A DNA stretch of 64,000 nt from Sphaerolaimus hirsutus (taxonomy: Eukaryota > Nematoda > Chromadorea > Monhysterida > Sphaerolaimidae): NCBI GenBank assembly GCA_964036195.1, contig OZ038456.1, positions 3,286,001 through 3,350,000 of the forward strand, given 5' to 3'. The notes under the pieces are model-generated. The model was not told the DNA's origin, did not search any database, and saw nothing but the letters and a program-made list of their open reading frames with translations. Position 1 is the first letter of the stretch; each line of letters opens with the position of its first letter. This document shows positions 1-64,000 of this stretch, piece after piece. The translations under genes and the position numbers were made by a program.

Positions 1-1044
1 AAAATCAAGTTAAGCGTGGAATTGACCTCCACGTATAGTTTTTTACATTTTAGAGAAAAAATTTCGGCATTATAGTCCATTTCAGTCCTGAGATTTTGTT
101 CATTCCGATTTTCAGTAAAATCACAATTTTCATATCGAAAGTTCACATATCCATCTCAAATCCCCTATGAAAAACAGAAGTTTCACGTCGAAATTCACAT
201 ATTCATCACAGACCACTTGAGTTTCATCTCATAAGTTCATAAGTTCACAAGTCCAAAAAATATTTTCATTTCCATTTCCGATGCACCGTTAGGAAGTTAT
301 TTACATTTCAAGTTCAAATTTTTTAAATTTAATTTAAATTTGGGTGGTTTACAAAATATGACATAACTCCCAAAATTCGGGATCGGGATTGGCTTTTTAG
401 GATCTCGGTCAATGTCAATGTTGAGGTCAATGTTCGATATTTATGTTCGACATCAATTAATTGATTCAATCATCGCATGTTGCACCGACGTCTCTCGCAA
501 ACAAACCCAATCAAAACATCATGACTCGCAATCAATCGGTGTGGGCAGTGGGGGTGGGGGGGGTATGCGTCAAACATTGAGCTCAGAAGCCAAACACAAA
601 GGGACATCCATTGTTATGTGTACTTCCATTCTTCTTTGCCCTTTGTGTTTGCCGCCTGAGTTCACATACCTCCCCACGCCACCCGCCCGCGCGCCCGGAT
701 GGCATCTAGCCCGCTTGGCACCTGGCCCCAGCCGTCCGCTTGGCACCTACGCCACCGCCCGCTTAGCATCCAGCATTGGATAGATGCCAAGCAGGTCTAG
801 ATGCCAAGCAGGCAGAAATCCATGCTATCCGGGCCCAGATGCCAAGCGGATTAGATGCCATTTAGGCCTGACCCATTTTGTAATCCCCCATGCCATGCTA
901 ACCCCATCTAAAATACATGACTAAAGGGTCTACATGACTAGCGGGTATTACATGTCTAGAAGGCCTACATCTACGTGTAGGTTAACAGAGGAAACCTAAC
1001 TCTACTCGATCATAAAATTCCCATAAGCAAACCAGCCCACTCAC
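1..1044. other. Left-edge intron sequence, no exon recognised
   Basis: This stretch lies 3' of the last striatin exon seen in the window, so it is probably intron. I see no further striatin exon here. It holds a fold-back built from GATGCCAAGC-type units at about 700-860, where copies in both orientations face each other around 775, and a piece of the GGGATCGGGATTGG repeat family near 378-410. No coding frame has a credible protein. Confidence 0.5.
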
Positions 1045-1208
1045 AGCACATTCGAGTGCCAGGTCAAACGGGTCATTCGAAGCCTTCATGCCGAGCATGT
1101 CCAATCCCTGGCGCCAAGCGGCCATTGCATCCGCATCCATGCCACGCGGCGGCGCTGATTGGTCATCGCCGGCGGCGGCTCCGCCCCCTCCCAGGTTTGC
1201 TTCAGCGT
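1045..1208 (-). CDS. STRN: Striatin exon 9
   Basis: Acceptor AAACAG before 1208 and a consensus donor GTGAGT after 1045. The phase (2 + 54 codons) fits the preceding donor. It encodes an acidic, Gly/Ala-rich stretch with MDADAMAAWRQGLDMLGMK. Similarity to the striatin linker is weak, so membership rests on splice sites and phase. Confidence 0.6.
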
Positions 1209-4200
1209 CTGTTTTTAGAGTGGTTGGAGAGGATAAGTATACTTGGAGGGAACATGATAAGGGTGAAGTTGGATAAAACGGGATCCTGATTAGGGTTGGA
1301 AAAAAACGTTTTTTTAACTAGATGTTTTTTAAAAAACAACGTTTTTTTTAAAGCTCCCAGATATGACCTTGTGTCAACATATATAGGTATAGCAGACAGT
1401 GGCAATACTCTGTGATGTTATATATGACCATATAATGGCTGTTGAGCCATGGGATAGCATTATAAGTGGTGATTTGTGTCAAAAATATCCATTTTTTTGT
1501 CGATACGTTCGTATATCGCCTTATAGTCGAATGTTCGTGACTTCAGGTAAAGTTTGGCATGGAATAGTGAATAAACAAGGTTATAAAAGGAGGTTGTTAC
1601 GTTGGGAGTGAAGTTACACACTGTGGAGGTACATGGAAGCACATTACCTCAATATTATATACTACACCGACATATGACGGCTTATTAACCAATGGTAGCA
1701 TATATAAATGGATACTTTGATACTAAAAATGCCACAAAACCAATGAAAACAACCACCAATGTCAATTTGTGTGTGAAATTGCGCGCTTACGCGCAAAAAT
1801 TTTGCAAAATACCTAGTGCTTAGTACTAAAAATTTCGGTCGATGTTTTTTTAATAAAAAAAACATTTCGGACGTCATGTTTTTTTTTAAAAAACAACGTT
1901 TTTAAAAAAACAACGTTTAAAAAAACAACGTTTTTTTAATAAAAAAACGTTTTAAAAAAAACATCGGCCAACCCTAATCCTGATCCCGAATCACCTGGGA
2001 AATTACGGGATTTGACATTGCCGATCGCGAAACCTCAATCCCGAAATCTCAAAAACGAATCCCGATCCTGGTCCCAAAAACTTTAAACAATCCGGATCCC
2101 GTGATCCCAACAGAAACCTGCAGTGTCCGATTTATGCCACTTTTACCGCATCCGGCGGATTTTACACCATTTTTGTGGCAAATCAGAGAAAAAACTTTAA
2201 TATCAGAACAACGTCTAAAATGTCAATCCCGTTCACGGAACCCCAATCCCGATCCCCAAAAGTCAACTCCGTTTTCACCCTAGACTGAAGTTCACCTGAT
2301 GGACCGAGCGGGCCGCGCAGCTCCATAATCATAGAGGACATGTCCTGGCGCGTTTTCTTGTGCTTCGCCTCCATCCTGTTCACAAAACGGGGTGACAATT
2401 TAGCAAAATAAAGCGACATATGCCACAACAAACTACAGCAACCTGTACTGGTCCTTCATGCGGCTGAGCGCCTGCTGGTCCACGTGCCAATTGTCGTTAT
2501 TCCGCTCGCCGCCCTGCCCCCCAGCAGCAGTGGTCGCGTCGGCGCCGGCGGCCAGAAAGTCGAATTCGTTCAGCGCCGCCTCTTCCTCCGCATTGAGCGG
2601 GGGCCCAGCGGCGGCCGCCTCGCCGCCGCCGCCGGCTTTGTTTGAGTTGGGCGGCGCGGCGCGAACTTGGGACGACTCCTCGTCGGAGTCGCTGTGAGAG
2701 ATGGACTTTGAAAATGCGATAGAGGGAAATGGGTCAGTATTGGGGTCGACCCCAGGGGTCTTTGATGGGGGGGTTGGGGGGGTTGGGGGGGGCGGCCGCC
2801 CCCCCCCCCCCCAACCGCTCGGCTATCTGCCTATCCCGGAGGCAAAATTTGGGGGAAACTTTTTGCTAGGATTTTTTGTCACCTGTACATAACAATATTA
2901 CAAAAGTCCCGAGCTTCCATTGTATCGTTAACGATACTATCACATTTTTACCCCCAAGATAAGGCAAGGTAAAATTCCAGCGCTCAAGCTAAGTTCCGAT
3001 TGCTAGAAAAAGAGACACACGAAAGACACGAAAGACGCGAAAAAATCTCCCATAAATAACAAACCTGCCATCACCAGCGGCGACCCTCTGCGCCAGTGCG
3101 AGCGCAGTGGGCTGCTGCTTCTGCTGCCCTTTGCCCTTTCCTTGGCCCTGTGCCAAAAACTCGCCAGCGTTCAGGACGGCTCGCTCGCTGTCGGCCAGCA
3201 AGCGTTCTGCTAGGCTGCGCGGCGCGCCAGAAGACCCGCTGTCGCTGTGTTTAGTTAGGGGGTTGGGATTGGAGGGGGTGGAGGGTAGGGTTCAAACGGG
3301 ATTGACTTTTCGGGATCGGGAATGATGTTTTGAGATTTCGGGATTGGTTTTTCGAGATTTCGGGATCGGGATTGGTGTCTCGGGATCGGGATTGGCATTT
3401 TTGCTGGGTGTTTTCTGGGGTTTCTTCGTTTGGAAAATGAAAAAAAAAATCTAAAATTAATTTGTGCTGAATGCGCATAAAAGTGGCTCTCCTGAAATCT
3501 CAAAAACTACTGAAAAATTACGTGAAACAATCCATGATAAGTTGTGGTGTAAACATACTTGTCGGCATTGAGCCCCAGCAAAGTGCGTACCCTCTGCGAA
3601 CGCACATCCAGTATTGTCTCGGAGTAGCCAATCTCTTGAAGATACCTGGGTAATATGGAAGGGTGTTTTACTGAGGTCACAGGTAGGGTGGCAGACGTTA
3701 CGGCCTTGCGGTAAACCGTACGGTACGGTAAATTTTCCATTTTGCGGTAAACGGTATGGTTCGGTAAATCTTCAATTTTGCGGTAAACGGTACGGTACGG
3801 TAAATCTGAAAAGTGCGGTACGCGGTACAGTACGGTAAATTTCCGATTGTCAAAAATGTATCAATGCCGGACTACATACAACTTTTACTTCATAAATTGA
3901 CACCAAATTCAATGCCACAATTTGATAAATGAACTTAAGAACACAATAACAGTATGATGACATAAAATTCCATCACCCACAATGTAGGGGCTCGATATAT
4001 AGGTTTATTCAAGGTGTAGAAGGAAGAAAAGGAAAAAATATTGCTAAAAAGTGGTGAAAAATTGCTCAAAGTATGTTAAATTTACACTTTAAGAGCGTGT
4101 TGAAGCACATGGCTTGATTGTATAAAAACATTATACCGATGTAAATCATGACTTATATCAATGAAATGAAACAGTGTTGTGAAATTTGCGCGCTTGCGCG

Positions 4201-7200
4201 CCAAAAAATTCAAAACACCACATTAATTGTCATCAATAAATTGGCATATTTAAGGTCAATCTGAGTCAAATTCACCGCATTTTCTGCGGTAAATGAGTGC
4301 GGTACGCGGTACGGTACGGTAAATTTTGGAAAATGCGGTACGCGGTACGGTACGGTAAATTTCTAAAAGTGCGGTAAACGGTACGGTACGGTACGGTAAA
4401 TTTCCCAAAAATGCGGTACAGTACAGTACGGTACGGTAAATTCTGCCACCCTAGTCACAGGTAGCATTTGAATAATATGACCTTTCGATATCGATAACTG
4501 AAATTTTTACAAAATTTTCGATGTTCAAATTGGATACGAAAAAGCTCGATAAAGAATGTCTGATAGACTTTTTGATGTCGAAGCCCATCAAGATATATAG
4601 TCCCGACTAGGGTGTCAACTAATTTTTTACGGAAAACGAAAACGGAAATTTTTTTGCACTTGACGGAAAACGGAAAAAATTTGCCTGCGGAAAGCAGAAA
4701 CGGAAAGAATTTTGCCTCCGGAAAGCGGAAAACTTCTAGCACCTGCCGGAAAACGGAAACGGACATTTTTTTGCACCTGCCGGAAAACGGAACGGAAAAA
4801 TTAGCCTGCGGAAAGCGGAAACGGCAAAGTGACACCCTAGTTTCGACCCGCAACCAACTGTCTGAGGAGCTGCCTGCCTTGGCGCCAGCTCACGTTGCTC
4901 TGCGGCTGAGAGTTCATGCTGTCAATGTCCATCGGCACCTGGTCCGGCTCCAGTTCTAGAACAGTGTGGAACATTTTCGCGAATGCACGAGAAAGTTGAC
5001 ATTTGACATGTTCACTCAAAGTTTCAACCATCGACACGAAAATGGGCCCACACAAGCTAGTTGACATCGTAAATTCGCGTCAACTCGATGACACCAAAAC
5101 AACATTTTAAACGCATCACACTTAACAGAAAAAGTGAAAATTAAGTGGCATGATGTAAAATTAACTATGCCCTATCAGATAGGAAAGTTGAAATCACATA
5201 ATTCACTAAAATTTAGTTGACACTAATTCAGTTGACATCCAGCGTGTGTGGCGCCAATGAGCGCGGCAACCTTGTAAACCAAAAACACAGACACATTTCT
5301 CATAACAAAAAAAACTCGAATGAAACCAACCATTCAAATCATCTGGAGGCAGCGTGCTCGGGTCCGGTTCTTGACCACCGTGGGTCAGTCGAAAATTCTT
5401 CAATCGTTCCTGTTTCAAACTGTATTCAAGCATTTTGATTCGCCTTATCAAATCTGACTTTAAGTTTTCTTGCCCTTTGCGTTCGCCTTGGAGAAAGCTA
5501 ACGCGCGCCTGCGATGCATTTGAAGTGTATTTATGGGGCTGGGCAGAGTCTCAAAATATCTGTCTATTTCACCCTACCCCACTGCTAAAAGTCGAAAATT
5601 GCAACAAAAAAACTTGAAAAAACGCGCGGAAACGGCATTTAGAATCGGTTCCGCACACGTTTCATCATTTTCCAATTTTTAAAACGAGGGTGGGGGGTTC
5701 GCGGGGGTTCGGCATATAGTCTTTATCAAGGTGTAGAATGAAGAAAATGGAGAAAAATCGCTAAAAATGGGGTAGAATAGCTAAAAATAGGTATATAAGC
5801 ACAGATAGTACAAAAAATAGCAGTAAATAGCAACAGGCAAGGACGTAGCCAGGGGGGGGCGGGGGCCGCCCCCCCCTTCCCTGGCCGGGCCAAAAAATGT
5901 GCCAGAAATGGCACTTCCACAAGACGATTTTTGCGTAGTTAGAAAAAATTTTGTCACACAACATATATTTGCAGTTGACCCGTATCCGCGGCCTCAAAAC
6001 CGGTAAAAAACAATAAATTCCAGTCCGTGTCGCCGTATATGCCTGTAAAATATAGACATGTACAGCTGTTTTGGCGCCATTCCCCTACTACAGAGGCAAA
6101 ATGTTAGGGGGGGGCCCCGTTCGCCGGGCCCCGTATACAATCCGCCCCCCCCCCGCTCAAAAATCCTGGCTACGTCCCTGGCAACAGGAACATGAATTAG
6201 TGAGTTTGAAGGGGCCAGGCCTATTTCGCACATAAGCCTGTTTCGCACAAACGCCCGTTTCGCACACGCATGAAGCCCGTGTCGCACAAACGCCCGTGTC
6301 GCACAAAAATGATGCCTGTGCGAAACGGGCGTTTGTGCGTCACGGGCTTCATGCGTGTGCGAAACGGGTGTTTGTGCGAAACAGGCTTATGTGCGAAACA
6401 GTGCACACCCAGTTTGAAGATGAAAATATATTAAAAAGGTATGAAAATTAGCGATTTAGCATAAGAATTGGGTGAAATTTCTCAAACATCCAGTTTCTAA
6501 AATTTTCTGAATTTTCTCAAACATCAAACTGGCTGATTGGGGGGAGGGGGTTCAGGGGATAGTCGCATCCCCCCCTTTTTTCTACTACTGCTTGAAAGAA
6601 CCGTCTTTAGGTGTTCCAACATCATCAATACCACCGGGGTATCTCTAAAAGTCTAAACGGCCGCCTAAATCTACAACAGGCAAATTTAAATCACCTGTAG
6701 CTCCGCCTTCTCCATGTCCCACTGAGCTCTCTCCATCTCAAAACGACTCCATTCGTGCTGTATGAAGTGCAGAACGCCGGGCATCGTGTACGGCATCTAG
6801 GATTTGAAGATAAAAACAATTTGAGTGAAAAAGTGAAGAATGAAAGGCGGTAGCTATCGTGAATTCATGAGAGAAAATGGAATGCACAAACACACTCAAC
6901 GGAATCGTGTCTGTGTTATATAGTTCAAACGGGATTTACTTTTTGGGATTTGGGTTGGTATTTTGAATTTTCGGGATCGGGATTGTGGGTTGGGGGTCAC
7001 TGGATTTCTAATTTTAAAAAAAACTAGAAACACACTTTAATGCCAGGGAAGTGGCACAAAAGAGACAATGGATATTTCCATTCACATTATTCAGTGCGAA
7101 AAGTCATTCTTTTCACCTTTTGCTTCAAATTTCCAGGGACGGGCCCCGATTGGGGAAGTTTTCGCGATCGAATGTTCAGACTTCGGGATTCGGGATCGGG

Positions 7201-7513
7201 ACCGCCGAATTCCGGAAATTATCGGGATTCGGAATACCGTTTGAACCCCACTGCGTTAACGCAAGTAATCGAACAATTAAAACGCGCGACCCAACTCCCC
7301 AAAAACCTCTCTGTGGGTCATCAAACACTTCTCAAAACGATCATGGACTCATAACCTCATGCTTGGCTCACTAACCTTGCCGCACTTGTCATCGATCATC
7401 TGTCGATCATCATTGCCAGCCAGTGCACCTCCCGCCTGATCGGCCTGGTCCTGCGCGGCTAGCGGCTGCTGTTGCTGCTGCCCGTAGCCCGACGACATGC
7501 TCAGCGAGACCAT
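1045..7513 (-). CDS. STRN: Striatin family protein, N-terminal half (9 exons, continues off left edge)
   Basis: Striatins are the scaffold and regulatory (B''') subunits of PP2A in the STRIPAK complex. Nine exons read in one phase give 425 residues: 7513-7376, 6796-6695, 5508-5331, 4955-4859, 3645-3559, 3244-3065, 2691-2443, 2375-2296 and 1208-1045. Diagnostic stretches are PGVLHFIQHEW and FEMERAQWDMEKAELQ (caveolin-binding and start of the coiled coil), LQGERKGQENLKSDLIRRIK (coiled coil), WRQGRQLLRQYLQEIGY and LDVRSQRVRTLLG (calmodulin-binding region and after), then EFDFLAAG and WHVDQQALSRMKDQY, which match the conserved linker before the WD40 domain. The WD40 repeats must lie left of base 1. 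Start: the first ATG at 7513, upstream of a Q-rich segment; an earlier start is not excluded. Introns carry several TIR repeats. Identification by the named motifs is firm; the last exon (1208-1045) is supported mainly by phase and splice sites. Confidence 0.9.
1289..1980. repeat. AGGGTTGG / CCAACCCT terminal-inverted-repeat element
   Basis: Begins TAGGGTTGGAAAAAAACG and ends with the complementary CGGCCAACCCTA. Both ends carry alternating T-rich and A-rich runs (AAAAAACAACGTTTTTTT). The middle (about 1350-1850) is moderately unique and recurs at 36300-36900 in reverse orientation and at 38040-38620. No transposase ORF, so non-autonomous. Confidence 0.7.
1985..2285. repeat. GGGATC-rich low-complexity repeat
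   Basis: Contains repeated AATCCCGATCCC and GGGATCGGGATT units. Related blocks occur at 3286-3405, 6924-7252 and 34415-34574, usually beginning GTTCAAACGGGAT, and the 34415 copy ends with the complement. A short repeat family with no coding content. Confidence 0.6.
2296..2375 (-). CDS. STRN: Striatin exon 8
   Basis: Acceptor GAACAG, donor GTGAAC, phase 1 + 26 codons + 1. Encodes RMEAKHKKTRQDMSSM, the basic stretch and helix that follow the conserved MKDQY of the previous exon. Confidence 0.8.
2443..2691 (-). CDS. STRN: Striatin exon 7
   Basis: Acceptor CTCACAG, donor GTTGCT. Encodes acidic SDSDEESS, a Gly/Ala tract, LNEFDFLAAG and WHVDQQALSRMKDQY. The last two correspond to the conserved striatin EFDFL and WNVDQ...LKEQY blocks. 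Confidence 0.9.
3065..3244 (-). CDS. STRN: Striatin exon 6
   Basis: Acceptor AACACAG, donor GTTTGT, 180 nt with phase 1 + 59 codons + 2. Encodes a Ser/Ala-rich and GQGKGKGQQKQQ-containing linker of low conservation. Placed by phase continuity between two well-recognised exons. Confidence 0.75.
3559..3645 (-). CDS. STRN: Striatin exon 5
   Basis: Acceptor TTACCCAG, donor GTATGT. Encodes YLQEIGYSETILDVRSQRVR and TLLGLN, nearly colinear with the YLQ-VGYTDTILDV-S-RVRALLG signature of animal striatins. Confidence 0.95.
3686..4456. repeat. AGGGTGGCAGA TIR element with internal CGGTACGGTA tandem arrays
   Basis: Left end AGGGTGGCAGACGTTACGG, right end TCTGCCACCCTA, a clear terminal inverted repeat. 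Just inside each end sit tandem units of about 30-40 bases with GCGGTAAACGGTACGGTACG. The centre (3850-4260) is AT-rich without ORF. It lies in a striatin intron. A partial left end recurs at 38984-39000. Confidence 0.75.
4606..4840. repeat. AGGGTGTCA TIR element with GGAAAACGGAAA units
   Basis: Left end CTAGGGTGTCAACTAATTTT, right end GTGACACCCTAG. The interior is a degenerate tandem array of CGGAAAACGGAAAnnnTTTTTGC. A larger copy is at 29489-30222. The striatin exon at 4955-4859 follows directly. Confidence 0.75.
4859..4955 (-). CDS. STRN: Striatin exon 4
   Basis: Acceptor TTCTAG, donor GTTGGT, phase 2 + 31 codons + 2. Encodes EPDQVPMDIDSMNSQPQSN followed by WRQGRQLLRQ, the W-KQGRQLLRQYLQ signature of striatins. 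Confidence 0.95.
5331..5508 (-). CDS. STRN: Striatin exon 3 (coiled coil)
   Basis: Acceptor CATCGCAG, donor GTTGGT, phase 59 codons + 1. Encodes ARVSFLQGERKGQENLKSDL and IRRIKMLEYSLKQERLK, the most conserved part of the striatin coiled coil. Confidence 0.95.
5841..6181. repeat. CGTAGCCAGG / CCTGGCTACG fold-back element with G/C runs
   Basis: Begins GGACGTAGCCAGGGGGGGGC and ends CAAAAATCCTGGCTACGTCC, inverted complements. Long C and G runs sit just inside each end. Related copies at 9047-9456 and 34761-35226 share the interior. No coding capacity; overlapping proline/glycine-rich ORFs are products of the runs. Confidence 0.8.
6223..6402. repeat. Short palindrome of TTCGCACAAACGCC units
   Basis: Tandem units such as TTTCGCACAAACGCCCG on the left face complementary GCGAAACGGGCGTTTGTGCG on the right, giving a hairpin of about 180 bases centred near 6312. 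No ORF of interest. Confidence 0.7.
6695..6796 (-). CDS. STRN: Striatin exon 2
   Basis: Acceptor AAATCCTAG, donor GTGATT, 34 codons in phase 0. Encodes PGVLHFIQHEWSRFEMERAQ, matching the striatin caveolin-binding region and start of the coiled coil. It contains an in-frame ATG at its first codon, so it could also be used as a start. Confidence 0.95.
7376..7513 (-). CDS. STRN: Striatin exon 1 (start codon)
   Basis: ATG at 7513-7511, donor GTTAGT after 7376, 46 codons. Encodes a low-complexity N-terminus with QQQQQ and an acidic end. Vertebrate striatins have similar poorly conserved low-complexity leaders. The reading frame may extend upstream of this ATG. Confidence 0.75.
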
Positions 7514-9046
7514 GGGGCCCCGTGCCCGACAGGTAGATTGGAACGATTTTTACACGGATGTAGAGACCTGGGTCCGGCGGTCACTTGGTATCGAGGATCG
7601 GGCGCATATGTGAAATTGGCCCGCGTCCAAGTTTATATTGGATACGGTGGATACGATTGAATATTGTATGAACGAGAGTAAACTACGCAGGATTTCGGTC
7701 CGCGTCACCGATAATGGTCGCGGAATGCGATTAAGCGAGCGGAAATAGTAGCTAATGGCGGCCGACACGCTAGTTGACACATGTATGTGACGTATGTCTA
7801 CAAACCGGTGTATCCAAACACTCTCATTGGCCAGCAGCCAATTTAACATAGGGGTATCCCCGGGTATGGAATGCAGATTTTTCTTTTTTACTGAAATATA
7901 TTTTGGATACGAAATGCACTGATTTGTCGGACGTCCGTCGGACGAACAGGTTACCGCCAGGCATTTCGCAACGAAACCAGATCGAAGAGCGCAGCGAGCC
8001 GAGAAAAACATCAATTTATCGTTCAATTGGCAGGCAAAAGGCAGCAGTGGCGGCAGGTCGGTTTATGAAAGTATTGGCACACTGCCAGCGTAAAACGGGC
8101 GGACAGCCATCGCGATGGAATGAAATGTTTACCACTGCCTTCGACGCTGAGTTCCTTCCATATTTATTTGCTTGTGAACGAGATGAGAGAGGTTCATTTG
8201 TAACACAAGATTTTTGAAAAATGACAAACCACGAGTGAACATCATGAAAATTGCACCATTAAGTATTAATTGTTCAAGATGTATAACATCGACAAAGGTA
8301 CAAAAGACTTAAATGTACAACGGTTTACAATTTTAGGTTTATCCCACACCCTGTAAAGTGAGACAGTGAGAAGTATTCTGTACTCCTGTCATGTAAATCG
8401 CTTAAAAAATCCAGAAAATGTAGGGTGGAAACAAGTGTGCATAATTTTGCATTTGGCACATACAAGGTGCAGGATTGGCCTAATGACAAACTATTTGGCG
8501 GCACTCATTTTTTTGAAGTGTACTTCAAAAGGTCTGGTGCCAGTTCCGCAAGTGGAGAAGTGAAAGCGCAAGCGGCAAAAACGAAGTGAAATGAGAAGTC
8601 GCAGATTTGGTTTTTAACATAATTTACCATTTTACTTCGCTTTTGCAAATTTACTTGCCATCACTTTTACTTTTAAATTCACTGGCGCCGCTGAATAGCC
8701 AGTCCATAATTGAATACCCCAAAGAAATTATGCCAGTGAACAGTATAACTTAAACATAAGTTTGGAATGACTGCAAACTGGCAGTTCACAAGTTTTTTTA
8801 CCGACAATTTCATTGAAAAAGCTATCTTACAGCTACAAAACATCATTTGACCCACATTGAAGAAAAATTCGGAAGAAACAAGAACCTACACCACACATCT
8901 TCAACCTTCCAAGTGTACATTATAAAGTGAAATTGAAAACTACATTACAAGGTATCTATCCACTTGAAATTGAACAAGTCGTGGACATCTTCACATTACA
9001 GTGGCAATGACCCACACTGAAATTCCATTGATTGCAGATGGCAAGG
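7514..9046. other. Intergenic region 5' of striatin
   Basis: The striatin promoter should lie in the first few hundred bases, but I see no clear TATA box. Around 7765-7800 is one end of the CACACTAGTTGACA repeat family. Around 8535-8690 is a GTTCCGCAAGTG-type end related to the element at 59953-60782. Otherwise AT-rich with no convincing ORF. Confidence 0.4.
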
Positions 9047-9456
9047 ACGTAGCCAGGCCGCCCCCTTCCCGGGTCGGACAAGAAAATATACCCAAAATGG
9101 TGCTTCCGTAAAGCGATTTTGTCGCCAGTCCGGAAAAATTTTGCGCGCAAGCGCGCATTTCGGCGCCGCACAGTATATTTTAGTTATACCTGTGGTTTAG
9201 GACCAAAAAAGCACTGAAAATTCACCCCCGTCGCTGTATATGTATGTAAAATATATACAAGTACAGCACTATTTGGCGCCAATGCCAACGCCAATGGCGC
9301 CACGGCGTCGCGCCTACGAATGGCGCTGGCGCCAAGGCGCCATTCCTTTACCACAGGGGTCAAATTTAGGGGGGGGGGGGCGCCGCCCCCCCCCCGTTCG
9401 CCGAGCTCCGTATACAATCCGCCCCCCGCTCAAAAATCCTGGCTACGTCCCTGCAG
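9047..9456. repeat. CGTAGCCAGG fold-back element, second copy
   Basis: Same ends as the 5841 copy: GGACGTAGCCAGGC on the left, ATCCTGGCTACGTCC on the right. The interior includes GCGCAAGCGCGC and GCGCCAATGGCGCCA palindromes and G/C runs. Confidence 0.8.
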
Positions 9457-9611
9457 ATGGGTGCGACATTTGTGAGACAACTTCAAGAAAGCAAAGTGTA
9501 CCCTGTTGTGTAATAGTTGTTGTCAAATTTGCAACTTGACAGTTGGATTGATGCCAGGGTAAATTCAGTGCAGTGGTGGTCTTGCAATGAACTACCACGG
9601 GGGCACTTCCA

Positions 9612-9750
9612 GACCTTGTAAAAAGCCCTGTAAAATGTCAAATGTCATGCAAAGTGTCAAAAGTCACGGTAACATGGAGAATGGAACGTACGTTTGCCAT
9701 TTTGCAGGGACTTTTTCATGACTTTTGACATTTTACAGGGTCTGGGAGTG
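9612..9750. repeat. Short fold-back, CCAGACC..TGTAAAATGTC
   Basis: CCAGACCTTGTAAAAAGCCC on the left and TTTTACAGGGTCTGG on the right are inverted; the middle has AAATGTCATGCAAAGTGTCA units. Similar units recur at 19500-19920, 20636-20950, 22675-22770 and 42125-42265. Confidence 0.6.
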
Positions 9751-9953
9751 GCATCAGCTGAATTGGCCTCGATGCCAATCTATCATGTCCACATAAATAG
9801 CTTCACAGATGTCGCACAAGTGGGTCTATTGTAGAACAATACTTTTAGCAACAGTGCTTCACATCAGGGATCGTTACGTATTTACACAGCGTGCGCAAAA
9901 TAATCATGTATCATTTGATAACATACTTTTCAATGATGTATGTAAATTGTAAA

Positions 9954-10374
9954 TACCGTATTTCCTCGAAATACCCCCCGGGGGTGATTGTTTCATAGTG
10001 GTCCCGAGAGGGGGGGGGTTAAACGAGGGGGGTATTTCGAGGGGGGGGGGGGGTTATTATTTCGCCAGAAATTTTTTCAAATCCTAGTACAAAATCGTCG
10101 TTTGTGATGTACACTGGGGTAGAAAAATGCATCAATAACTGACATGTATAGACTCCTGTAGACTAATAGTAGACCGTAGATGGTATAAACACTGTTCTAA
10201 CGTGATCACGACATTGTTTTAACGTGTGTTCTGCACTACGCAGAACACAAACTGCAGTATGTGTCATGTACGTTCTCTTTACACTCAATCTGGGGGGTAT
10301 TTCGAGGGGGGGGGTGATTGTTTCATAGTGGCCTCGAGAGGGGGGGGGGGGGGGTATTTCGAGGAAATACGGTA
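9954..10374. repeat. TACCGTATTTCCTCG TIR element (MITE-like), copy 1
   Basis: Ends are TACCGTATTTCCTCGAAATA and the complementary TTTCGAGGAAATACGGTA. TA at the outer edge fits a TA target duplication. Long G/C runs sit just inside both ends. The central 200 bases recur in copies at 21675, 26108, 30972, 40873, 58183 and 60854. No transposase, so non-autonomous. Confidence 0.8.
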
Positions 10375-10545
10375 TATTGAGAGTTCCACATATGTATTTT
10401 TTATCGTAACCACGAGTGGTGAGGTGAGACAGTGATCGTGTTGTTATGCATCATTCAAAAATCCCGGAATTGACACAGGGCTGCTAATCAGGAATCAGGA
10501 TAGATTTATATCCGCCAGCAGTGACACCGTTCTTAATGTGCCTAC

Positions 10546-10777
10546 ACACACTAGTTTTCACCGTGACTTCGTGTGAAAACTGAAATTTTTTCAAACGCAA
10601 ATTAACGAACACGGTTGAATGATTTTATTTAATTTAAATTTGAATTGAAATTAATGAAAGTTAAAATTCGAAAATTTGTAAACTAAAACAAATATAGCAT
10701 ACAATAAAAGTAGGCTGGATGTCGCCATGTGGCCATTTCAGTTTTCACATCAGTCACGGTGAAAACTAGTGTGTGTA
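10546..10777. repeat. CACACTAGTTTTCAC fold-back element
   Basis: Left end CACACACTAGTTTTCACCGT, right end CACGGTGAAAACTAGTGTGT, inverted complements about 190 bases apart with an AT-rich centre. A related copy is at 30472-30656. Confidence 0.75.
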
Positions 10778-10896
10778 GGGCCAATGTTGAATAATGCATC
10801 ACGCACTTTTACACAAATTTACATCTGGATTATATTTACCCACGTTAAAGAGAAGTACGAAAGAAACATGTTTGGGCAAAATGTGACAATAATCGT

Positions 10897-10978
10897 TCAG
10901 TTGCCGAGATCGCGACGCAGAGTGTAATCGCCGACCGCTTCGGGGGCTCCTTGGAGATTTTCCGCCGGTTCCCACGTC
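10897..10978 (-). CDS. Chromodomain protein exon 4
   Basis: Acceptor CTTCGCAG, phase 1 + 26 codons + TGA. Encodes TWEPAENLQGAPEAVGDYTL and a short basic tail. TWEPAENL completes the chromodomain begun in exon 3, despite the 4.7-kb intron. Confidence 0.85.
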
Positions 10979-13900
10979 CTGCGAAGGCAAAAACATGTAC
11001 ATGTATTTACATCGCGAATGTGATGGAAAAACGTGTTTTTTCAACGACCCCTATTTTTCAAAAATGGTTTGTATGGGGGTTTTTTAAACAGTTTTTTCAA
11101 AAGCTCTCAGATGGCTTTAAGTCAACATGAAAATTTCATTCAGTATTTTTGTAGGGAGATTTTTGATGTCGAATTAACTCAACTCTTGTTAAAGGTGGTG
11201 AGATGCATAGCTTCGGATGCTGGACATTTCAGTCCCACTTCGGGATGGCAGCGTTTTCACAAAGGTTTTTCAAAAATAAAAACCAACTTTAAAAAAATAA
11301 TAGCAACGTTTAAAAAAAGCATGCATCGAAACCATTTAAAAACCACAGCTAAATTTTTAGCGGGTGTTGGGGGGTTAGCCTCTCCCAAACCACCCAGCTA
11401 TCTATCTATCCTGGCCACTCACCTATCTATCTATCACAGAGGCCTCTCAGCTGAGGCATATTTTTGGGCTACTTTCCCCTGACACTCCCCCCAAATCATT
11501 TAGCTATCTAGCTATCCGGAGCAATTTTTGTTAAAATTTACCCAAATTTTCACACAAAATCATTACTTTTCATATGTTTTAAAGATTTTCACCTTCAAAA
11601 TAACTAGTTCATGTGTTTTATTGCCTATTTTCAGCTTTTTTGTATTATATGGCTTATATTTATACCTTTTTTCACCTACCACGTTTTTTCTTCATCCAAC
11701 AGTGGGGTTTCTATAGATTTGGACCCCCACATGTATTCATATAGATAGTAAATAGCGCACAATTTCACATATTGCCATTTGGTGGTGGTTTTGGGGAAGT
11801 AACCAAAAAAATTTAACTGGGGATAGATAGATGAGCAGACTCCAAGATAGATAGATAAATAGCTGGGCAGTTTTTGAGTTACCCACCCACCCCCATTGGA
11901 AACCCCTTGATTGGAGCAGAGGTATTCTAGGATTTGACCCTCCAGGTGGTTGGATAGATAACTGAGTGGCCTCAGAGATAGATAGATAACTGGAAAAAAT
12001 TGGGGGTTGCAGGGGTTTGATATAAAGGCTTTGTTAAAAGTAGGTGAAAAATGGCTAACATGGGTATAGAAGCATATATCAACCATAACTGCTAAAAATA
12101 AGCAGTTAGACACATGAAATAGTGATTTTGGAGGTGAAAATCTTCAAAAAAAGTATGAAAAATAGCAATTTTGAATGAAAATTGGGGTATAAACTGGTGG
12201 CACACACAAATGGAAAATTCACAAAACTATGTTTTAAAAACCCCACATGCAAGCTGTCAGGCTGTCATCTTGTGTGTGGGTGCCCCCAAGTATCTACTAT
12301 ATATATAAACCCTTGTTTACCTTGATCCAGATGGTTGCGAATTTTTTAAAAATGTTTTGTTCACGCCCCCCTTAAGTTTTCAGGAAAATTGACTCAACTC
12401 AAAAAATAGCCCAAAGAGTTGTCTACATGATGTATGGATCGCCCCCCAATATAACGCCATGTGGGCTGTGTAAGTGGGCCACACATTTTTTATACCAAAA
12501 TGCAGTGTTCACCTCGGTCCGGATGGTGGCTCCAAATTTTATATAGTCTTGTTTTTTCAAGGCCAGAATTTGGCCAAAATATAGAACAGAGTCCTGGCTT
12601 AGTGCCAAATGCCATTTCAACAGCTTCTTTACTGGCAGAAATAAGATTAGGATATTTTCAATTTGCACTGGTTTGTACTGTGGATCATGATCAGCTGTGA
12701 TTGTGATCATTTTATCTCTTCATGTTACATCTATCAAACACAGAAAATGCTTCCACCAGAAAGAGAAATCTTTCACGGTATTTTACAAACCTATACCACT
12801 TAAATTCACCCACCCAAACATGAGAATTTGAGGGGTGAAATTTTAAAAAAACATTGTTAAATTTTACTTACTACTAATTTCCTTCCCTGGACGAAATGTA
12901 CCAAATTTTTAAAATTTTGCCCCTCAATATCTCATTTTTGGGAAGGGTGTATTTAAGCGGAGTAAGTTTTTAAAAAAAACTGCTTAAGGTTCCTCTTTCT
13001 GATGGAAGCATTTTCTGTGTTAATAGATGTAACATGAGGAGATAAAATGATCACAATCACAGCTGATAGTGATCCGCAGTACAAAACAGTGCAAATTGAA
13101 AATATCCAAATCTGATTTCTGCCTGTGAAGAAGCTGTTGAAATGGCATTTGGCACTAAGCCAGGACTCTGTTCTATATTTTGGCCAAATTCTGGCCTTGA
13201 AAAAACAAGACTATATAAAATTTGGAGCCACCATCCGGACCGAGGTGAACACTGCATTTTGGTATAAAAAATGTGTGACCCACTTACACAGCCCACGCGG
13301 CGTTATATTGGGGGGGGGCGATCCGTACATCATATCATGTAGACAACTCTTTGGGCTATTTTTTGAGTTGGGTCAATTTTCCCGAAAACTTTAGGGGGGG
13401 GGGGTGATCAAAACGTTTTTCAAAAATTCGCAACCATCTGGATTGAGGTAAACAAGGGTTTACAAGGGGGGACCCCCTCAAGCCACCGTTGGTTTTGAAA
13501 ATATTTTTTTCATGTTTTTTTTCTGGCAAATAAATGGAAAATCAAAACAAATTTTCATTCAGGATGGAATTTGATTTATTTATAAAATTGGTTGGGGATA
13601 GTTTATACTACTAATTTTTCTTGACATAGGGGATGGTAACTTCCTGCAACTTTTCCACCCTCTCACAACCCACACAAACCTCACACCAAAATTTTGCCAA
13701 AGATCAAATTTCACTTTTGTCATGGCATTTTGACCCATTTTCACCAGCGGTCATCAAAACATAGTGTGTGCAAAGTAGGGATGGTACAAAACTGTTTTAA
13801 CGACCCTGTTTTTGTTTTGTTTTAAAACGTTGTTTAAAAAAAACAGTTTTTTATTAAATAAAACGGGTTTTTCTTTACAGTCCCAGATATGGTTATGGGT

Positions 13901-16556
13901 CTACACATACAGGTTAATCAGTACTCTGTGATGTTTAATATAGCCATAGAATACCTGTGAAGCCATGGGATAACATTATAAGTGGTAATTTCTGTCAAAA
14001 ATACCCATTTTTTGTTGAACGTTTGTTACTTAAAGTGAAGTTCAGCATGGAATAGTCATAAAAAAGGTTGTAAGAGAAGGCTAATACATTGAAAGTGATG
14101 CTACACACTGTAGAAGTATGTGGGAACACATTCGCTGAATATTATATACTACACTAACATATCACGGTTTCGATGCCTGTTTTTTAAAAAACGGTTTAAA
14201 AAAACACGTGCCATCCCTAGTGCAAAGGCATGGCAATGGAGCAGCCACGAGTTGCTCCTGACACTGAGGAACCTAATTCTGGGGACCACGTGCCCTATGA
14301 CAGTATTGGACAGTTGAGCATGAAATTTCCGTGGCATATGAAAATAAGTGGCATAAACCATCCCCAACCAATTTTATAAACACAATTTTATTTATAAACA
14401 AATTCTTGCTGGAACAAAAATTAGGATGGATTTTCCATTTATATTTGCCAGAAAGACATGAAAAAGTTATTTTAAAAACCAAGGGTGGTCTGAGGGGGTC
14501 CTCCCTTGGTTATATATAGTAAACACTTGGGGTGCACCCTCACACAAGATGACAGCCTGACAGCTTGCATGTGGGGTTTTTAAAACATAGTTTTGTTAAT
14601 TTCCCTTTTATGTGCCACATTTTTATAGATTTTCACCTCAAAAATCACTAGTTCTGTGTCTAACTGCTTATTTTGAGCTTTTTAGTACTATATGCTTATA
14701 TACACATTTATAGCAATTTTACCCTACTTTTTGCAATTTTTCTCCTTTTTCTTCCTTATACACCTTGAAAAAGCCGATATTTCAAACCCTGCAACCCCCC
14801 CATTTTTTCCAATCCCCCCAAACTGCCCAGACATCTATCTATCATGGAGTCTGCTCAGCTATCTATCTATTTGATGCAAAAAAGATTGGCTACTTCCCCT
14901 AAAACCACCACCAAATGGCAATGTGTATATGAAGTTGTATGCTTATGCACAATTCATTATCTTTATGAATACCTGTGGGGGTCCAAATCTACAAAAAAAC
15001 TGCTGTTGAAGGAAGAAAAATTGCGGTAGGTGAAAAGTAGGTGAAAAAGGCAAAAATGTGTATATTAGTCATATTATACAAGAACGCTGAAAATAGGTAA
15101 TAAAACACATGAACTAGTGATTTTGAAGGTGAAAATCTTAAAAACATATGAAAAGTAGTGATTTTGAGTGAAAATTTGGGTGACAAAATTTAACAAAAAT
15201 TGCTCCGGATAGCTAGATAGCTGAAAGATTTGGGGGAGTGTTAGGGGAAAGTAGCCGAAAAATGAGCCTCAGCTGAGAGGCCTCTGGGATAGATAGATAG
15301 CTGAGTGGCCAGGATAGATAGCTAGCTGGGCGGTTTGGGGGGTAACCCCCTACACCGGCTAAAAATTTCAGCTGCGATTATAAAATGGTTTCGTTGCATG
15401 CGTTCTTTTTTTAAACGTTGCTATTATTTTTTAAATTTTTTTAAAAACCTTTGAAAAAACCCGGCCATCCAGAAGTGGGACCTAAATGTTCAGTATCCGT
15501 AGCGACGCATCTCATCACCTTTAACAAGAGTAAACCTTTACTGACATCGAAAATCTTTCCTATAAATACCGAACACTTTGCAATTCGTCCTTTCAGAACA
15601 TGGAATGGAGCATTTCGAAAGTATTTGTGCTCGTTCACGAGCACGCAATCAAAAAAGCCACCAACTTCTCGGAGTAGCCGCGCCACTTGACCATGTACTC
15701 GACCTTGCCGTTGTGCCGCCGCTTTCCGGTCACTTTCTCCACCTCAAACTCCTCCTTCTTGCTGCTGGCGGCGGCTGCCGCGCCGCTGGAGCCGGACCGG
15801 CGGCCGGATTTCGACCGCGCCGGCGACTTTTTCGGCTGCGCGCGAAATTGTCGTCGGGTTAGGATCAGTGGTGGCAGAAACTTTTTTGCAAAAAAAAATC
15901 GATGAAATTTATTTTGAATTTTTGAGTATTTTTGAGGTCGATACTCATTTCAGGATGAGTATTGAAGTGGGCGAAATTTGATCGATGTTTGAATGAATGT
16001 TTGATGCGTAGATGTTTTACAAACAAAGTTTGAGACCAAACGGCGCACCGCACACTGAAATTTTGCGTTCAGCGTTCGAACGTTTTTGCACGCTGAACTA
16101 CAAACGCTGAAATCAAAATCTACAGAACAATGTGTTTTTGAAGCGCAAAAATGCGGCTCGCATGCCAATTACGCGAATATCGCAATTTCCGAATTATTTT
16201 ACGCTTCCAAAATGTTAGGTTCTTGAGATTTTGATTTCAGCATTTGTAGTTCAGCGTGCAAAAACGTTCGAACGCTGAACGCAAAATTTCAGTGTGCAGT
16301 GTGGCAATATGAGCACGAGTGTTTTTATAATATTTAGCAATGAAATCAACAACACACTGATTTGCTAGCTTTGGATGGACTTTTCGCAACCTTTGACCCT
16401 CCCTTCCTTTTGCTGGTGCGCTTCTGAAATGAGACAAGTGTAAATATGTTTTTGCTTTTGTTTAAAAAGAATTTTAAATATCAAAGCCCAAAAAATTACC
16501 TTGTCAAATTTGGACAAATCAAATGGCTCAGTAGCTTTCCTCACACGACCAGCCAT
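10897..16556 (-). CDS. Compact chromodomain protein (4 exons, 124 aa, complete)
   Basis: Exons 16556-16500, 16423-16358, 15835-15666 and 10978-10897 join in phase to 124 residues plus TGA. The first 41 residues are basic (MAGRVRKATEPF, KRTSKRKGG, SPSKASKS) and lead into PKKSPARSKSGRRSGSSG, an Ala tract and then EEFEVEKVTGKRRHNGKVEY, MVKWRGYSEK and TWEPAENL, a chromodomain of HP1/chromobox type. Chromodomains bind methylated lysine of histone H3 through an aromatic cage; the first aromatic (F in EFEVEK), the W of VKWRGY and the W of TWEP are present. The loop before TWEP is two to three residues shorter than in HP1. The protein ends about 20 residues after TWEP, with no chromo-shadow domain, so this is not a standard HP1. 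It is probably nuclear. The last intron (10979-15665) is 4.7 kb and is mostly a nested palindrome. Confidence 0.85.
12310..13470. repeat. Inverted repeat, about 410-bp arms with a 300-bp loop
   Basis: Arms 12310-12720 and 13030-13470 are near-identical complements. An open frame in one arm recurs on the opposite strand in the other with only a few changes, which is the repeat itself rather than a conserved gene. The left boundary has GATCCAGATGGTTGCGAATT, the right its complement. Confidence 0.8.
13786..14217. repeat. GGGATGG / CCATCCC TIR element
   Basis: Left end GGGATGGTACAAAACTGTTT, right end CACGTGCCATCCCTAG. The interior (TATAGCCATAGAATACCTGTGA and following) is a relative of the 1289-1980 element. 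Inserted inside the inner palindrome. Confidence 0.65.
15666..15835 (-). CDS. Chromodomain protein exon 3
   Basis: Acceptor GCGCGCAG, donor GTTGGT, phase 56 codons + 2. Encodes a basic Ser/Ala linker and the N-terminal two thirds of the chromodomain up to WRGYSEK. Much more GC-rich than its surroundings. Confidence 0.9.
15950..16310. repeat. Fold-back around GCGTTCGAACGTTTTTGCAC
   Basis: The block at 16040-16120 (CACACTGAAATTTTGCGTTCAGCG) and the block at 16220-16300 are inverted complements. A short palindrome in the intron between exons 2 and 3 of the chromodomain gene. A related GTTCGAACG-rich stretch is at 33600-34400. Confidence 0.6.
16358..16423 (-). CDS. Chromodomain protein exon 2
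   Basis: Acceptor CTCATTTCAG, donor GTGTGT, 22 codons. Encodes only basic and serine residues (KRTSKRKGGSKVAKSPSKAS), probably a nuclear-localisation and nucleic-acid-contacting tail. Confidence 0.75.
16500..16556 (-). CDS. Chromodomain protein exon 1 (start codon)
   Basis: ATG 16556-16554 in context AAAAATGG, donor GTAATT, 19 codons (MAGRVRKATEPFDLSKFDK). Phase matches exon 2. Confidence 0.75.
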
Positions 16557-18960
16557 TTTTAAATCTAGTGAATGTCTGTTTTGCTGTAATATAACCTGTA
16601 GTGAGAATCTTCTGGATATTCATTTTACAAAGTGTCAGTTAAACTTAAATTATGGTGGGAAAATATTCTCAAACTCAAATATATAATCAAAATATACATT
16701 TATTTCTTGGATAACAAAGGTAGAATTTGATAAAGATAGTATGTTAGCACAGTGGCAAATGATATTCTTATGAGTGAGATGAATTCCTGATTATCATAAG
16801 TGAGATGAATAGCATAGGTAAACATTCTGTGAAAATTAAAAAATAACATTCTTAAGGTTACTTAGAGAAATTGTAGCCCAGTTGTAGGAGAAATGCTCCC
16901 ATTAAATCTGTCTGTCTCCCATTAAACAAACAGTATTTATGGTTATGGTCTGGTATTTGAGAAAGCTTTGCTTTTTCTTATTCCTCACCTGTTCTCATTC
17001 CTATTGAGGACATAAAACAGTGAAAACAAACACTCAAGTAATAGTTGAAAAGGTAGCAGAATTAGGATAATCATAAAGGGTACTTTTGGCCCTTTTTAAT
17101 GGTAAACTAACAAAGACATGCTAAAAATGTAAAGCAAAGCAGTGTACAAATTTATGTGGACAAAAATCCTACTATTTTCAATGCATGATAACCTTGCATG
17201 TGTTGGGAAAATGTAAGAGAACTGTTGTGGTAAACATAAAAATCAATAATTCTGGCATCACTGGCATATAGCCAAAAGCGAGTAAGGCATGATTTTCACC
17301 CAGCAACTACTATATGGAGAATAATATACAGGAGTTATAGCTCAGTAGACCACAGAAAAATACTTATGATACAAGTGAGAAGACTTCCTAAAACTACAAA
17401 TCCTACGAGAGAGAATCCATAAATGAAATTCTATTTACAATTCATCTATGTGGTTTCAGCTGAAAGAACACACAGGAAATCATAATGCCTAGAAATACAC
17501 TAGGTGTGTATTGTGGAATTATCTTATCAATATCTACATACACATACTACAGGCCATTATAACCACACTGATCAGATGAATAGTAGGTAATATACATATG
17601 TAGACTTTGAAAAATTTGTTACAGAGCAATCCCAATGGGTTTTCATTAGAAATTGAAACAGAAATAGTGAAAGCCAATCAAATTGGTTTCTTCATTTTGT
17701 CTGCCTAAACATTCCATTTTCTGTACATTTTATTTCTATCAAAGGGGAGGTTAAATAAAAATTAATTATATTTATCAAATTTTTAAAAAGATTTACAAAC
17801 ATCTACCAAGGTGCAATATAAAAACACACTTCCAAACAACAATTGAGATAAGACAAAATCAATATTGATCCTATCTGTTTTATCCTGCAGCCCTGACAAA
17901 AATACAAATACCCACAAACAGATAATTATGTGAGCAGAAATGCACCAAAATAAATAAACGATTCCTTAAAAGAGAACCTTACAATAATAAGGAAAAATCC
18001 CATGAAGCACACAATTTGGACTAAATGTGCAAAATCAATAATTCTGGCATCTTTGGCGCGCAGCCAAATACAGCTACACGCTAGTCTGCTTGGCGAAAAC
18101 GTCACAAAGAACACCATAACATGCATTTTTGCAGAACTGTTTACATTCACAAGAATCACTAGACACGTTGCAAGATTATGTATCTGTTTCTTGTTGAATT
18201 TGGCAAAACTTTCAAATATCAATATTGCAGTTCATATGAAAATGCTGTTACACCTTGTTTTTCTTTTTGGAATTCAAGGAGAAATAACAGGCTCAGTATA
18301 TTTTGGACCTCTGAGTGGTTAATTGGATAGTTGTAGTACATCTGAATGCGATAGATAGCTTAAAAAATTAAGTATATTGCCATTTGTAATGTGTACATTG
18401 CTTTTTGGGACCACAATTCACTAACAATGTATGATTTAAAAACCTAAAAAGCAAAAATGGCAAAGATAAACATTTAAGGAGTACTTATGTGCCCTATACA
18501 TTTTAAAATAACAGTTCCACTCAATTTTTGATTGCAGAATTTCATCTTCTGCTATAGAATGGGAACAATTCCTTTAAGCTTGATAGCTGTGAAATGGTGG
18601 TAGAATGGGAAAAATGGCTGAAAATTACGATTTTCAGGCAGTTTTGGCAATGTTTATCATGCAGTAGGCAGTCTCAACTATTCTGCATGGTAAAATAGTG
18701 TCTATGTACTGTATGTTTTCTGTGTGCGTAGTGATATTAACAATGCAGAAATGGATGCTACACCACTAAACATGATGCAAATGCCATGGTGACTCCCTGG
18801 GCCATTCCGCGCTGTGTGTACGTCAAATGTATCTGCTGGCAATTACATGTAAAAGTTTTGCATTTTACCTAGTCCATCCACACTAAAAAAATTGTCAACG
18901 ATTCTAGAGTAAATAGAATTTGATGCGGCAATTTAAAAATATAAATTTGAATTTTTTTAA
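16557..18960. other. AT-rich intergenic region, 5' of the chromodomain gene
   Basis: No exon-like GC-rich block. Two related segments share CAATAATTCTGGCATC followed by a GGC...AGCCAAA motif, at 17245-17280 and 18025-18070, so part of this is a dispersed repeat. The chromodomain promoter should lie at its left end. I see nothing else that can be supported. Confidence 0.45.
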
Positions 18961-18984
18961 TCGCTTGTCAACCCTAGTCAGTAG

Positions 18985-20430
18985 AAGGGATGGCCAAAAA
19001 TGTGTTTTAACGACCCTGTTGTTGTTGTTTTTAACATTTTTTTAAAACATCTGTGACTTCAAGTGAAGTTGGGCATGGAATAGTGCTTAAAAAAGGTTAT
19101 AAGAGAAGGCTAATACATTGACAGTGATGTTTCACACTGTAGAAGTATGTGGGAGCAGGGTTGGTTTTATAAAAATTCATTTTAGTAAAATTGTATAAAA
19201 ATTGTAAAAAAAATTTATTTTAATTTTATTCTTGTTTCATTTTATTTTATTTTATTCCCAAAAGTCATTAATAAAATAAAATGACACATTTTACAAAAAA
19301 AATCAGAATCATGCATTCAAGGCCAGAAAAATGTTATAATTAGACCTATACACAAAAAACCTGTGACAAATGTTTCCCTTACTTTTCAAAAGTTGCATGC
19401 AGTATGTGTTGTTAGCTAGCTGCAAGTGTAAAGTTACAATTTTTGATAAGAATGGTTTGCATTTTCAGTAGGACTAGTGGAGTGTGCTGGGCACATTTGT
19501 AAAATGTAATGCAATTTGTCAATTGTCATGACAAAAGTAAAGTTAAGTGTCAATTGTCATGCAAAATGTCAAGTGTCATGTCAAATTTCAAGCAAAGTGG
19601 CAATTGTCATGACAAATGTCATGCAAAGTGTAAATTGTGTATCCAAATCTTGTGTTTTTGTATCCATAGTACGTTTTGTATCCAAATCTTATGTTTTTGT
19701 ATCAAATTTTCACATAAGATTTGGATTCAACAACAACATAATTTGGATACACAACATAAGATTTAGATATAAAACATAAGATTTGGACACAATTTCCTTG
19801 ACAATTGATACTTTATTTTTTACATGTCATGACAATTTACACTTTACCTTAAATTTGTCGCGACAATTGACACTTTGCATGACATTTTACATGACATTTG
19901 ACACTTTACACTTGGGATTGCTCCCAGATCCATGAATAAACACGTAGAAACTCAAGCAACGAGATAAAATTTTACAAAAAAATATGAATTTTTATACAAT
20001 TTTACAAAAATACGAATTTTTATACAATTTTACAAAAAAATTTACAAAACTTCGAATTTTTATACAATTTTTTTTTTATTCTTGAATTTTCCATTTTATG
20101 TTATTTTATTCTTGAATATTCCATTTTATTTTTATTTTATTTTTTCTGAGATTCTGCCAACCCTGTGTGGGAGCACATTGGCTGGATATTATATACTACA
20201 CTACATATCACAGCTTTTTATTACACAATAGCATGAACAAATGGAAGCTTTCACACTAAAAATGCCCCAAAACTAATGAAAACAACCACCAGTGGTAATG
20301 TGTGTGTGAAATTGCGCAAAATGCAAAATACCTAGTGCATAGTACAAAAAATTTTGCAGATGTTTAAAAAAAATGGTTTTGATGCCTGTTTAAAAAAAGG
20401 ACAGTTAAAAAAAAATTGGCCATCCCTAGT
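18985..20430. repeat. GGGATGGCC TIR element split by nested insertions
   Basis: Left end GGGATGGCCAAAAATGTGTT, right end ATTGGCCATCCCTAG. Inside it, 19156-20165 is a second element with ends AGGGTTGGTTTTATAAAA and GATTCTGCCAACCCTG. Inside that, 19485-19925 is a third, built of AATTGTCATG and TATCCAAATCTT units. Three levels of nesting can be read directly. Confidence 0.65.
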
Positions 20431-20635
20431 CAGTAGTGGTCGTTCTAATGCACAAATCACAATAGAACCAATATTTTCCAATCAGTGGGCGTCAGTGTCA
20501 AATCTGGGGTCTCCAAGGGGAGGGCTGGGTGGGGGTAGCCCCCACTGTACTGCAGGGGTCCACTATGGAGGGTTGGGGGGGTACCCAGCTACTACCACCT
20601 GAGACCCCCCGAATCGCTCAGGTGGCAGTCCCAAG

Positions 20636-20952
20636 CCCTGTAAAGTGTCAAATGTAAAGTCAAATGTCAATTGTCACGCAAAGTGTCAAATGTAAAGTAA
20701 AGTGTTAATTGTATCCAAAAAAAATTTTTGTATCCAAATCTAATTTTTGGTATCCAAATCTTGAGTGTAAAAATTATATTTGGATATAACAACATAAGAT
20801 TAGGATATGAAAAAAAGATTTGGATACACAATTGACACTTTACTTTACATTGGACTATAGATTTGACACTTTGCATGACAATTGACATTTGATATTGCAT
20901 CTGACTTAACATTTGACACTTTACTTTACAGGGCTTGGGACTGCCACATGGA
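20636..20952. repeat. Fold-back with GTATCCAAATCT units
   Basis: AAGCCCTGTAAAGTGTCAAATG on the left and its complement GACACTTTACTTTACAGGGCTT on the right bracket TATCCAAATCT units in both orientations. Same unit family as 19485-19925 and 59953-60782. Confidence 0.65.
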
Positions 20953-21423
20953 CTTTTTTTCAATGCCAAATGCAATTATGGCAGACACCGTTGTAAAAAC
21001 AAATGTAGAAGTTGGTCAAGTTGGCAGGTTGGCAGTTTCTGTGCTGACAGAAATTTAGAATTTTCAACCACCTTTTTGTATCACACCAAGTAAAATATTA
21101 GATTTTCATCAGAGAAATGTTGAAAATTCGAAATTTGTGACCTCACTGTGTTAGGATTCAACAATGTCATTTCGATTTGGCGTGTGGGGATAAGGGCTGG
21201 AAAATGGTGACATCCAGCCGGAGCCAGAATGGACCCAATTCGCTCTTCGCCCAATTGTGATTTTATCTTTGCGCCAAGGGTTCAAAGTGGTCTCCCTTTG
21301 AAGCGGTTTCGCGTCGGTGTGTAATCATTGATTTAACGGATCAAGTGACCACATCTGGTGAAAGTGTGTACAGCTATATGGAACTGCAAACTGAGCTATC
21401 AACACGATTGTGCTCGTATCAGA

Positions 21424-22333
21424 GTTGTTAAAAGTACTGAACTTTTTCAAAGTATATGTAAACATAAAGTATTTTTATTTTACTCACAGTTGAGTACAGA
21501 AAACGTAAAGTAAAATTTGTTTACTTACAGTGTAAAACGTGAGTAAAATACTTTTTTTCCGGGGAAAACGTAAAAGTGAGTATTTTTTTCTCACAGAAAA
21601 TGTAAAGCTGGGTATTTTCTCTCACAGAAAACGTAACAGTGACTATTTCAATTTTTACTCTGAAATACATCAAATACCATATTTCCTCGAATTACCCCCA
21701 GGTGGTTTATTTTTTTAGAGTGGAAATTTTGAGGGGGGTTAAACGAGGTGGGGGGGGGTATTTCGAGGGGGGTACTATTTCGCCAGAAATTGTTTGAAAT
21801 CCCAGTACTAAATCGTTGCTTGTATATTTTTTTATAACGTACACAGACGTCGAAAAATGCAACAAAAACCGCCATGTATAATACTCTATAGACTTTTTTA
21901 TATATGTACGTAGACAGTAAAAACCCTGTTCTAACATAACACAGTCATTGTTTTTCATGTGTGTTCTGTGTTTCCCGGAGCTTTTGTCATCTACGTTCTC
22001 CAAACACTGAATTGGGGGGGGGGGGGGTATAAATTCAGTGTCCATTTTGAGGGTGGTATTTAGAGGGAGGGTATTTCGAGGAAATACGGTAGGTGTTTTT
22101 TTCTCCTGATAAGTATTTCTCAGGAAAATGTACAATGTGTATCAAGTTCTCTCTGTCAAAATGTCACTTTCCCATTAATGTCCCATTAAAATACGTGTTC
22201 GGTACTCGCGTACTTTTGAAAAGTGAGTAATACTGGTATTTTTTCGGAAGGTAACGTTAGCGTATTCATAACGTTAACGTTACGTTAAGTATACGTATTT
22301 ATCGAGTAAACGTAAATACGTTTTAACAACTAT
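21424..22333. repeat. GTTGTTAAAAGTACTGAAC TIR element interrupted by a TACCGTATTT element
   Basis: Left end AGTTGTTAAAAGTACTGAAC, right end TACGTTTTAACAACTATG. An uninterrupted relative is at 39774-40232. The copy here contains a TACCGTATTT-family element at 21675-22091. Confidence 0.7.
21675..22091. repeat. TACCGTATTT TIR element, copy 2 (nested)
   Basis: Starts TACCATATTTCCTCGAATTA, ends TTTCGAGGAAATACGGTA. Same interior as copy 1, in the same orientation. Confidence 0.75.
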
Positions 22334-22479
22334 GCGCGTATGATAGCCGCGGAGCCACGGTCTTTCAGATTCGATCCAGAGCGAAATTAATGGAAAAAAA
22401 CCCTAGTTTCCTAGTAGAAAAAAGCTCAAGTTTCCTGGGAAAATACTAAAATATTTTTTGGTCGGAATTATTTCTCAGA

Positions 22480-23190
22480 ATTAAGAACAAATTAACAACC
22501 ACCACTCCATCATTTTATTCAATTTCGCTGGTGTGCTAGTCTGCGCAGCACCTTTCGGTCTGTGGCGTCGGACTAGGACTGAACATAAAACCGCGCTCAG
22601 TGGACAACCACATGCGCGCACTGGACAGCAAACACCCCTGGACAACCACGGAACCACAACCAACAACGCAAAATGTCACGCAGTGTCAAAATATATGTGA
22701 AAAGACCTGGTGCCATTTTCCAGGGCATTTACATTACCTTTTACACCTGACATTTCACACAGTCTGGGATTGGCAGTAGTCTGGAATTGCTACTGGGTCA
22801 GGTGCTATTTACTTCCGCTGGCACGCCGCCAGCAGACCCGCCGCATGCGCTCAACCCAAATGTCACTGACCCTACTGCTAAGTCATGATATTGTGATAAT
22901 CCCTCCTAGATCCGCTGCAAATTGCACACACATGCCGCATTTCTGCTGCCCCGCCGCGCAGCTGCACAACTTCCGTATTGTTATAGAAACTTTGCAGCAC
23001 ATGCAAAGACCGCGGTGCGGAGCGTGCCACACTGCCAACTGGCGCCGGCACCGGTTTTGATAAAGTTTCGCATGTGTGACAAAATGAGAACACAGGTAGG
23101 CCCCCGCGGCAGTACCATGCACGCGCTTGAACCGCAGTTGTCCAGAGGTGTATTTATGCTGTCCAGTGTGCACTGCATGCCAGGGGTATT
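22480..23190. repeat. Fold-back element bounded by CCACGG..CTGGACAGC / GCTGTCCAG
   Basis: GCGCACTGGACAGCAAACAC near 22615 and its complement near 23165 face each other. The middle contains GC-rich sequence and short cysteine-rich frames on the minus strand, for which I find no splice or family support. Confidence 0.4.
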
Positions 23191-23746
23191 CTAGATTTCG
23201 ACCCTCCGGGGGGTTGGATAGATAGATAGACGACTGAGCAGCCTCCGGGGTAGATAGATACCTTGGCGGTTTGGGGGGTGACCCCCCAACCCCCCTTTCC
23301 TAACCCTGGTGCACGCAATTGTCACCTGAGCGCAGTTGCCCAGGGTTTATTCGCCGACTAAATGCGTTCCGTCCGCGGTCAGCTTATCAATTAGGTAAGG
23401 CTCCCGGAGCAACAATGGCGCATTCAGTTGAAGCAATCGTATTATCAGTCAGATTATGGAAAATGGTGGCACCATGTCACTTTCATCTCAAAAGCGGTCA
23501 ATTAAACAGAAATCTGTGATGTGAAAACACGCAAAGATGCCTTAGCGACATAAAGTCACAAGGTAGGCACAAGTCGGAAAAAAAAAACCAAAGAAATACT
23601 TTAGAGAAACAATACAGTCAATGAAAGAAAAGCTGGCAAGATCATGAAACAAAAAGGGCTGTGCGAACCAGACGAAAGAGAGAACGGAACGTCATCATCA
23701 CTGAGAGAAAACAGCTGTTTGGGTGCACCCCCCTCACCCCCCGCAC

Positions 23747-23861
23747 CCCCGATTCGCATCAATTTCCCCGGCTGGACGTCACTTTCCAACGGCTCGTCAT
23801 AAAAAGTCTTCAATTTGTCACCGGTACGCGTGGAGGCCAGAGTCGCGCAGGATTGTGGGAC
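23747..23861 (-). CDS. Secreted Cys-rich protein, probable exon 5
   Basis: Acceptor CCCCACTCAG and donor GTGCGG, open in the phase required by exon 4 (38 codons + 1). Encodes VPQSCATLASTRTGDKLKTF and following acidic/basic residues with one cysteine. Supported by phase and sites only. Confidence 0.45.
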
Positions 23862-26800
23862 CTGAGTGGGGATAATTTGTGATCACTACGATTTTTTTAA
23901 AAGTTTTTAGAAGTTAGACTTAAAAAATTGACAAAATTAAAGCAGAAAAGTAAGAAATATAGACTTATGAATTAGAAAAATACAAATACCCTCTCCGAAT
24001 TTAAGTATTTATTTTTAAGGAACGTAGTATAAGTGACGAGCGGACATAAAAAGTGTTCGGCAGAAATCACCATTTACTTCAGGTCTCTAAACATGGTTTG
24101 TCTAATTATCGGTAAAAACTGCGGACGGGCTATCTGAATATGACTTGGCTATATGAATACTTGACACTTTACAGGAAGTTTCAAACTTCTACACGTCGGT
24201 CTACCGATAAATCGAACTATCAACCGAAATTCACAAAGCGCGCATTTACCACTGGTCAACACCAAACCCTACCTCAGGGGTCTCCAGGATTTTGGCTTTC
24301 GCGAGGGCTGGATAGATAGCAAATCGCTCCTCCGCAGGGATAGATAGCGGAAAATTTTTCTGGGGGGGGGCTGGCGGGGGCACAATATATAGGCTTTATC
24401 AAGGTTAAGAAGGCAGAAAGGGGAAAAAATCGCTAATAATCAGTTAAAAGTAACCAAAGTAGGTAGAAATGGCTAAAAATAGGTATATAACCATGTATAT
24501 AGCCAGACAGCACGATTTTGAAGGTGAAAAACTATGAAAAGGTGCGAAAATTGGTGCAAAACTTCTCAAAAACCACTCCAGATAGATAGATAGCTGAGCG
24601 ATTTGGGGGGGGGGGTCTTTGGGGGTAGTAGCCAAAAAATTTGCCTCGGCATAGATAAATAGCTGGCCGATTTGGGGGGGGGGCAGCCCCCCCCCCAGCC
24701 CCCCCTAGGAGACCCCTGCCCGACCTTCATGGCCCTCTGGTCCAACATGTCGAGCGCGGGCGTGAGCGAGTGCGCCACGAACAGCCGCATCAACTCTGCC
24801 GGCTCGGCGCTGCGGCACGACCGCTCCACCAGCGGGTACAGGCATGAAGTTTCGCACTGGGACACGCTGGGTTTGGAGATTGAGTTTTGGATGTTATACT
24901 ATTAGACCATCCTAATGTTACCGTATGCCCACGAATAAGTGCCCAGGGAGGTATTTTCTCGTGGGACTGGGGAGTTATTCGAAGGGAGAGGTGATTTTTC
25001 TGTAAACTTTTTCCATTACATGTATGATCAATTTACTGCGTAAATGGGGTCAAATTATTTAGTTGGAATACAAATTCAATAATAATTGAAGCAATAAAAA
25101 CAACACTAGTCAGCACCAGTTACAAAATAACACTTAAATTTTACAGAATCCATAAAAAAACGTGTTTCATACGGGCAACTTTTTCCTATCCATCGTAGGG
25201 GGAGTTATTCGAGGGGAGCACTATTTTTCTTACACTTGGTAACAGGGGGCGAACTTATTCGGGGATGTACAGTAAATCAACTTAAAAACAATATTATGAC
25301 AATATTTATTTATCAAAGCTATGCTCTTTAGGTCATGAATGGTATGCCAATATGTATAATCACACTCACGCACCTGCACATATTGCCCAACATGTCGATC
25401 ATGTGCTTGAAGTAGGCGGGCGACTGCTGGGCCACTGCCAACTGCACCTTCTCGGTGGATACCCTCAAATTCTGCCGCAGCGGGCCGCACTGGCGCGCGC
25501 ACGTTTTCTCCTCGTCCGCGGCGCGGATGCACGGTGCGTAGCGCACGAAGTCTGTGGGGGGGGGGAGTGAAAGAAAAGGGTCAGGCCTATTACGCATGAA
25601 AACCCATTACGCATCTAGACCCATTATAAACACATTACACCAACAGGGGTAAGAAAGGGGGCGGGTAACCCCACCCCAAACGGCCCAGCTATCTATCTAT
25701 CCCAGAGGCAATTTTTTAACTACTTTCCCCTGAACAGCCTGCCCTCGCAAATTGCCTAGCTATCTGGAGCGCTTATGAGCAATTTTACCATAATTTTCAC
25801 CCAAAGTCGCTTATTTTCAAACTTTTTACAGATTTTCAACTTTAAAATCAATCATCTGTTTTATTGCATATTTTCAGCATGCCGGGTATAGTTAAATGCG
25901 TGCCGGGTCTACATGCGTGATGGGTTTACATGCGTAATGGCACAGGGCCGTGAAAGAATGCTGTAGTCTACTGATGGCACACCTTAGAATGAAGTCTACC
26001 ATATCCCGTCTGAATAAACGAACAAAGAACACTGGAATTTCTCATCGCATCAGTTTGCCTCCACCTTGAGTGAATTTGGTGCAGTTTTTCACGTGACCTT
26101 ATTCATCTACCGTATTTCCTCGAAATACCCCCCCCCCCCCTCGAAATACCCCCCTCAAAATGGACACTATGAATTTGTGGTCCGGGAAATGCATAACAGA
26201 CGTTCAAAACACTTACTGTGTTACGTTAGAACATCGTTTATACCATCTACATCCTTATATAAGGCTGTAAAAACTTATAAATGGTGGTTATTGTTGTATT
26301 TTTCACGTTTTTCTCTCAAAATTTTCACTCTGAAAAAATAAACCCCCGGGGGGTATTTCGAGGAAATACGGTAAATATGGTATCATTCATTGTATTTATA
26401 GCGTTCTGTCCGTCCAGTAAAGCTTAGATAAAGCTAAAGTTTATAAGCATGAGGATCGAAGCACAAAAGCTTAAGCTGCGTTTACACTGCGACTTGTGCC
26501 GACAATTTTAAAAAGTGAAACAGTTCCATAATTTTAGAATAAAGTTCCATATATGCAAGAAAATGCAGTGAAGCATACTCACTAGTTAAGTACACTCACA
26601 TGCCAATTTGCAGATAAATCGTCCATGTCGTTTCAGAGATAAAGGCATTTCAAAAAATATTTCGCTTGTCGGTTCGCTTTTTTGGAAATATTTTTGAAAT
26701 GCTTATAACTCTGGAACGACATGGACGATTTATCTGCAAACTGGCATGTAAGTGCAGTTAACTAGTGAGTATACTTCACTGCATTTTCTCGCAGATATGG

Positions 26801-28921
26801 AACTTACTTCCAAAATTATGGAACTTTTTCACTTTTCGAATTGTCGGCACAAGTCGCAGTGTAAACGTAGCTTTAGTGAAAATCTGCCGCCCATCACAAA
26901 TTGCTTCAGAAGATACGTTTCTGTGTCCACCAGGGACCAGTCCAGCACAAATGTCAGACAAAAGCAATAAAATGACACGTAAAATGTAACGTACAAAAGA
27001 TAATATGCTAAATACATTTTTGCGGCCATTTTACACTCATCATACTTGTTATCATATTTCATCAAATTTACTCCTCACATTTGTGCGACATGTTACAGCC
27101 CACATTAAATCCACATAACATTTTGAATGATGCAGGAATGTCCCCAACTCGAAAACCTCAAAAAAGTCCGGTCCAAAAGTCAAACACGCATGACCGCCTA
27201 CAAAAAAAAATCCATGCAAAAAAAGCGCACCGTCGAGATGTTGGTCGCAAAGAAACGCGATGGATGAAAGTTGGCGGCGCTGTTCTTGAAAAAATCGAGC
27301 ACTAGACTCGCCGCAATCGCGCGCGCAAGAGACAAAATCGCCGTAAACGCTGTAAATGGGAAATGTAAAAAAGTGAACAGAGCACAGAAGACAATTCTGT
27401 CGCACCCAGTTTGATGGCGTGAATTCAGAAGGTAAATGACGCAAGTTTACATTAGCATGACGAAATGAAAGTGAAATTGATCCGAAAATATCAATACAAA
27501 AAAAAGCCCGGCTTTGGGAGCACCTCATCCGTCGATTAGACCGCTCAATAAATAAAAACAGGAATTTTTGCCGGGCATCTTATAATACACAGTTAACACG
27601 TCTGCTCTCCAGCAGACATAGGCTCGCTACTCATCTAAACCCGCTAATCATCTAGATCTACCAGCTACTCATCCATACCCCCCTCAGCCGCAGAGGGGTA
27701 GCCGCTCGTGCTATTTATGTGCACCTAGGGTATAGATGAGTTCAGAGTCTAGATGAGTAGCGGGTAGACGAGCACTAGCACAGGCTGCCACAGCGCACTC
27801 AACCCCACCCCAAAATAAAAACAAACAAACGCGCCCACCCGCACATCTCCTTCAACGCGTCCGTCTGCGCCAACTGCATCACGTCCGGCCGAGTGTCGTT
27901 GCGCATCTCCCTTTGCTTCTGCGCCAATTGCGCGCCGAAGTTCTGCCCGCACGCCACCGCGCACATTTGGGGGATGTTCGAACTTGTCGGAGATCGACTG
28001 TGGGGGGGGGGGGGGTAGTTGATTGGTTTAGTTGCGGAGAAATAGACGGTACGCGTACTAGTGATGGAAAAGGCGCCAAGCGCCATTCACAAACAGGGCG
28101 CCAGACGCCACAGGAAAAGGGCGCCAAGCACCAATGGCGCCCCCAAATGTACACCTAGTACACAACCAAAACATGAGAAACTAGTAATCCGCGTTTTGAA
28201 CAAGTTTGAGTTTACCGGAATCAAGAGTTTGTCAACTACTGTTGACGGCGGCGAACACCAATGACCGATTCCGGTAAACTCAAATGCGTCTAAAACGGAT
28301 TCATAAATTTGCCTAATTTGGGCGGTGTACTACACAACGCACGCGACCAATGTTGCATAAATATAGCCAGAACTAGTGATGCGAAAAGCGCCAGAACTTT
28401 GGCGCCAAGCGCCATGGCGCTTTTCCGACCCTTAGCGCCAAGCGCCAATGGCGCCAGAGCAAAATGGCGCCAAGCGCCAGAAGCGCCATGGCGCTTTTTG
28501 CTTTGGCGCTAGCGCCAGGCATTTTGTTCCTGGCGCCGGCCAAAAATAGCGCCAAGCGCCAAAAGCGCCATGGCGCTTTTCATAGGCATGGCGCCAAGCG
28601 CCAATGGCGCCACAGGATAATAGCGCCAAGCGCCAAAAGCGCCATGGCGCTTTTTGCTTTGGCGCTAGCGCCATGGCGCTTTTACATCACTAGCCAGAAC
28701 TCAAACAGTAGAGATAAAAACATTTTCCAAACACCCACCCTTGGGCGGCTGCCAAATTCTGTAGTGTGTGGAGACTCGAAGATTGCTGGACATCCTGGCC
28801 GAAAGAACCTGCAACGAGCAAACTTATCTAAATCCATAGACAAATTCAAAAAGTCAATATTTTGTTTGGACAACTGACCGCAGACGACGAGCGAAAGCAA
28901 CAGAGAATACAACAAAGCCAT
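23747..28921 (-). CDS. Secreted cysteine-rich protein, 5 exons recognised, 3' end not found
   Basis: Exons 28921-28809, 27997-27831, 25551-25374, 24866-24725 and probably 23861-23747 join in phase; the first four give exactly 200 codons. Residues 1-16 (MALLYSLLLSLVVCGQ) look like a cleavable signal peptide, so the product is secreted or luminal. The mature part has spaced cysteine pairs (MCAVACG, EMCGWAHFVRYAPC, TCARQCG, NMC, QCETSC, RSC) in helical, Ala/Leu/Gln-rich sequence. The pattern C-x3-C, about 40 residues, C-x9-C, then C-x3-C resembles disulfide-linked helical domains such as the nematode CPG4 and T20D4.11-like families. That assignment is only by eye and is tentative. No stop codon was located; the last exon(s) must lie in the repeat-rich region below 23747. 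Function unknown. Confidence 0.65.
24725..24866 (-). CDS. Secreted Cys-rich protein exon 4
   Basis: Acceptor AAACCCAG, donor GTCGGG, phase 1 + 47 codons. Encodes VSQCETSCLYPLVERSCRSA and a helical Leu/Ala-rich end. High GC at third positions against an AT-rich, G-run-rich background. Confidence 0.75.
24919..25273. repeat. Diverged TACCGTAT TIR element
   Basis: Left TACCGTATGCCCACGAATAA, right TTATTCGGGGATGTACAGTA. The plan is the same as the TACCGTATTT elements, with a different TIR. It sits in the intron between exons 3 and 4 of the secreted protein gene. A partial relative is at 57545-57630. Confidence 0.55.
25374..25551 (-). CDS. Secreted Cys-rich protein exon 3
   Basis: Acceptor CCCCACAG, donor GTGCGT, phase 2 + 58 codons + 2. 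Encodes FVRYAPCIRAADEEKTCARQ, CGPLRQ and a helical stretch ending in MLGNMC. Confidence 0.8.
26108..26373. repeat. TACCGTATTT TIR element, copy 3
   Basis: Ends TACCGTATTTCCTCGAAATA and complement. Shorter than copy 1 and in opposite orientation (GTTCTAACGTAACACAG region inverted). Confidence 0.8.
26468..26880. repeat. Inverted repeat with AGCTGCGTTTACACTGCGAC ends
   Basis: Left arm 26468-26670 and right arm 26675-26880 are close complements around about 26673, including ACTGCATTTTC and GAACGACATGGACGATTTAT on the right facing their complements on the left. An almost loopless hairpin of about 200-base arms. Confidence 0.75.
27831..27997 (-). CDS. Secreted Cys-rich protein exon 2
   Basis: Acceptor CCCCACAG, donor GTTTGT, phase 1 + 55 codons + 1. 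Encodes SPTSSNIPQMCAVACGQNFG and LKEMCGWA. This frame has the GC-rich third positions and cysteines; the other two frames do not continue into exon 3. Confidence 0.75.
28050..28160. repeat. GCGCC-rich palindromic fragment
   Basis: ACTAGTGATGGAAAAGGCGCC followed by GCGCCAAGCGCCATT-type units. A short relative of the element at 28376-28692. Confidence 0.6.
28376..28692. repeat. GCGCCAAGCGCCATGGCGC palindromic element
   Basis: Bounded by ACTAGTGATGCGAAAAGCGC and GGCGCTTTTACATCACTAG. The body is almost entirely GGCGCCAnnGCGCC units that are self-complementary at many offsets. It produces long spurious ORFs in several frames. It lies in intron 1 of the secreted protein gene. Confidence 0.75.
28809..28921 (-). 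CDS. Secreted Cys-rich protein exon 1 (start codon, signal peptide)
   Basis: ATG 28921-28919, donor TGCAG|GTTCTT after 28809, phase 37 codons + 2. Encodes the hydrophobic leader LLYSLLLSLVVCG. A second possible donor downstream (GTGGGT at about 28739) would give the wrong phase for exon 2. Confidence 0.7.
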
Positions 28922-29125
28922 ACTCGTTGATTATGAAGAAAAAAGTATGAGAAAATTGGAATGGATATTTTGTAATAAATCGCTGCCCTAGCCAGTTTGA
29001 AAATGACGCGTTTTACAAATACAAAAAGGCGGAGCTTAATTTTTGAAGTGATCCATTGCAAATATTTGATTTTTTTGCCAGCTACTCCGCCCTTATAGCG
29101 CAAACAGATTGCGCAAACGCATTGG

Positions 29126-29405
29126 CGCTCTACACGCTAGTTGACATCGACACCAAATGTCAACTGGTTCCCATCCCAATTCAGAGCTTGCTCATGAGTA
29201 ACACTACGCATTATTGTATACACGTATTTATACTTCATGCTGTCTTTGTACATTGCGTGTACCGCAATTATTTTCTCCAAACTATAACTTCATTTGCAAC
29301 ATATTCAACACTTTTGCATTTGAACGTCGTTCGTCGGTTCGTCAGAAAGCTTTGAATTGAGATGGGAACCAGTTGACATTTGGTGTCGATGTCAACTAGC
29401 GTGTG
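29126..29405. repeat. CACGCTAGTTGACATCGACA fold-back element
   Basis: CACGCTAGTTGACATCGACA with ATGTCAACTGGTTCCCATC on the left and GATGGGAACCAGTTGACATT to CTAGCGTGTGGG on the right are inverted complements. Partial copies with the same ends occur at 7769, 32018-32200, 39180, 42350-42512 and 57836-57965. Confidence 0.75.
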
Positions 29406-29488
29406 GGCCACTGACAAAACGGAATTTTCTGTTGCTTCAGGAATCAAATGCCGCACTATGAGCTAACACTTTGGTTCTGCGTGCAGAC

Positions 29489-30222
29489 TAGGGTGTCAAA
29501 AAATTTTTTTTACGGAAAACGGAAAACGGAAAGGTAAAATTTTTTCACTTTACGGAAAACGGAAAGGTAAAAAAAATTTCTGCCGGAAAACGGAAAACGG
29601 AAAGGTAAAAAAATTTCACTCAGCGGAAAACGGAAAACGGAAAGGTAAAAAAAATTGTCGGCCGGAAAACGGAAAAATGAAATGCTGGAAAACGGAAAAC
29701 GGAAAGCAAAATTTTCACGGAAACGGAAAAAAATAAAGTGAAATTAGCATGGTAATAGACAAAATATCAACACCAAAATTGCAAATTGACAGCATCACAA
29801 CACCCACCAGATGAAACTTGAATAAATTATTGGTGTCAGCATATGACCCAATTGGGTTCACAGCACCTGTTTCACTGACCCTGAAATCCCAGTTGTCAAT
29901 GCTGCTCCAAGAGACAAAAACAACACAATGGGATGAGCCAATTGAAGATAAATACATATTGGAAAAACAATGGAAAAATGCCAGAAAACTGAAAAATCGC
30001 CTGGTAAAACGGAAACGGAAAGGTAAAAATTTTTCAGCCGGAAAAACGGAAACGGAAAGGTAAAAAATTTTCAGCTGCCAGAAAACGGAAAACGGAAAGG
30101 TAAAAATTTTTCAGCTGCCGGAAAACGGAAAGGTAAAAATTTTTCGGCTGCCGGAAAACGGAAAGGTAAAAAATTATCCTGCGGAAAGGCGGAAACGGAA
30201 ACGGAAATTTGACACCCTAGTG
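29489..30222. repeat. AGGGTGTCA TIR element with GGAAAACGGAAAGG array and captured retroelement piece
   Basis: Left end CTAGGGTGTCAAAAAATTTT, right end AAATTTGACACCCTAG. Both flanks are tandem CGGAAAACGGAAAGGTAAAA units. The centre (29745-30000) is not array and contains a BEL/Pao pol fragment. Confidence 0.75.
29818..29990 (+). pseudogene. BEL/Pao retrotransposon pol fragment (peptidase A17 region)
   Basis: About 57 codons open in one frame, containing VSAYDPIGFTAPVSLTLK and TTQWDEPIEDKY. The order DP-G---P-----K--L followed by W-D-P is the signature of the Pao/A17 region between RT and RNase H in BEL/Pao elements. No RT or integrase flanks it, so it is a fragment carried inside the TIR repeat. 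Confidence 0.75.
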
Positions 30223-30471
30223 CAGACGCCCTAATTTCTCGGTGCGAAAACGACACCCACAAAAATCACCTCTACAGAAATCTAAATGTGCTTCTATTCG
30301 ATACTGCAATTCGTACGAAGGCCCCTTTATCGTTCAAAAACGCCGCTCAGTGGATGTCTGACTGCATCTGTGACTCCATGCGCAAAAAAACACAGGCGAC
30401 GAAAAAAGTCTGTTCCAGCGTGATCGTTGACAATTTAATGTTTCATGTTTTCATGTTGACGATGGCCCTGC

Positions 30472-30656
30472 GCACACTAGTTTTCACACGAAATTTCGAA
30501 ACTCATAAATGAGCTTTGAACGTGTTTGAGTTTCCCACAATGAGTCATTTTTAATCTCCGTCAACTGTAGTTGTCGGCCACCTCATTGCAGAAAACTCAA
30601 ATACGTTCTAAGCTGATTTGTGAGTTTTCGAAATTTCGTGTGAAAACTAGTGTGCT
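30472..30656. repeat. CACACTAGTTTTCACACG fold-back element
   Basis: CACTAGTTTTCACACGAAAT and the complement ATTTCGTGTGAAAACTAGTG bracket two inverted blocks (CATAAATGAGC... / ...GCTGATTTGTG). Related to 10546-10777. Confidence 0.75.
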
Positions 30657-30971
30657 AGGAATGTTTCCATGCGTTAATCACAGGAAAGTATGCTCCGTGT
30701 GAACTAAACACTTTTCTCGCAACTATACGTAACAAAAAAAAATTAAAATCAAATTACTAAAAAGTTTATTGTTCAGTCTAAATAATGGAGTAGGTAATCG
30801 CAGTCATCCTACCAAAAAACATACAATTTATCTACTAAATATATAACCCAAGCGTATCAAGAACTTTGATTTCAATTTGCATATTTATATCACATCGAAC
30901 AGTCTAAAATTCAACGGATATCGAAAGTTTTGTCACCCCATCGATAACAACATTTTTTGGACATATTTACC

Positions 30972-31230
30972 TACCGTATTTCCTCAAAATACCTCCCCCT
31001 CGAAATACCCCCCTCAAAATGGGCACTATGAATTTTTGGTCCGGGAAATGCACAACAGACGTTCAAAACACTTATCTGTGTTACGTTAGAACATCGTTTA
31101 TACCATCTACATTATATAAGGCTGTAAAAACTTATAAATGGTGGTTATTGTTGCATTTTTCACGTTTCTCTCTCAAAATTTCCACTCTGAAAAAATAAAC
31201 CCCCTGGGGGTATTTCGAGGAAATACGGTA
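30972..31230. repeat. TACCGTATTT TIR element, copy 4
   Basis: Ends TACCGTATTTCCTCAAAATA and TTTCGAGGAAATACGGTA. Nearly colinear with copy 3 at 26108. Confidence 0.8.
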
Positions 31231-32247
31231 TTTACCAATGTTTCCGGATCACCTATTTGGGAGAATTGTATTTTTAGGGTAAATAATGGGTCTGAAACAA
31301 CAATCTTACAACATGCAAAACGATTTTTTTAACATCACCATACCAATAAGTCTGGAAACAATAAATCTCTCATTCTGAAAGCAGTTGATTTTTTTTAATT
31401 GATCAAGTTTCAAAAATAGTTTTAGGACCACGCCACAAAAAGAATGAAACTTTACCAATCTAACAAAATACATCAGCCAATTTCAAAGCAAAGGAAACCA
31501 GTTCTCAACTGTTGATAAACATTCATCTTGGAAAAATGTAAACTTGAAGTATGGAACAAAGTAATTACGGAAATTTACAAGACGAATGTTCCAGGTATCA
31601 AGCACGGCCTAATTTATGATAAATTATACGCAAATGAGTCACCAACAATTTTTTTTTCAGATTTCAGTGTTTTAAACACATTTGCGTCTCAAAATTAAAT
31701 TTAAACACGAAAATAATCCCAACCATAACGGAAATTCGGCGCACACTCAACCAAGCCCGAGACGATAATATTCAAAATAAAAGGGGACCAAATATTTTTA
31801 TTCGCTCCGGAAACTACCTAAGCTACAGATCATGGCGCTGAAAACACGACCAATTTGTGACGGTCACAAAGAGCGAAAAACACACAGATTTCTGCAGTTC
31901 AAGCTTCAACGTTTCCAGCGCCACAACCTCACAGATCAAAAAAAACATGAACGACGACAGATCAAACACATTTTACCAATTAGTCAGGGCCAAATAATGC
32001 TTCAACTCAATGGCGGCCCGCACACTAGTTGACACATGTGCGTCAACTGGTCGTGTCAACTCAGATTTTGGCTTCACGCGTAGCAGATCTTGGCCTTCGC
32101 GTGTACCAAATGCACACGCGGCAACGTTGAAAAATAAATATTCCGGCAAGTGCATTGGAAGATTCGGAGTTGACACAGACCAGTTGACACTTGACACACA
32201 AGAGACAATTAGAATGTGGGCCGCCAATTGCAAAATATCGACTCAAA
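31231..32247. other. Region 3' of eIF5, no gene recognised
   Basis: AT-rich, with one CACACTAGTTGACA fold-back fragment at about 32018-32200. The 3' UTR and polyadenylation site of eIF5 should be close to 32247; no clear AATAAA complement is evident to me in the first 100 bases. Confidence 0.4.
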
Positions 32248-32373
32248 TCAGATGTCATCGATGTTGATGCCATCCTCATCATCGTCCTCCTTGCTGCCGG
32301 AGTCGTCGTCCTTGGTGTCGACGGCGATCGGTTTGGCTGCAGCCCTTGGCACCGTGCCAGCCGCGTTCGTGAA
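32248..32373 (-). CDS. EIF5: eIF5 last exon (stop codon)
   Basis: Acceptor CTCCGCAG, 41 codons plus TGA at 32250-32248. Encodes the acidic tail ending DGINIDDI, matching the conserved eIF5 C-terminus (DIDIDAI in vertebrates). Confidence 0.95.
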   Translation of the reverse strand, partial: FTNAAGTVPRAAAKPIAVDTKDDDSGSKEDDDEDGINIDDI

Positions 32374-35300
32374 CTGCGGAGGGTTCGGGGATGGGAATGG
32401 CCATAATGTCGATAAATGTCCATAATAACCATGATGTAGATAAGTTAAACATCAACGAAACTAGTTTTTTTTGGAATTAAATTTTAAGCACGGTTTTTAC
32501 TTGAGTTCAAGTAGTAGCAACTCTAAGTGTTAAAAAACATTGTTTGCCACCACCAGCTTTCGTCTGAACTTTGTGTTAAAGTTCCCCCCACATAAACAGA
32601 TTTAGGGCAGAAAACAAAAAATTTCACTGTTTTTCAGGATAACCCCAGCTCAGTCAAATCAGCACACAGCCCAACCAGACCCAACAAATTCACACTTAAT
32701 ACGGTCCCCATCCCAATTTGAAGAAAACGCAACACTTCGACAAACCTCAACATTGTCGTCCTCGCTGTCCTCGTCGGTCTCCTCCTCGGCCTCCTGCAGC
32801 CAGGTGATGAACGGCTGCGCCTTCTCCAAGATCGCCGTGGACTCCTTCTTGGACACGTACTTTTTGGACGGCTGCCAAGGTGGGAGAGAGGATGATGACA
32901 CAGGAAAATTGTAGAGGGCATTGATCCAGTTACAGCTTGGAACCAACCCAAAAACCGAACAGATAAATTGTAGATTAGGTGCCAGGTCCGTAAAAACAGT
33001 TTGAGAAGTGAGAAGAAATGGGAAGTGACATGTGAAGTGAATTAAGAAGTAGGAACTTAAAAAGATGACAAGTGACAAGAAAACACTTAAAAACTACAAC
33101 AACAAAAATAGAAATATTTGAAAAAGAAAAACTTGTAACTTTATTTTTAAGCTTATTTCATTATTATTTTATAGCGAATTCCCCTACAATGCCTTTTGTG
33201 TTAGATTTTTCTACGCACCATTTCACTTCTCAATTCACTTCTGAAACGGTTTTTCACTTTTGCGGAACTGGCCCAATTTCAAGAAAAAATGATATCGCGC
33301 TTTTTCGCGCTCACCCTAACCCTCAAATGCAATCGAACCCAAAATCTACCCCCCAAACCCCCAACCAAACACCCTCCCACACCTTCTTGGCCCACTCGAG
33401 CAGGACCTCCTCCTCGACGATGTCCTCGTCGTAGAGCAGCTTGAGGAGGACGGGCGTGCGCGCCAGCAGCGTGCCCTTCTTGTCGCCGCACAGCAGCTGC
33501 TCCACGCCGCCCAGCAGGTAGCGCTGAGCCTTCTTGTCGTTGAGGGTGAAACGTAGAAGCGTGTTCTTGTGCGTCTGCGATGGTAGGTTATGGTGGGAAT
33601 GGCGCACCGCACACTCAAAATTTTCAAGTGCAGTTCGAACGTTTTTGAGTTCCACCAAGGCAGAACTCCAAGTGCAGTTCGAACGATTTTTTAAAGGATT
33701 TTTAGGGCATTTTTTGGACATTCGAACGGAGTCCGGACGAATTCGTACACTTTTCGCTGATTTGCGTGTCATAACATTTCCACGCAGCAAGTTTCAAAAT
33801 GATTGGGACACTTTCAATTCCGCCCTTGACTTTCAATTCCACCCATTAAAGAAGGTTGTTGTGAGAAACACATCTCACTTATCTTGCCAAATATATTTGT
33901 GAAAAAAATTTTACAGGTAGATCTAGGCATTGTCTTCAAAAATGAATAGATAAATTTTTTAGTAATATCAACTTGTTTAAAAGATATTGAAGTTCACCGT
34001 GTGGCATATTTGTGTAAACCGAAACTGAATTCCACCCTCTAGAAAGTGTCCCAATGTTTTCTTGCCTAGATGGCACACCGCACACTCAAAAGAGTGCGGA
34101 CGTTGTTCAAACGCTTTGCGCTTTCTGCCTTTTCCGAATTAATTCGGCCCATGCACAATTCCGCCATGAGTAAAAAAAGTGCGGACGTTGTTCAAACGCA
34201 TTGCGCTTTCCGCCTTTTCCGAATTGATTCCGCCCGTGCACAATTCGAGGCAATTCCGCCGTCGAAAAAGTGTTCGAACGTTTCATGTGCGGAATTGAAA
34301 TTGAGGGCGGTTCGGATGTTTTTGAATTCCACCCCCGATTTTAATTCCGCCCTTGAAAAAGTGTTCGAACTGCAACTGAAAATTTGAGTGTGCCATGCAA
34401 CAATGAGTGGTAAGTAGGGTTCAAACGGGATCCCGATCTCGAATCCCGAGAAATTTCGGGATTTTGTGGTCCCGATTCCGATCCCGAAAGGCCAATCCCG
34501 ATGCCGATCCCGAAATCTCATAAAACATATCCCGATCCAGATCCCGAAAAGTCAATCCCGTTTGAACCTTAGGAGGCAAAATTCTGCCCACCCCCGCCGC
34601 CCTTCCGGGGAAGAAATTTTCAAGTGACTTCATTCATATAAATACGGTAACATTTTTTTGAATAGCGTGTGCCAATCCACTGCCCGCTGCTCATTAGGGG
34701 CATAGATGAGCAGTGGGTAAATCAAGCAGTGAGTATAATTAGATGAGCAGTGAGTCTAGACAGTGGCGTAGCCAGGGGGGGGCGGGGGGGGGGCGGCCCC
34801 CCCCCCTTCCGGGGTGAGACATGGAAATGTAAGGAAATGTGTTCTCGTGCAACGATTTCAGGGTCAATTTTCAAAAATTTTGCGCGCAAGCGCGCATTTT
34901 TGCGTCACATTACAGGTCTTTTTACTTCACAGGTCGCGATTGCCTCAATCTGGGTTAAAATGCACTCAATTGTGTCCATGTCGCTCTATATGTATGTAAA
35001 TTACATACATTTACAGCGGATGTGACGCCAATGGCGCCATATCGCGGCGCCTACGAATGGCGCCAACACCATGGCGTGGCGCCTACGAATGGCGCCGGCG
35101 CCATGGCGCCAATTCCCTACTATAGGGGTCAAATTTTAGGGGGGGGGCGCCGCCCCCCCCCCCGTTCGCCGGGCCCCGTAAACAATCCGCCCCCCCCCCC
35201 CGCTCAAAAATCCTGGCTACGCCACTGAGTCTAGATGATCAATGTGTCTGGATGACCACTAAGCCTAAGTCCCGAAAAAAGCGTTTTTGAAGGTGAGAAA

Positions 35301-38300
35301 TGAAAACATGGAGCAAAATCTTGGATTTTGAGTATAAATTGGGGAAAATCGTTAAAAATTTACTTCACATAGATAGATAGCTGAGCGACTTTGGGTAGGG
35401 ACTCAGGTGATATTAACCAAAACAAATAGCATCGAGATAGATATATAGCTAGCCAAACCAAAACAGTTGGCAAACAACACTACCAGTGAGAATCCCGACA
35501 AAATCCCGGATGCCAGATTTGAACCCTACCCACAACCGACAGTTATGTCCTTCTCCTGGGCGATTAGGGCGCGCCACAGCAGCAGGGGCGCCTTGGAACG
35601 CACGTCGAGGCGGTCGGCCTCGCCGACTAGATCTTTGCCGTTGAGAGTGCCCGCTGTTTTTTGTTGCTGCGATTTGAGATGGATGAAATTAGAAGGGTTG
35701 CATAACAGGAGAGGTTTTTCACCTATTGGGAGAAGGGTGGGCGCTACACTCGTTTCGTTACTGGGAACGAGTGTAGCGCACACCATCCTCGCAATAGGTT
35801 CAAAGGCTCCTCAATTCTGCTGACGGTTCCGTATTCAAGGGAAAACGGGTAAGATTATATTTACTAACGATGACGTAGTTGTAGAACATGTCGAGGCGAT
35901 CTTCGAGCGGCTTTTCCAGGTCGTCAGTCGCCACTAGCTCTTTCATGCTGCGAATTGGTTCTCGGTATACTTCTTATAGGTACACTCGATTTAGGAATAG
36001 GAACGGGGGGTTGGGGGGGGGGGGGGTTGCTACTTCACCCAAACACCTATCTATCCAAAGAAAATTTGTTTTGGCTACTACCCCCCGACCCCCCCCCCCC
36101 CCAATCGGCCAGATTTCTATCTATCTTTCGAGAAATTTTATTCCAATTTTTGCTCAAATTGCTAACTTTCATACTTTTTAAAAATTCACCTTCAAAATCC
36201 TCAATTCATTTTCCTTATTGCCTATTTTCCGCCGTTTTATACCAATTTTTCACCTACTTCAAGCTAATTTTCGCCCTTTCTACCTCCCACACCTAGGGTT
36301 GGCCGATGTTTTTTTAAACGTTTTTTATTTTTAAAAAACGTTGTTTTTTTTAAAAAAACATGACGTCCGAAATGTTTTTTTATAAAAAAACATCGGCCGA
36401 AATTTTTAGTACTAAGCACTAGGTATTTTGCAAAATTTTTGCGCGCAAGCGCGCAATTTCACACACAAATTGACATTGGTGGTTGTTTTCATTGGTTTTG
36501 TGGCATTTTTAGTATCAAAGTATCCATTTCTATGTGCTACCATGGGTTAATAAGCCGTCATATGTTGCTGTAGTATATAATATTGAGGTAATGTGCTTCC
36601 ATGTACCTCCACAGTGTGTAACTTCACTCTCAAAGTAACAACCTCCCTTTATAACCTTGTTTGATCACTATTCCGTGCCAAACTTTACCTGAAGTCACGA
36701 ACATTCGACTATAAGGCGATATACGAACGATATGTCGACGAAAAATGGATATTTTTGACACAAATCACCACTTATAATGCTATCCCATGGCTCCACAGAC
36801 ATTATATGGTCATATATAACATCACAGAGTATTGCCACTGTCTGATATACCTTAAAAATGTTGACACAAGGTCACATCTGGGAGCTTTTAAAAAAAAACC
36901 TACCCACACCTCGAAAAATTCTAAATATCGAACCCCGCAACCCCCCCCCCCATCAATTCAAAGTCAACGTGCGACAAAACGGACCGGCCGGTGAGCTGGA
37001 CGTTGACGGCGTCTGCGGCGGCCGTGTCGGGCGTCCACTCGTCGTGCTCGTCCACGCCCGCCTTGCCGTTCATGTGCCCGTTCGTCTGCGAGCCGAGGGG
37101 AAGTTCACTCGAGCGACAAAGTTTTGACACTTGAATGATGGAGGTTGGGGTTGAATGTACACAGAGGGGGCGAGGGCAGCACTGCTGGGATAGGTAGGTT
37201 CCTTTATCCACTGTCAGGGGTTCGGTATGGGGAGGGGGAGGGGGGTTAACCCCTACCCCCAAAACGTTTCAGCTATCTTTCTGTCCCCAAGGCAAACTAA
37301 CTGAACCCCTTTTCAACACCTCTTCTGAACCCCAGAACCCCCTCTTCTGAACACCTTTTCGAACTATCCGCCGAACTCCCCAAATCGACCAGCTACGCTA
37401 TAAAAAGCCCTCGGGTCCTCTCAATTACATTCACTCATTCTTCGCTTTTTTATATACCCAGATGACAAACGGTAAATTTTGAAATTTACTGTAAATTTAC
37501 GTAAATTTTAAAAGTTTCGGTGTGAACTCCCCGATACCACCCTGACTAGACAACAAGTTCCCCAAACAGCCCACTACAAGCAAAAAAATAAAAAAAATTT
37601 CACCGCACCTGCAGGGCGGCCGCGTCCGCCTGGCTCAGCTCGCCCATGCCGTTCTGCTCGGCGCCATTTTCGTTGTCCTTGGCGCCAACTTTTTTGGCGC
37701 CACGTTTGGCGCCAGCGGCGCTATCGGCCTCGTCCACGGGCGGGGGGTTTTTCACGATGAAAGTAGCCAGACGGGACTTGGTCTCGATGGTGCCCGCGTA
37801 GCCGCACGCCTTGCACTTTTGGTAGATGGTGTTCTTGCGGACTTGCTGCGATGGCGAGAAGAAAAACCCGTTTTTTTTAAACAACAATTTTAAATAAAAA
37901 CACTTTTTTCAAAACGGTTTGAACCAAGGATAAGTGTAGTATTAATCTGAACTCTCGTTACTGGTTGAATTGGGGTCGGAACCAGTTGACATTTGATGTC
38001 ATTGTCAGCTAATGTATAGGGCCATTATGTGATGAAGATTATGGGTGAAAAAAAGTTTTTCTTCAACGACCCCGCGTTTCTATATAAAACGTAACTTTGA
38101 AAAAAACGAACATTCTCGACTAAGGCGATTTATAATGCTACGCCATGGCTCCACAGCCATATGGTCATATATAACATCACATAGTATGGTCAATTGTCTG
38201 ATATACCATATAAACCAATGGTCACTTGAGTTGGGACATGTTTGAAATTCCAATAAATTTGAAATTTGTGCCTGATCGTGGGCATCCCGGGGAACTTGGG

Positions 38301-38878
38301 CGGTATCAAAAGGTAGACCTAACATTTGTCTAAAAGTTCCCTCGGACACCCCCCAGCTGTACCCCCTGTGGGCCATTTACACTGCCCACAGGGGGTACAG
38401 CTGGGGGGTGCCCCAGGGAACTTTTAGACAAATGTTAGGGCTACCTTTTGATACTACCCAAGTTTCCCAGGATGCCCGCAGTCTGGCACAAAAATGAAAC
38501 TTATCAGAATTTTTCAAGTGTCCCAACTCAAGTGACCATAGGTTTATGTTGACACAAACAAAGCCATATATGGGAGCTTTGATTAAAAAAAACGTTTTTT
38601 TAAAAACATGGCGTTGAAAAGCGTTCTTTTCGACCCTACTCAACACACAAAACCACTTACACACAAAACCCAAGCACACTCAAACCCATCGCAACCCAAA
38701 CCCACCAGACTAGTCTCGGGGTTGTCGCAGCTGGGACAGAGCACATATTTGCGAATGAAGCCGTCGAGGAGGTCCTGCAGCTTGCCGCCGTCGTGCTCGC
38801 CGTTGACGATGTAGCGCTCGTTGGTCTCGTCGACGCGCGTCTGCGCGCCCAGCTCGCAGCCGAAATATTTGGTTGGGT
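32248..38878 (-). CDS. EIF5: Translation initiation factor eIF5 (8 exons; N-terminal exon(s) not found)
   Basis: eIF5 is the GTPase-activating protein for eIF2-GTP in the 43S/48S preinitiation complex and acts in the cytoplasm. Exons 38878-38706, 37845-37609, 37085-36985, 35947-35869, 35666-35541, 33574-33383, 32871-32746 and 32373-32248 read in phase to 385 residues plus TGA. Diagnostic blocks are [40 protein letters not shown], a zinc ribbon (CPSC...CKACGYAG), TFIVKNPPP, then the W2/HEAT domain with [47 protein letters not shown], and the acidic end [12 protein letters not shown]. About 50 residues before PTKYF, which carry the catalytic arginine finger, are not found between 38879 and the gap. 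With them the length would match animal eIF5 (about 430 aa). Confidence 0.97.
32746..32871 (-). CDS. EIF5: eIF5 exon 7 of those seen
   Basis: Acceptor CTTGGCAG, donor GTTTGT, 42 codons. Encodes [30 protein letters not shown] and an acidic stretch, the end of the W2 domain including the aromatic/acidic boxes that bind eIF2-beta. Confidence 0.95.
33383..33574 (-). CDS. EIF5: eIF5 exon 6 of those seen
   Basis: Acceptor CCATCGCAG, donor GTGTGG, 64 codons. Encodes [20 protein letters not shown] and [14 protein letters not shown], the core HEAT repeats of the W2 domain. Confidence 0.95.
33600..34400. repeat. GTTCGAACG / CGGAATTG repeat region
   Basis: CACACTCAAAA ends at both borders (about 33607 and 34081, complement near 34390) with repeated TTCGAACG, AATTCCGCCC and GGAATTG units in both orientations. 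Non-coding intron sequence of eIF5. Confidence 0.5.
34415..34574. repeat. GTTCAAACGGGAT TIR repeat
   Basis: Left AGGGTTCAAACGGGATCCCG, right CAATCCCGTTTGAACCTTAG. Interior of CCCGAT / ATCGGG units. The only copy in the window with both ends clear. Confidence 0.7.
34761..35226. repeat. CGTAGCCAGG fold-back element, third copy
   Basis: Left AGTGGCGTAGCCAGGGGGGG, right AATCCTGGCTACGCCACTG. Interior as in the other two copies, with TGCGCGCAAGCGCGC and GGCGCCAnnGGCGCC palindromes. Confidence 0.8.
35541..35666 (-). CDS. EIF5: eIF5 exon 5 of those seen
   Basis: Acceptor AAATCGCAG, donor GTCGGT, 42 codons. Encodes [20 protein letters not shown], corresponding to the KEIVAEAERLDVK block at the start of the W2 domain. 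Confidence 0.9.
35869..35947 (-). CDS. EIF5: eIF5 exon 4 of those seen
   Basis: Acceptor AATTCGCAG, donor GTTAGT, 1 + 26 codons. Encodes [20 protein letters not shown] and FYNYVI, matching the SDDLERTIEERVNILFDF region. Confidence 0.9.
36000..36290. repeat. CTATCTATC / GATAGATAG-associated repeat
   Basis: Polypyrimidine runs, CTATCTATC units and TTTTTACAATTCACC-type sequence. Same family as the blocks at 11370-12000, 14790-15330, 23200-23290, 24290-24720, 25630-25880 and 35360-35460. Confidence 0.6.
36295..36905. repeat. AGGGTTGG element, reverse copy
   Basis: Starts AGGGTTGGCCGATGTTTTTT and runs through the complement of the 1289-1980 interior (TTGCGCGCAAGCGCGCAATT, CACACAAATTGACATTGG). 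The right terminus looks truncated. Confidence 0.65.
36985..37085 (-). CDS. EIF5: eIF5 exon 3 of those seen
   Basis: Acceptor GGCTCGCAG at 37085. The donor is GTCCGT after 36985, chosen because it leaves the two bases needed by the next exon; GTTGAC after 36969 is the alternative but breaks phase. Encodes [20 protein letters not shown], the poorly conserved acidic linker. Confidence 0.8.
37609..37845 (-). CDS. EIF5: eIF5 exon 2 of those seen
   Basis: Acceptor CATCGCAG, donor GTGCGG, 79 codons. Encodes the second half of the zinc ribbon (CKACGYAG), [10 protein letters not shown] and a Lys/Ala-rich linker with lower conservation. Confidence 0.95.
38030..38620. repeat. AGGGTTGG-family relative split by a hairpin
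   Basis: The flanks (38040-38215 and 38543-38610) match the interior of the 1289-1980 element. The middle, 38217-38542, is an inserted palindrome: AATGGTCACTTGAGTTGGGA faces TCCCAACTCAAGTGACCAT, and CAGCTGTACCCCCTGTGGG faces its complement around 38372. Confidence 0.65.
38706..38878 (-). CDS. EIF5: eIF5 exon 1 of those seen (internal exon)
   Basis: Acceptor CCTCCACAG and donor GTGGGT, 2 + 57 codons. Encodes [20 protein letters not shown] through [20 protein letters not shown]. The split codon at its 5' end fits the tyrosine of the usual PPTYPTKYF. Confidence 0.97.
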
Positions 38879-38984
38879 CTGTGGAGGGGGGTAGTTCGAG
38901 GGTGAGGGGTCGAGTTGGCACAGTGGCTAGTCGACATCAAAATTCGTGCCAACCAGGGGTCTCGAATGGGGGGGGGGTTGGGGG

Positions 38985-40254
38985 TAGGGTGGCAGACGTT
39001 AAAATTCGTGTCGACTAAATTCAACTAAATTTTTGATAATTATGTGATTTCAACTTTCCATTGTGATAGACCGCAGCTAATTTTATGTCGTGTGACAGTG
39101 AATTTTCATGGTTTCTGTAAAATGTGATGGTTTGATTTTTTGTGTTATTTAGTTGACATCAAGTTGACAAATTTTCGATGTCAACTAGTGTGCGTGGGTC
39201 CTATGCAGCTTGACACGTTATGAGAGCGGATCTAAAGCGCATTACATTCTCATATTTATGTAAATACACGTCAGTTGTTGGAACTGTAAATGGAGTGGTG
39301 AATGCAATCGCGCGGTGACACTTCTCAATAACTCAAACAATTACTACGGCCTGAACAGATTGCGTAACACCCCCCTCTCTAAGAAATTGGAAAGTTGTGA
39401 AAAACAATTTACAATGAGAAATTCCCGCTCGCGCACATTTATAAAAAAACATTAGCCGAGCCCACATAAAATACAATACACCATTAGCTCGACAAAAAAA
39501 AAACCAAAAACAAATTCATTCCCGTGAATTCAATCAAGAAAAAAATGGACAACCACAGAGACCGCCCCCGCCCCAAAGTCTAGCCGCACGCAGAATTCAG
39601 ACGGCACCAACGCAGCTAGCAAACATAGCAACCGTCGCACCGCGGCGCCCGTTTCAGTGCGCAGCTGCGCAGCGCAGCGGCCGCTTTTAGCCGCGCTGCA
39701 CGAACGCGCGCGGCACAAACTGAAGCGTGGGCGCCGCGGCGGCGGAAACGCGCCGCGCGGCTGCAGTGACCAGAGCTGTTAAAAGTACTGAACTTTTTGA
39801 AAGTGAACGTAAAGTATTTTATTTTACTCGCACCTGAGTACAGAAAACGTAAAATATTTTTTAATGCGTTTACACTGTGTAAAACTCGAGTAAAATACTT
39901 TTTCCTTGAGAAAACTTTCTGGGGAAAACGTAAAAATCGGTATTTTTTCTCACAGAAAACATAAAAGTGAATATTTTTGTTACATAAAAGTCAGTATTTT
40001 TACAATTTTTACTCAGGTATTTTTCTCTATTAATTGATTTGTTATGAAAATGTCTTATGTTTGTCACTTTCTGTTTGGCAAAATGACATTCTGTTCCCTA
40101 AAAACACGTTTTCAAAAAGTACGCGAGTAAGTGAGTACCGGTATTTTTTCACGAGAAAACGTAAACGTATTTACGCAGTACTCGAGTAAACGTATTTATT
40201 GAGTAAACGTAAATACGTTTTAACAACTATGGACCGCCGTGCGCGCGCATCCAG
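38985..40254. other. Upstream eIF5 intron or intergenic sequence; N-terminal exon not seen
   Basis: Contains a partial AGGGTGGCAGA end at 38984, a CACTAGTTGACA relative at 39165-39190, a GC-rich block (39555-39775) without a credible ORF on either strand, and a GTTAAAAGTACTGAAC TIR element at 39774-40232. I looked for the eIF5 N-terminus and did not find it. Confidence 0.45.
39774..40232. repeat. GTTAAAAGTACTGAAC TIR element, intact copy
   Basis: Left GCTGTTAAAAGTACTGAAC, right ACGTTTTAACAACTATG. The interior has GAGTAAAATAC, GAAAACGTAAA and GTAAACGTA units. Uninterrupted relative of 21424-22333. Confidence 0.7.
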
Positions 40255-42041
40255 CCCATAGGGGATTTTGGGGTTAGCATTTTGGGGGGGGGGGGTTCAC
40301 CCGCCGGCGCGTGCTAATAACTCGGGAACCGCTTGGCGAAAAATGTTGAAATTTGGATATGATATAGATAAATGTTGGGGCTACGCACAATTTTGACGAT
40401 TTTTTTCTACGACCCCCCAGACCGGAGATAGGGGGGGGCAAAAAAACACTGTCATTTGCGTTTTTTTTTTGGGTGTCATCGAGAAACTGCAAACCTGGAC
40501 ATCAATAGCTCGGTCATTTGTGAACCGATTTTAGTCATTAAAATGTTAAAATGATCACAAATGTTCGGAGAGTTCATTTCTGAGGTCAAATCGGAGATAC
40601 ACATGTGTTTATATATCGTCTTAGCCTGATTTCGAAATGCAAAATTTCCGCAAAAGTTTGCTTTTTGGACATGCTATCCTATTCTCCTGATCGAGAGAAA
40701 CTCATTAAAACAAAAATGAGATCGATATCTCTTTCCAATCAAAAGTTACAGCTACTTTTATCTGCGCGCTACACACACACTCATCACTACCACGCAGTAC
40801 GCGGTCATTTTCTTCCGCGCCATGACCTCGCTGCATAGTGCCTTTTATTTAGCACTTTTCCGCTATTTTTGAATACCGTGTTTCCTCGAATTACCCTCTG
40901 GGGGTTTATTTTTTCAGAGTGGAAATTTTGAGGGGGTTAGATGAGGGGGGGTTTATTATTTCGCCAGAAATTTTTTGAAATCCCAGTACGAAATTGTCGT
41001 TCCAAACGTACGCAGACGTCGTAAAATGCAACAAAAACCATTGAGTATAAGACTCTACGGACTTCTATAAGTATTTACGCAGTATAAACCTTGTTCTAAC
41101 GTAACACAGTAATTGTTTTCAACGTGTGTTCTGCTTGGACCACAAACCGTAGCTGTCATTTACATTTAAATGTCATTTACACCCAATTTGAGGGGGGGGG
41201 GTATTTCGAGGGGAGGTTTATAAATTCATATTGCCCATTTTGAGGGGGGTATTTCTAGGGGGTATTTCGAGAAAATACGGTAGATAAATGAAAATGAATC
41301 CACCGCTAAATCGGAGCAGAGTGTCAGCAGAAAAGTAAACATAAACGATTGTATAGACATAAGAAAAGAGCATGTATGCGAAAAATGAATGTATTAAGTG
41401 GTAATTATGGGAACAGTGTATTCAAAAATAGCGGAAAAGTGCTAAATAAAAGGCACTATGCAGCGAGGTCATGGCGCGGAAGAAAATGACCGCGTACTAC
41501 GTGGTAGTGATGAGTGTGTGTGTAGCGCGCAGATAAAAGTAGCTGTAACTTTTGATTGGAAAGAGATATCGATCTCATTTTTGTTTTAATGAGTTTCTCT
41601 CGATCAGGAGAATAGGATAGCATGTCCAAAAAGCAAACTTTTGCGGAAATTTTGCATTTCGAAATCAGGCTAAGACGATATATAAACACATGTGTATCTC
41701 CGATTTGACCTCAGAAATGAACTCTCCGAACATTTGTGATCATTTTAACATTTTAATGACTAAAATCGGTTCACAAATGACCGAGCTATTGATGTCCAGG
41801 TTTGCAGTTTCTCGACGACACCCAAAAAAAAACGCAAATGACAGTGTTTTTTTGCCCCCCCCCTATCTCCGGTCTGGGGGGTCGTAGAAAAAAATCGTCA
41901 AAATTGTGCGTAGCCCCAACATTTATCTATATCATATCCAAATTTCAACATTTTTCGCCAAGCGGTTCCCGAGTTATTAGCACGCGCCGGCGGGTGAACC
42001 CCCCCCCCCCAAAATGCTAACCCCAAAATCCCCTATGGGTC
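40255..42041. repeat. Long near-perfect inverted repeat (about 615-bp arms) with a nested TIR element
   Basis: Arms 40255-40870 and 41424-42041 are almost identical complements, beginning CCATAGGGGATTTTGGGG. A 77-codon frame appears in each arm on opposite strands with one residue changed. The loop carries a TACCGTATTT-type element (40873-41282) and 140 bases of other sequence. Low divergence between the arms points to a recent fold-back element or to gene conversion between the arms. Confidence 0.85.
40873..41282. repeat. TACCGTATTT TIR element, copy 5 (in the loop of the inverted repeat)
   Basis: Left TACCGTGTTTCCTCGAATTA, right TTTCGAGAAAATACGGTA. Interior as in the other copies. Confidence 0.75.
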
Positions 42042-42522
42042 CGTGTCGCCCACGAACTGCGAAGTGAAACTCAGACTCGAAAAACTTTGTTACTGAACGG
42101 TGACAGCAGGGACCGAGGCCACCCCAGACCCTGTCTAATGTCCAATGTCAGACAAAGTGACAAATGCAAAATTCCCAAGCACCAATAAAATAAGAGTCAA
42201 TGAAAATTTAACATTTTGCATGACTTCTGATACTTTGCATGACATTGGACATTTTGGAGGTCCTGGATTCCATCAGATCCATTTAGAAAGTGGGGCTCTA
42301 TGGCGCAAAAGGATACAATTGAATCTGGTCCCAATGGGCCCCCAGTAGCTGGATGTCAACTGAATTCATGTCAACTTAGAGCATTGTTAATTTTATATAG
42401 TGACACTAAATTTTCGTTGTTTCTGTAAAGTGTCATACTGTAAAAGAATTTTTTGTTGTTCAGTTGACGTTAGTTGACATTCAGTTGTCAAAAATTTGCC
42501 ATGTCAACTAGCTAGTCGGTGC

Positions 42523-42656
42523 TCAAGCAACCCCCTCATCATTATCATCCGTAGCCGCATACTCGGGCGTGCCCAGTCCCAATCCATAGGCCCCAGCGCC
42601 GCTGCCGCCGCGCTGCATGGCGCTCTGCTGGTTGCCGCGCGGCTCGGCCGTCAGGC
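42523..42656 (-). CDS. C-terminal exon of an unidentified gene, cut by the assembly gap
   Basis: Minus-strand frame open from the gap edge to TGA at 42525-42523, about 44 codons. GC-rich and Gly/Ala-rich, with GAYGLGLGTPEYAATDDND and a final EGVA. Base composition is like the host exons and unlike the neighbouring repeats. The splice acceptor would be inside the gap. I do not recognise the family. Confidence 0.5.
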
Positions 42657-42856
42657 NNNNNNNNNNNNNNNNNNNNNNNNNNNNNNNNNNNNNNNNNNNN
42701 NNNNNNNNNNNNNNNNNNNNNNNNNNNNNNNNNNNNNNNNNNNNNNNNNNNNNNNNNNNNNNNNNNNNNNNNNNNNNNNNNNNNNNNNNNNNNNNNNNNN
42801 NNNNNNNNNNNNNNNNNNNNNNNNNNNNNNNNNNNNNNNNNNNNNNNNNNNNNNNN
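42657..42856. other. Assembly gap (200 N)
   Basis: A run of exactly 200 N, probably a fixed-size scaffold gap of unknown true length. The 5' LTR, primer-binding site and first part of gag of the adjacent retroelement are missing here, so adjacency of the two sides is not proven. Confidence 0.95.
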
Positions 42857-44313
42857 TAGAGACAATGGAACAGAAAATGACTGAGAGTGTTGCTAAATTT
42901 GACTCGGTGCACCAAGAGATAGCGAAGAAATTAGCGCAACTGGGCGCGTTGGAAGGTAAACTTTTGGGATTGAATAGAGACCCCCCTAAATTGCCCCCAC
43001 GAAAATTTGACAAAGGATGTTGGGAATGTGGCTCTGAAGAGCACATCAGATATGAGTGCCCCAAACTAACTCCAGAACAAAGGGAACAGTATTTCAAAAG
43101 GAGCCGCGGCGGCGGAGCATCCAGAGGAAATGGACGTGGGCGCGGCGGAGGACAACGTGGTGGCTATCAGAGAAATGATCAAGCCCAAGCGATGCAGCCA
43201 GGTATGATGCCAATGCAATACGCATATCCGCAGTGGCAACCAGCTCAGCCGATGCCTGTGCAGCCGGCGCAGACGGTACAGAGGGCTGGTGATATGAACA
43301 TGCAACCGCAGATGATGGCTTATCAAACGCCGCCAGCTAATTGGATGGCTATGGGGCCGGATGGGTGCATGCAGCAATATAACATGCAACCGGTACAGGT
43401 AAGCAATCCCCACGTAGAGTCGCTGAACCCCACGCGAGTGACCAGTACGACTGGAATGACCATGCATGTGCGCGAAGATGATCGCTGCATGATGATACGT
43501 CCCGTTAATAAATTAATCCCTGTGATGCAAGGCTTGGAATTAGAGGCAGATGAACCTGACGAACTGGTTCCAGAGTCACCCGAAGAACAGCAGCGCACTA
43601 CGGGAATGCATGTGCTCGCGCAAGAGCGGGAATTCTGGATCAAACCATGGGCCTACATGCGAACCGAGAAAGGTTACTTGTTTCGAACTACCTGGCTGGC
43701 CTTTCTACGCAGGATCGGAATGCATGATTTGAGAGAAACAGACTGTACGTTGTGGCCTAATTGCCCTGCGGACGACCACTCGGACACGCTGACTGAGGTG
43801 CCCTTGGACGTGCTCATGAACATCAGTCTGGACCCGTTTCTGTACGCCACGCCGGCTGCTCTGCCGCCGCGTACTGGATCCAGCAACCAGGTAGACAGGT
43901 ATATGGGTTTTCTGTCTACTGAGGAAGGGGTGCGCCCCGCGCCGCGCGCGTACTCAGAACCCCCCTACATGCCCCAGGTCGCACAGTCACTGTTTTTTGT
44001 ATTGGCAATTGGGTTAATTATAATGGGATTAGCTTTGTTGCCGGGTGCGGGCGCGACCACCATGCCCTCGTTTCCACTGCTCTGCAGTGACTTGACGGAT
44101 CACTACGATTTATACACGTACCCCCCCCCTACCAAATTGCACGGCTATTGTGGACACTACGGCATCATTAGAACGGCCTCGAAAATTGACACTGACCATC
44201 TACAAACGAAATATGGTAGAATATCGTGCGGCAGCGCACAGGTGTGTGGCCTCTACCAGAACGGCAAGGACGTATCAGAACTTCTGGGGCGACGTCACGT
44301 TGGAAAAGTTTGA
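42857..44313 (+). CDS. Gag (5' truncated by gap) running into the glycoprotein signal region
   Basis: Open in one frame from the gap edge to the stop at 44313. Residues from the gap on form an amphipathic helix (MTESVAKFDSVHQEIAKKLA), then a CCHC zinc knuckle (C-x2-C-x4-H-x4-C, CWECGSEEHIRYEC), an RGG tract (RGGGASRGNGRGRGGGQRGG) and a Met/Gln/Pro-rich stretch. These are nucleocapsid features that bind RNA. Further on, 43987-44056 encodes SLFFVLAIGLIIMGLALLPG, a hydrophobic segment like a signal peptide or signal anchor. After it comes cysteine-containing sequence that continues in the next frame from about 44265. No proper start is visible because it is in the gap. The protein before the gap should hold the Gag capsid. 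Confidence 0.8.
43396..43404 (+). promoter_or_regulatory. Strong splice-donor-like site in gag
   Basis: ACAG|GTAAGC at 43395-43404 is close to the ideal 5' splice site. A donor here could feed a spliced subgenomic RNA for downstream ORFs (for example the 339-codon ORF or the helicase), as in retroviruses. Inference only. Confidence 0.35.
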
Positions 44314-47251
44314 TTCTAACCCCCGATCTGTGGGCGCCGCCGAGTGCGAAGGCATGATTAAATATCATAAATGCAATAATGGGCCTATGACCCCTGTGAG
44401 TGATTTGGACAACGCATGGGACACCCAATACCCCACCAATGTTAGCTACTCAGGACATGGATTGTACTGTTGCAAATGGGTAAGTGAAACGACGCCACAC
44501 TGTGGGCTGTTTCGAGGGGAAGTACGAATGAGATATGGAGCTAACACCATGCAAAGCACGCTGGGTGAGGTTAGCAAGTGCAATTATGAAATGGGTGCAT
44601 GCACACTAGAAGACGGCAGCCAATTAACATGGAAACCGAACCCGAAGGCGGAATGCCCTTATGAAAAATGGCGCGAAATGCATGGACGCATTAGACAGGA
44701 TATCTGGCTAGCCGATGATCACACACTATCACTGTCTTTCAGAGCACATGAAGAGGTTGAATCATGCGGCATCAAACTATGGAAATCGGATCAGGATATA
44801 GTAGTGGCCCCATTTGAAAAGGCAGTGATTCGAAGCGTCAGACAAAAACGAGCGCAAGGGCGACCCACGCTGGGAATAGTGAGCGCAGGCCAATTAGCAG
44901 CCAGCATGCAGGCGGTATACGAAACAGCAGAACAAACCATGCGTGCACAGGCCGTAGCCACCTGCAAGAATGTGCAACACTTCCAAGAATTTGTGCGCCT
45001 GGCTATGAGTGAACACGCCACTACGACAGCCCGCTGGTACATGAATGATAATGAAATAATTGCCAAACCCGCGCCGGACGGATTTTTGGTTCACAAATGC
45101 TTCGCGGTAAAAACATACGAGATCATGAAAGAGGAAAAGTCTCCAGAATGTTATGAAACAGTACCTGTGCAAGTTAGTGTGCACGGGCAAAATGTGACGT
45201 TGCACATGAATAGGTTGACAAACATTCTGCACTTTCAAGCGATCCCGGGATCATGCACCAATGCTCACAATCGTGTGGTAATGTTAAATGGACAGTGGTA
45301 CAAATATCTACCGGAAGTAGGTGGCCTGGAACATTTACCTATGTATAACACACACAGTTTCCCGCAGAAATGGCAACAGGAAAAGGTTAAGGATGTGCAT
45401 CATCAGATTTTTGCCGCCACGACCATGTACAACTTGTCAGAACTATTGCCGACAACCACCCTAAATGACGTGTGGCATGCATATTCAATCGTGCGGCAAA
45501 TTACGCAGGGGGCGGAACCGAAGGTGGAATCACACATGCAAAGGCATCGAACCTTGGCAAAATCGGTATTGGCGCTGGGATGGTGGGATTTTGACACCTG
45601 GCGCACCTGGCTACAAGTATGGATTTATCTGATATGTGCACTGGTCACCATGCAGTATTTACTAGCCGCACTCATGGCCGCAGCGCCGGAAACGGCCGTG
45701 ACTCTGGTGAACAGGGCAAAGGAAAAAATCAAAAGGCGACCAAAGACAGAAGAAAAGTCCAATATTATTGTCGAACTGGCCGAGGACCGCCCTAGCGAAC
45801 AGGTAAAGGTAAGAACGGTAATTAACCCGTGCGTGGGAATGCCAAGTGGCATGCCCGCACTCACGGGCGCGCGTCGTTTTCCCGCTATACAATACAGTAT
45901 CAACAGAAAATGCGATCTGGAAGAAGAATCAGTATGCATGATCACTTTCTCGACGGAAGAAAGAGATAACATACATCAAGTAGCCAACCGACGTGAAGAA
46001 ATCATGCATGTGTACTACAGCCCATCCATTACCATAACCATCGATGGGAGAGAATATCGAAGATGTCTACTGGACACAGGCGCCATGCGTTCATTATGCA
46101 ACAGAGACGTGCTGATGCGGCACAAGGAAAAGGCTACTAAGCATGATGAAGTTTCACCTATTGGAGCCCTCAGGTGTGCAGCAGATTCGAAACTTTTGGT
46201 ATTGGGACAGATGGAAATACCGGTAACCATGGGAAACCACACCTTCGGGATTGTGTTTCAGGCAGTGAACGGATTAGCAGGTGAAATCCTAATTGGCGCA
46301 GACGTCCTGCGGCACATGGTGGTAGACCTACCTGCAAGGGAACTACGAATCCCTACGGCTAACGCGATAATTCCGTTTGACAACCCCGACCCGGAAGTGC
46401 AGCAGCGCAGAATTTACGCTATTGTAAACGAAAAAATAGAAATTCTGGCTAGACATGAAGCGCTAGTGACGGCGAAATTATCTGCCCCCATGGATGAAAA
46501 GTTATTTACGGTCATGGGATTGGATACGGTAGGCGAACGCTGTGGAGTTATGGCCGCTTCAGCGGCGTATGAAACCAGTGCCCCCGTATTTCAGGTGAGA
46601 TGTGCAAATGTGCGAAACCAGCCCGTAGTGCTACAGGTAGGACAGCGCATTGCAGTGGTCGAACCAGTGGACTGCGTGCTGAAGGTGAAACCTGGAGACC
46701 CCCCCGCTGAATGGGTGAAGCAGTGCTATGACAGAGATGTGTGTCGACAGGTTCAAGCGACTGAACCCCCCCCCAAAGTAGCCGAAGACAAATTAGGACC
46801 CCCACTGCAAGTTGCATGTCCAGATGGACACGTGATGGAATTCACCGTGCCAGAAACATTGACGGACGAACGCAGAGAGGAACTGAAAAAGGTAATTTTG
46901 CAGTACAAAGAAGCTTTTGCCCGACATAAGTACGACATCGGCTACAGCGAATTAGTGGACTACCGGTTGCAATTAGTGGATAAAAAACCAATTGCATGCA
47001 GAATGTACCGGTTGAGTCTGGATGATCAGCAATACTTAGAAAATCATTTGAGATGCCTCATCGAGCACGACATCGTGGAACCCAGTACGAGCCCGTATTG
47101 TGCCCCCACGTTGGTGGTATCCAAACCGGATGGATCGAAGCGGATGGTAATTGATTACAGACGCCTGAACGCTGTTTTGCACGCTCCCCAATTCCCATTA
47201 CCCCGCTTAGATGAAACAGTCGAATCTTTATGTAGCTGCAAGTATTTTTAG
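44265..47251 (+). CDS. Glycoprotein-like region fused in frame to aspartic protease and N-terminal RT
   Basis: The frame is open from 44150, but homologous content starts near 44265, where the gag frame's cysteine-rich sequence is taken over one frame later. The first about 450 codons are cysteine-rich, with N-glycosylation sequons (NVS, NVT, NLS), a furin-type site RQKR (44840-44851) followed by a small hydrophobic stretch, and WLQVWIYLICALVTMQYLLA (45605-45680), a transmembrane anchor. This is the layout of a cleaved viral envelope glycoprotein; I cannot assign the family. A basic linker leads to protease, with LLDTGA (DTGA 46073-46084) and EILIGADVL, typical of retropepsins. RT begins about 46920 (VVSKPDGSKRMVIDYRRLNA) and the frame stops at 47251 in the middle of the RT palm. 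No stop separates glycoprotein from protease. Confidence 0.8.
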
Positions 47252-48488
47252 CAGTGCTGACATAAATCAAGCTTTCTATAACATTGCTTTGCATCCAGAT
47301 GATCGACACATCACGTCATTCAGAAATGTTTTTGGACAATTTCAACTGAAACGTTTACCAATGGGATTAAAATGCTCACCCAGTTTAGCGCAGCGCTGTT
47401 TTGAATTAGCTATGGCCGGCTTAATACATCGAAATGTGTTATTATACATCGACGATTTACTGATTTATAGTGCAACCTGGGAAACACATTTATATGACAT
47501 AGGGCAGGTATTGGAAAGATTAATTAGGAATAATTTCAAAATTAGCCCAAAAAAGTGTTTCTTCGCACGCGTCACAGCTGTACGTTTTCTAGGATTTATG
47601 ATTGGCCGTGACGGCGTGTGCGTTCCAGATGACAAACGCCACATAATACAGGACTGGCCGGTACCCACTACCGTAAAGGAAGTTAAGGGTTTTCTGGGAG
47701 CCATAGGGTTTTTTAGACGCATGATTCACAGGTGCGCAGAGTTAGCTGTACCTTTGTCAAATCTCACGCGCACGGGACCAAGAGAAAATTACAATAGCGA
47801 CACCCCAGTGGATTTGACAACAAAACCCAAAGCACTGGAAGCTTTCCATAAGCTCAAGGAAGCATTGTTAGGAAGCCCCTGTTTGCAATTTCCCGACCCT
47901 AAACGCATGTTTATAATTATCACGGACGCCTCTAAAATCGCCGTTGCGGGCGTACTGGCACAACGAGCAGAGGACGAGAAAATACTACATGCATGTGCCT
48001 TTTACAGCCGGAAGTTAGGTGCCACCCAAAGCAAATGGCCAGCGATTTCCCTGGAAGCGTGTGCAATCTACGAAAGCATACGTAATTGGCATTGTTATCT
48101 GGCGGGACGGCCCTTTGAAGTCTGGACTGACGCCAAGAGTATTTCGTGGGTAAAGAATCCTAATTTAGAGACTACCCCGCACGCCATGCTGCACAAGTTC
48201 GCTTTAGCAATTACGCCGTACCAAATCACGTTTAAGCATTTGCGGGGAAAAAGCAACGAATTAGCAGATGCATTATCCAGAAGACAAGACGCACCAGTGG
48301 TATTCGACGAGAAAAAGGACCTGGATGAGGCTTTTGAGCAGTTCGCACAAGTTACGTGCCGTGAAATCGCTATCCCGCATGATAAGCAGGTTACGGTAGC
48401 TGCGGCGAGCAGGGCAGCGTACCAGCCAATCAGCGTAACCGAGGAGGCGGAGTTACTGCGACCAATCAGCGACCGGACGCGCGGGTGA
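47211..48488 (+). CDS. RT (rest of palm/thumb) and RNase H
   Basis: The RT continues here one frame later than the preceding ORF. The changeover is at a run of five T (47245-47249), one base too many for the RT to stay in frame, so this is a decay or sequencing indel rather than a programmed shift. Motifs: SSADINQAFYNIAL (motif A with the catalytic Asp), LPMGLKCSPSLAQ, LLYIDDLLIYS (YIDD 47445-47456), FLGFMIG. RNase H follows with ITDAS, SLEACAIYESI, WTDAKS and LADALSR, the Ty3/gypsy pattern. It ends at a TGA (48486-48488), but the same frame continues into integrase, so the TGA splits one polyprotein. Confidence 0.9.
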   Translation: MKQSNLYVAASIFSSADINQAFYNIALHPDDRHITSFRNVFGQFQLKRLPMGLKCSPSLAQRCFELAMAGLIHRNVLLYIDDLLIYSATWETHLYDIGQVLERLIRNNFKISPKKCFFARVTAVRFLGFMIGRDGVCVPDDKRHIIQDWPVPTTVKEVKGFLGAIGFFRRMIHRCAELAVPLSNLTRTGPRENYNSDTPVDLTTKPKALEAFHKLKEALLGSPCLQFPDPKRMFIIITDASKIAVAGVLAQRAEDEKILHACAFYSRKLGATQSKWPAISLEACAIYESIRNWHCYLAGRPFEVWTDAKSISWVKNPNLETTPHAMLHKFALAITPYQITFKHLRGKSNELADALSRRQDAPVVFDEKKDLDEAFEQFAQVTCREIAIPHDKQVTVAAASRAAYQPISVTEEAELLRPISDRTRG

Positions 48489-49712
48489 AAAGAGGCAGAG
48501 TCACCCGGGCTGCGAGAGCGGCAGCGGAATGCGGAAGCGCCTGGAACTGGAACAATGGCTGGTGGTTCAGGAGCCGGAAGTGGAGTTGTTTCGGGTTTAA
48601 CGGGTGCAACTAAGCGCAGTACAATCATGGCACTACCTCCCATGACCCCGGTTGATAAGTTGAAACGGTTACAAGCAGAAGAACCGTACATAGCCGCAAC
48701 TATAGAAGTGTGTCGCGCAGATAATTTTTACAGCGCCGCGCCGTATTTTATTGATCAATACGGTTTATTACGCCGACAAGCGGGAACGTCCCAGATACCA
48801 GGTGTACAATTATACGACCCAGTGTGTATTCCATCGGAATTAGTTCCATTCGTGTTAGAATTAGCTCACAATCACCCCACGGCGGGCCATTTAGGAATAA
48901 TAAAAACATTTGAAAGATTACAGGAATTCGCGTGGTTTCCAGGAATGCGGCCAGAAAGTGCGCGCTGGGTTGCCACCTGCCCTTCGTGCAACGCCAAGAA
49001 AGGTCTCAGAGCGGCAATGCGAACTCAAATGGTGTGCCGCCAGGTAGCCAAAAGGCCAGGTGATGTGATAGCAGTAGACGCAATAGGACCTTTACTAACC
49101 ACGAAACGCAGAAACCGACATGTGTTAGTATTTGTTGATCAGTGTACACGTTTTGGAATTGCCGTGCCCGTCCCCGACATAAAACAAGACACAGTATCAT
49201 TTGCATTTTTGCTGCACATTTTGCCTATATTTAGTGTGCCGGCCATTATACTCAGTGATAACGCCCCTAGCTTTACCGAGGGCACTTTTGCCAAGCTTTT
49301 ACAATATTTGAACGCGACTCAACATACATCATTTGCGTACACCCCCAAGAGCAACGGAATGGTGGAACGTAGGAATGGTGTTCTGATGGAAATAGTATCT
49401 CACTACGTAAATCGTACACATGACGATTGGGACATACATTTAGGCGCCGCTGTACATGCGTACAATACGTCAAAACACCCTTCCTTGCAAACCACCCCCT
49501 ATGCGTTGCTATTTGGCAAGCCTGCTGCGTCTATGTGGGAGCGTATGATCGAGCCTCCCCCCGACACTGAGGCATTGCCCTCATTGCCGCATAAGCGCGC
49601 TCTTATAAATGAATTAGGCGCGCGTCTGACCACAGCACGCGAAGCAGCGCACACCGCTTTAGCAAAGGCGCAGCAAAAGGAGCAATTTTACGCCAATCGC
49701 CGTGCGCGCTGA
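48489..49712 (+). CDS. Integrase, N-terminal and catalytic domains
   Basis: Same frame as RT-RNase H, after the in-frame TGA. The first ATG is at 48555, but the frame is open from 48489. HHCC zinc-binding domain: HNHPTAGH...CPSCNAKKG (about 48865-49000). Catalytic core: AVDAIGP (first Asp), ILSDNAPSF (second Asp), NGMVERRNG (Glu), with 35 residues between the second Asp and Glu, the classic D,D-35-E spacing. A second in-frame TGA at 49710-49712 ends this piece before the C-terminal domain. Confidence 0.9.
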   Translation, partial: KEAESPGLRERQRNAEAPGTGTMAGGSGAGSGVVSGLTGATKRSTIMALPPMTPVDKLKRLQAEEPYIAATIEVCRADNFYSAAPYFIDQYGLLRRQAGTSQIPGVQLYDPVCIPSELVPFVLELAHNHPTAGHLGIIKTFERLQEFAWFPGMRPESARWVATCPSCNAKKGLRAAMRTQMVCRQVAKRPGDVIAVDAIGPLLTTKRRNRHVLVFVDQCTRFGIAVPVPDIKQDTVSFAFLLHILPIFSVPAIILSDNAPSFTEGTFAKLLQYLNATQHTSFAYTPKSNGMVERRNGVLMEIVSHYVNRTHDDWDIHLGAAVHAYNTSKHPSLQTTPYALLFGKPAASMWERMIEPPPDTEALPSLPHKRALINELGARLTTAREAAHTALAKAQQKEQFYANRRAR

Positions 49713-49958
49713 TTGAATGTGCAACGCGGGCAAGCGGTACGCGTATACACGCCGCGTATTACTCAGTTGACAGGCCCCAGTAAGAAATTCGCGCCTCGCT
49801 TTATCGGCCCGTATGAGTGCATTGATTATGCCCACCCATTAGTGACTTTATTCAACAATATTAATAAGAAAATTTATGTAGTTCATGCAGATCGTTGCAA
49901 GGCAACCAGTGAATATTTAATTCCCCCTTCTTACAGTGAATTATACGGCGACGACTAA
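49713..49958 (+). CDS. Integrase C-terminal domain
   Basis: Continues the integrase frame after the TGA at 49710. Contains GQAVRVYTPR, KKFAPRFIGPYECIDYAHPL and a YVVHADR end, the KF-PR--GPY block and following strand of Ty3/gypsy integrase C-terminal domains. Ends at TAA near 49956. This is the normal end of pol. Confidence 0.85.
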   Translation: MNVQRGQAVRVYTPRITQLTGPSKKFAPRFIGPYECIDYAHPLVTLFNNINKKIYVVHADRCKATSEYLIPPSYSELYGDD

Positions 49959-50184
49959 AATTGATTAATTAGCTGATTAATTAGCCGTTACGACCATCGC
50001 CGTCGCGTCAAACAACACGGAACCAGGTATAACAGGTATGAAGTGTGTGTGAAAGTGTGCGTGTGTTTTTAGGAAGCTCGTGCACCCCTTTTGCCCACGG
50101 GCAACTGGACCGCACGAGTTCTTATTACTTTCCCCGTTCATAAAACTTTGTAATTAATTATTTTATCACATTGTTATAATTATA
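49959..50184 (+). other. Spacer between pol and the downstream ORFs
   Basis: 226 bases of AT-rich sequence with TTAATTAG repeats (GATTAATTAGCTGATTAATTAG), GTGTGTGTGAAAGTGTGCGTGTGT, and CAGGTATAACAGGTATG near 50022. I see no ORF. CACATTGTTATAATTATAATG directly precedes the next start. It may hold a splice acceptor (TTTTTAG at 50068-50074) or internal promoter for the downstream genes. Confidence 0.4.
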
Positions 50185-51204
50185 ATGGCTTCGGCCTCTC
50201 GCAAACGCCCATTTGAAGGTGCAGACGCCCCGCCCATTAAATCCAAGGAGACAAATACACATGGTGCCTGCGGCGGCGGAACCATCCCCCCGCGACAACT
50301 TTACCGCGCGCAGCAGATGCAAAATGGACCGGAAATCTACCCCAGCAGAGGGAAATTCGAAGGTTGGGTAGATAGGGTGTATATTGACTCGGGCGCCGAC
50401 GGGCATGTTGAGTATCAGTGCCATGTGAGAATTTCTGAGCAGACGATGGCGATACTCAGCGAAAACGAGCAGTGGGTGAATGCGGATGAAGCCTATCCGT
50501 ATTTTTATTATTCGAATAAGCGGGCCAAGGCGGCTAGGGACAAACGGACCACCCAGCTGGTGGATTTGTGCGCGAGAATTCAGAAACAACACCCCTCGAT
50601 GTTTCTGCCCCTGGTGCGCCACGGGATGCGTTTCTCGGCGACCGCAATCGCACAAAAAATAGAAAATCCCAGGTACTGGGAGTTTACCGGCGTCGCGATA
50701 TGGGGTAATCAGACAAAGTGCCCCTTAAACGTTGCCGCCCCCGTGGTCGTGAGTACGCAGGGCACGCGGCGCGTCACTCAAGCGGCACGTACATTGACGC
50801 GCGGCGACACTTCCGGCTACCAGCCCTACACGAGCGACTGGAAAACGGCGCGGCTGCGAGCGGCCTTCACGCCGTCGAATTACAAAAATCTGGAACCGCT
50901 GGGCGCAGCGGAGCGGGGCGATGCCGGGCCGGAAAAGTTGGTCATTTTGCACAGAGAATACGTGAGTGACAGCAGAGTGGAAAATTTGAGTGCTGGGCAG
51001 TTGGGGCTGGCCCACGTCGAATATCACGACCTGAACGATTTGGACGTGTTCGGCGACGAATTCTACGGCCATGCGTACGGGCTGCAGGTCGCCACAGCCG
51101 AGGACATCAGCACAACGGGCATCCAGCCGGACACAGAGAACCGAGACAATATGGACGCATTTCTCAGGTATAAATTGGGTATTTTAGCAGCGGCCCACTG
51201 CTAA
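50185..51204 (+). CDS. Accessory ORF of the retroelement, 339 codons, function unknown
   Basis: Intact ATG-to-TAA frame directly after pol. Residues 1-25 are basic and disordered (MASASRKRPFEGADAPPIKS), with a likely nuclear signal, and a second basic patch NKRAKAARDKR lies near residue 115. The middle (from about residue 55) has mixed strand/helix character (GWVDRVYIDSGADGHVEYQC); 'DSGA' there resembles a protease motif but lacks the surrounding retropepsin pattern. No membrane segment. I recognise no family. It lies next to the helicase, overlapping that frame by about 30 bases in the -1 frame, so the two are probably expressed together. Confidence 0.75.
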   Translation: MASASRKRPFEGADAPPIKSKETNTHGACGGGTIPPRQLYRAQQMQNGPEIYPSRGKFEGWVDRVYIDSGADGHVEYQCHVRISEQTMAILSENEQWVNADEAYPYFYYSNKRAKAARDKRTTQLVDLCARIQKQHPSMFLPLVRHGMRFSATAIAQKIENPRYWEFTGVAIWGNQTKCPLNVAAPVVVSTQGTRRVTQAARTLTRGDTSGYQPYTSDWKTARLRAAFTPSNYKNLEPLGAAERGDAGPEKLVILHREYVSDSRVENLSAGQLGLAHVEYHDLNDLDVFGDEFYGHAYGLQVATAEDISTTGIQPDTENRDNMDAFLRYKLGILAAAHC

Positions 51205-54155
51205 ACGAGTCATTTTTGCGGTTTCGGGCGAAACGCGCAACGGATGTGTGCGCACATGTGTCCTGGGAGCACACGCCGCAGGGCACTGCATGCGATATTA
51301 TGGTGCGCCGCCCGGACCCAGAAGAATTACAAGCTGACACTTTCGAAGGACCAGAAGAGCAGCGCGTGCGTTTGCTGGAGCGGGTGAACACGCAGACACA
51401 ACTGTTGAACCAGGCGACGCCCATGTCAGTGCTGAGCTTGGTGCTGGCCAGACCGGACGAAGACAAACCAGCGGCGGGCAGCCCCAATTTATCAGTCAGA
51501 ATTACCAGCATGGAATCAGAGCCAACCACTACAATGTTGCGTGCGAAGTTGGACATGGCGGCGTCGCAATCAGCACTGCCCCGAACCCTGGAGAGTGGAA
51601 GATACATGGTGCGCGGCTCGAACGACTCGCCCAATTACGACCGAACCATGCGGTCGCTGCAAGCCGCCCTGAACAAAGCGCCGGTCGGCTGGGTGCCAAA
51701 AGTGGTTCAGGGGTCAAAAGTACTCACCCTGGAGGCGCAAATCCAATTAGCTGTGATATTGAATTTGCATCTGCTGGATGACGAAACTGACTGGGCGCTA
51801 ATTAGCCGCGAGGCTAATGAGTTGTACGAATCATTGTTCAGGGGAAAAAATGAACAAATGATTCAGGCCAAATTAGGTGAGTTTTTGCCACAACAAGGAC
51901 AGGTAGAAGTTTTAGGAGCTGTGATCACAGCCGTGCGAATGCGCAAACCCCTTTTGATTATGTGTGACTCGCCTTTCGGGTCCGGGAAGACGACCACACA
52001 AAATCAACTGGCGTATGTGTGTTCACGCGGCTATAATTATTATAACTCGAGACCCAGGGTGCGCGCGGGCTCCGACTTGCCATCGGACAAGCAGCCGAAC
52101 GCCAAATACCATTCGACGCTCATCACGTGCACGGTCAACTCGGCGGCTGACGAAGGCGCGCGCAGGGCCCTGACCAATCTGAATAAATTAGGGCAGCGGG
52201 ATATTTTTGGGGCTTTGGAAGTTTTGTTGCGGGAGCGCGCGAAATGGACCGCTATGGCTGATACGCCATTTTCTGAAATGCAAAAACTGGAGGGTTTTGA
52301 AGAATTGTTGAAATTAAGAGCGGCATTTCCGGTGCGCGTTTTGAGCCCCATGTGGGAAACTGACCCCACTTATAATACCACCCCCGCGACCCAATTGCCA
52401 ACCCTGCACACCCTAGCACAGCGAACCGGCCACAACATCGTCCGCCTCAGCCCCGAATGGACGGCAGCGCTGGAAAAGTACGACGGCGCCAAGAAGGACT
52501 ACGAGCTGGTGGACGAAATTATCAACAACTGCACGGACGACGCCGTCATACGCGCACAGCTGACCGAACAAGTGCCATTTCTCACCGCCGAAGACGGAGA
52601 CGAGCAGCCATTCGATGACTTCGAGGCAGGCGTGGCGGGCGCCCGGGCTGGTGAGGCTAGTTTAGCTGACCAGGGATTTTGGGGTAAGGTGCTGCGTAGG
52701 GCGCTGTCTAAATATGTCAGGGCTACGGTCAGGCTGCACCGGGTGTTCTTGGAAGTGGTGCAGCCCGGTCAAATCCATGTCACTTTAGACTCCGCCCACG
52801 ACGCCCGTATAAAAAGTGTGACTGCGTGTGCGGTAATTATTGACGAAGCGTCTTTGGCGTCTGACGCTGCCGTAATTAGCGTGGTTCAGGCGGCTCAGCT
52901 CCCAGTGAACGGCATGCTACTTCTATTTGGAGACAGTAAACAACTGACGCGTATGATTCGCGTGCAAGACTGGGTGGAGCCTGTCCTGAAACCCGACCCC
53001 ACCCTCATTGATAGGCTCACACAATATCAACTATGTCCCGTGGTTCACTTGGAAACAGTGTTCCGCGGGCATCGCCAGCTCATTCAGGCTAACTCTGTGG
53101 CGGCGTACAACGGACTGCTACGCGCCTACAACGACACTGCAGCGCACGGCGCCACCATGTTGCCTGCACCTGGCGACTTCGAGGATGGCGTCATGCTGTC
53201 ATCGACGCTGGTGCACCAGGGCTGCGAATCAAAAGAGGGCATGTCCATTATCAACAAGAAGGAGCTGCGCATCATCCTGCACCTGTACGACTACCTCGTG
53301 GCCACAGTGAAAGAAGATCCCACCCTGCCCTGGGCAGATCTTACCGATCCCGCTAGTTTGCTAATTGTCTGTTTTTATGCGGCGCAGGCGCGCGCCCTAA
53401 TCAGTCGACTAGTAGCCCATACAGAACACGACGCGGCTTACTGGGCCACCCGCGTGATCACTGCCGACAAAGCACAGGCCCGTGAAGCGGAAGTGGTCAT
53501 CGTTTCCTGCGTGCGCGGCAGCCCACCTACCGACTCCGCCCAGCTGGATGCCGACCCCAAGAAGGCGTATGGTAGAGTTGGATTTGTAGCGGAGTTGCCC
53601 CGAGGAAACGTAGCCACCTCCCGCGCCAAATGTGTGCGCATCGTGGTGGCCAACGCCGAGACCATGTTGTGGTCAACCTTTTTCCACCGGTTTCTGACGG
53701 TCGAGCACAAAGCCGACCGGATTTACTCTTACGAGTCAGGCCAAATTTGGGGAAACGTGTTGGGATTTTGGCCTCCGGAATGGCGCCCGCGGGCCGACTT
53801 GAAAGAACTAGTCGGACCGGACAGATACCCGGCCCTCGAAGAAGAACTGCAGGCGGAATGTTTGTCTGACATTGAAACCGCCACCGCGGGCTCTGACTCC
53901 TCTGCAGACGCGCGGGAGGAGGGTGTGCCGGTGTTGGAGGAAGTGGTGCCCGTTGTCGAACCAGTTTACCGCCCTAATGAAGAATATTCCCCCATTAGCA
54001 ACGACATGGCGGCCATGGCACTGCAGAACGTAGCCGAGCCCCCCTCGCCGCCGCCCGAGCACCACGACGCGGTCAAGGCCATCCCACTGCCACCGGAGGA
54101 GGCTCCAGCGCAACAGGTAGAACACCACATGGAAAATGGTAATTGTGAAAATTGA
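51174..54155 (+). CDS. SF1 (Upf1-like) helicase ORF carried by the retroelement
   Basis: Frame open from 51174 to TGA 54153-54155, about 990 codons; first ATG in frame is 51300. Helicase motifs in order: Walker A PFGSGKTT (51975-51995), Walker B IIDEAS (52836-52853), motif III LLFGDSKQL (about 52920-52946), motif V region AREAEVVIVSCVRG (about 53480-53515) and motif VI GNVATSRAK (53604-53630). This is the arrangement of superfamily 1 helicases of the Upf1/DNA2-NAM7 group, which unwind RNA or DNA 5' to 3' using ATP. The N-terminal 250 residues show no known domain. The last 130 residues are acidic and Pro-rich, probably disordered. LTR retroelements normally encode no helicase, so this is an acquired gene. 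A second copy of its C-terminus is at 64000-63791. Confidence 0.88.
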   Translation: MGYFSSGPLLNESFLRFRAKRATDVCAHVSWEHTPQGTACDIMVRRPDPEELQADTFEGPEEQRVRLLERVNTQTQLLNQATPMSVLSLVLARPDEDKPAAGSPNLSVRITSMESEPTTTMLRAKLDMAASQSALPRTLESGRYMVRGSNDSPNYDRTMRSLQAALNKAPVGWVPKVVQGSKVLTLEAQIQLAVILNLHLLDDETDWALISREANELYESLFRGKNEQMIQAKLGEFLPQQGQVEVLGAVITAVRMRKPLLIMCDSPFGSGKTTTQNQLAYVCSRGYNYYNSRPRVRAGSDLPSDKQPNAKYHSTLITCTVNSAADEGARRALTNLNKLGQRDIFGALEVLLRERAKWTAMADTPFSEMQKLEGFEELLKLRAAFPVRVLSPMWETDPTYNTTPATQLPTLHTLAQRTGHNIVRLSPEWTAALEKYDGAKKDYELVDEIINNCTDDAVIRAQLTEQVPFLTAEDGDEQPFDDFEAGVAGARAGEASLADQGFWGKVLRRALSKYVRATVRLHRVFLEVVQPGQIHVTLDSAHDARIKSVTACAVIIDEASLASDAAVISVVQAAQLPVNGMLLLFGDSKQLTRMIRVQDWVEPVLKPDPTLIDRLTQYQLCPVVHLETVFRGHRQLIQANSVAAYNGLLRAYNDTAAHGATMLPAPGDFEDGVMLSSTLVHQGCESKEGMSIINKKELRIILHLYDYLVATVKEDPTLPWADLTDPASLLIVCFYAAQARALISRLVAHTEHDAAYWATRVITADKAQAREAEVVIVSCVRGSPPTDSAQLDADPKKAYGRVGFVAELPRGNVATSRAKCVRIVVANAETMLWSTFFHRFLTVEHKADRIYSYESGQIWGNVLGFWPPEWRPRADLKELVGPDRYPALEEELQAECLSDIETATAGSDSSADAREEGVPVLEEVVPVVEPVYRPNEEYSPISNDMAAMALQNVAEPPSPPPEHHDAVKAIPLPPEEAPAQQVEHHMENGNCEN

Positions 54156-54280
54156 TACGAAACAATTTTTGTCAAAAAAACAGTTATCAAAGTTTCAATG
54201 TAATAATTCATGCACAACTTTTTGTCATCAGGAGAAACAGACAACTTTGTAACAAAAACCAGTAATTAAAAACATACTTG

Positions 54281-54410
54281 TTAATATTCCATGAAAACAA
54301 TTAGAAAATCTTGTCGACGATCAGTTTTCACACGCACAGTCTGCGACGTGTCGGTCGAGCAGGTAACTTGAATGTTGATTCCAAACTGCCCGTCCAGCAG
54401 TGGCACGATG
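54281..54410 (-). CDS. Antisense accessory gene, exon 2 (copy 1)
   Basis: Minus-strand exon after acceptor TTTCACAG; it completes a split codon and runs 42 codons to TAA at 54283-54281. Encodes IVPLLDGQFGINIQVTCSTD and then SQTVRVKTDRRQDFLIVFME, a strand-rich sequence of no family known to me. The copy 2 exon has exactly the same length (130 nt). Confidence 0.5.
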
Positions 54411-54477
54411 CTGTGAAACAGCACAGATTAATAATCCGATTAATCAGTTTCCAACAAAAGAAAAAACTTTTTCTCAC
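54411..54477 (-). other. Predicted short intron of the antisense gene (copy 1)
   Basis: 67 bases, GTGAGA donor and TTTCACAG acceptor, with TATTAAT as a possible branch site. The copy 2 intron (63462-63532) is 71 bases with ACTACTAAT. They differ at about 7 positions plus a gap, more than the flanking exons. Confidence 0.45.
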
Positions 54478-54635
54478 ATCGAGCCCTGAGCGGGAACCAA
54501 AATTTCGAACTTTCGAGCACAAAAAGCCGGCACGGCGGAAAGCTGATGCCATAATTCGAATGAAGACGAGCCATATTTGCACCCCCAGGGCATGTGACTG
54601 CCACAGCCGTCCACCGAAAAATGCAGAGAAGGCAT
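54478..54635 (-). CDS. Antisense accessory gene, exon 1 (copy 1)
   Basis: ATG at 54635-54633, 52 codons + 2 to the donor at 54477. Encodes MPSLHFSVDGCGSHMPWGCK and then ELWHQLSAVPAFCARKFEIL and VPAQGS. Joined to exon 2 the protein would be 95 residues. Between the two copies exon 1 has 3 differences, all at third positions (2 silent, 1 Lys/Asn). Three cysteines; no signal peptide. Function unknown. Confidence 0.5.
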
Positions 54636-55560
54636 GATTTTTGAATAACCAAAAAACAGCGCAAAACACTTTTTCTGAACATGTCGTTTTTAGCCCGGAG
54701 GTAAAAAATTAATGGCTGGTGGGATTGTAGGTAGAAATATGGCTAACTAATCATGCGTAAAAACGTAATGACAACTTTGCGCAGACACTCCGACGACTCG
54801 AGAACGACCATGTGCGACCGAATGACGACCCGCGGTGCACAGGGAAGTCACAGTGAACGTGCGGTTCGCTGTGCACTGCAAATCCGCCAACGAAGCCGCA
54901 GCCCCAGGACGGTATGCCCGAATGGACACTACTGCGGCCATGAATTTATTAATTGTTTCTTGTCCGTTAATTATTTAGTTGCTTCCCGTGTGATGCTAAT
55001 TTTTCTTTTTATTTCATGCTTCATTAATTAAGCTAATTAAGTTACCCGCATTTTTGAGTTAATTAAGTGAATACTTCCGTTTTCTTTTGCATTTCCCAAT
55101 ATGTACTCTCGAACGTTATAATTATTAGGCTTTTATCAAGTTTACATTTTTGGTTAAAAGGGTGCAGTGTCTGGGAATGATTAGAAAGGCTTTTTATGTT
55201 TCTAGTTAAGCTAACAGGTGTTGACTCTGTTAAATGCTTAGACGCCCCGATAGATAACATTCAGAAAATTCCCCGACCAAGTGCATTTTTATTTGGGACT
55301 AGGTAATGGGTGGAAAAGTGGCAAACGGCAATTATTGTCGGCACGCAACTGCAAGGCACATGCAGAGCACAGTTTACAGTGAAGAGCACAGCAGTGCCAA
55401 TTAATTATTCCCATCACCCAGGGTGATTGGTGAACTCACAAGTGCTAGTGTCTTGTGGCGTGTGTTCAGGCCCGAAGTTTCCAACCCTTACCTGGCAATG
55501 CAATAACCTTGAACAACCCCCGCAAATGAGCGTTCTTTCTGTGGCCTTGGTCGGGCGTGC

Positions 55561-55570
55561 TATAAAAATA
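55561..55570 (+). promoter_or_regulatory. LTR TATA box
   Basis: GCTATAAAAATATTTTTCAC, conserved in the second copy (complement at about 62363-62374). Transcription would start about 30 bases downstream, near GGCGCAGGTTGATAACACG, defining the U3/R border. Confidence 0.6.
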
Positions 55571-56011
55571 TTTTTCACCTAAAGGGGCGCAGGTTGATAA
55601 CACGTGTCACACCACCTGCTCTCTACTGTACCGTAACCTCTGAATAGAAACCCAGTTCCCGACACTCACCTACGAGATAAATTGTGTTTTAATTACGTCA
55701 ATGGTAATTACAGTTACTTTACGCTCGGTTTAATTCATAATTGTACCCGTTTTATTTAATTAGATATTTTTTCCCGCATTTAATTAATTTACTTGTGCCT
55801 TGTACGCTATGTTTACGGTTTTCCAGTGATCATTGAATTTGCCTTATTGATTCGCTTATTATGGTTAATTGTTGTGTCTTTGATTTAGTATTCATTTCGT
55901 TTATGGTAGATTTTGGTGATTATAAAACGCGCTGATTTTACATTTTTTTACCCACTAGAGGCTATACGACTCACTTGAGCTATTGTGAAATTGACTCTGA
56001 CTATATTGCTA

Positions 56012-56017
56012 AATAAA
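56012..56017 (+). promoter_or_regulatory. LTR polyadenylation signal
   Basis: AATAAA in TTGCTAAATAAAGTTCCCG. The second copy keeps AATAAAGTTTCCC (complement near 61912-61924). It lies about 420 bases after the putative start, so R would be about 400 bases long. Confidence 0.55.
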
Positions 56018-56404
56018 GTTCCCGTGAAACCAACTTGGTCCCCCTGAAGCATACTAACTGCTTAAATTTTAATTTGAATTTTATTAATTTCGGCTTTACT
56101 TTAATTTCGGCTTTTTAACAACTAATCGAAGTAAACCGCCAGCAGCAGTTACGAAAGGGATTGGTAAGTTGCCGTGTCCGTCCTCAGGAACTGTCAGGAC
56201 CCCAAGGGGTACTGGCGCCGTTCCTGATTTGCGTGTAAAATCCCCGTACCATAAAAACAATTATTTATTTAATTACGCACGCAATTAGAAGCGCAAAGGG
56301 ACCGGAATTTACAATTCTCTGCCGCGGCAAAATTCGACGAGTGGCGTATTTTTGTGGTAAAAACGGAAACTAGTAAAATTAGTAAAAACGTAAAATATCT
56401 GACA

Positions 56405-57640
56405 TCTCTCAAGCAAAAAATATAATTTAATCTCTTGGGTCATTTTTGAAAATATAATTAAATCTCTGAGAAAATCTCTGGCAGTTCAAAAAAATCTCAT
56501 AAAATCTCTCAACTTAAAGTATGATTTGATCAATATTTCAAGGTGTTTGAACCATTGATAGTAGAAATTAAGCACATTATGCGTTGTTTGACTTTTTCAT
56601 TCACAATTTCATATGATAATAGCATATTGTCTTCTGATGGCTAACTTTGTACTATCATGTATTTAGTATCTGAAACATGAACAAAAATATGGTTTAGGCA
56701 CATTTTTCCTCATAGTAGAATTAATTATTTTCACATGTGATGATCCCCCACAGAATTTATCAGATGATTTTTTCACCAAAATTTGATAACTATATTTCCA
56801 AAACATGCTGTCAACTCTTTAGTTGCTAAAACGGCTAGAACCCAGTGCATAAGTTTACCCATTGCACAAGTAGCAACACCCAGCGCCAATTCAGACTCAG
56901 CGCTTAAATACAGCCCCATACTTGAGCACTGGGACTGCAGGGGTTCAGTATGCTCCAGGGGTTAAACATATTTACGTTTACTCAAAAATACAAATACTTG
57001 AGTACTAAGTAAATACATCTAAATTTCCTCTGAAAACGTACCAGTACTCTCTTTTACGTATACTTCATGAAAGTACTTGAGTACAGAAAATGTATTTCAG
57101 ATAACTTTTTTATTGGCTCTTTCATGCCATAGAACAGAAAAAGGAAGGAAAAACTACAAACGGAGGGAAAATAGCCAAAAATTGGTATATGAGCAAATAT
57201 ATAAATAGTTAAAAATAGATGAAAATTGGCAAAAAGCACATGAACTAGTGAATTTGAAGGTGAAAATGGGCAAATATAGAGAGATTTTCTTGAGAGATTT
57301 TCTCAATCAGGAGAAAATATAATTAAATCTCTCTGGAAAATCATGGAAAAAATATAAATCTCAGAAAATCTTATCTTCTGAGATTTTCTGAGATTTTTTA
57401 AATATAAATCTCCCAGAGATTTTTTCAATGCTATTCGCAGTGTATACACATCTTTTAGTTGTGGTAGAACTGTCAAATACCTGGATTACATGAGTTGACA
57501 GAATGCATTCATACAATGAATCAAGTCCAAATTTTCTGAGGAGAAAATAACTCCCCCTTGAATAACTCCCCCTCAAAAACGCTGACGAAAAAATAACTCC
57601 CCTGGGGACTTATTCGAGGATATACGGTAACTCAAGTGCG
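56405..57640. other. AT-rich spacer after the first LTR
   Basis: Two blocks rich in AAATCTC and AGATTTTCTGAGA (56405-56520 and 57255-57425), a GTTTACTCAAAAATAC / AAGTACTTGAGTAC block related to the 39774 element (56970-57090), and a GAATAACTCCCC / TATTCGAGG end near 57545-57630. No gene. Confidence 0.45.
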
Positions 57641-58182
57641 AGCATGACATCCTAAAGAAATAAACAGTGAATAGTGGCGGCAGTGAGGCGGCTGGCGCTC
57701 TTGCGAACTGCCCGCCGCCTTGTCCGAAAGCGGCGATTCCACAGCTATCGCAAATTGCGCCATCGTTACGTCGTTTTTTAATGTTTTTCTCAGGCGGTCG
57801 CATTATTGGAGAGTGTCGCATTATTATAGGGCCCACACACGCTAGTTGACATCGACACCAAATGTCAACTGGTGCCGATCCCGATTCAAAGCTTGCTGAC
57901 GAGCCGATGAACGACGTTCAAACGCAAGCTTTGAATTGGGAACGGAACCAGTTGACATTTGGTGAGGGAAACCCATTATTTAACCACAGCGACTCGTAAC
58001 CCATCGACTTGTAAGCCAAAGTGCTTCGTCTCTAAAGCCGCAGTCAATCATTTGACTCGTCACCAAAAGTGTGTCATTATTTAACCCCATTGTATCATTA
58101 TTTAAGCCATGAGCACATAATGCATATTTTGTCTCATTATTCAAGCTATGTTTACAGTGTATTGAATTCATATTTATGTATT

Positions 58183-58626
58183 TACCGTATTTCCTCGAAA
58201 TACCCCCCGGGGGGTGATTGTTTCATAGTGGTCCCGAGAGGGGGGGGGGTTAAACGAGGGGGGGGGGGTATTTCGAGGGGGGGGGGGTTATTGTTTCCCA
58301 AGAAAATTTTTGAAAACCAAGTACGAAATTGTCGTCTGAAACGTACGCAGACGTCGAAAAATGCAACAAAAACCGCCATTTATAAGGTTCTGTAGACTAA
58401 TATTAGTATGTACCTAGATGGTATGTACACTGTTCTAACGTGACACCGACATTGTTTTAACGTGTGTTCTGCAGTACACAGAACACAAACTACAGTTATT
58501 GTCATGTACGTTCCCTTTACACTCAATTTGGGGGGGGGTATTTCGAGGGGGGGGTGATTGTTTCATAGTGGTCTCGAGAGGGGGGGGGGGTCAAACGAGG
58601 GGGGGGGTATTTCGAGGAAATACGGT
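58183..58626. repeat. TACCGTATTT TIR element, copy 6
   Basis: Ends TACCGTATTTCCTCGAAATA and complement, long G runs near both ends. Closest to copy 1 (same GGTGATTGTTTCATAGTGG block at both ends). Confidence 0.8.
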
Positions 58627-58911
58627 ATTTACATGCCAGAGGATAGATGAAGAGGGTGCAACGATGTTGTCGTCGAACAGGATTGTTGTCGAGAATGGAA
58701 AATAAACATGAATACACAAATGCAGATAAGTATAAAAGTACAAAAATGCAGATAAGTATAAAAATGAACATCTTTTTCTCTCCATATGATACTCTTATGC
58801 ATGAAACAGTCTTTACATATGTTGTCCATTATCTTTGTTAGGACCAAAAGTATCTGTGATCCACTTCATCCAGCCAACAAGAAATTAGCCACGTGTGTCC
58901 AAGCCAGGGTT

Positions 58912-59077
58912 GGTTTTAGTAAAATTCTTTTTACTAAAATTGTATTTTATTTTTATTAAAATTGTATTTTATTTTTATTTTATTCTTCAATTTTACATTT
59001 TATTTTTATTTGATTCTTTAATTTTCTATTTTATCTTAATTTTATTTTTATTTTTTTTCTGAGATTTTGCCAACCCT
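58912..59077. repeat. AGGGTTGGTTTTA..CCAACCCT TIR element (short)
   Basis: CAGGGTTGGTTTTAGTAAAA on the left, GAGATTTTGCCAACCCTGG on the right. AT-rich TTTTATTTTTATTT core. Same family as 19156-20165. Confidence 0.7.
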
Positions 59078-59952
59078 GGTCCAAGCACATTACCCAAAAT
59101 CGACTGTGACTTACTCATGTATATATGTATACATTTATATGTATACACATTAAGTATTTACCTGTATTGTGGCTTACGAGTTGACACATTGGGTTAAAGA
59201 ATGATTTACAATGGCTTTAATGATGACACACTTTTTGACATTAAATGTGGCTGAAATTTCGCCATAATTTGGCTTACCTAGAGAGGTACTTTGGCTTTAC
59301 AGTCGTTGGGTTAAATCTCGGGTAGCTTAAATCTCGCTATACTCTCACATTTGGTGGGGGGGGGGCATACTCACTGAACGTGCACAAAGGGGTCGCACTA
59401 TTGGAGAGGTCGCTTTATTGGAGACCAGTCGCCAAAATAGAGAATTTACGGTATAAGACGGTGCTTATCGAATACAATTCTAACAAAATAAAGCCATGCC
59501 AGCGAGACTTTCGGAATTTCGCTTGAAGTCCTAAAAGTCGTACAAGATTTCATCGAAAAATGGGATTAAGGCATTTGCAATACTCCAAAAAAAAGTCCGT
59601 GAAAAACAGCGAGAACAACACGTCTACAAACACAGATAAAAAACTTGTGCGCAAATATTTAGTTTGGTAAATGACGGTTGCGCGCACACTTCACTACAAC
59701 TTCTCTCAAGGTAACCTTTTTGCTGTGTGATTTTTAGTTTTTCCTTGTGTAATATCACAATTATTTATATCAGTCTCAGTCCCTACTGATTTGAGATGCC
59801 ATTCCACTCCAATGAAAACGTAATTGGTTGTAAAATTGTGCACAGTGCAAATATGTAAATATTTCTTTTTGGGAATCTTTAATATCCATGTTATTTTTAA
59901 TAGTTTTTGCGCATCTTTTATACTCATCGATAAATTATCGAGTTCTAGTGCC

Positions 59953-60782
59953 TGGGGCCAGTTCCGCAAGTGTACAAGTTACTAGTTAAAACATAAGAGT
60001 TGAGTAAAATTACAAATGGCAAGTTAAGAGTACAGTTAAAGTTTCAGAGAAAAGTTCAAATTTAAGAGTTGAGTTAAATGACAAATGATTAGTTAAGAGA
60101 TAAGAGTAAAGTTAAGAGTCAAGCAAGTGTATCCAAATCTTATTTTTTGTATCCAGATCTTATGTTTTTGTATCCAAATCTTATTTTCTCTCGAATGTGA
60201 AACCATGTGAAATAGTAATCCATGTGAAACCTGGGGCCAGTTCCGCAAGTGGAAAAGTTAAGAGTTAAAGGTTAAGAGTTTAAATAAATAAAATAAAAAA
60301 TAAAATAAAATAAAATAACAAATGGCAAGTTATGAGTGAAGTTAAATGATAAATGATGAGTTAAGAGACAAGAGTAAAGTTAAATGACAAATGATTAGTT
60401 AAGAGATAAGAGTTAAGTTAAGGGTCAAGCAAGTGTATCCAAATCTTATTTCTTCTTATCCACATCTTATGTTTTTGTATCCAAATCTTATTTTTCGACA
60501 TAAGATTTGGATACAAAGACATACGATCTGGATACGAAAAAATAAGATTTGGATACACTTGCTTGACTCTTAACTTTACTCTTATCTATCAACTAATCAT
60601 TTGTCATTTAACTCAAGTCTTAAATTTTAACTTTTCTATTAAACTTAAACTGTACTCTTAACTCGCCATTTGTAACTTTACTCAACTCTTATGTTTTAAC
60701 TAGTAACTTGTACACTTGCGGAACCGGCACCAGATCTGCAAATTCAGACGTGCGAACTTTTCAATTTGCGGAACTGGCCCCT
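59953..60782. repeat. GGGGCCAGTTCCGCAAGTG TIR element with GTATCCAAATCTTA units
   Basis: Left GGGGCCAGTTCCGCAAGTGT, right GCGGAACTGGCCCC. An internal start of the same end occurs at 60231 and its complement at 60715, so two elements are nested or duplicated. The core has TATCCAAATCTTA in both orientations and AGTTAAGAG/CTCTTAACT units. Confidence 0.7.
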
Positions 60783-60853
60783 AGTCTGTTAGAAGTGTGG
60801 TGTCCTTACCCAGAAGTATTTACAGTCTATTTATGATAGTCGACGAGCCCGAC

Positions 60854-61240
60854 TACCGTATTACCTCGAATTGTCCCCCATTGGATTAACCCCCCCCCCC
60901 CCCTCAATATCAGCTGGGGAAATAATAATCCCCCATGGAAATACCCCCCTCTCCGGAATGATGTACATCCTGTATGCAACGTACATGATGTATTTATTAC
61001 TGCTAATTAGCATTGCAGCTACGCATAGACTAGTTTGTGTAGCTATCTACATTTTTATGTCCTAATATATCCTGTTTGGACACATTTATTGCCTGTTTTG
61101 TGTGCACAAATGCCTACTATTTACTATGATACTTACGAAAATTTCTGACGAAATAATACCCCCCCCCCTAGAATAAGCCCCCCTCGAATTAATTCCCCCC
61201 TCAATAAACCCCCATGGGGGTATTTCGAGGTAATACAGTA
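60854..61240. repeat. TACCGTATTACCTCG TIR element, variant copy 7
   Basis: Left TACCGTATTACCTCGAATTG, right TTTCGAGGTAATACAGTA. TIR altered at one position in both arms (TTACC / GGTAA), so a separate subfamily with its own compensated TIR. Confidence 0.75.
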
Positions 61241-61525
61241 TGTGCAATCAAGGATGTATCCAGGGGGGGGGGGGCGGGTGATTGCCTTGAATAAACACCC
61301 GACCCCCCCCCCCCCTTTAGGCATATGATCAATTTGCTGTGTACAAAAATTGCACATTGTTATTGTTATTATCCCAAGGGAATTATTCAAGGCAAATGCG
61401 GCATTTTACATTCCATTTACAACTTGGAGCTCCTGCGAATATAAAAATATAAAAATTCACTATCGAAGGGTACCACACCATGTAAATTTGATCTAAAATG
61501 TTTCAAAATTGGTCAAATGTTATGG

Positions 61526-62763
61526 TGTCAGATATTTTACGTTTTTACTAATTTTACTACCTTCCGTTTTTACCACAAAAATACGCCACTCGTCGAGTTT
61601 TGCCGCGGCGGAGAATTGCAAATTCCGGTCCCTTTGCGCTTCCACTTGCGTGCTTAATTAAATAAATAATTGGTTTTTATGGTACGGGGATGTTCACACG
61701 CAAATCAGGAACGGCGCCAGTACCCCTTGGGGTCCTGACAGTTCCTGAGGACGGACACGGCAACTTACCACTCCCTTTCGTAACTGCTGCCAGCGGTTTT
61801 ACTTCGATTAATTGTTAAAAGCCGTAATTAATGCAAAGCCGAAATTAATAAAATTCAAATTAAAATCCAAGCAGTTAGTATGCTTCAGGGGGACCAAGTT
61901 GGGTTCACGGGAAACTTTATTTTAGCGATGTAGTCAGAGTCAATTTCACAATAGCTCAAGTGAGTCGTATAGCCTCTAGTGGGTGAAAAAATGTAAAATC
62001 AGCGAGTTTTATAATCACCAAAAACCTACCATAATCAAAATGAATACTAAATCAGAGACACAACAATTAACCGTAATAAGCGAATTAATAAGGCAAATTC
62101 AATGATCACTGGAAAACCGTAAACACAGCGTACGAGGCACAAGTAAATTAATTCAATGCGGGAAAAATAATTAATTTAAACGAACGGGTGCAAATGTAAT
62201 TTAAATCAAGCGTAAAGTAACTGTGATTATCACTGACGTAATTAAAATGCAATTCATCTCAAAGGTGAGTGTCATTAGCTGGGTTCTATTCAGAGGTTAC
62301 GGTGCAACTCAGAGCAGGTGGTGTGACACGTGTTATCAACCTGCGCCCCTTTAGGTGAAAAATATTTTTATAGCGCGCCCGACCAAGGCCACAGAAAGAA
62401 CGCTCATTTGCGGGGTTTGTTCAAGGTTATTGCATTGCCGGGTAAGGGTTGGAACTTTGGGACTAAACACACGCCACAAAACACTAGCACTTGTGAGTTC
62501 ACCAATCACCCTGGGTGATGGGAATAATTAATTGGCACTACTGTGCTCTTCACTATAAACTGTGCTCTGCATGTGTCTTGCAGTCGCATGCCGACAATAA
62601 TTGCCGTTTGCCACTTTTCCACCCATTACCTAGTCCTAAGTAAAAAGCACTTGGTCAGGGAATTTTCTGAATGTTATCTATCGGGGCGTCTAAGCATTTA
62701 ACAGAGTCAACACCTGTTAGCTTAACCAGAAACATTAAAGTCTTTCTAACCCATTCCCAGACA
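61526..62763 (-). repeat. 3' LTR of the second copy (about 1238 bp)
   Basis: Ends (read on minus) TGTC at 62763 and GACA at 61526, giving nearly the same length as the first LTR (1237). TATA and AATAAA sites are conserved. The left boundary is inferred as for copy 1. Confidence 0.6.
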
Positions 62764-63303
62764 CCGCACCCTTTTGACCAAAAATGTAAACTTGATTAAA
62801 CCTAAAAATTATAACATTCGAAAGTACATGTTGGGAAATGCATTTAAAAAGAAAAAACGGAAGTAGTCACTTAATTAACTCAAAATGCGGGTAACCTAAT
62901 TAGCTTAATTAATGAATCACTAAAATGAAAATTAAAAATTAGCGTCACACGGGAAATAATTAAATAATTAACGGAAAAGAATCAATTAATAAATTCAGGG
63001 CCGCAGTAGTGTCCATTCGGGCGTACCGTCCTGGGGCTGCGGCTTCGTTGGCGGATTTGCAGTGCACAGCGAACCGCACGTTCACTGTGACTTCCCTGTG
63101 CACCGCGGGTCGTCATTCGGTCGCACATGGTCGTTCTCGAGTCGTCGGAGTGTCTGCGCAAAGTTGTCGTTACGTTTTCACGCATGATTAGTTAGCCATA
63201 TTTCTACCTACAATCCCACCAGCCATTAATTTTTTACCTCCGGGCTAAAAACGACATGTTCAGAAAAAGTGTTTTGCGCCGTTTTTTGATTATTCAAAAA
63301 ATC

Positions 63304-63461
63304 ATGCCTTCTCTGCATTTTTCGGTGGACGGCTGTGGCAGTCACATGCCCTGGGGGTGCAAATATGGCTCGTCTTCATTTGAATTATGGCATCAGCTTT
63401 CTGCCGTGCCGGCTTTTTGTGCTCGAAACTTCGAAATTTTGGTTCCCGCTCAGGGCTCGAT
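63304..63461 (+). CDS. Antisense accessory gene, exon 1 (copy 2)
   Basis: ATG 63304-63306, 158 nt, exactly as long as in copy 1. Ends at donor GTGAGA. Antisense to the element's own direction, hence plus strand here. One predicted residue differs from copy 1 in this exon. Confidence 0.5.
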
Positions 63462-63532
63462 GTGAGAAAAAGTTTTTTCTTTTTGATTTTGGAAACTAAT
63501 TAATCAGACTACTAATCTGTATTATTTCACAG

Positions 63533-63662
63533 CATCGTGCCACTGTTGGATGGGCAGTTTGGAATCAACATTCAAGTTACCTGCTCAACCGACATGTCGC
63601 AGTCCGTGCGTGTGAAAATTGATCGTCGACAAGATTTTCTAATTGTTTTCATGGAATATTAA
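63533..63662 (+). CDS. Antisense accessory gene, exon 2 (copy 2)
   Basis: After acceptor TTTCACAG, 130 nt to TAA at 63660-63662, same length as copy 1. Six codons differ from copy 1, three of them silently. The intron between (63462-63532) is 71 nt against 67 in copy 1. Confidence 0.5.
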
Positions 63663-63790
63663 CAAGTATGTTTGTTGTTTGCTGATTATTTTTGTTACAG
63701 AGTTGTCTGTTTCTCCTGACGACAAAAGTTTTGCATGAATTATTACATTGAAACTTTGATAACTGGGCTTTTGACAAAAATTGTTTCGTA

Positions 63791-64000
63791 TCAATTTTCA
63801 CAATTACCATTTTCCATGTGGTGTTCTACCTGTTGCGCTGGAGCTTCCTCCGGTGGCAGTGGGATGGCCTCGACCGCGTCGTGGTGCTCGGGCGGCGGCG
63901 AGGGGGGCTCGGCTACGTTCTGCAGTGCCATGGCCGCCATGTCGTTGCTAATGGGGGAATATTCTTCATTAGGGCGGTAAACTGGTTCGACAACGGGCAC
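63791..64000 (-). CDS. Helicase C-terminus of the second copy (partial)
   Basis: 69 codons to the stop at 63793-63791, matching the acidic Pro-rich tail of the first helicase with one or two residue changes (for example Lys to Glu in the HHDAV block). The helicase core is outside the window. The open frame shows the tail is translated sequence in both copies. Confidence 0.85.
   Translation of the reverse strand: MPVVEPVYRPNEEYSPISNDMAAMALQNVAEPPSPPPEHHDAVEAIPLPPEEAPAQQVEHHMENGNCEN

What the first reader, a model, noticed from the sequence alone, without database searches (positions are those of the whole stretch)
50185..54155. LTR retroelement carrying an SF1 (Upf1-like) helicase and a partner ORF of unknown function
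All main SF1 motifs are readable (GSGKTT, DEAS, GDSKQL, NVATSRAK). The helicase lies between integrase and LTR, and its tail is repeated in the same position in the second copy, so it belongs to the element and is not a neighbouring host gene. Helicases are usual in Helitrons and RNA viruses but not in LTR elements. Captured extra ORFs are known in some bdelloid rotifer LTR elements, but I know of no helicase of this kind. Possible roles: escape from nonsense-mediated decay, RNA unwinding during reverse transcription, or antiviral counter-defence.
Basis: partly seen in the sequence, partly recalled or inferred. Interest (0 to 1): 0.88.

Follow-up and report, generated by a model that had tools for sequence, protein, structure and literature searches.

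The report
Retrovirus-like element with a UPF1-like helicase
An animal genome seems to carry a retrovirus-like jumping element that has added a complete RNA-helicase gene of the UPF1 kind and a second unknown gene between its integrase and its end repeat, an unusual addition that may help its RNA survive in the host cell.

Summary
Between an integrase (48489-49958) and a probable 3' LTR (55168-56404) lie two open ORFs: ORFX (50185-51204, no relative found) and a 993-codon frame (51174-54155) with the motifs of a UPF1-like SF1 helicase (Pfam AAA_12, E 5e-25). The last 69 codons, the downstream kilobase and the LTR recur, inverted, at 64000-61526, and the homology stops at the same LTR-like terminus (TGTC...GACA) in both copies. 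Pol is Ty3-like but broken in this copy. An env-like glycoprotein lies between gag and RT, an order described as a first for planarian Burro elements. Open points: no 5' LTR (a 200-N gap cuts gag), one full helicase copy, no host name, no relative of helicase or ORFX found, and a genome-wide search that did not complete (13 tries). I read it as a Ty3-type provirus-like element with a two-gene 3' accessory cassette acting on its own RNA. The placement is well supported; the role is inferred. New variant of a known kind.

The parts
42657..42856 (.). run of 200 N (assembly gap) inside the gag frame; 5' LTR and gag start not visible
   Evidence: no direct repeat of the 3' LTR upstream
42857..44313 (+). 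rest of gag frame with a CCHC zinc knuckle (weak, 17.4 bits against a cut-off of 20.8), then the start of the env-like glycoprotein (signal-peptide-like stretch, read by eye)
44096..47251 (+). env-like glycoprotein (Monjiviricetes_fusion PF24664, residues 150-408), then a retroviral-type aspartic protease (weak), then the first part of the reverse transcriptase
   Evidence: Pfam E 2.8e-7, 29.3 bits against cut-off 27; protease profiles below cut-off; Ty3 RT chains E 2.6e-8 and 1.2e-7 at residues 970-1046
47211..48488 (+). rest of reverse transcriptase and RNase H, in another frame than the part before it, closed by an in-frame stop
   Evidence: RVT_1 4e-23, RT_RNaseH_2 1e-28
48489..49958 (+). 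integrase: H2C2 zinc domain and rve core, an in-frame stop at 49710-49712, then its C-terminal part in the same frame to 49958
50069..50072 (+). acceptor-like site TTTTTAG (AG at 50071-50072), chosen by eye from 14 pattern matches; no ATG between it and 50185
   Evidence: inferred
50185..51204 (+). ORFX, 339 aa partner ORF of unknown function
   Evidence: codon frequencies r 0.72 with the helicase in this frame against at most 0.29 in the other five
51174..54155 (+). UPF1-like SF1 helicase frame (first ATG 51300); overlaps the end of ORFX in the -1 frame
51978..51995 (+). helicase motif I (Walker A)
52842..52853 (+). helicase motif II (Walker B)
53607..53630 (+). helicase motif VI
54281..54635 (-). 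antisense two-exon ORF of 95 aa (exons 54635-54478 and 54410-54281, the latter end computed from the length) with splice sites kept in both copies; membership in the element uncertain
   Evidence: dN 0.018, dS 0.099 between copies; P about 0.04 by simulation; no Pfam match, no PDB match
55156..55167 (+). purine-rich stretch next to the LTR, polypurine-tract-like
55168..56404 (+). probable 3' LTR, 1237 bp, TGTC...GACA; TATA-like box 55559, AATAAA 56012, donor-like GT 56164
63794..64000 (-). second copy: last 69 codons of the helicase
61526..62763 (-). second copy: 3' LTR, same termini

Best explanation
The region is the 3' third of a Ty3-type, env-bearing (provirus-like) LTR element with the order gag - env - protease - RT/RNase H - integrase - ORFX - UPF1-like helicase - LTR. 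Shown: order, frames, helicase family, probable 3' LTR, a second copy of the 3' end. Inferred: ORFX and helicase are made from a spliced subgenomic RNA (donor-like site in U5, acceptor-like site ahead of ORFX). The helicase, an ATP-driven RNA translocase by analogy with UPF1 and Sen1, then acts on the element's own RNA. The most likely gain, in my view, is protection against host RNA-based restriction: small-RNA silencing, or decay and restriction through host helicases of the UPF1 or MOV10 kind. About 0.75 for 'gene of the element'; about 0.3 for this role. The figure below is for the placement together with an RNA-level accessory role of some kind.
For: The helicase lies between integrase domains and a TGTC...GACA LTR. 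Both copies end at the same LTR base and then differ. Uninterrupted 993- and 348-codon frames are not expected by chance. Helicase codon usage resembles ORFX and gag (RSCU r 0.58 each) and env (0.47), less so RT and IN (0.15, 0.19). The only GGTAAG/GGTGAG site in the LTR is the same U5 site in both copies. RT matches Ty3 chains. Helicase profiles: IGHMBP2 family 3e-14, Sen1 3e-6, UPF1 0.01. Retroelement SF1 helicases with weak silencing-suppressor activity in a plant test system are reported (PMC6338049, passages), and MOV10 restricts LINE1, Alu and SVA (PMC3475670, start of abstract in listing).
Against: No 5' LTR, primer-binding site or target-site duplication seen; gap in gag. Only one full helicase copy. 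GC3 of ORFX and helicase (0.66, 0.64) is higher than that of RT and IN (0.47, 0.45). The tail comparison (2 differences in 204 bases, one of them an amino-acid change) cannot show selection. Open frames beside a broken pol could be luck (4 lesions in 6.9 kb predict 2.3 in the cassette, P of none 0.10), or the pol lesions could be assembly errors. No relative of helicase or ORFX was found. The authors of PMC6338049 hold that helicase domains seem to have no essential function in retrotransposition (passage). Nothing was measured on expression or activity.
Confidence: 0.58

Rival explanations
1. A host UPF1-like gene (or processed copy) that came to lie beside an old Ty3 insertion, the two then copied together by an inverted duplication.
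For: Only two loci are visible and they face each other 5.1 kb apart. Codon composition differs from RT and IN. Pol is broken while the helicase is open.
Against: The shared stretch ends at an LTR-like terminus in both copies, and the flanks differ. The helicase runs uninterrupted for 993 codons and is paired with ORFX of like codon usage.
Confidence: 0.17
2. ORFX plus helicase are a separate mobile element or an endogenised piece of another virus nested between integrase and LTR, not a working part of the retroelement.
For: Two genes of similar codon bias side by side; the helicase frame overlaps ORFX in the -1 frame, a virus-like layout.
Against: No convincing terminal repeats around the cassette (only short matches of 15-21 bases in 49600-55300). 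No viral relative in IMG/VR by close-relative scans, which reach close relatives only. The junction from helicase tail to LTR is the same in both copies.
Confidence: 0.12
3. Same placement, other role: the helicase opens RNA structure for reverse transcription or packaging of a genome of at least 13.5 kb.
For: The visible part from gap to LTR end is already 13.5 kb. Better cDNA synthesis is one idea discussed for LINE helicases (PMC6338049, passages).
Against: The helicase frame is not fused to gag or pol and would need its own route into particles.
Confidence: 0.22
4. Same placement, other role: a UPF1 decoy that shields the long multi-stop RNA from nonsense-mediated decay.
For: UPF1 is among the nearest solved relatives (E 0.01); long sequence follows the pol stops.
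Against: No UPF1-type Cys/His domain: six Cys/His in the first 265 residues. Sen1 chains and the IGHMBP2 profile score better.
Confidence: 0.15

Closest known systems
SF1 helicases of RNA-virus type in TRAS and Jockey LINEs, and fused to Ty1/copia domains in Aedes aegypti and Leptopilina boulardi (PMC5563155: abstract and passages)
   Same: SF1 RNA helicase captured by a retroelement, proposed counter-silencing role
   Different: Those are fused in frame to retroelement proteins and are of the plus-RNA-virus type; here a free-standing ORF of the AAA_12/UPF1 type (Viral_helicase1 only E 0.045, below cut-off) in a Ty3-type env-bearing element
Burro giant Gypsy elements of planarians (PMC6431247: section 7 and passages)
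   Same: env homology between gag and protease; extra host-like domains in a Gypsy-type element
   Different: Burro has one huge polyprotein with BIR, ankyrin, BCL2 and, in one species, midasin-like AAA ATPase homology; no helicase is named there for Burro (the 3 occurrences of the word concern Helitrons, Polintons and Teratorn). Here the extra genes are separate 3' ORFs
Bdelloid rotifer Vesta, Juno and TelKA LTR elements with captured ORF3 (PMC5408684: passages)
   Same: enzyme or env-like ORFs captured downstream of pol
   Different: captured enzymes are GDSL esterase and DEDDy exonuclease
Cer1 of C. elegans with CERV (PMC10309623: passages)
   Same: LTR element (Ty3 type, recalled) with an accessory protein from a spliced mRNA that handles its genomic RNA
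   Different: the passages describe CERV as a protein without obvious relatives outside nematodes, not as a helicase (the word does not occur in the paper's main text)
Chuvirus glycoprotein capture by a mosquito Pao element (PMC10084718: passages)
   Same: Chuvirus-type glycoprotein in an LTR element
   Different: Pao lineage; that paper sees Gypsy fragments near such glycoproteins but no clear Gypsy capture

Membership tests
Ty3/Gypsy LTR elements (Metaviridae) | domain order PR - RT - RNase H - IN | tested here: met
   (protease matches weak, below cut-off; RT, RNase H and IN above)
Ty3/Gypsy LTR elements (Metaviridae) | RT closest to Ty3 | tested here: inconclusive
   the two best PDB matches of the N-terminal RT part are a Ty3 RT chain (4ol8, identity as Ty3 recalled) and the Ty3-G Gag-Pol polyprotein (7q5b); no RT tree was built
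Ty3/Gypsy LTR elements (Metaviridae) | LTRs at both ends, primer-binding site, target-site duplication | tested here: inconclusive
   3' LTR probable in two copies; 5' end lost at an assembly gap
UPF1-like SF1B helicases | helicase domain profiles and SF1 motifs I, II, III, VI | tested here: met
   AAA_12 88.5 bits against 27, motifs; AAA_11 below cut-off
UPF1-like SF1B helicases | groups with UPF1/Sen1/IGHMBP2 in a tree | not tested
   ranking only: TIGR00376 3e-14, below its curated cut-off; Sen1-type chains 3e-6, UPF1 0.01
UPF1 itself | N-terminal Cys/His-rich domain | tested here: not met
   six Cys/His in residues 1-265
RNA-virus type SF1H of insect retroelements | Viral_helicase1 profile | tested here: not met
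   E 0.045, 14 bits against cut-off 21
Burro elements | env between gag and protease/RT | tested here: met
   PF24664 at residues 150-408, weak protease 642-745, of the same frame; RT at 970-1046
Burro elements | giant polyprotein with BIR, ankyrin or BCL2 domains | tested here: not met
   none in the six ORFs scanned; the part lost in the gap is not testable

The most novel reading that the evidence does not exclude
A lineage of retrovirus-like Ty3-type elements carries a UPF1-like RNA helicase and a partner protein as standard accessory genes, taken from or modelled on the host RNA-surveillance machinery and turned against it. It also has env between gag and pol and a spliced antisense gene before the 3' LTR, which makes it as gene-rich as complex retroviruses.
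Probability: 0.33. Interest if true: 0.82.

Novelty: new variant of a known kind. Interest (0 to 1): 0.6.

Why it matters
LTR elements are known to pick up extra genes, but a free-standing UPF1-like helicase did not turn up in the paper searches made here (open-access PMC only, listings seen). UPF1-like helicases sit in pathways that destroy or silence foreign RNA, and the related MOV10 restricts retroelements. An element that brings its own would give a direct handle on how retroelements counter RNA surveillance, and would show how far an invertebrate LTR element can go toward the gene content of complex retroviruses.

Tried and rejected
Single-sequence AlphaFold2 of the helicase frame (mean pLDDT 34.6) and ORFX (29.2) gave no usable model, so no fold search was run. 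Protein search of 5.8 billion sequences: helicase residues 170-870, 0 hits among the 7992 candidates scored; ORFX 0 of 6246; RT/RNase H 12 of the 7998 scored, at 25-40% identity, so the library looks thin in close relatives of this element and the empty results say little. IMG/VR scans with helicase, RT, ORF2 and ORFX: none. PHROGs: one family of unknown function for the helicase (1.3e-5), none for ORFX. Rfam: 0 matches at gathering threshold in the window. ARAGORN: 0 tRNAs. Nested-insertion test: only short repeats around the cassette. Open helicase beside broken pol as evidence of selection: rejected as too weak (P 0.10). A canonical -1 slippery site in the ORFX/helicase overlap: looked for by eye, none seen; a very short intron there was considered and left open. 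Pfam on 8 other stretches of the window gave one match above cut-off, W2. An earlier reading by eye that the integrase end changes frame was wrong: one search shows an in-frame stop with the same frame going on. A first rating of the acceptor position was also corrected (AG at 50071-50072).
Full report
What is there. The plus strand from the N gap at 42657-42856 to about 56404 reads as one retroelement. After the gap come the end of a gag frame with a weak CCHC knuckle (17.4 bits, cut-off 20.8), an env-like glycoprotein (PF24664 Monjiviricetes_fusion, E 2.8e-7, 29.3 bits against 27), weak protease matches, RT, RNase H and integrase. The RT part of the second frame matches a Ty3 RT chain and the Ty3 Gag-Pol polyprotein (E 2.6e-8 and 1.2e-7). 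The glycoprotein lies ahead of protease and RT, not after integrase.

The finding itself. ORFX (50185-51204) and the helicase frame (51174-54155, first ATG 51300) follow, overlapping by about 30 bases in the -1 relation. The helicase carries motifs at residues 269, 557, 586 and 812 (their numbering as I, II, III and VI is recalled). AAA_12 matches strongly (5e-25), AAA_11 below its cut-off. NCBIfam's IGHMBP2 family matches at 3e-14, below its curated cut-off. In the PDB the best matches are three chains named 5'-3' RNA helicase-like protein (3e-6 to 1.5e-5; I take them for Sen1, recalled), then UPF1 (0.01) and NAM7 (0.17), 9 distinct sequences in all at E up to 10. Viral_helicase1 reaches only E 0.045. 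So it is a UPF1-like SF1 helicase and not the RNA-virus type. UPF1's Cys/His domain is absent (six Cys/His in residues 1-265). Neither frame length is expected by chance: in 1000 resamplings 348 codons were reached 5 times and 993 never. ORFX's codon frequencies agree with the helicase in its own frame (r 0.72) and not in the other five (at most 0.29). ORFX has no Pfam match up to E 10, no PHROG match and one PDB match at E 1.4.

Does it belong to the element? The second copy (64000 down to 61526, minus strand) repeats the last 69 helicase codons (98.6% amino-acid identity), the kilobase after it and the LTR (93% over 2484 columns; 153 substitutions and 33 gap columns). In both copies the homology stops after the same ...TCTGACA, 1237-1238 bp after a TGTC that follows a purine-rich stretch, and the flanks then differ. 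The LTR has a TATA-like box (55559), AATAAA (56012) and one donor-like GGTAAGT (56164; the same site is the only one in copy 2). This is what two insertions of one element look like. It is not proof: the 5' LTR and any target-site duplication are beyond the gap or the window. Helicase codon usage agrees with ORFX and gag (0.58 each) and env (0.47) and less with RT and IN (0.15, 0.19). That fits long residence of some genes and later exchange of others, or capture.

State of this copy. The glycoprotein and the RT each change frame, and in-frame stops lie between RNase H and integrase (48486-48488) and within the integrase C-terminal part (49710-49712; the same frame goes on to 49958). Some of these could be assembly errors or, for the glycoprotein, something programmed; not tested. 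ORFX and helicase are open. With 4 lesions in 6.9 kb, none in 4 kb has P 0.10, so this alone is no evidence of selection. The compared helicase tail has 2 differences in 204 bases, one changing an amino acid.

How it may work. 226 bases without a long frame separate the pol stop (49958) from the ORFX start (50185), so ORFX and helicase need their own message or re-initiation. A donor-like site in U5 and an acceptor-like TTTTTAG ending at 50072, with no ATG before 50185, suggest a spliced subgenomic RNA, as for env in retroviruses (recalled) and CERV in Cer1 (PMC10309623, passages). The acceptor was picked by eye from 14 pattern matches. A UPF1-like enzyme is expected to move along RNA and strip or unwind it (established for UPF1 and Sen1; recalled). 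I judge a role against host RNA-based restriction most likely (about 0.3), then help in reverse transcription or packaging (0.22), then a decay shield (0.15). These are inferences; no activity was measured.

Known and not known. Viral-type SF1 helicases occur in TRAS and Jockey LINEs and fused to Ty1/copia domains in Aedes and Leptopilina (PMC5563155, abstract and passages; PMC6338049, passages). Bdelloid LTR elements have captured esterase and exonuclease ORFs (PMC5408684, passages). Burro elements place env between gag and pol, called the first such case there (PMC6431247, section 7). The nine paper searches that were answered listed no paper that I could recognise as reporting an LTR element with a free-standing UPF1-like helicase; they cover open-access PMC only, and I saw listings and parts of six papers, not every paper. 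Hence new variant of a known kind.

Limits. The host is unknown; an eIF5-like W2 domain on the minus strand says eukaryote, and an animal is my inference from the element type. The own-genome search was sent 13 times and never answered. No homolog of helicase or ORFX was found, in libraries that gave only distant RT relatives. Structure predictions failed.

Noticed in passing
44096-47251 (+), with its start in 42857-44313: Env-like glycoprotein of the Monjiviricetes type lies between gag and protease/RT in a Ty3-type element, an order that, as far as I read, is published for planarian Burro elements only.
   Followed up: partly
54635-54478 and 54410-54281 (-): Antisense two-exon ORF (95 aa, 67-nt intron) between helicase stop and 3' LTR; splice sites and frame kept in the second copy (63304-63461 and from 63533), dN 0.018 and dS 0.099, P about 0.04 without correction for the frames looked at. 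Could be an antisense accessory gene of the element.
   Followed up: partly
54666-54905: Only 2 substitutions in 240 bases between the two copies, against about 6% over the whole shared stretch; reason unknown.
   Followed up: partly
40255-40895 and 41400-42039: 98% inverted repeat with about 500 bases between the arms, upstream of the assembly gap; part of the spacer is repeated at 58272-58635 (73%) and elsewhere in the window.
   Followed up: no
33326-33793 and 38643-38936 (-): Host gene resembling translation factor eIF5: W2 domain (E 1e-9) and, by eye, its N-terminal part; useful for naming the host.
   Followed up: no
15638-15949 (-): Chromodomain-like stretch read by eye, host gene or another element.
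   Followed up: no
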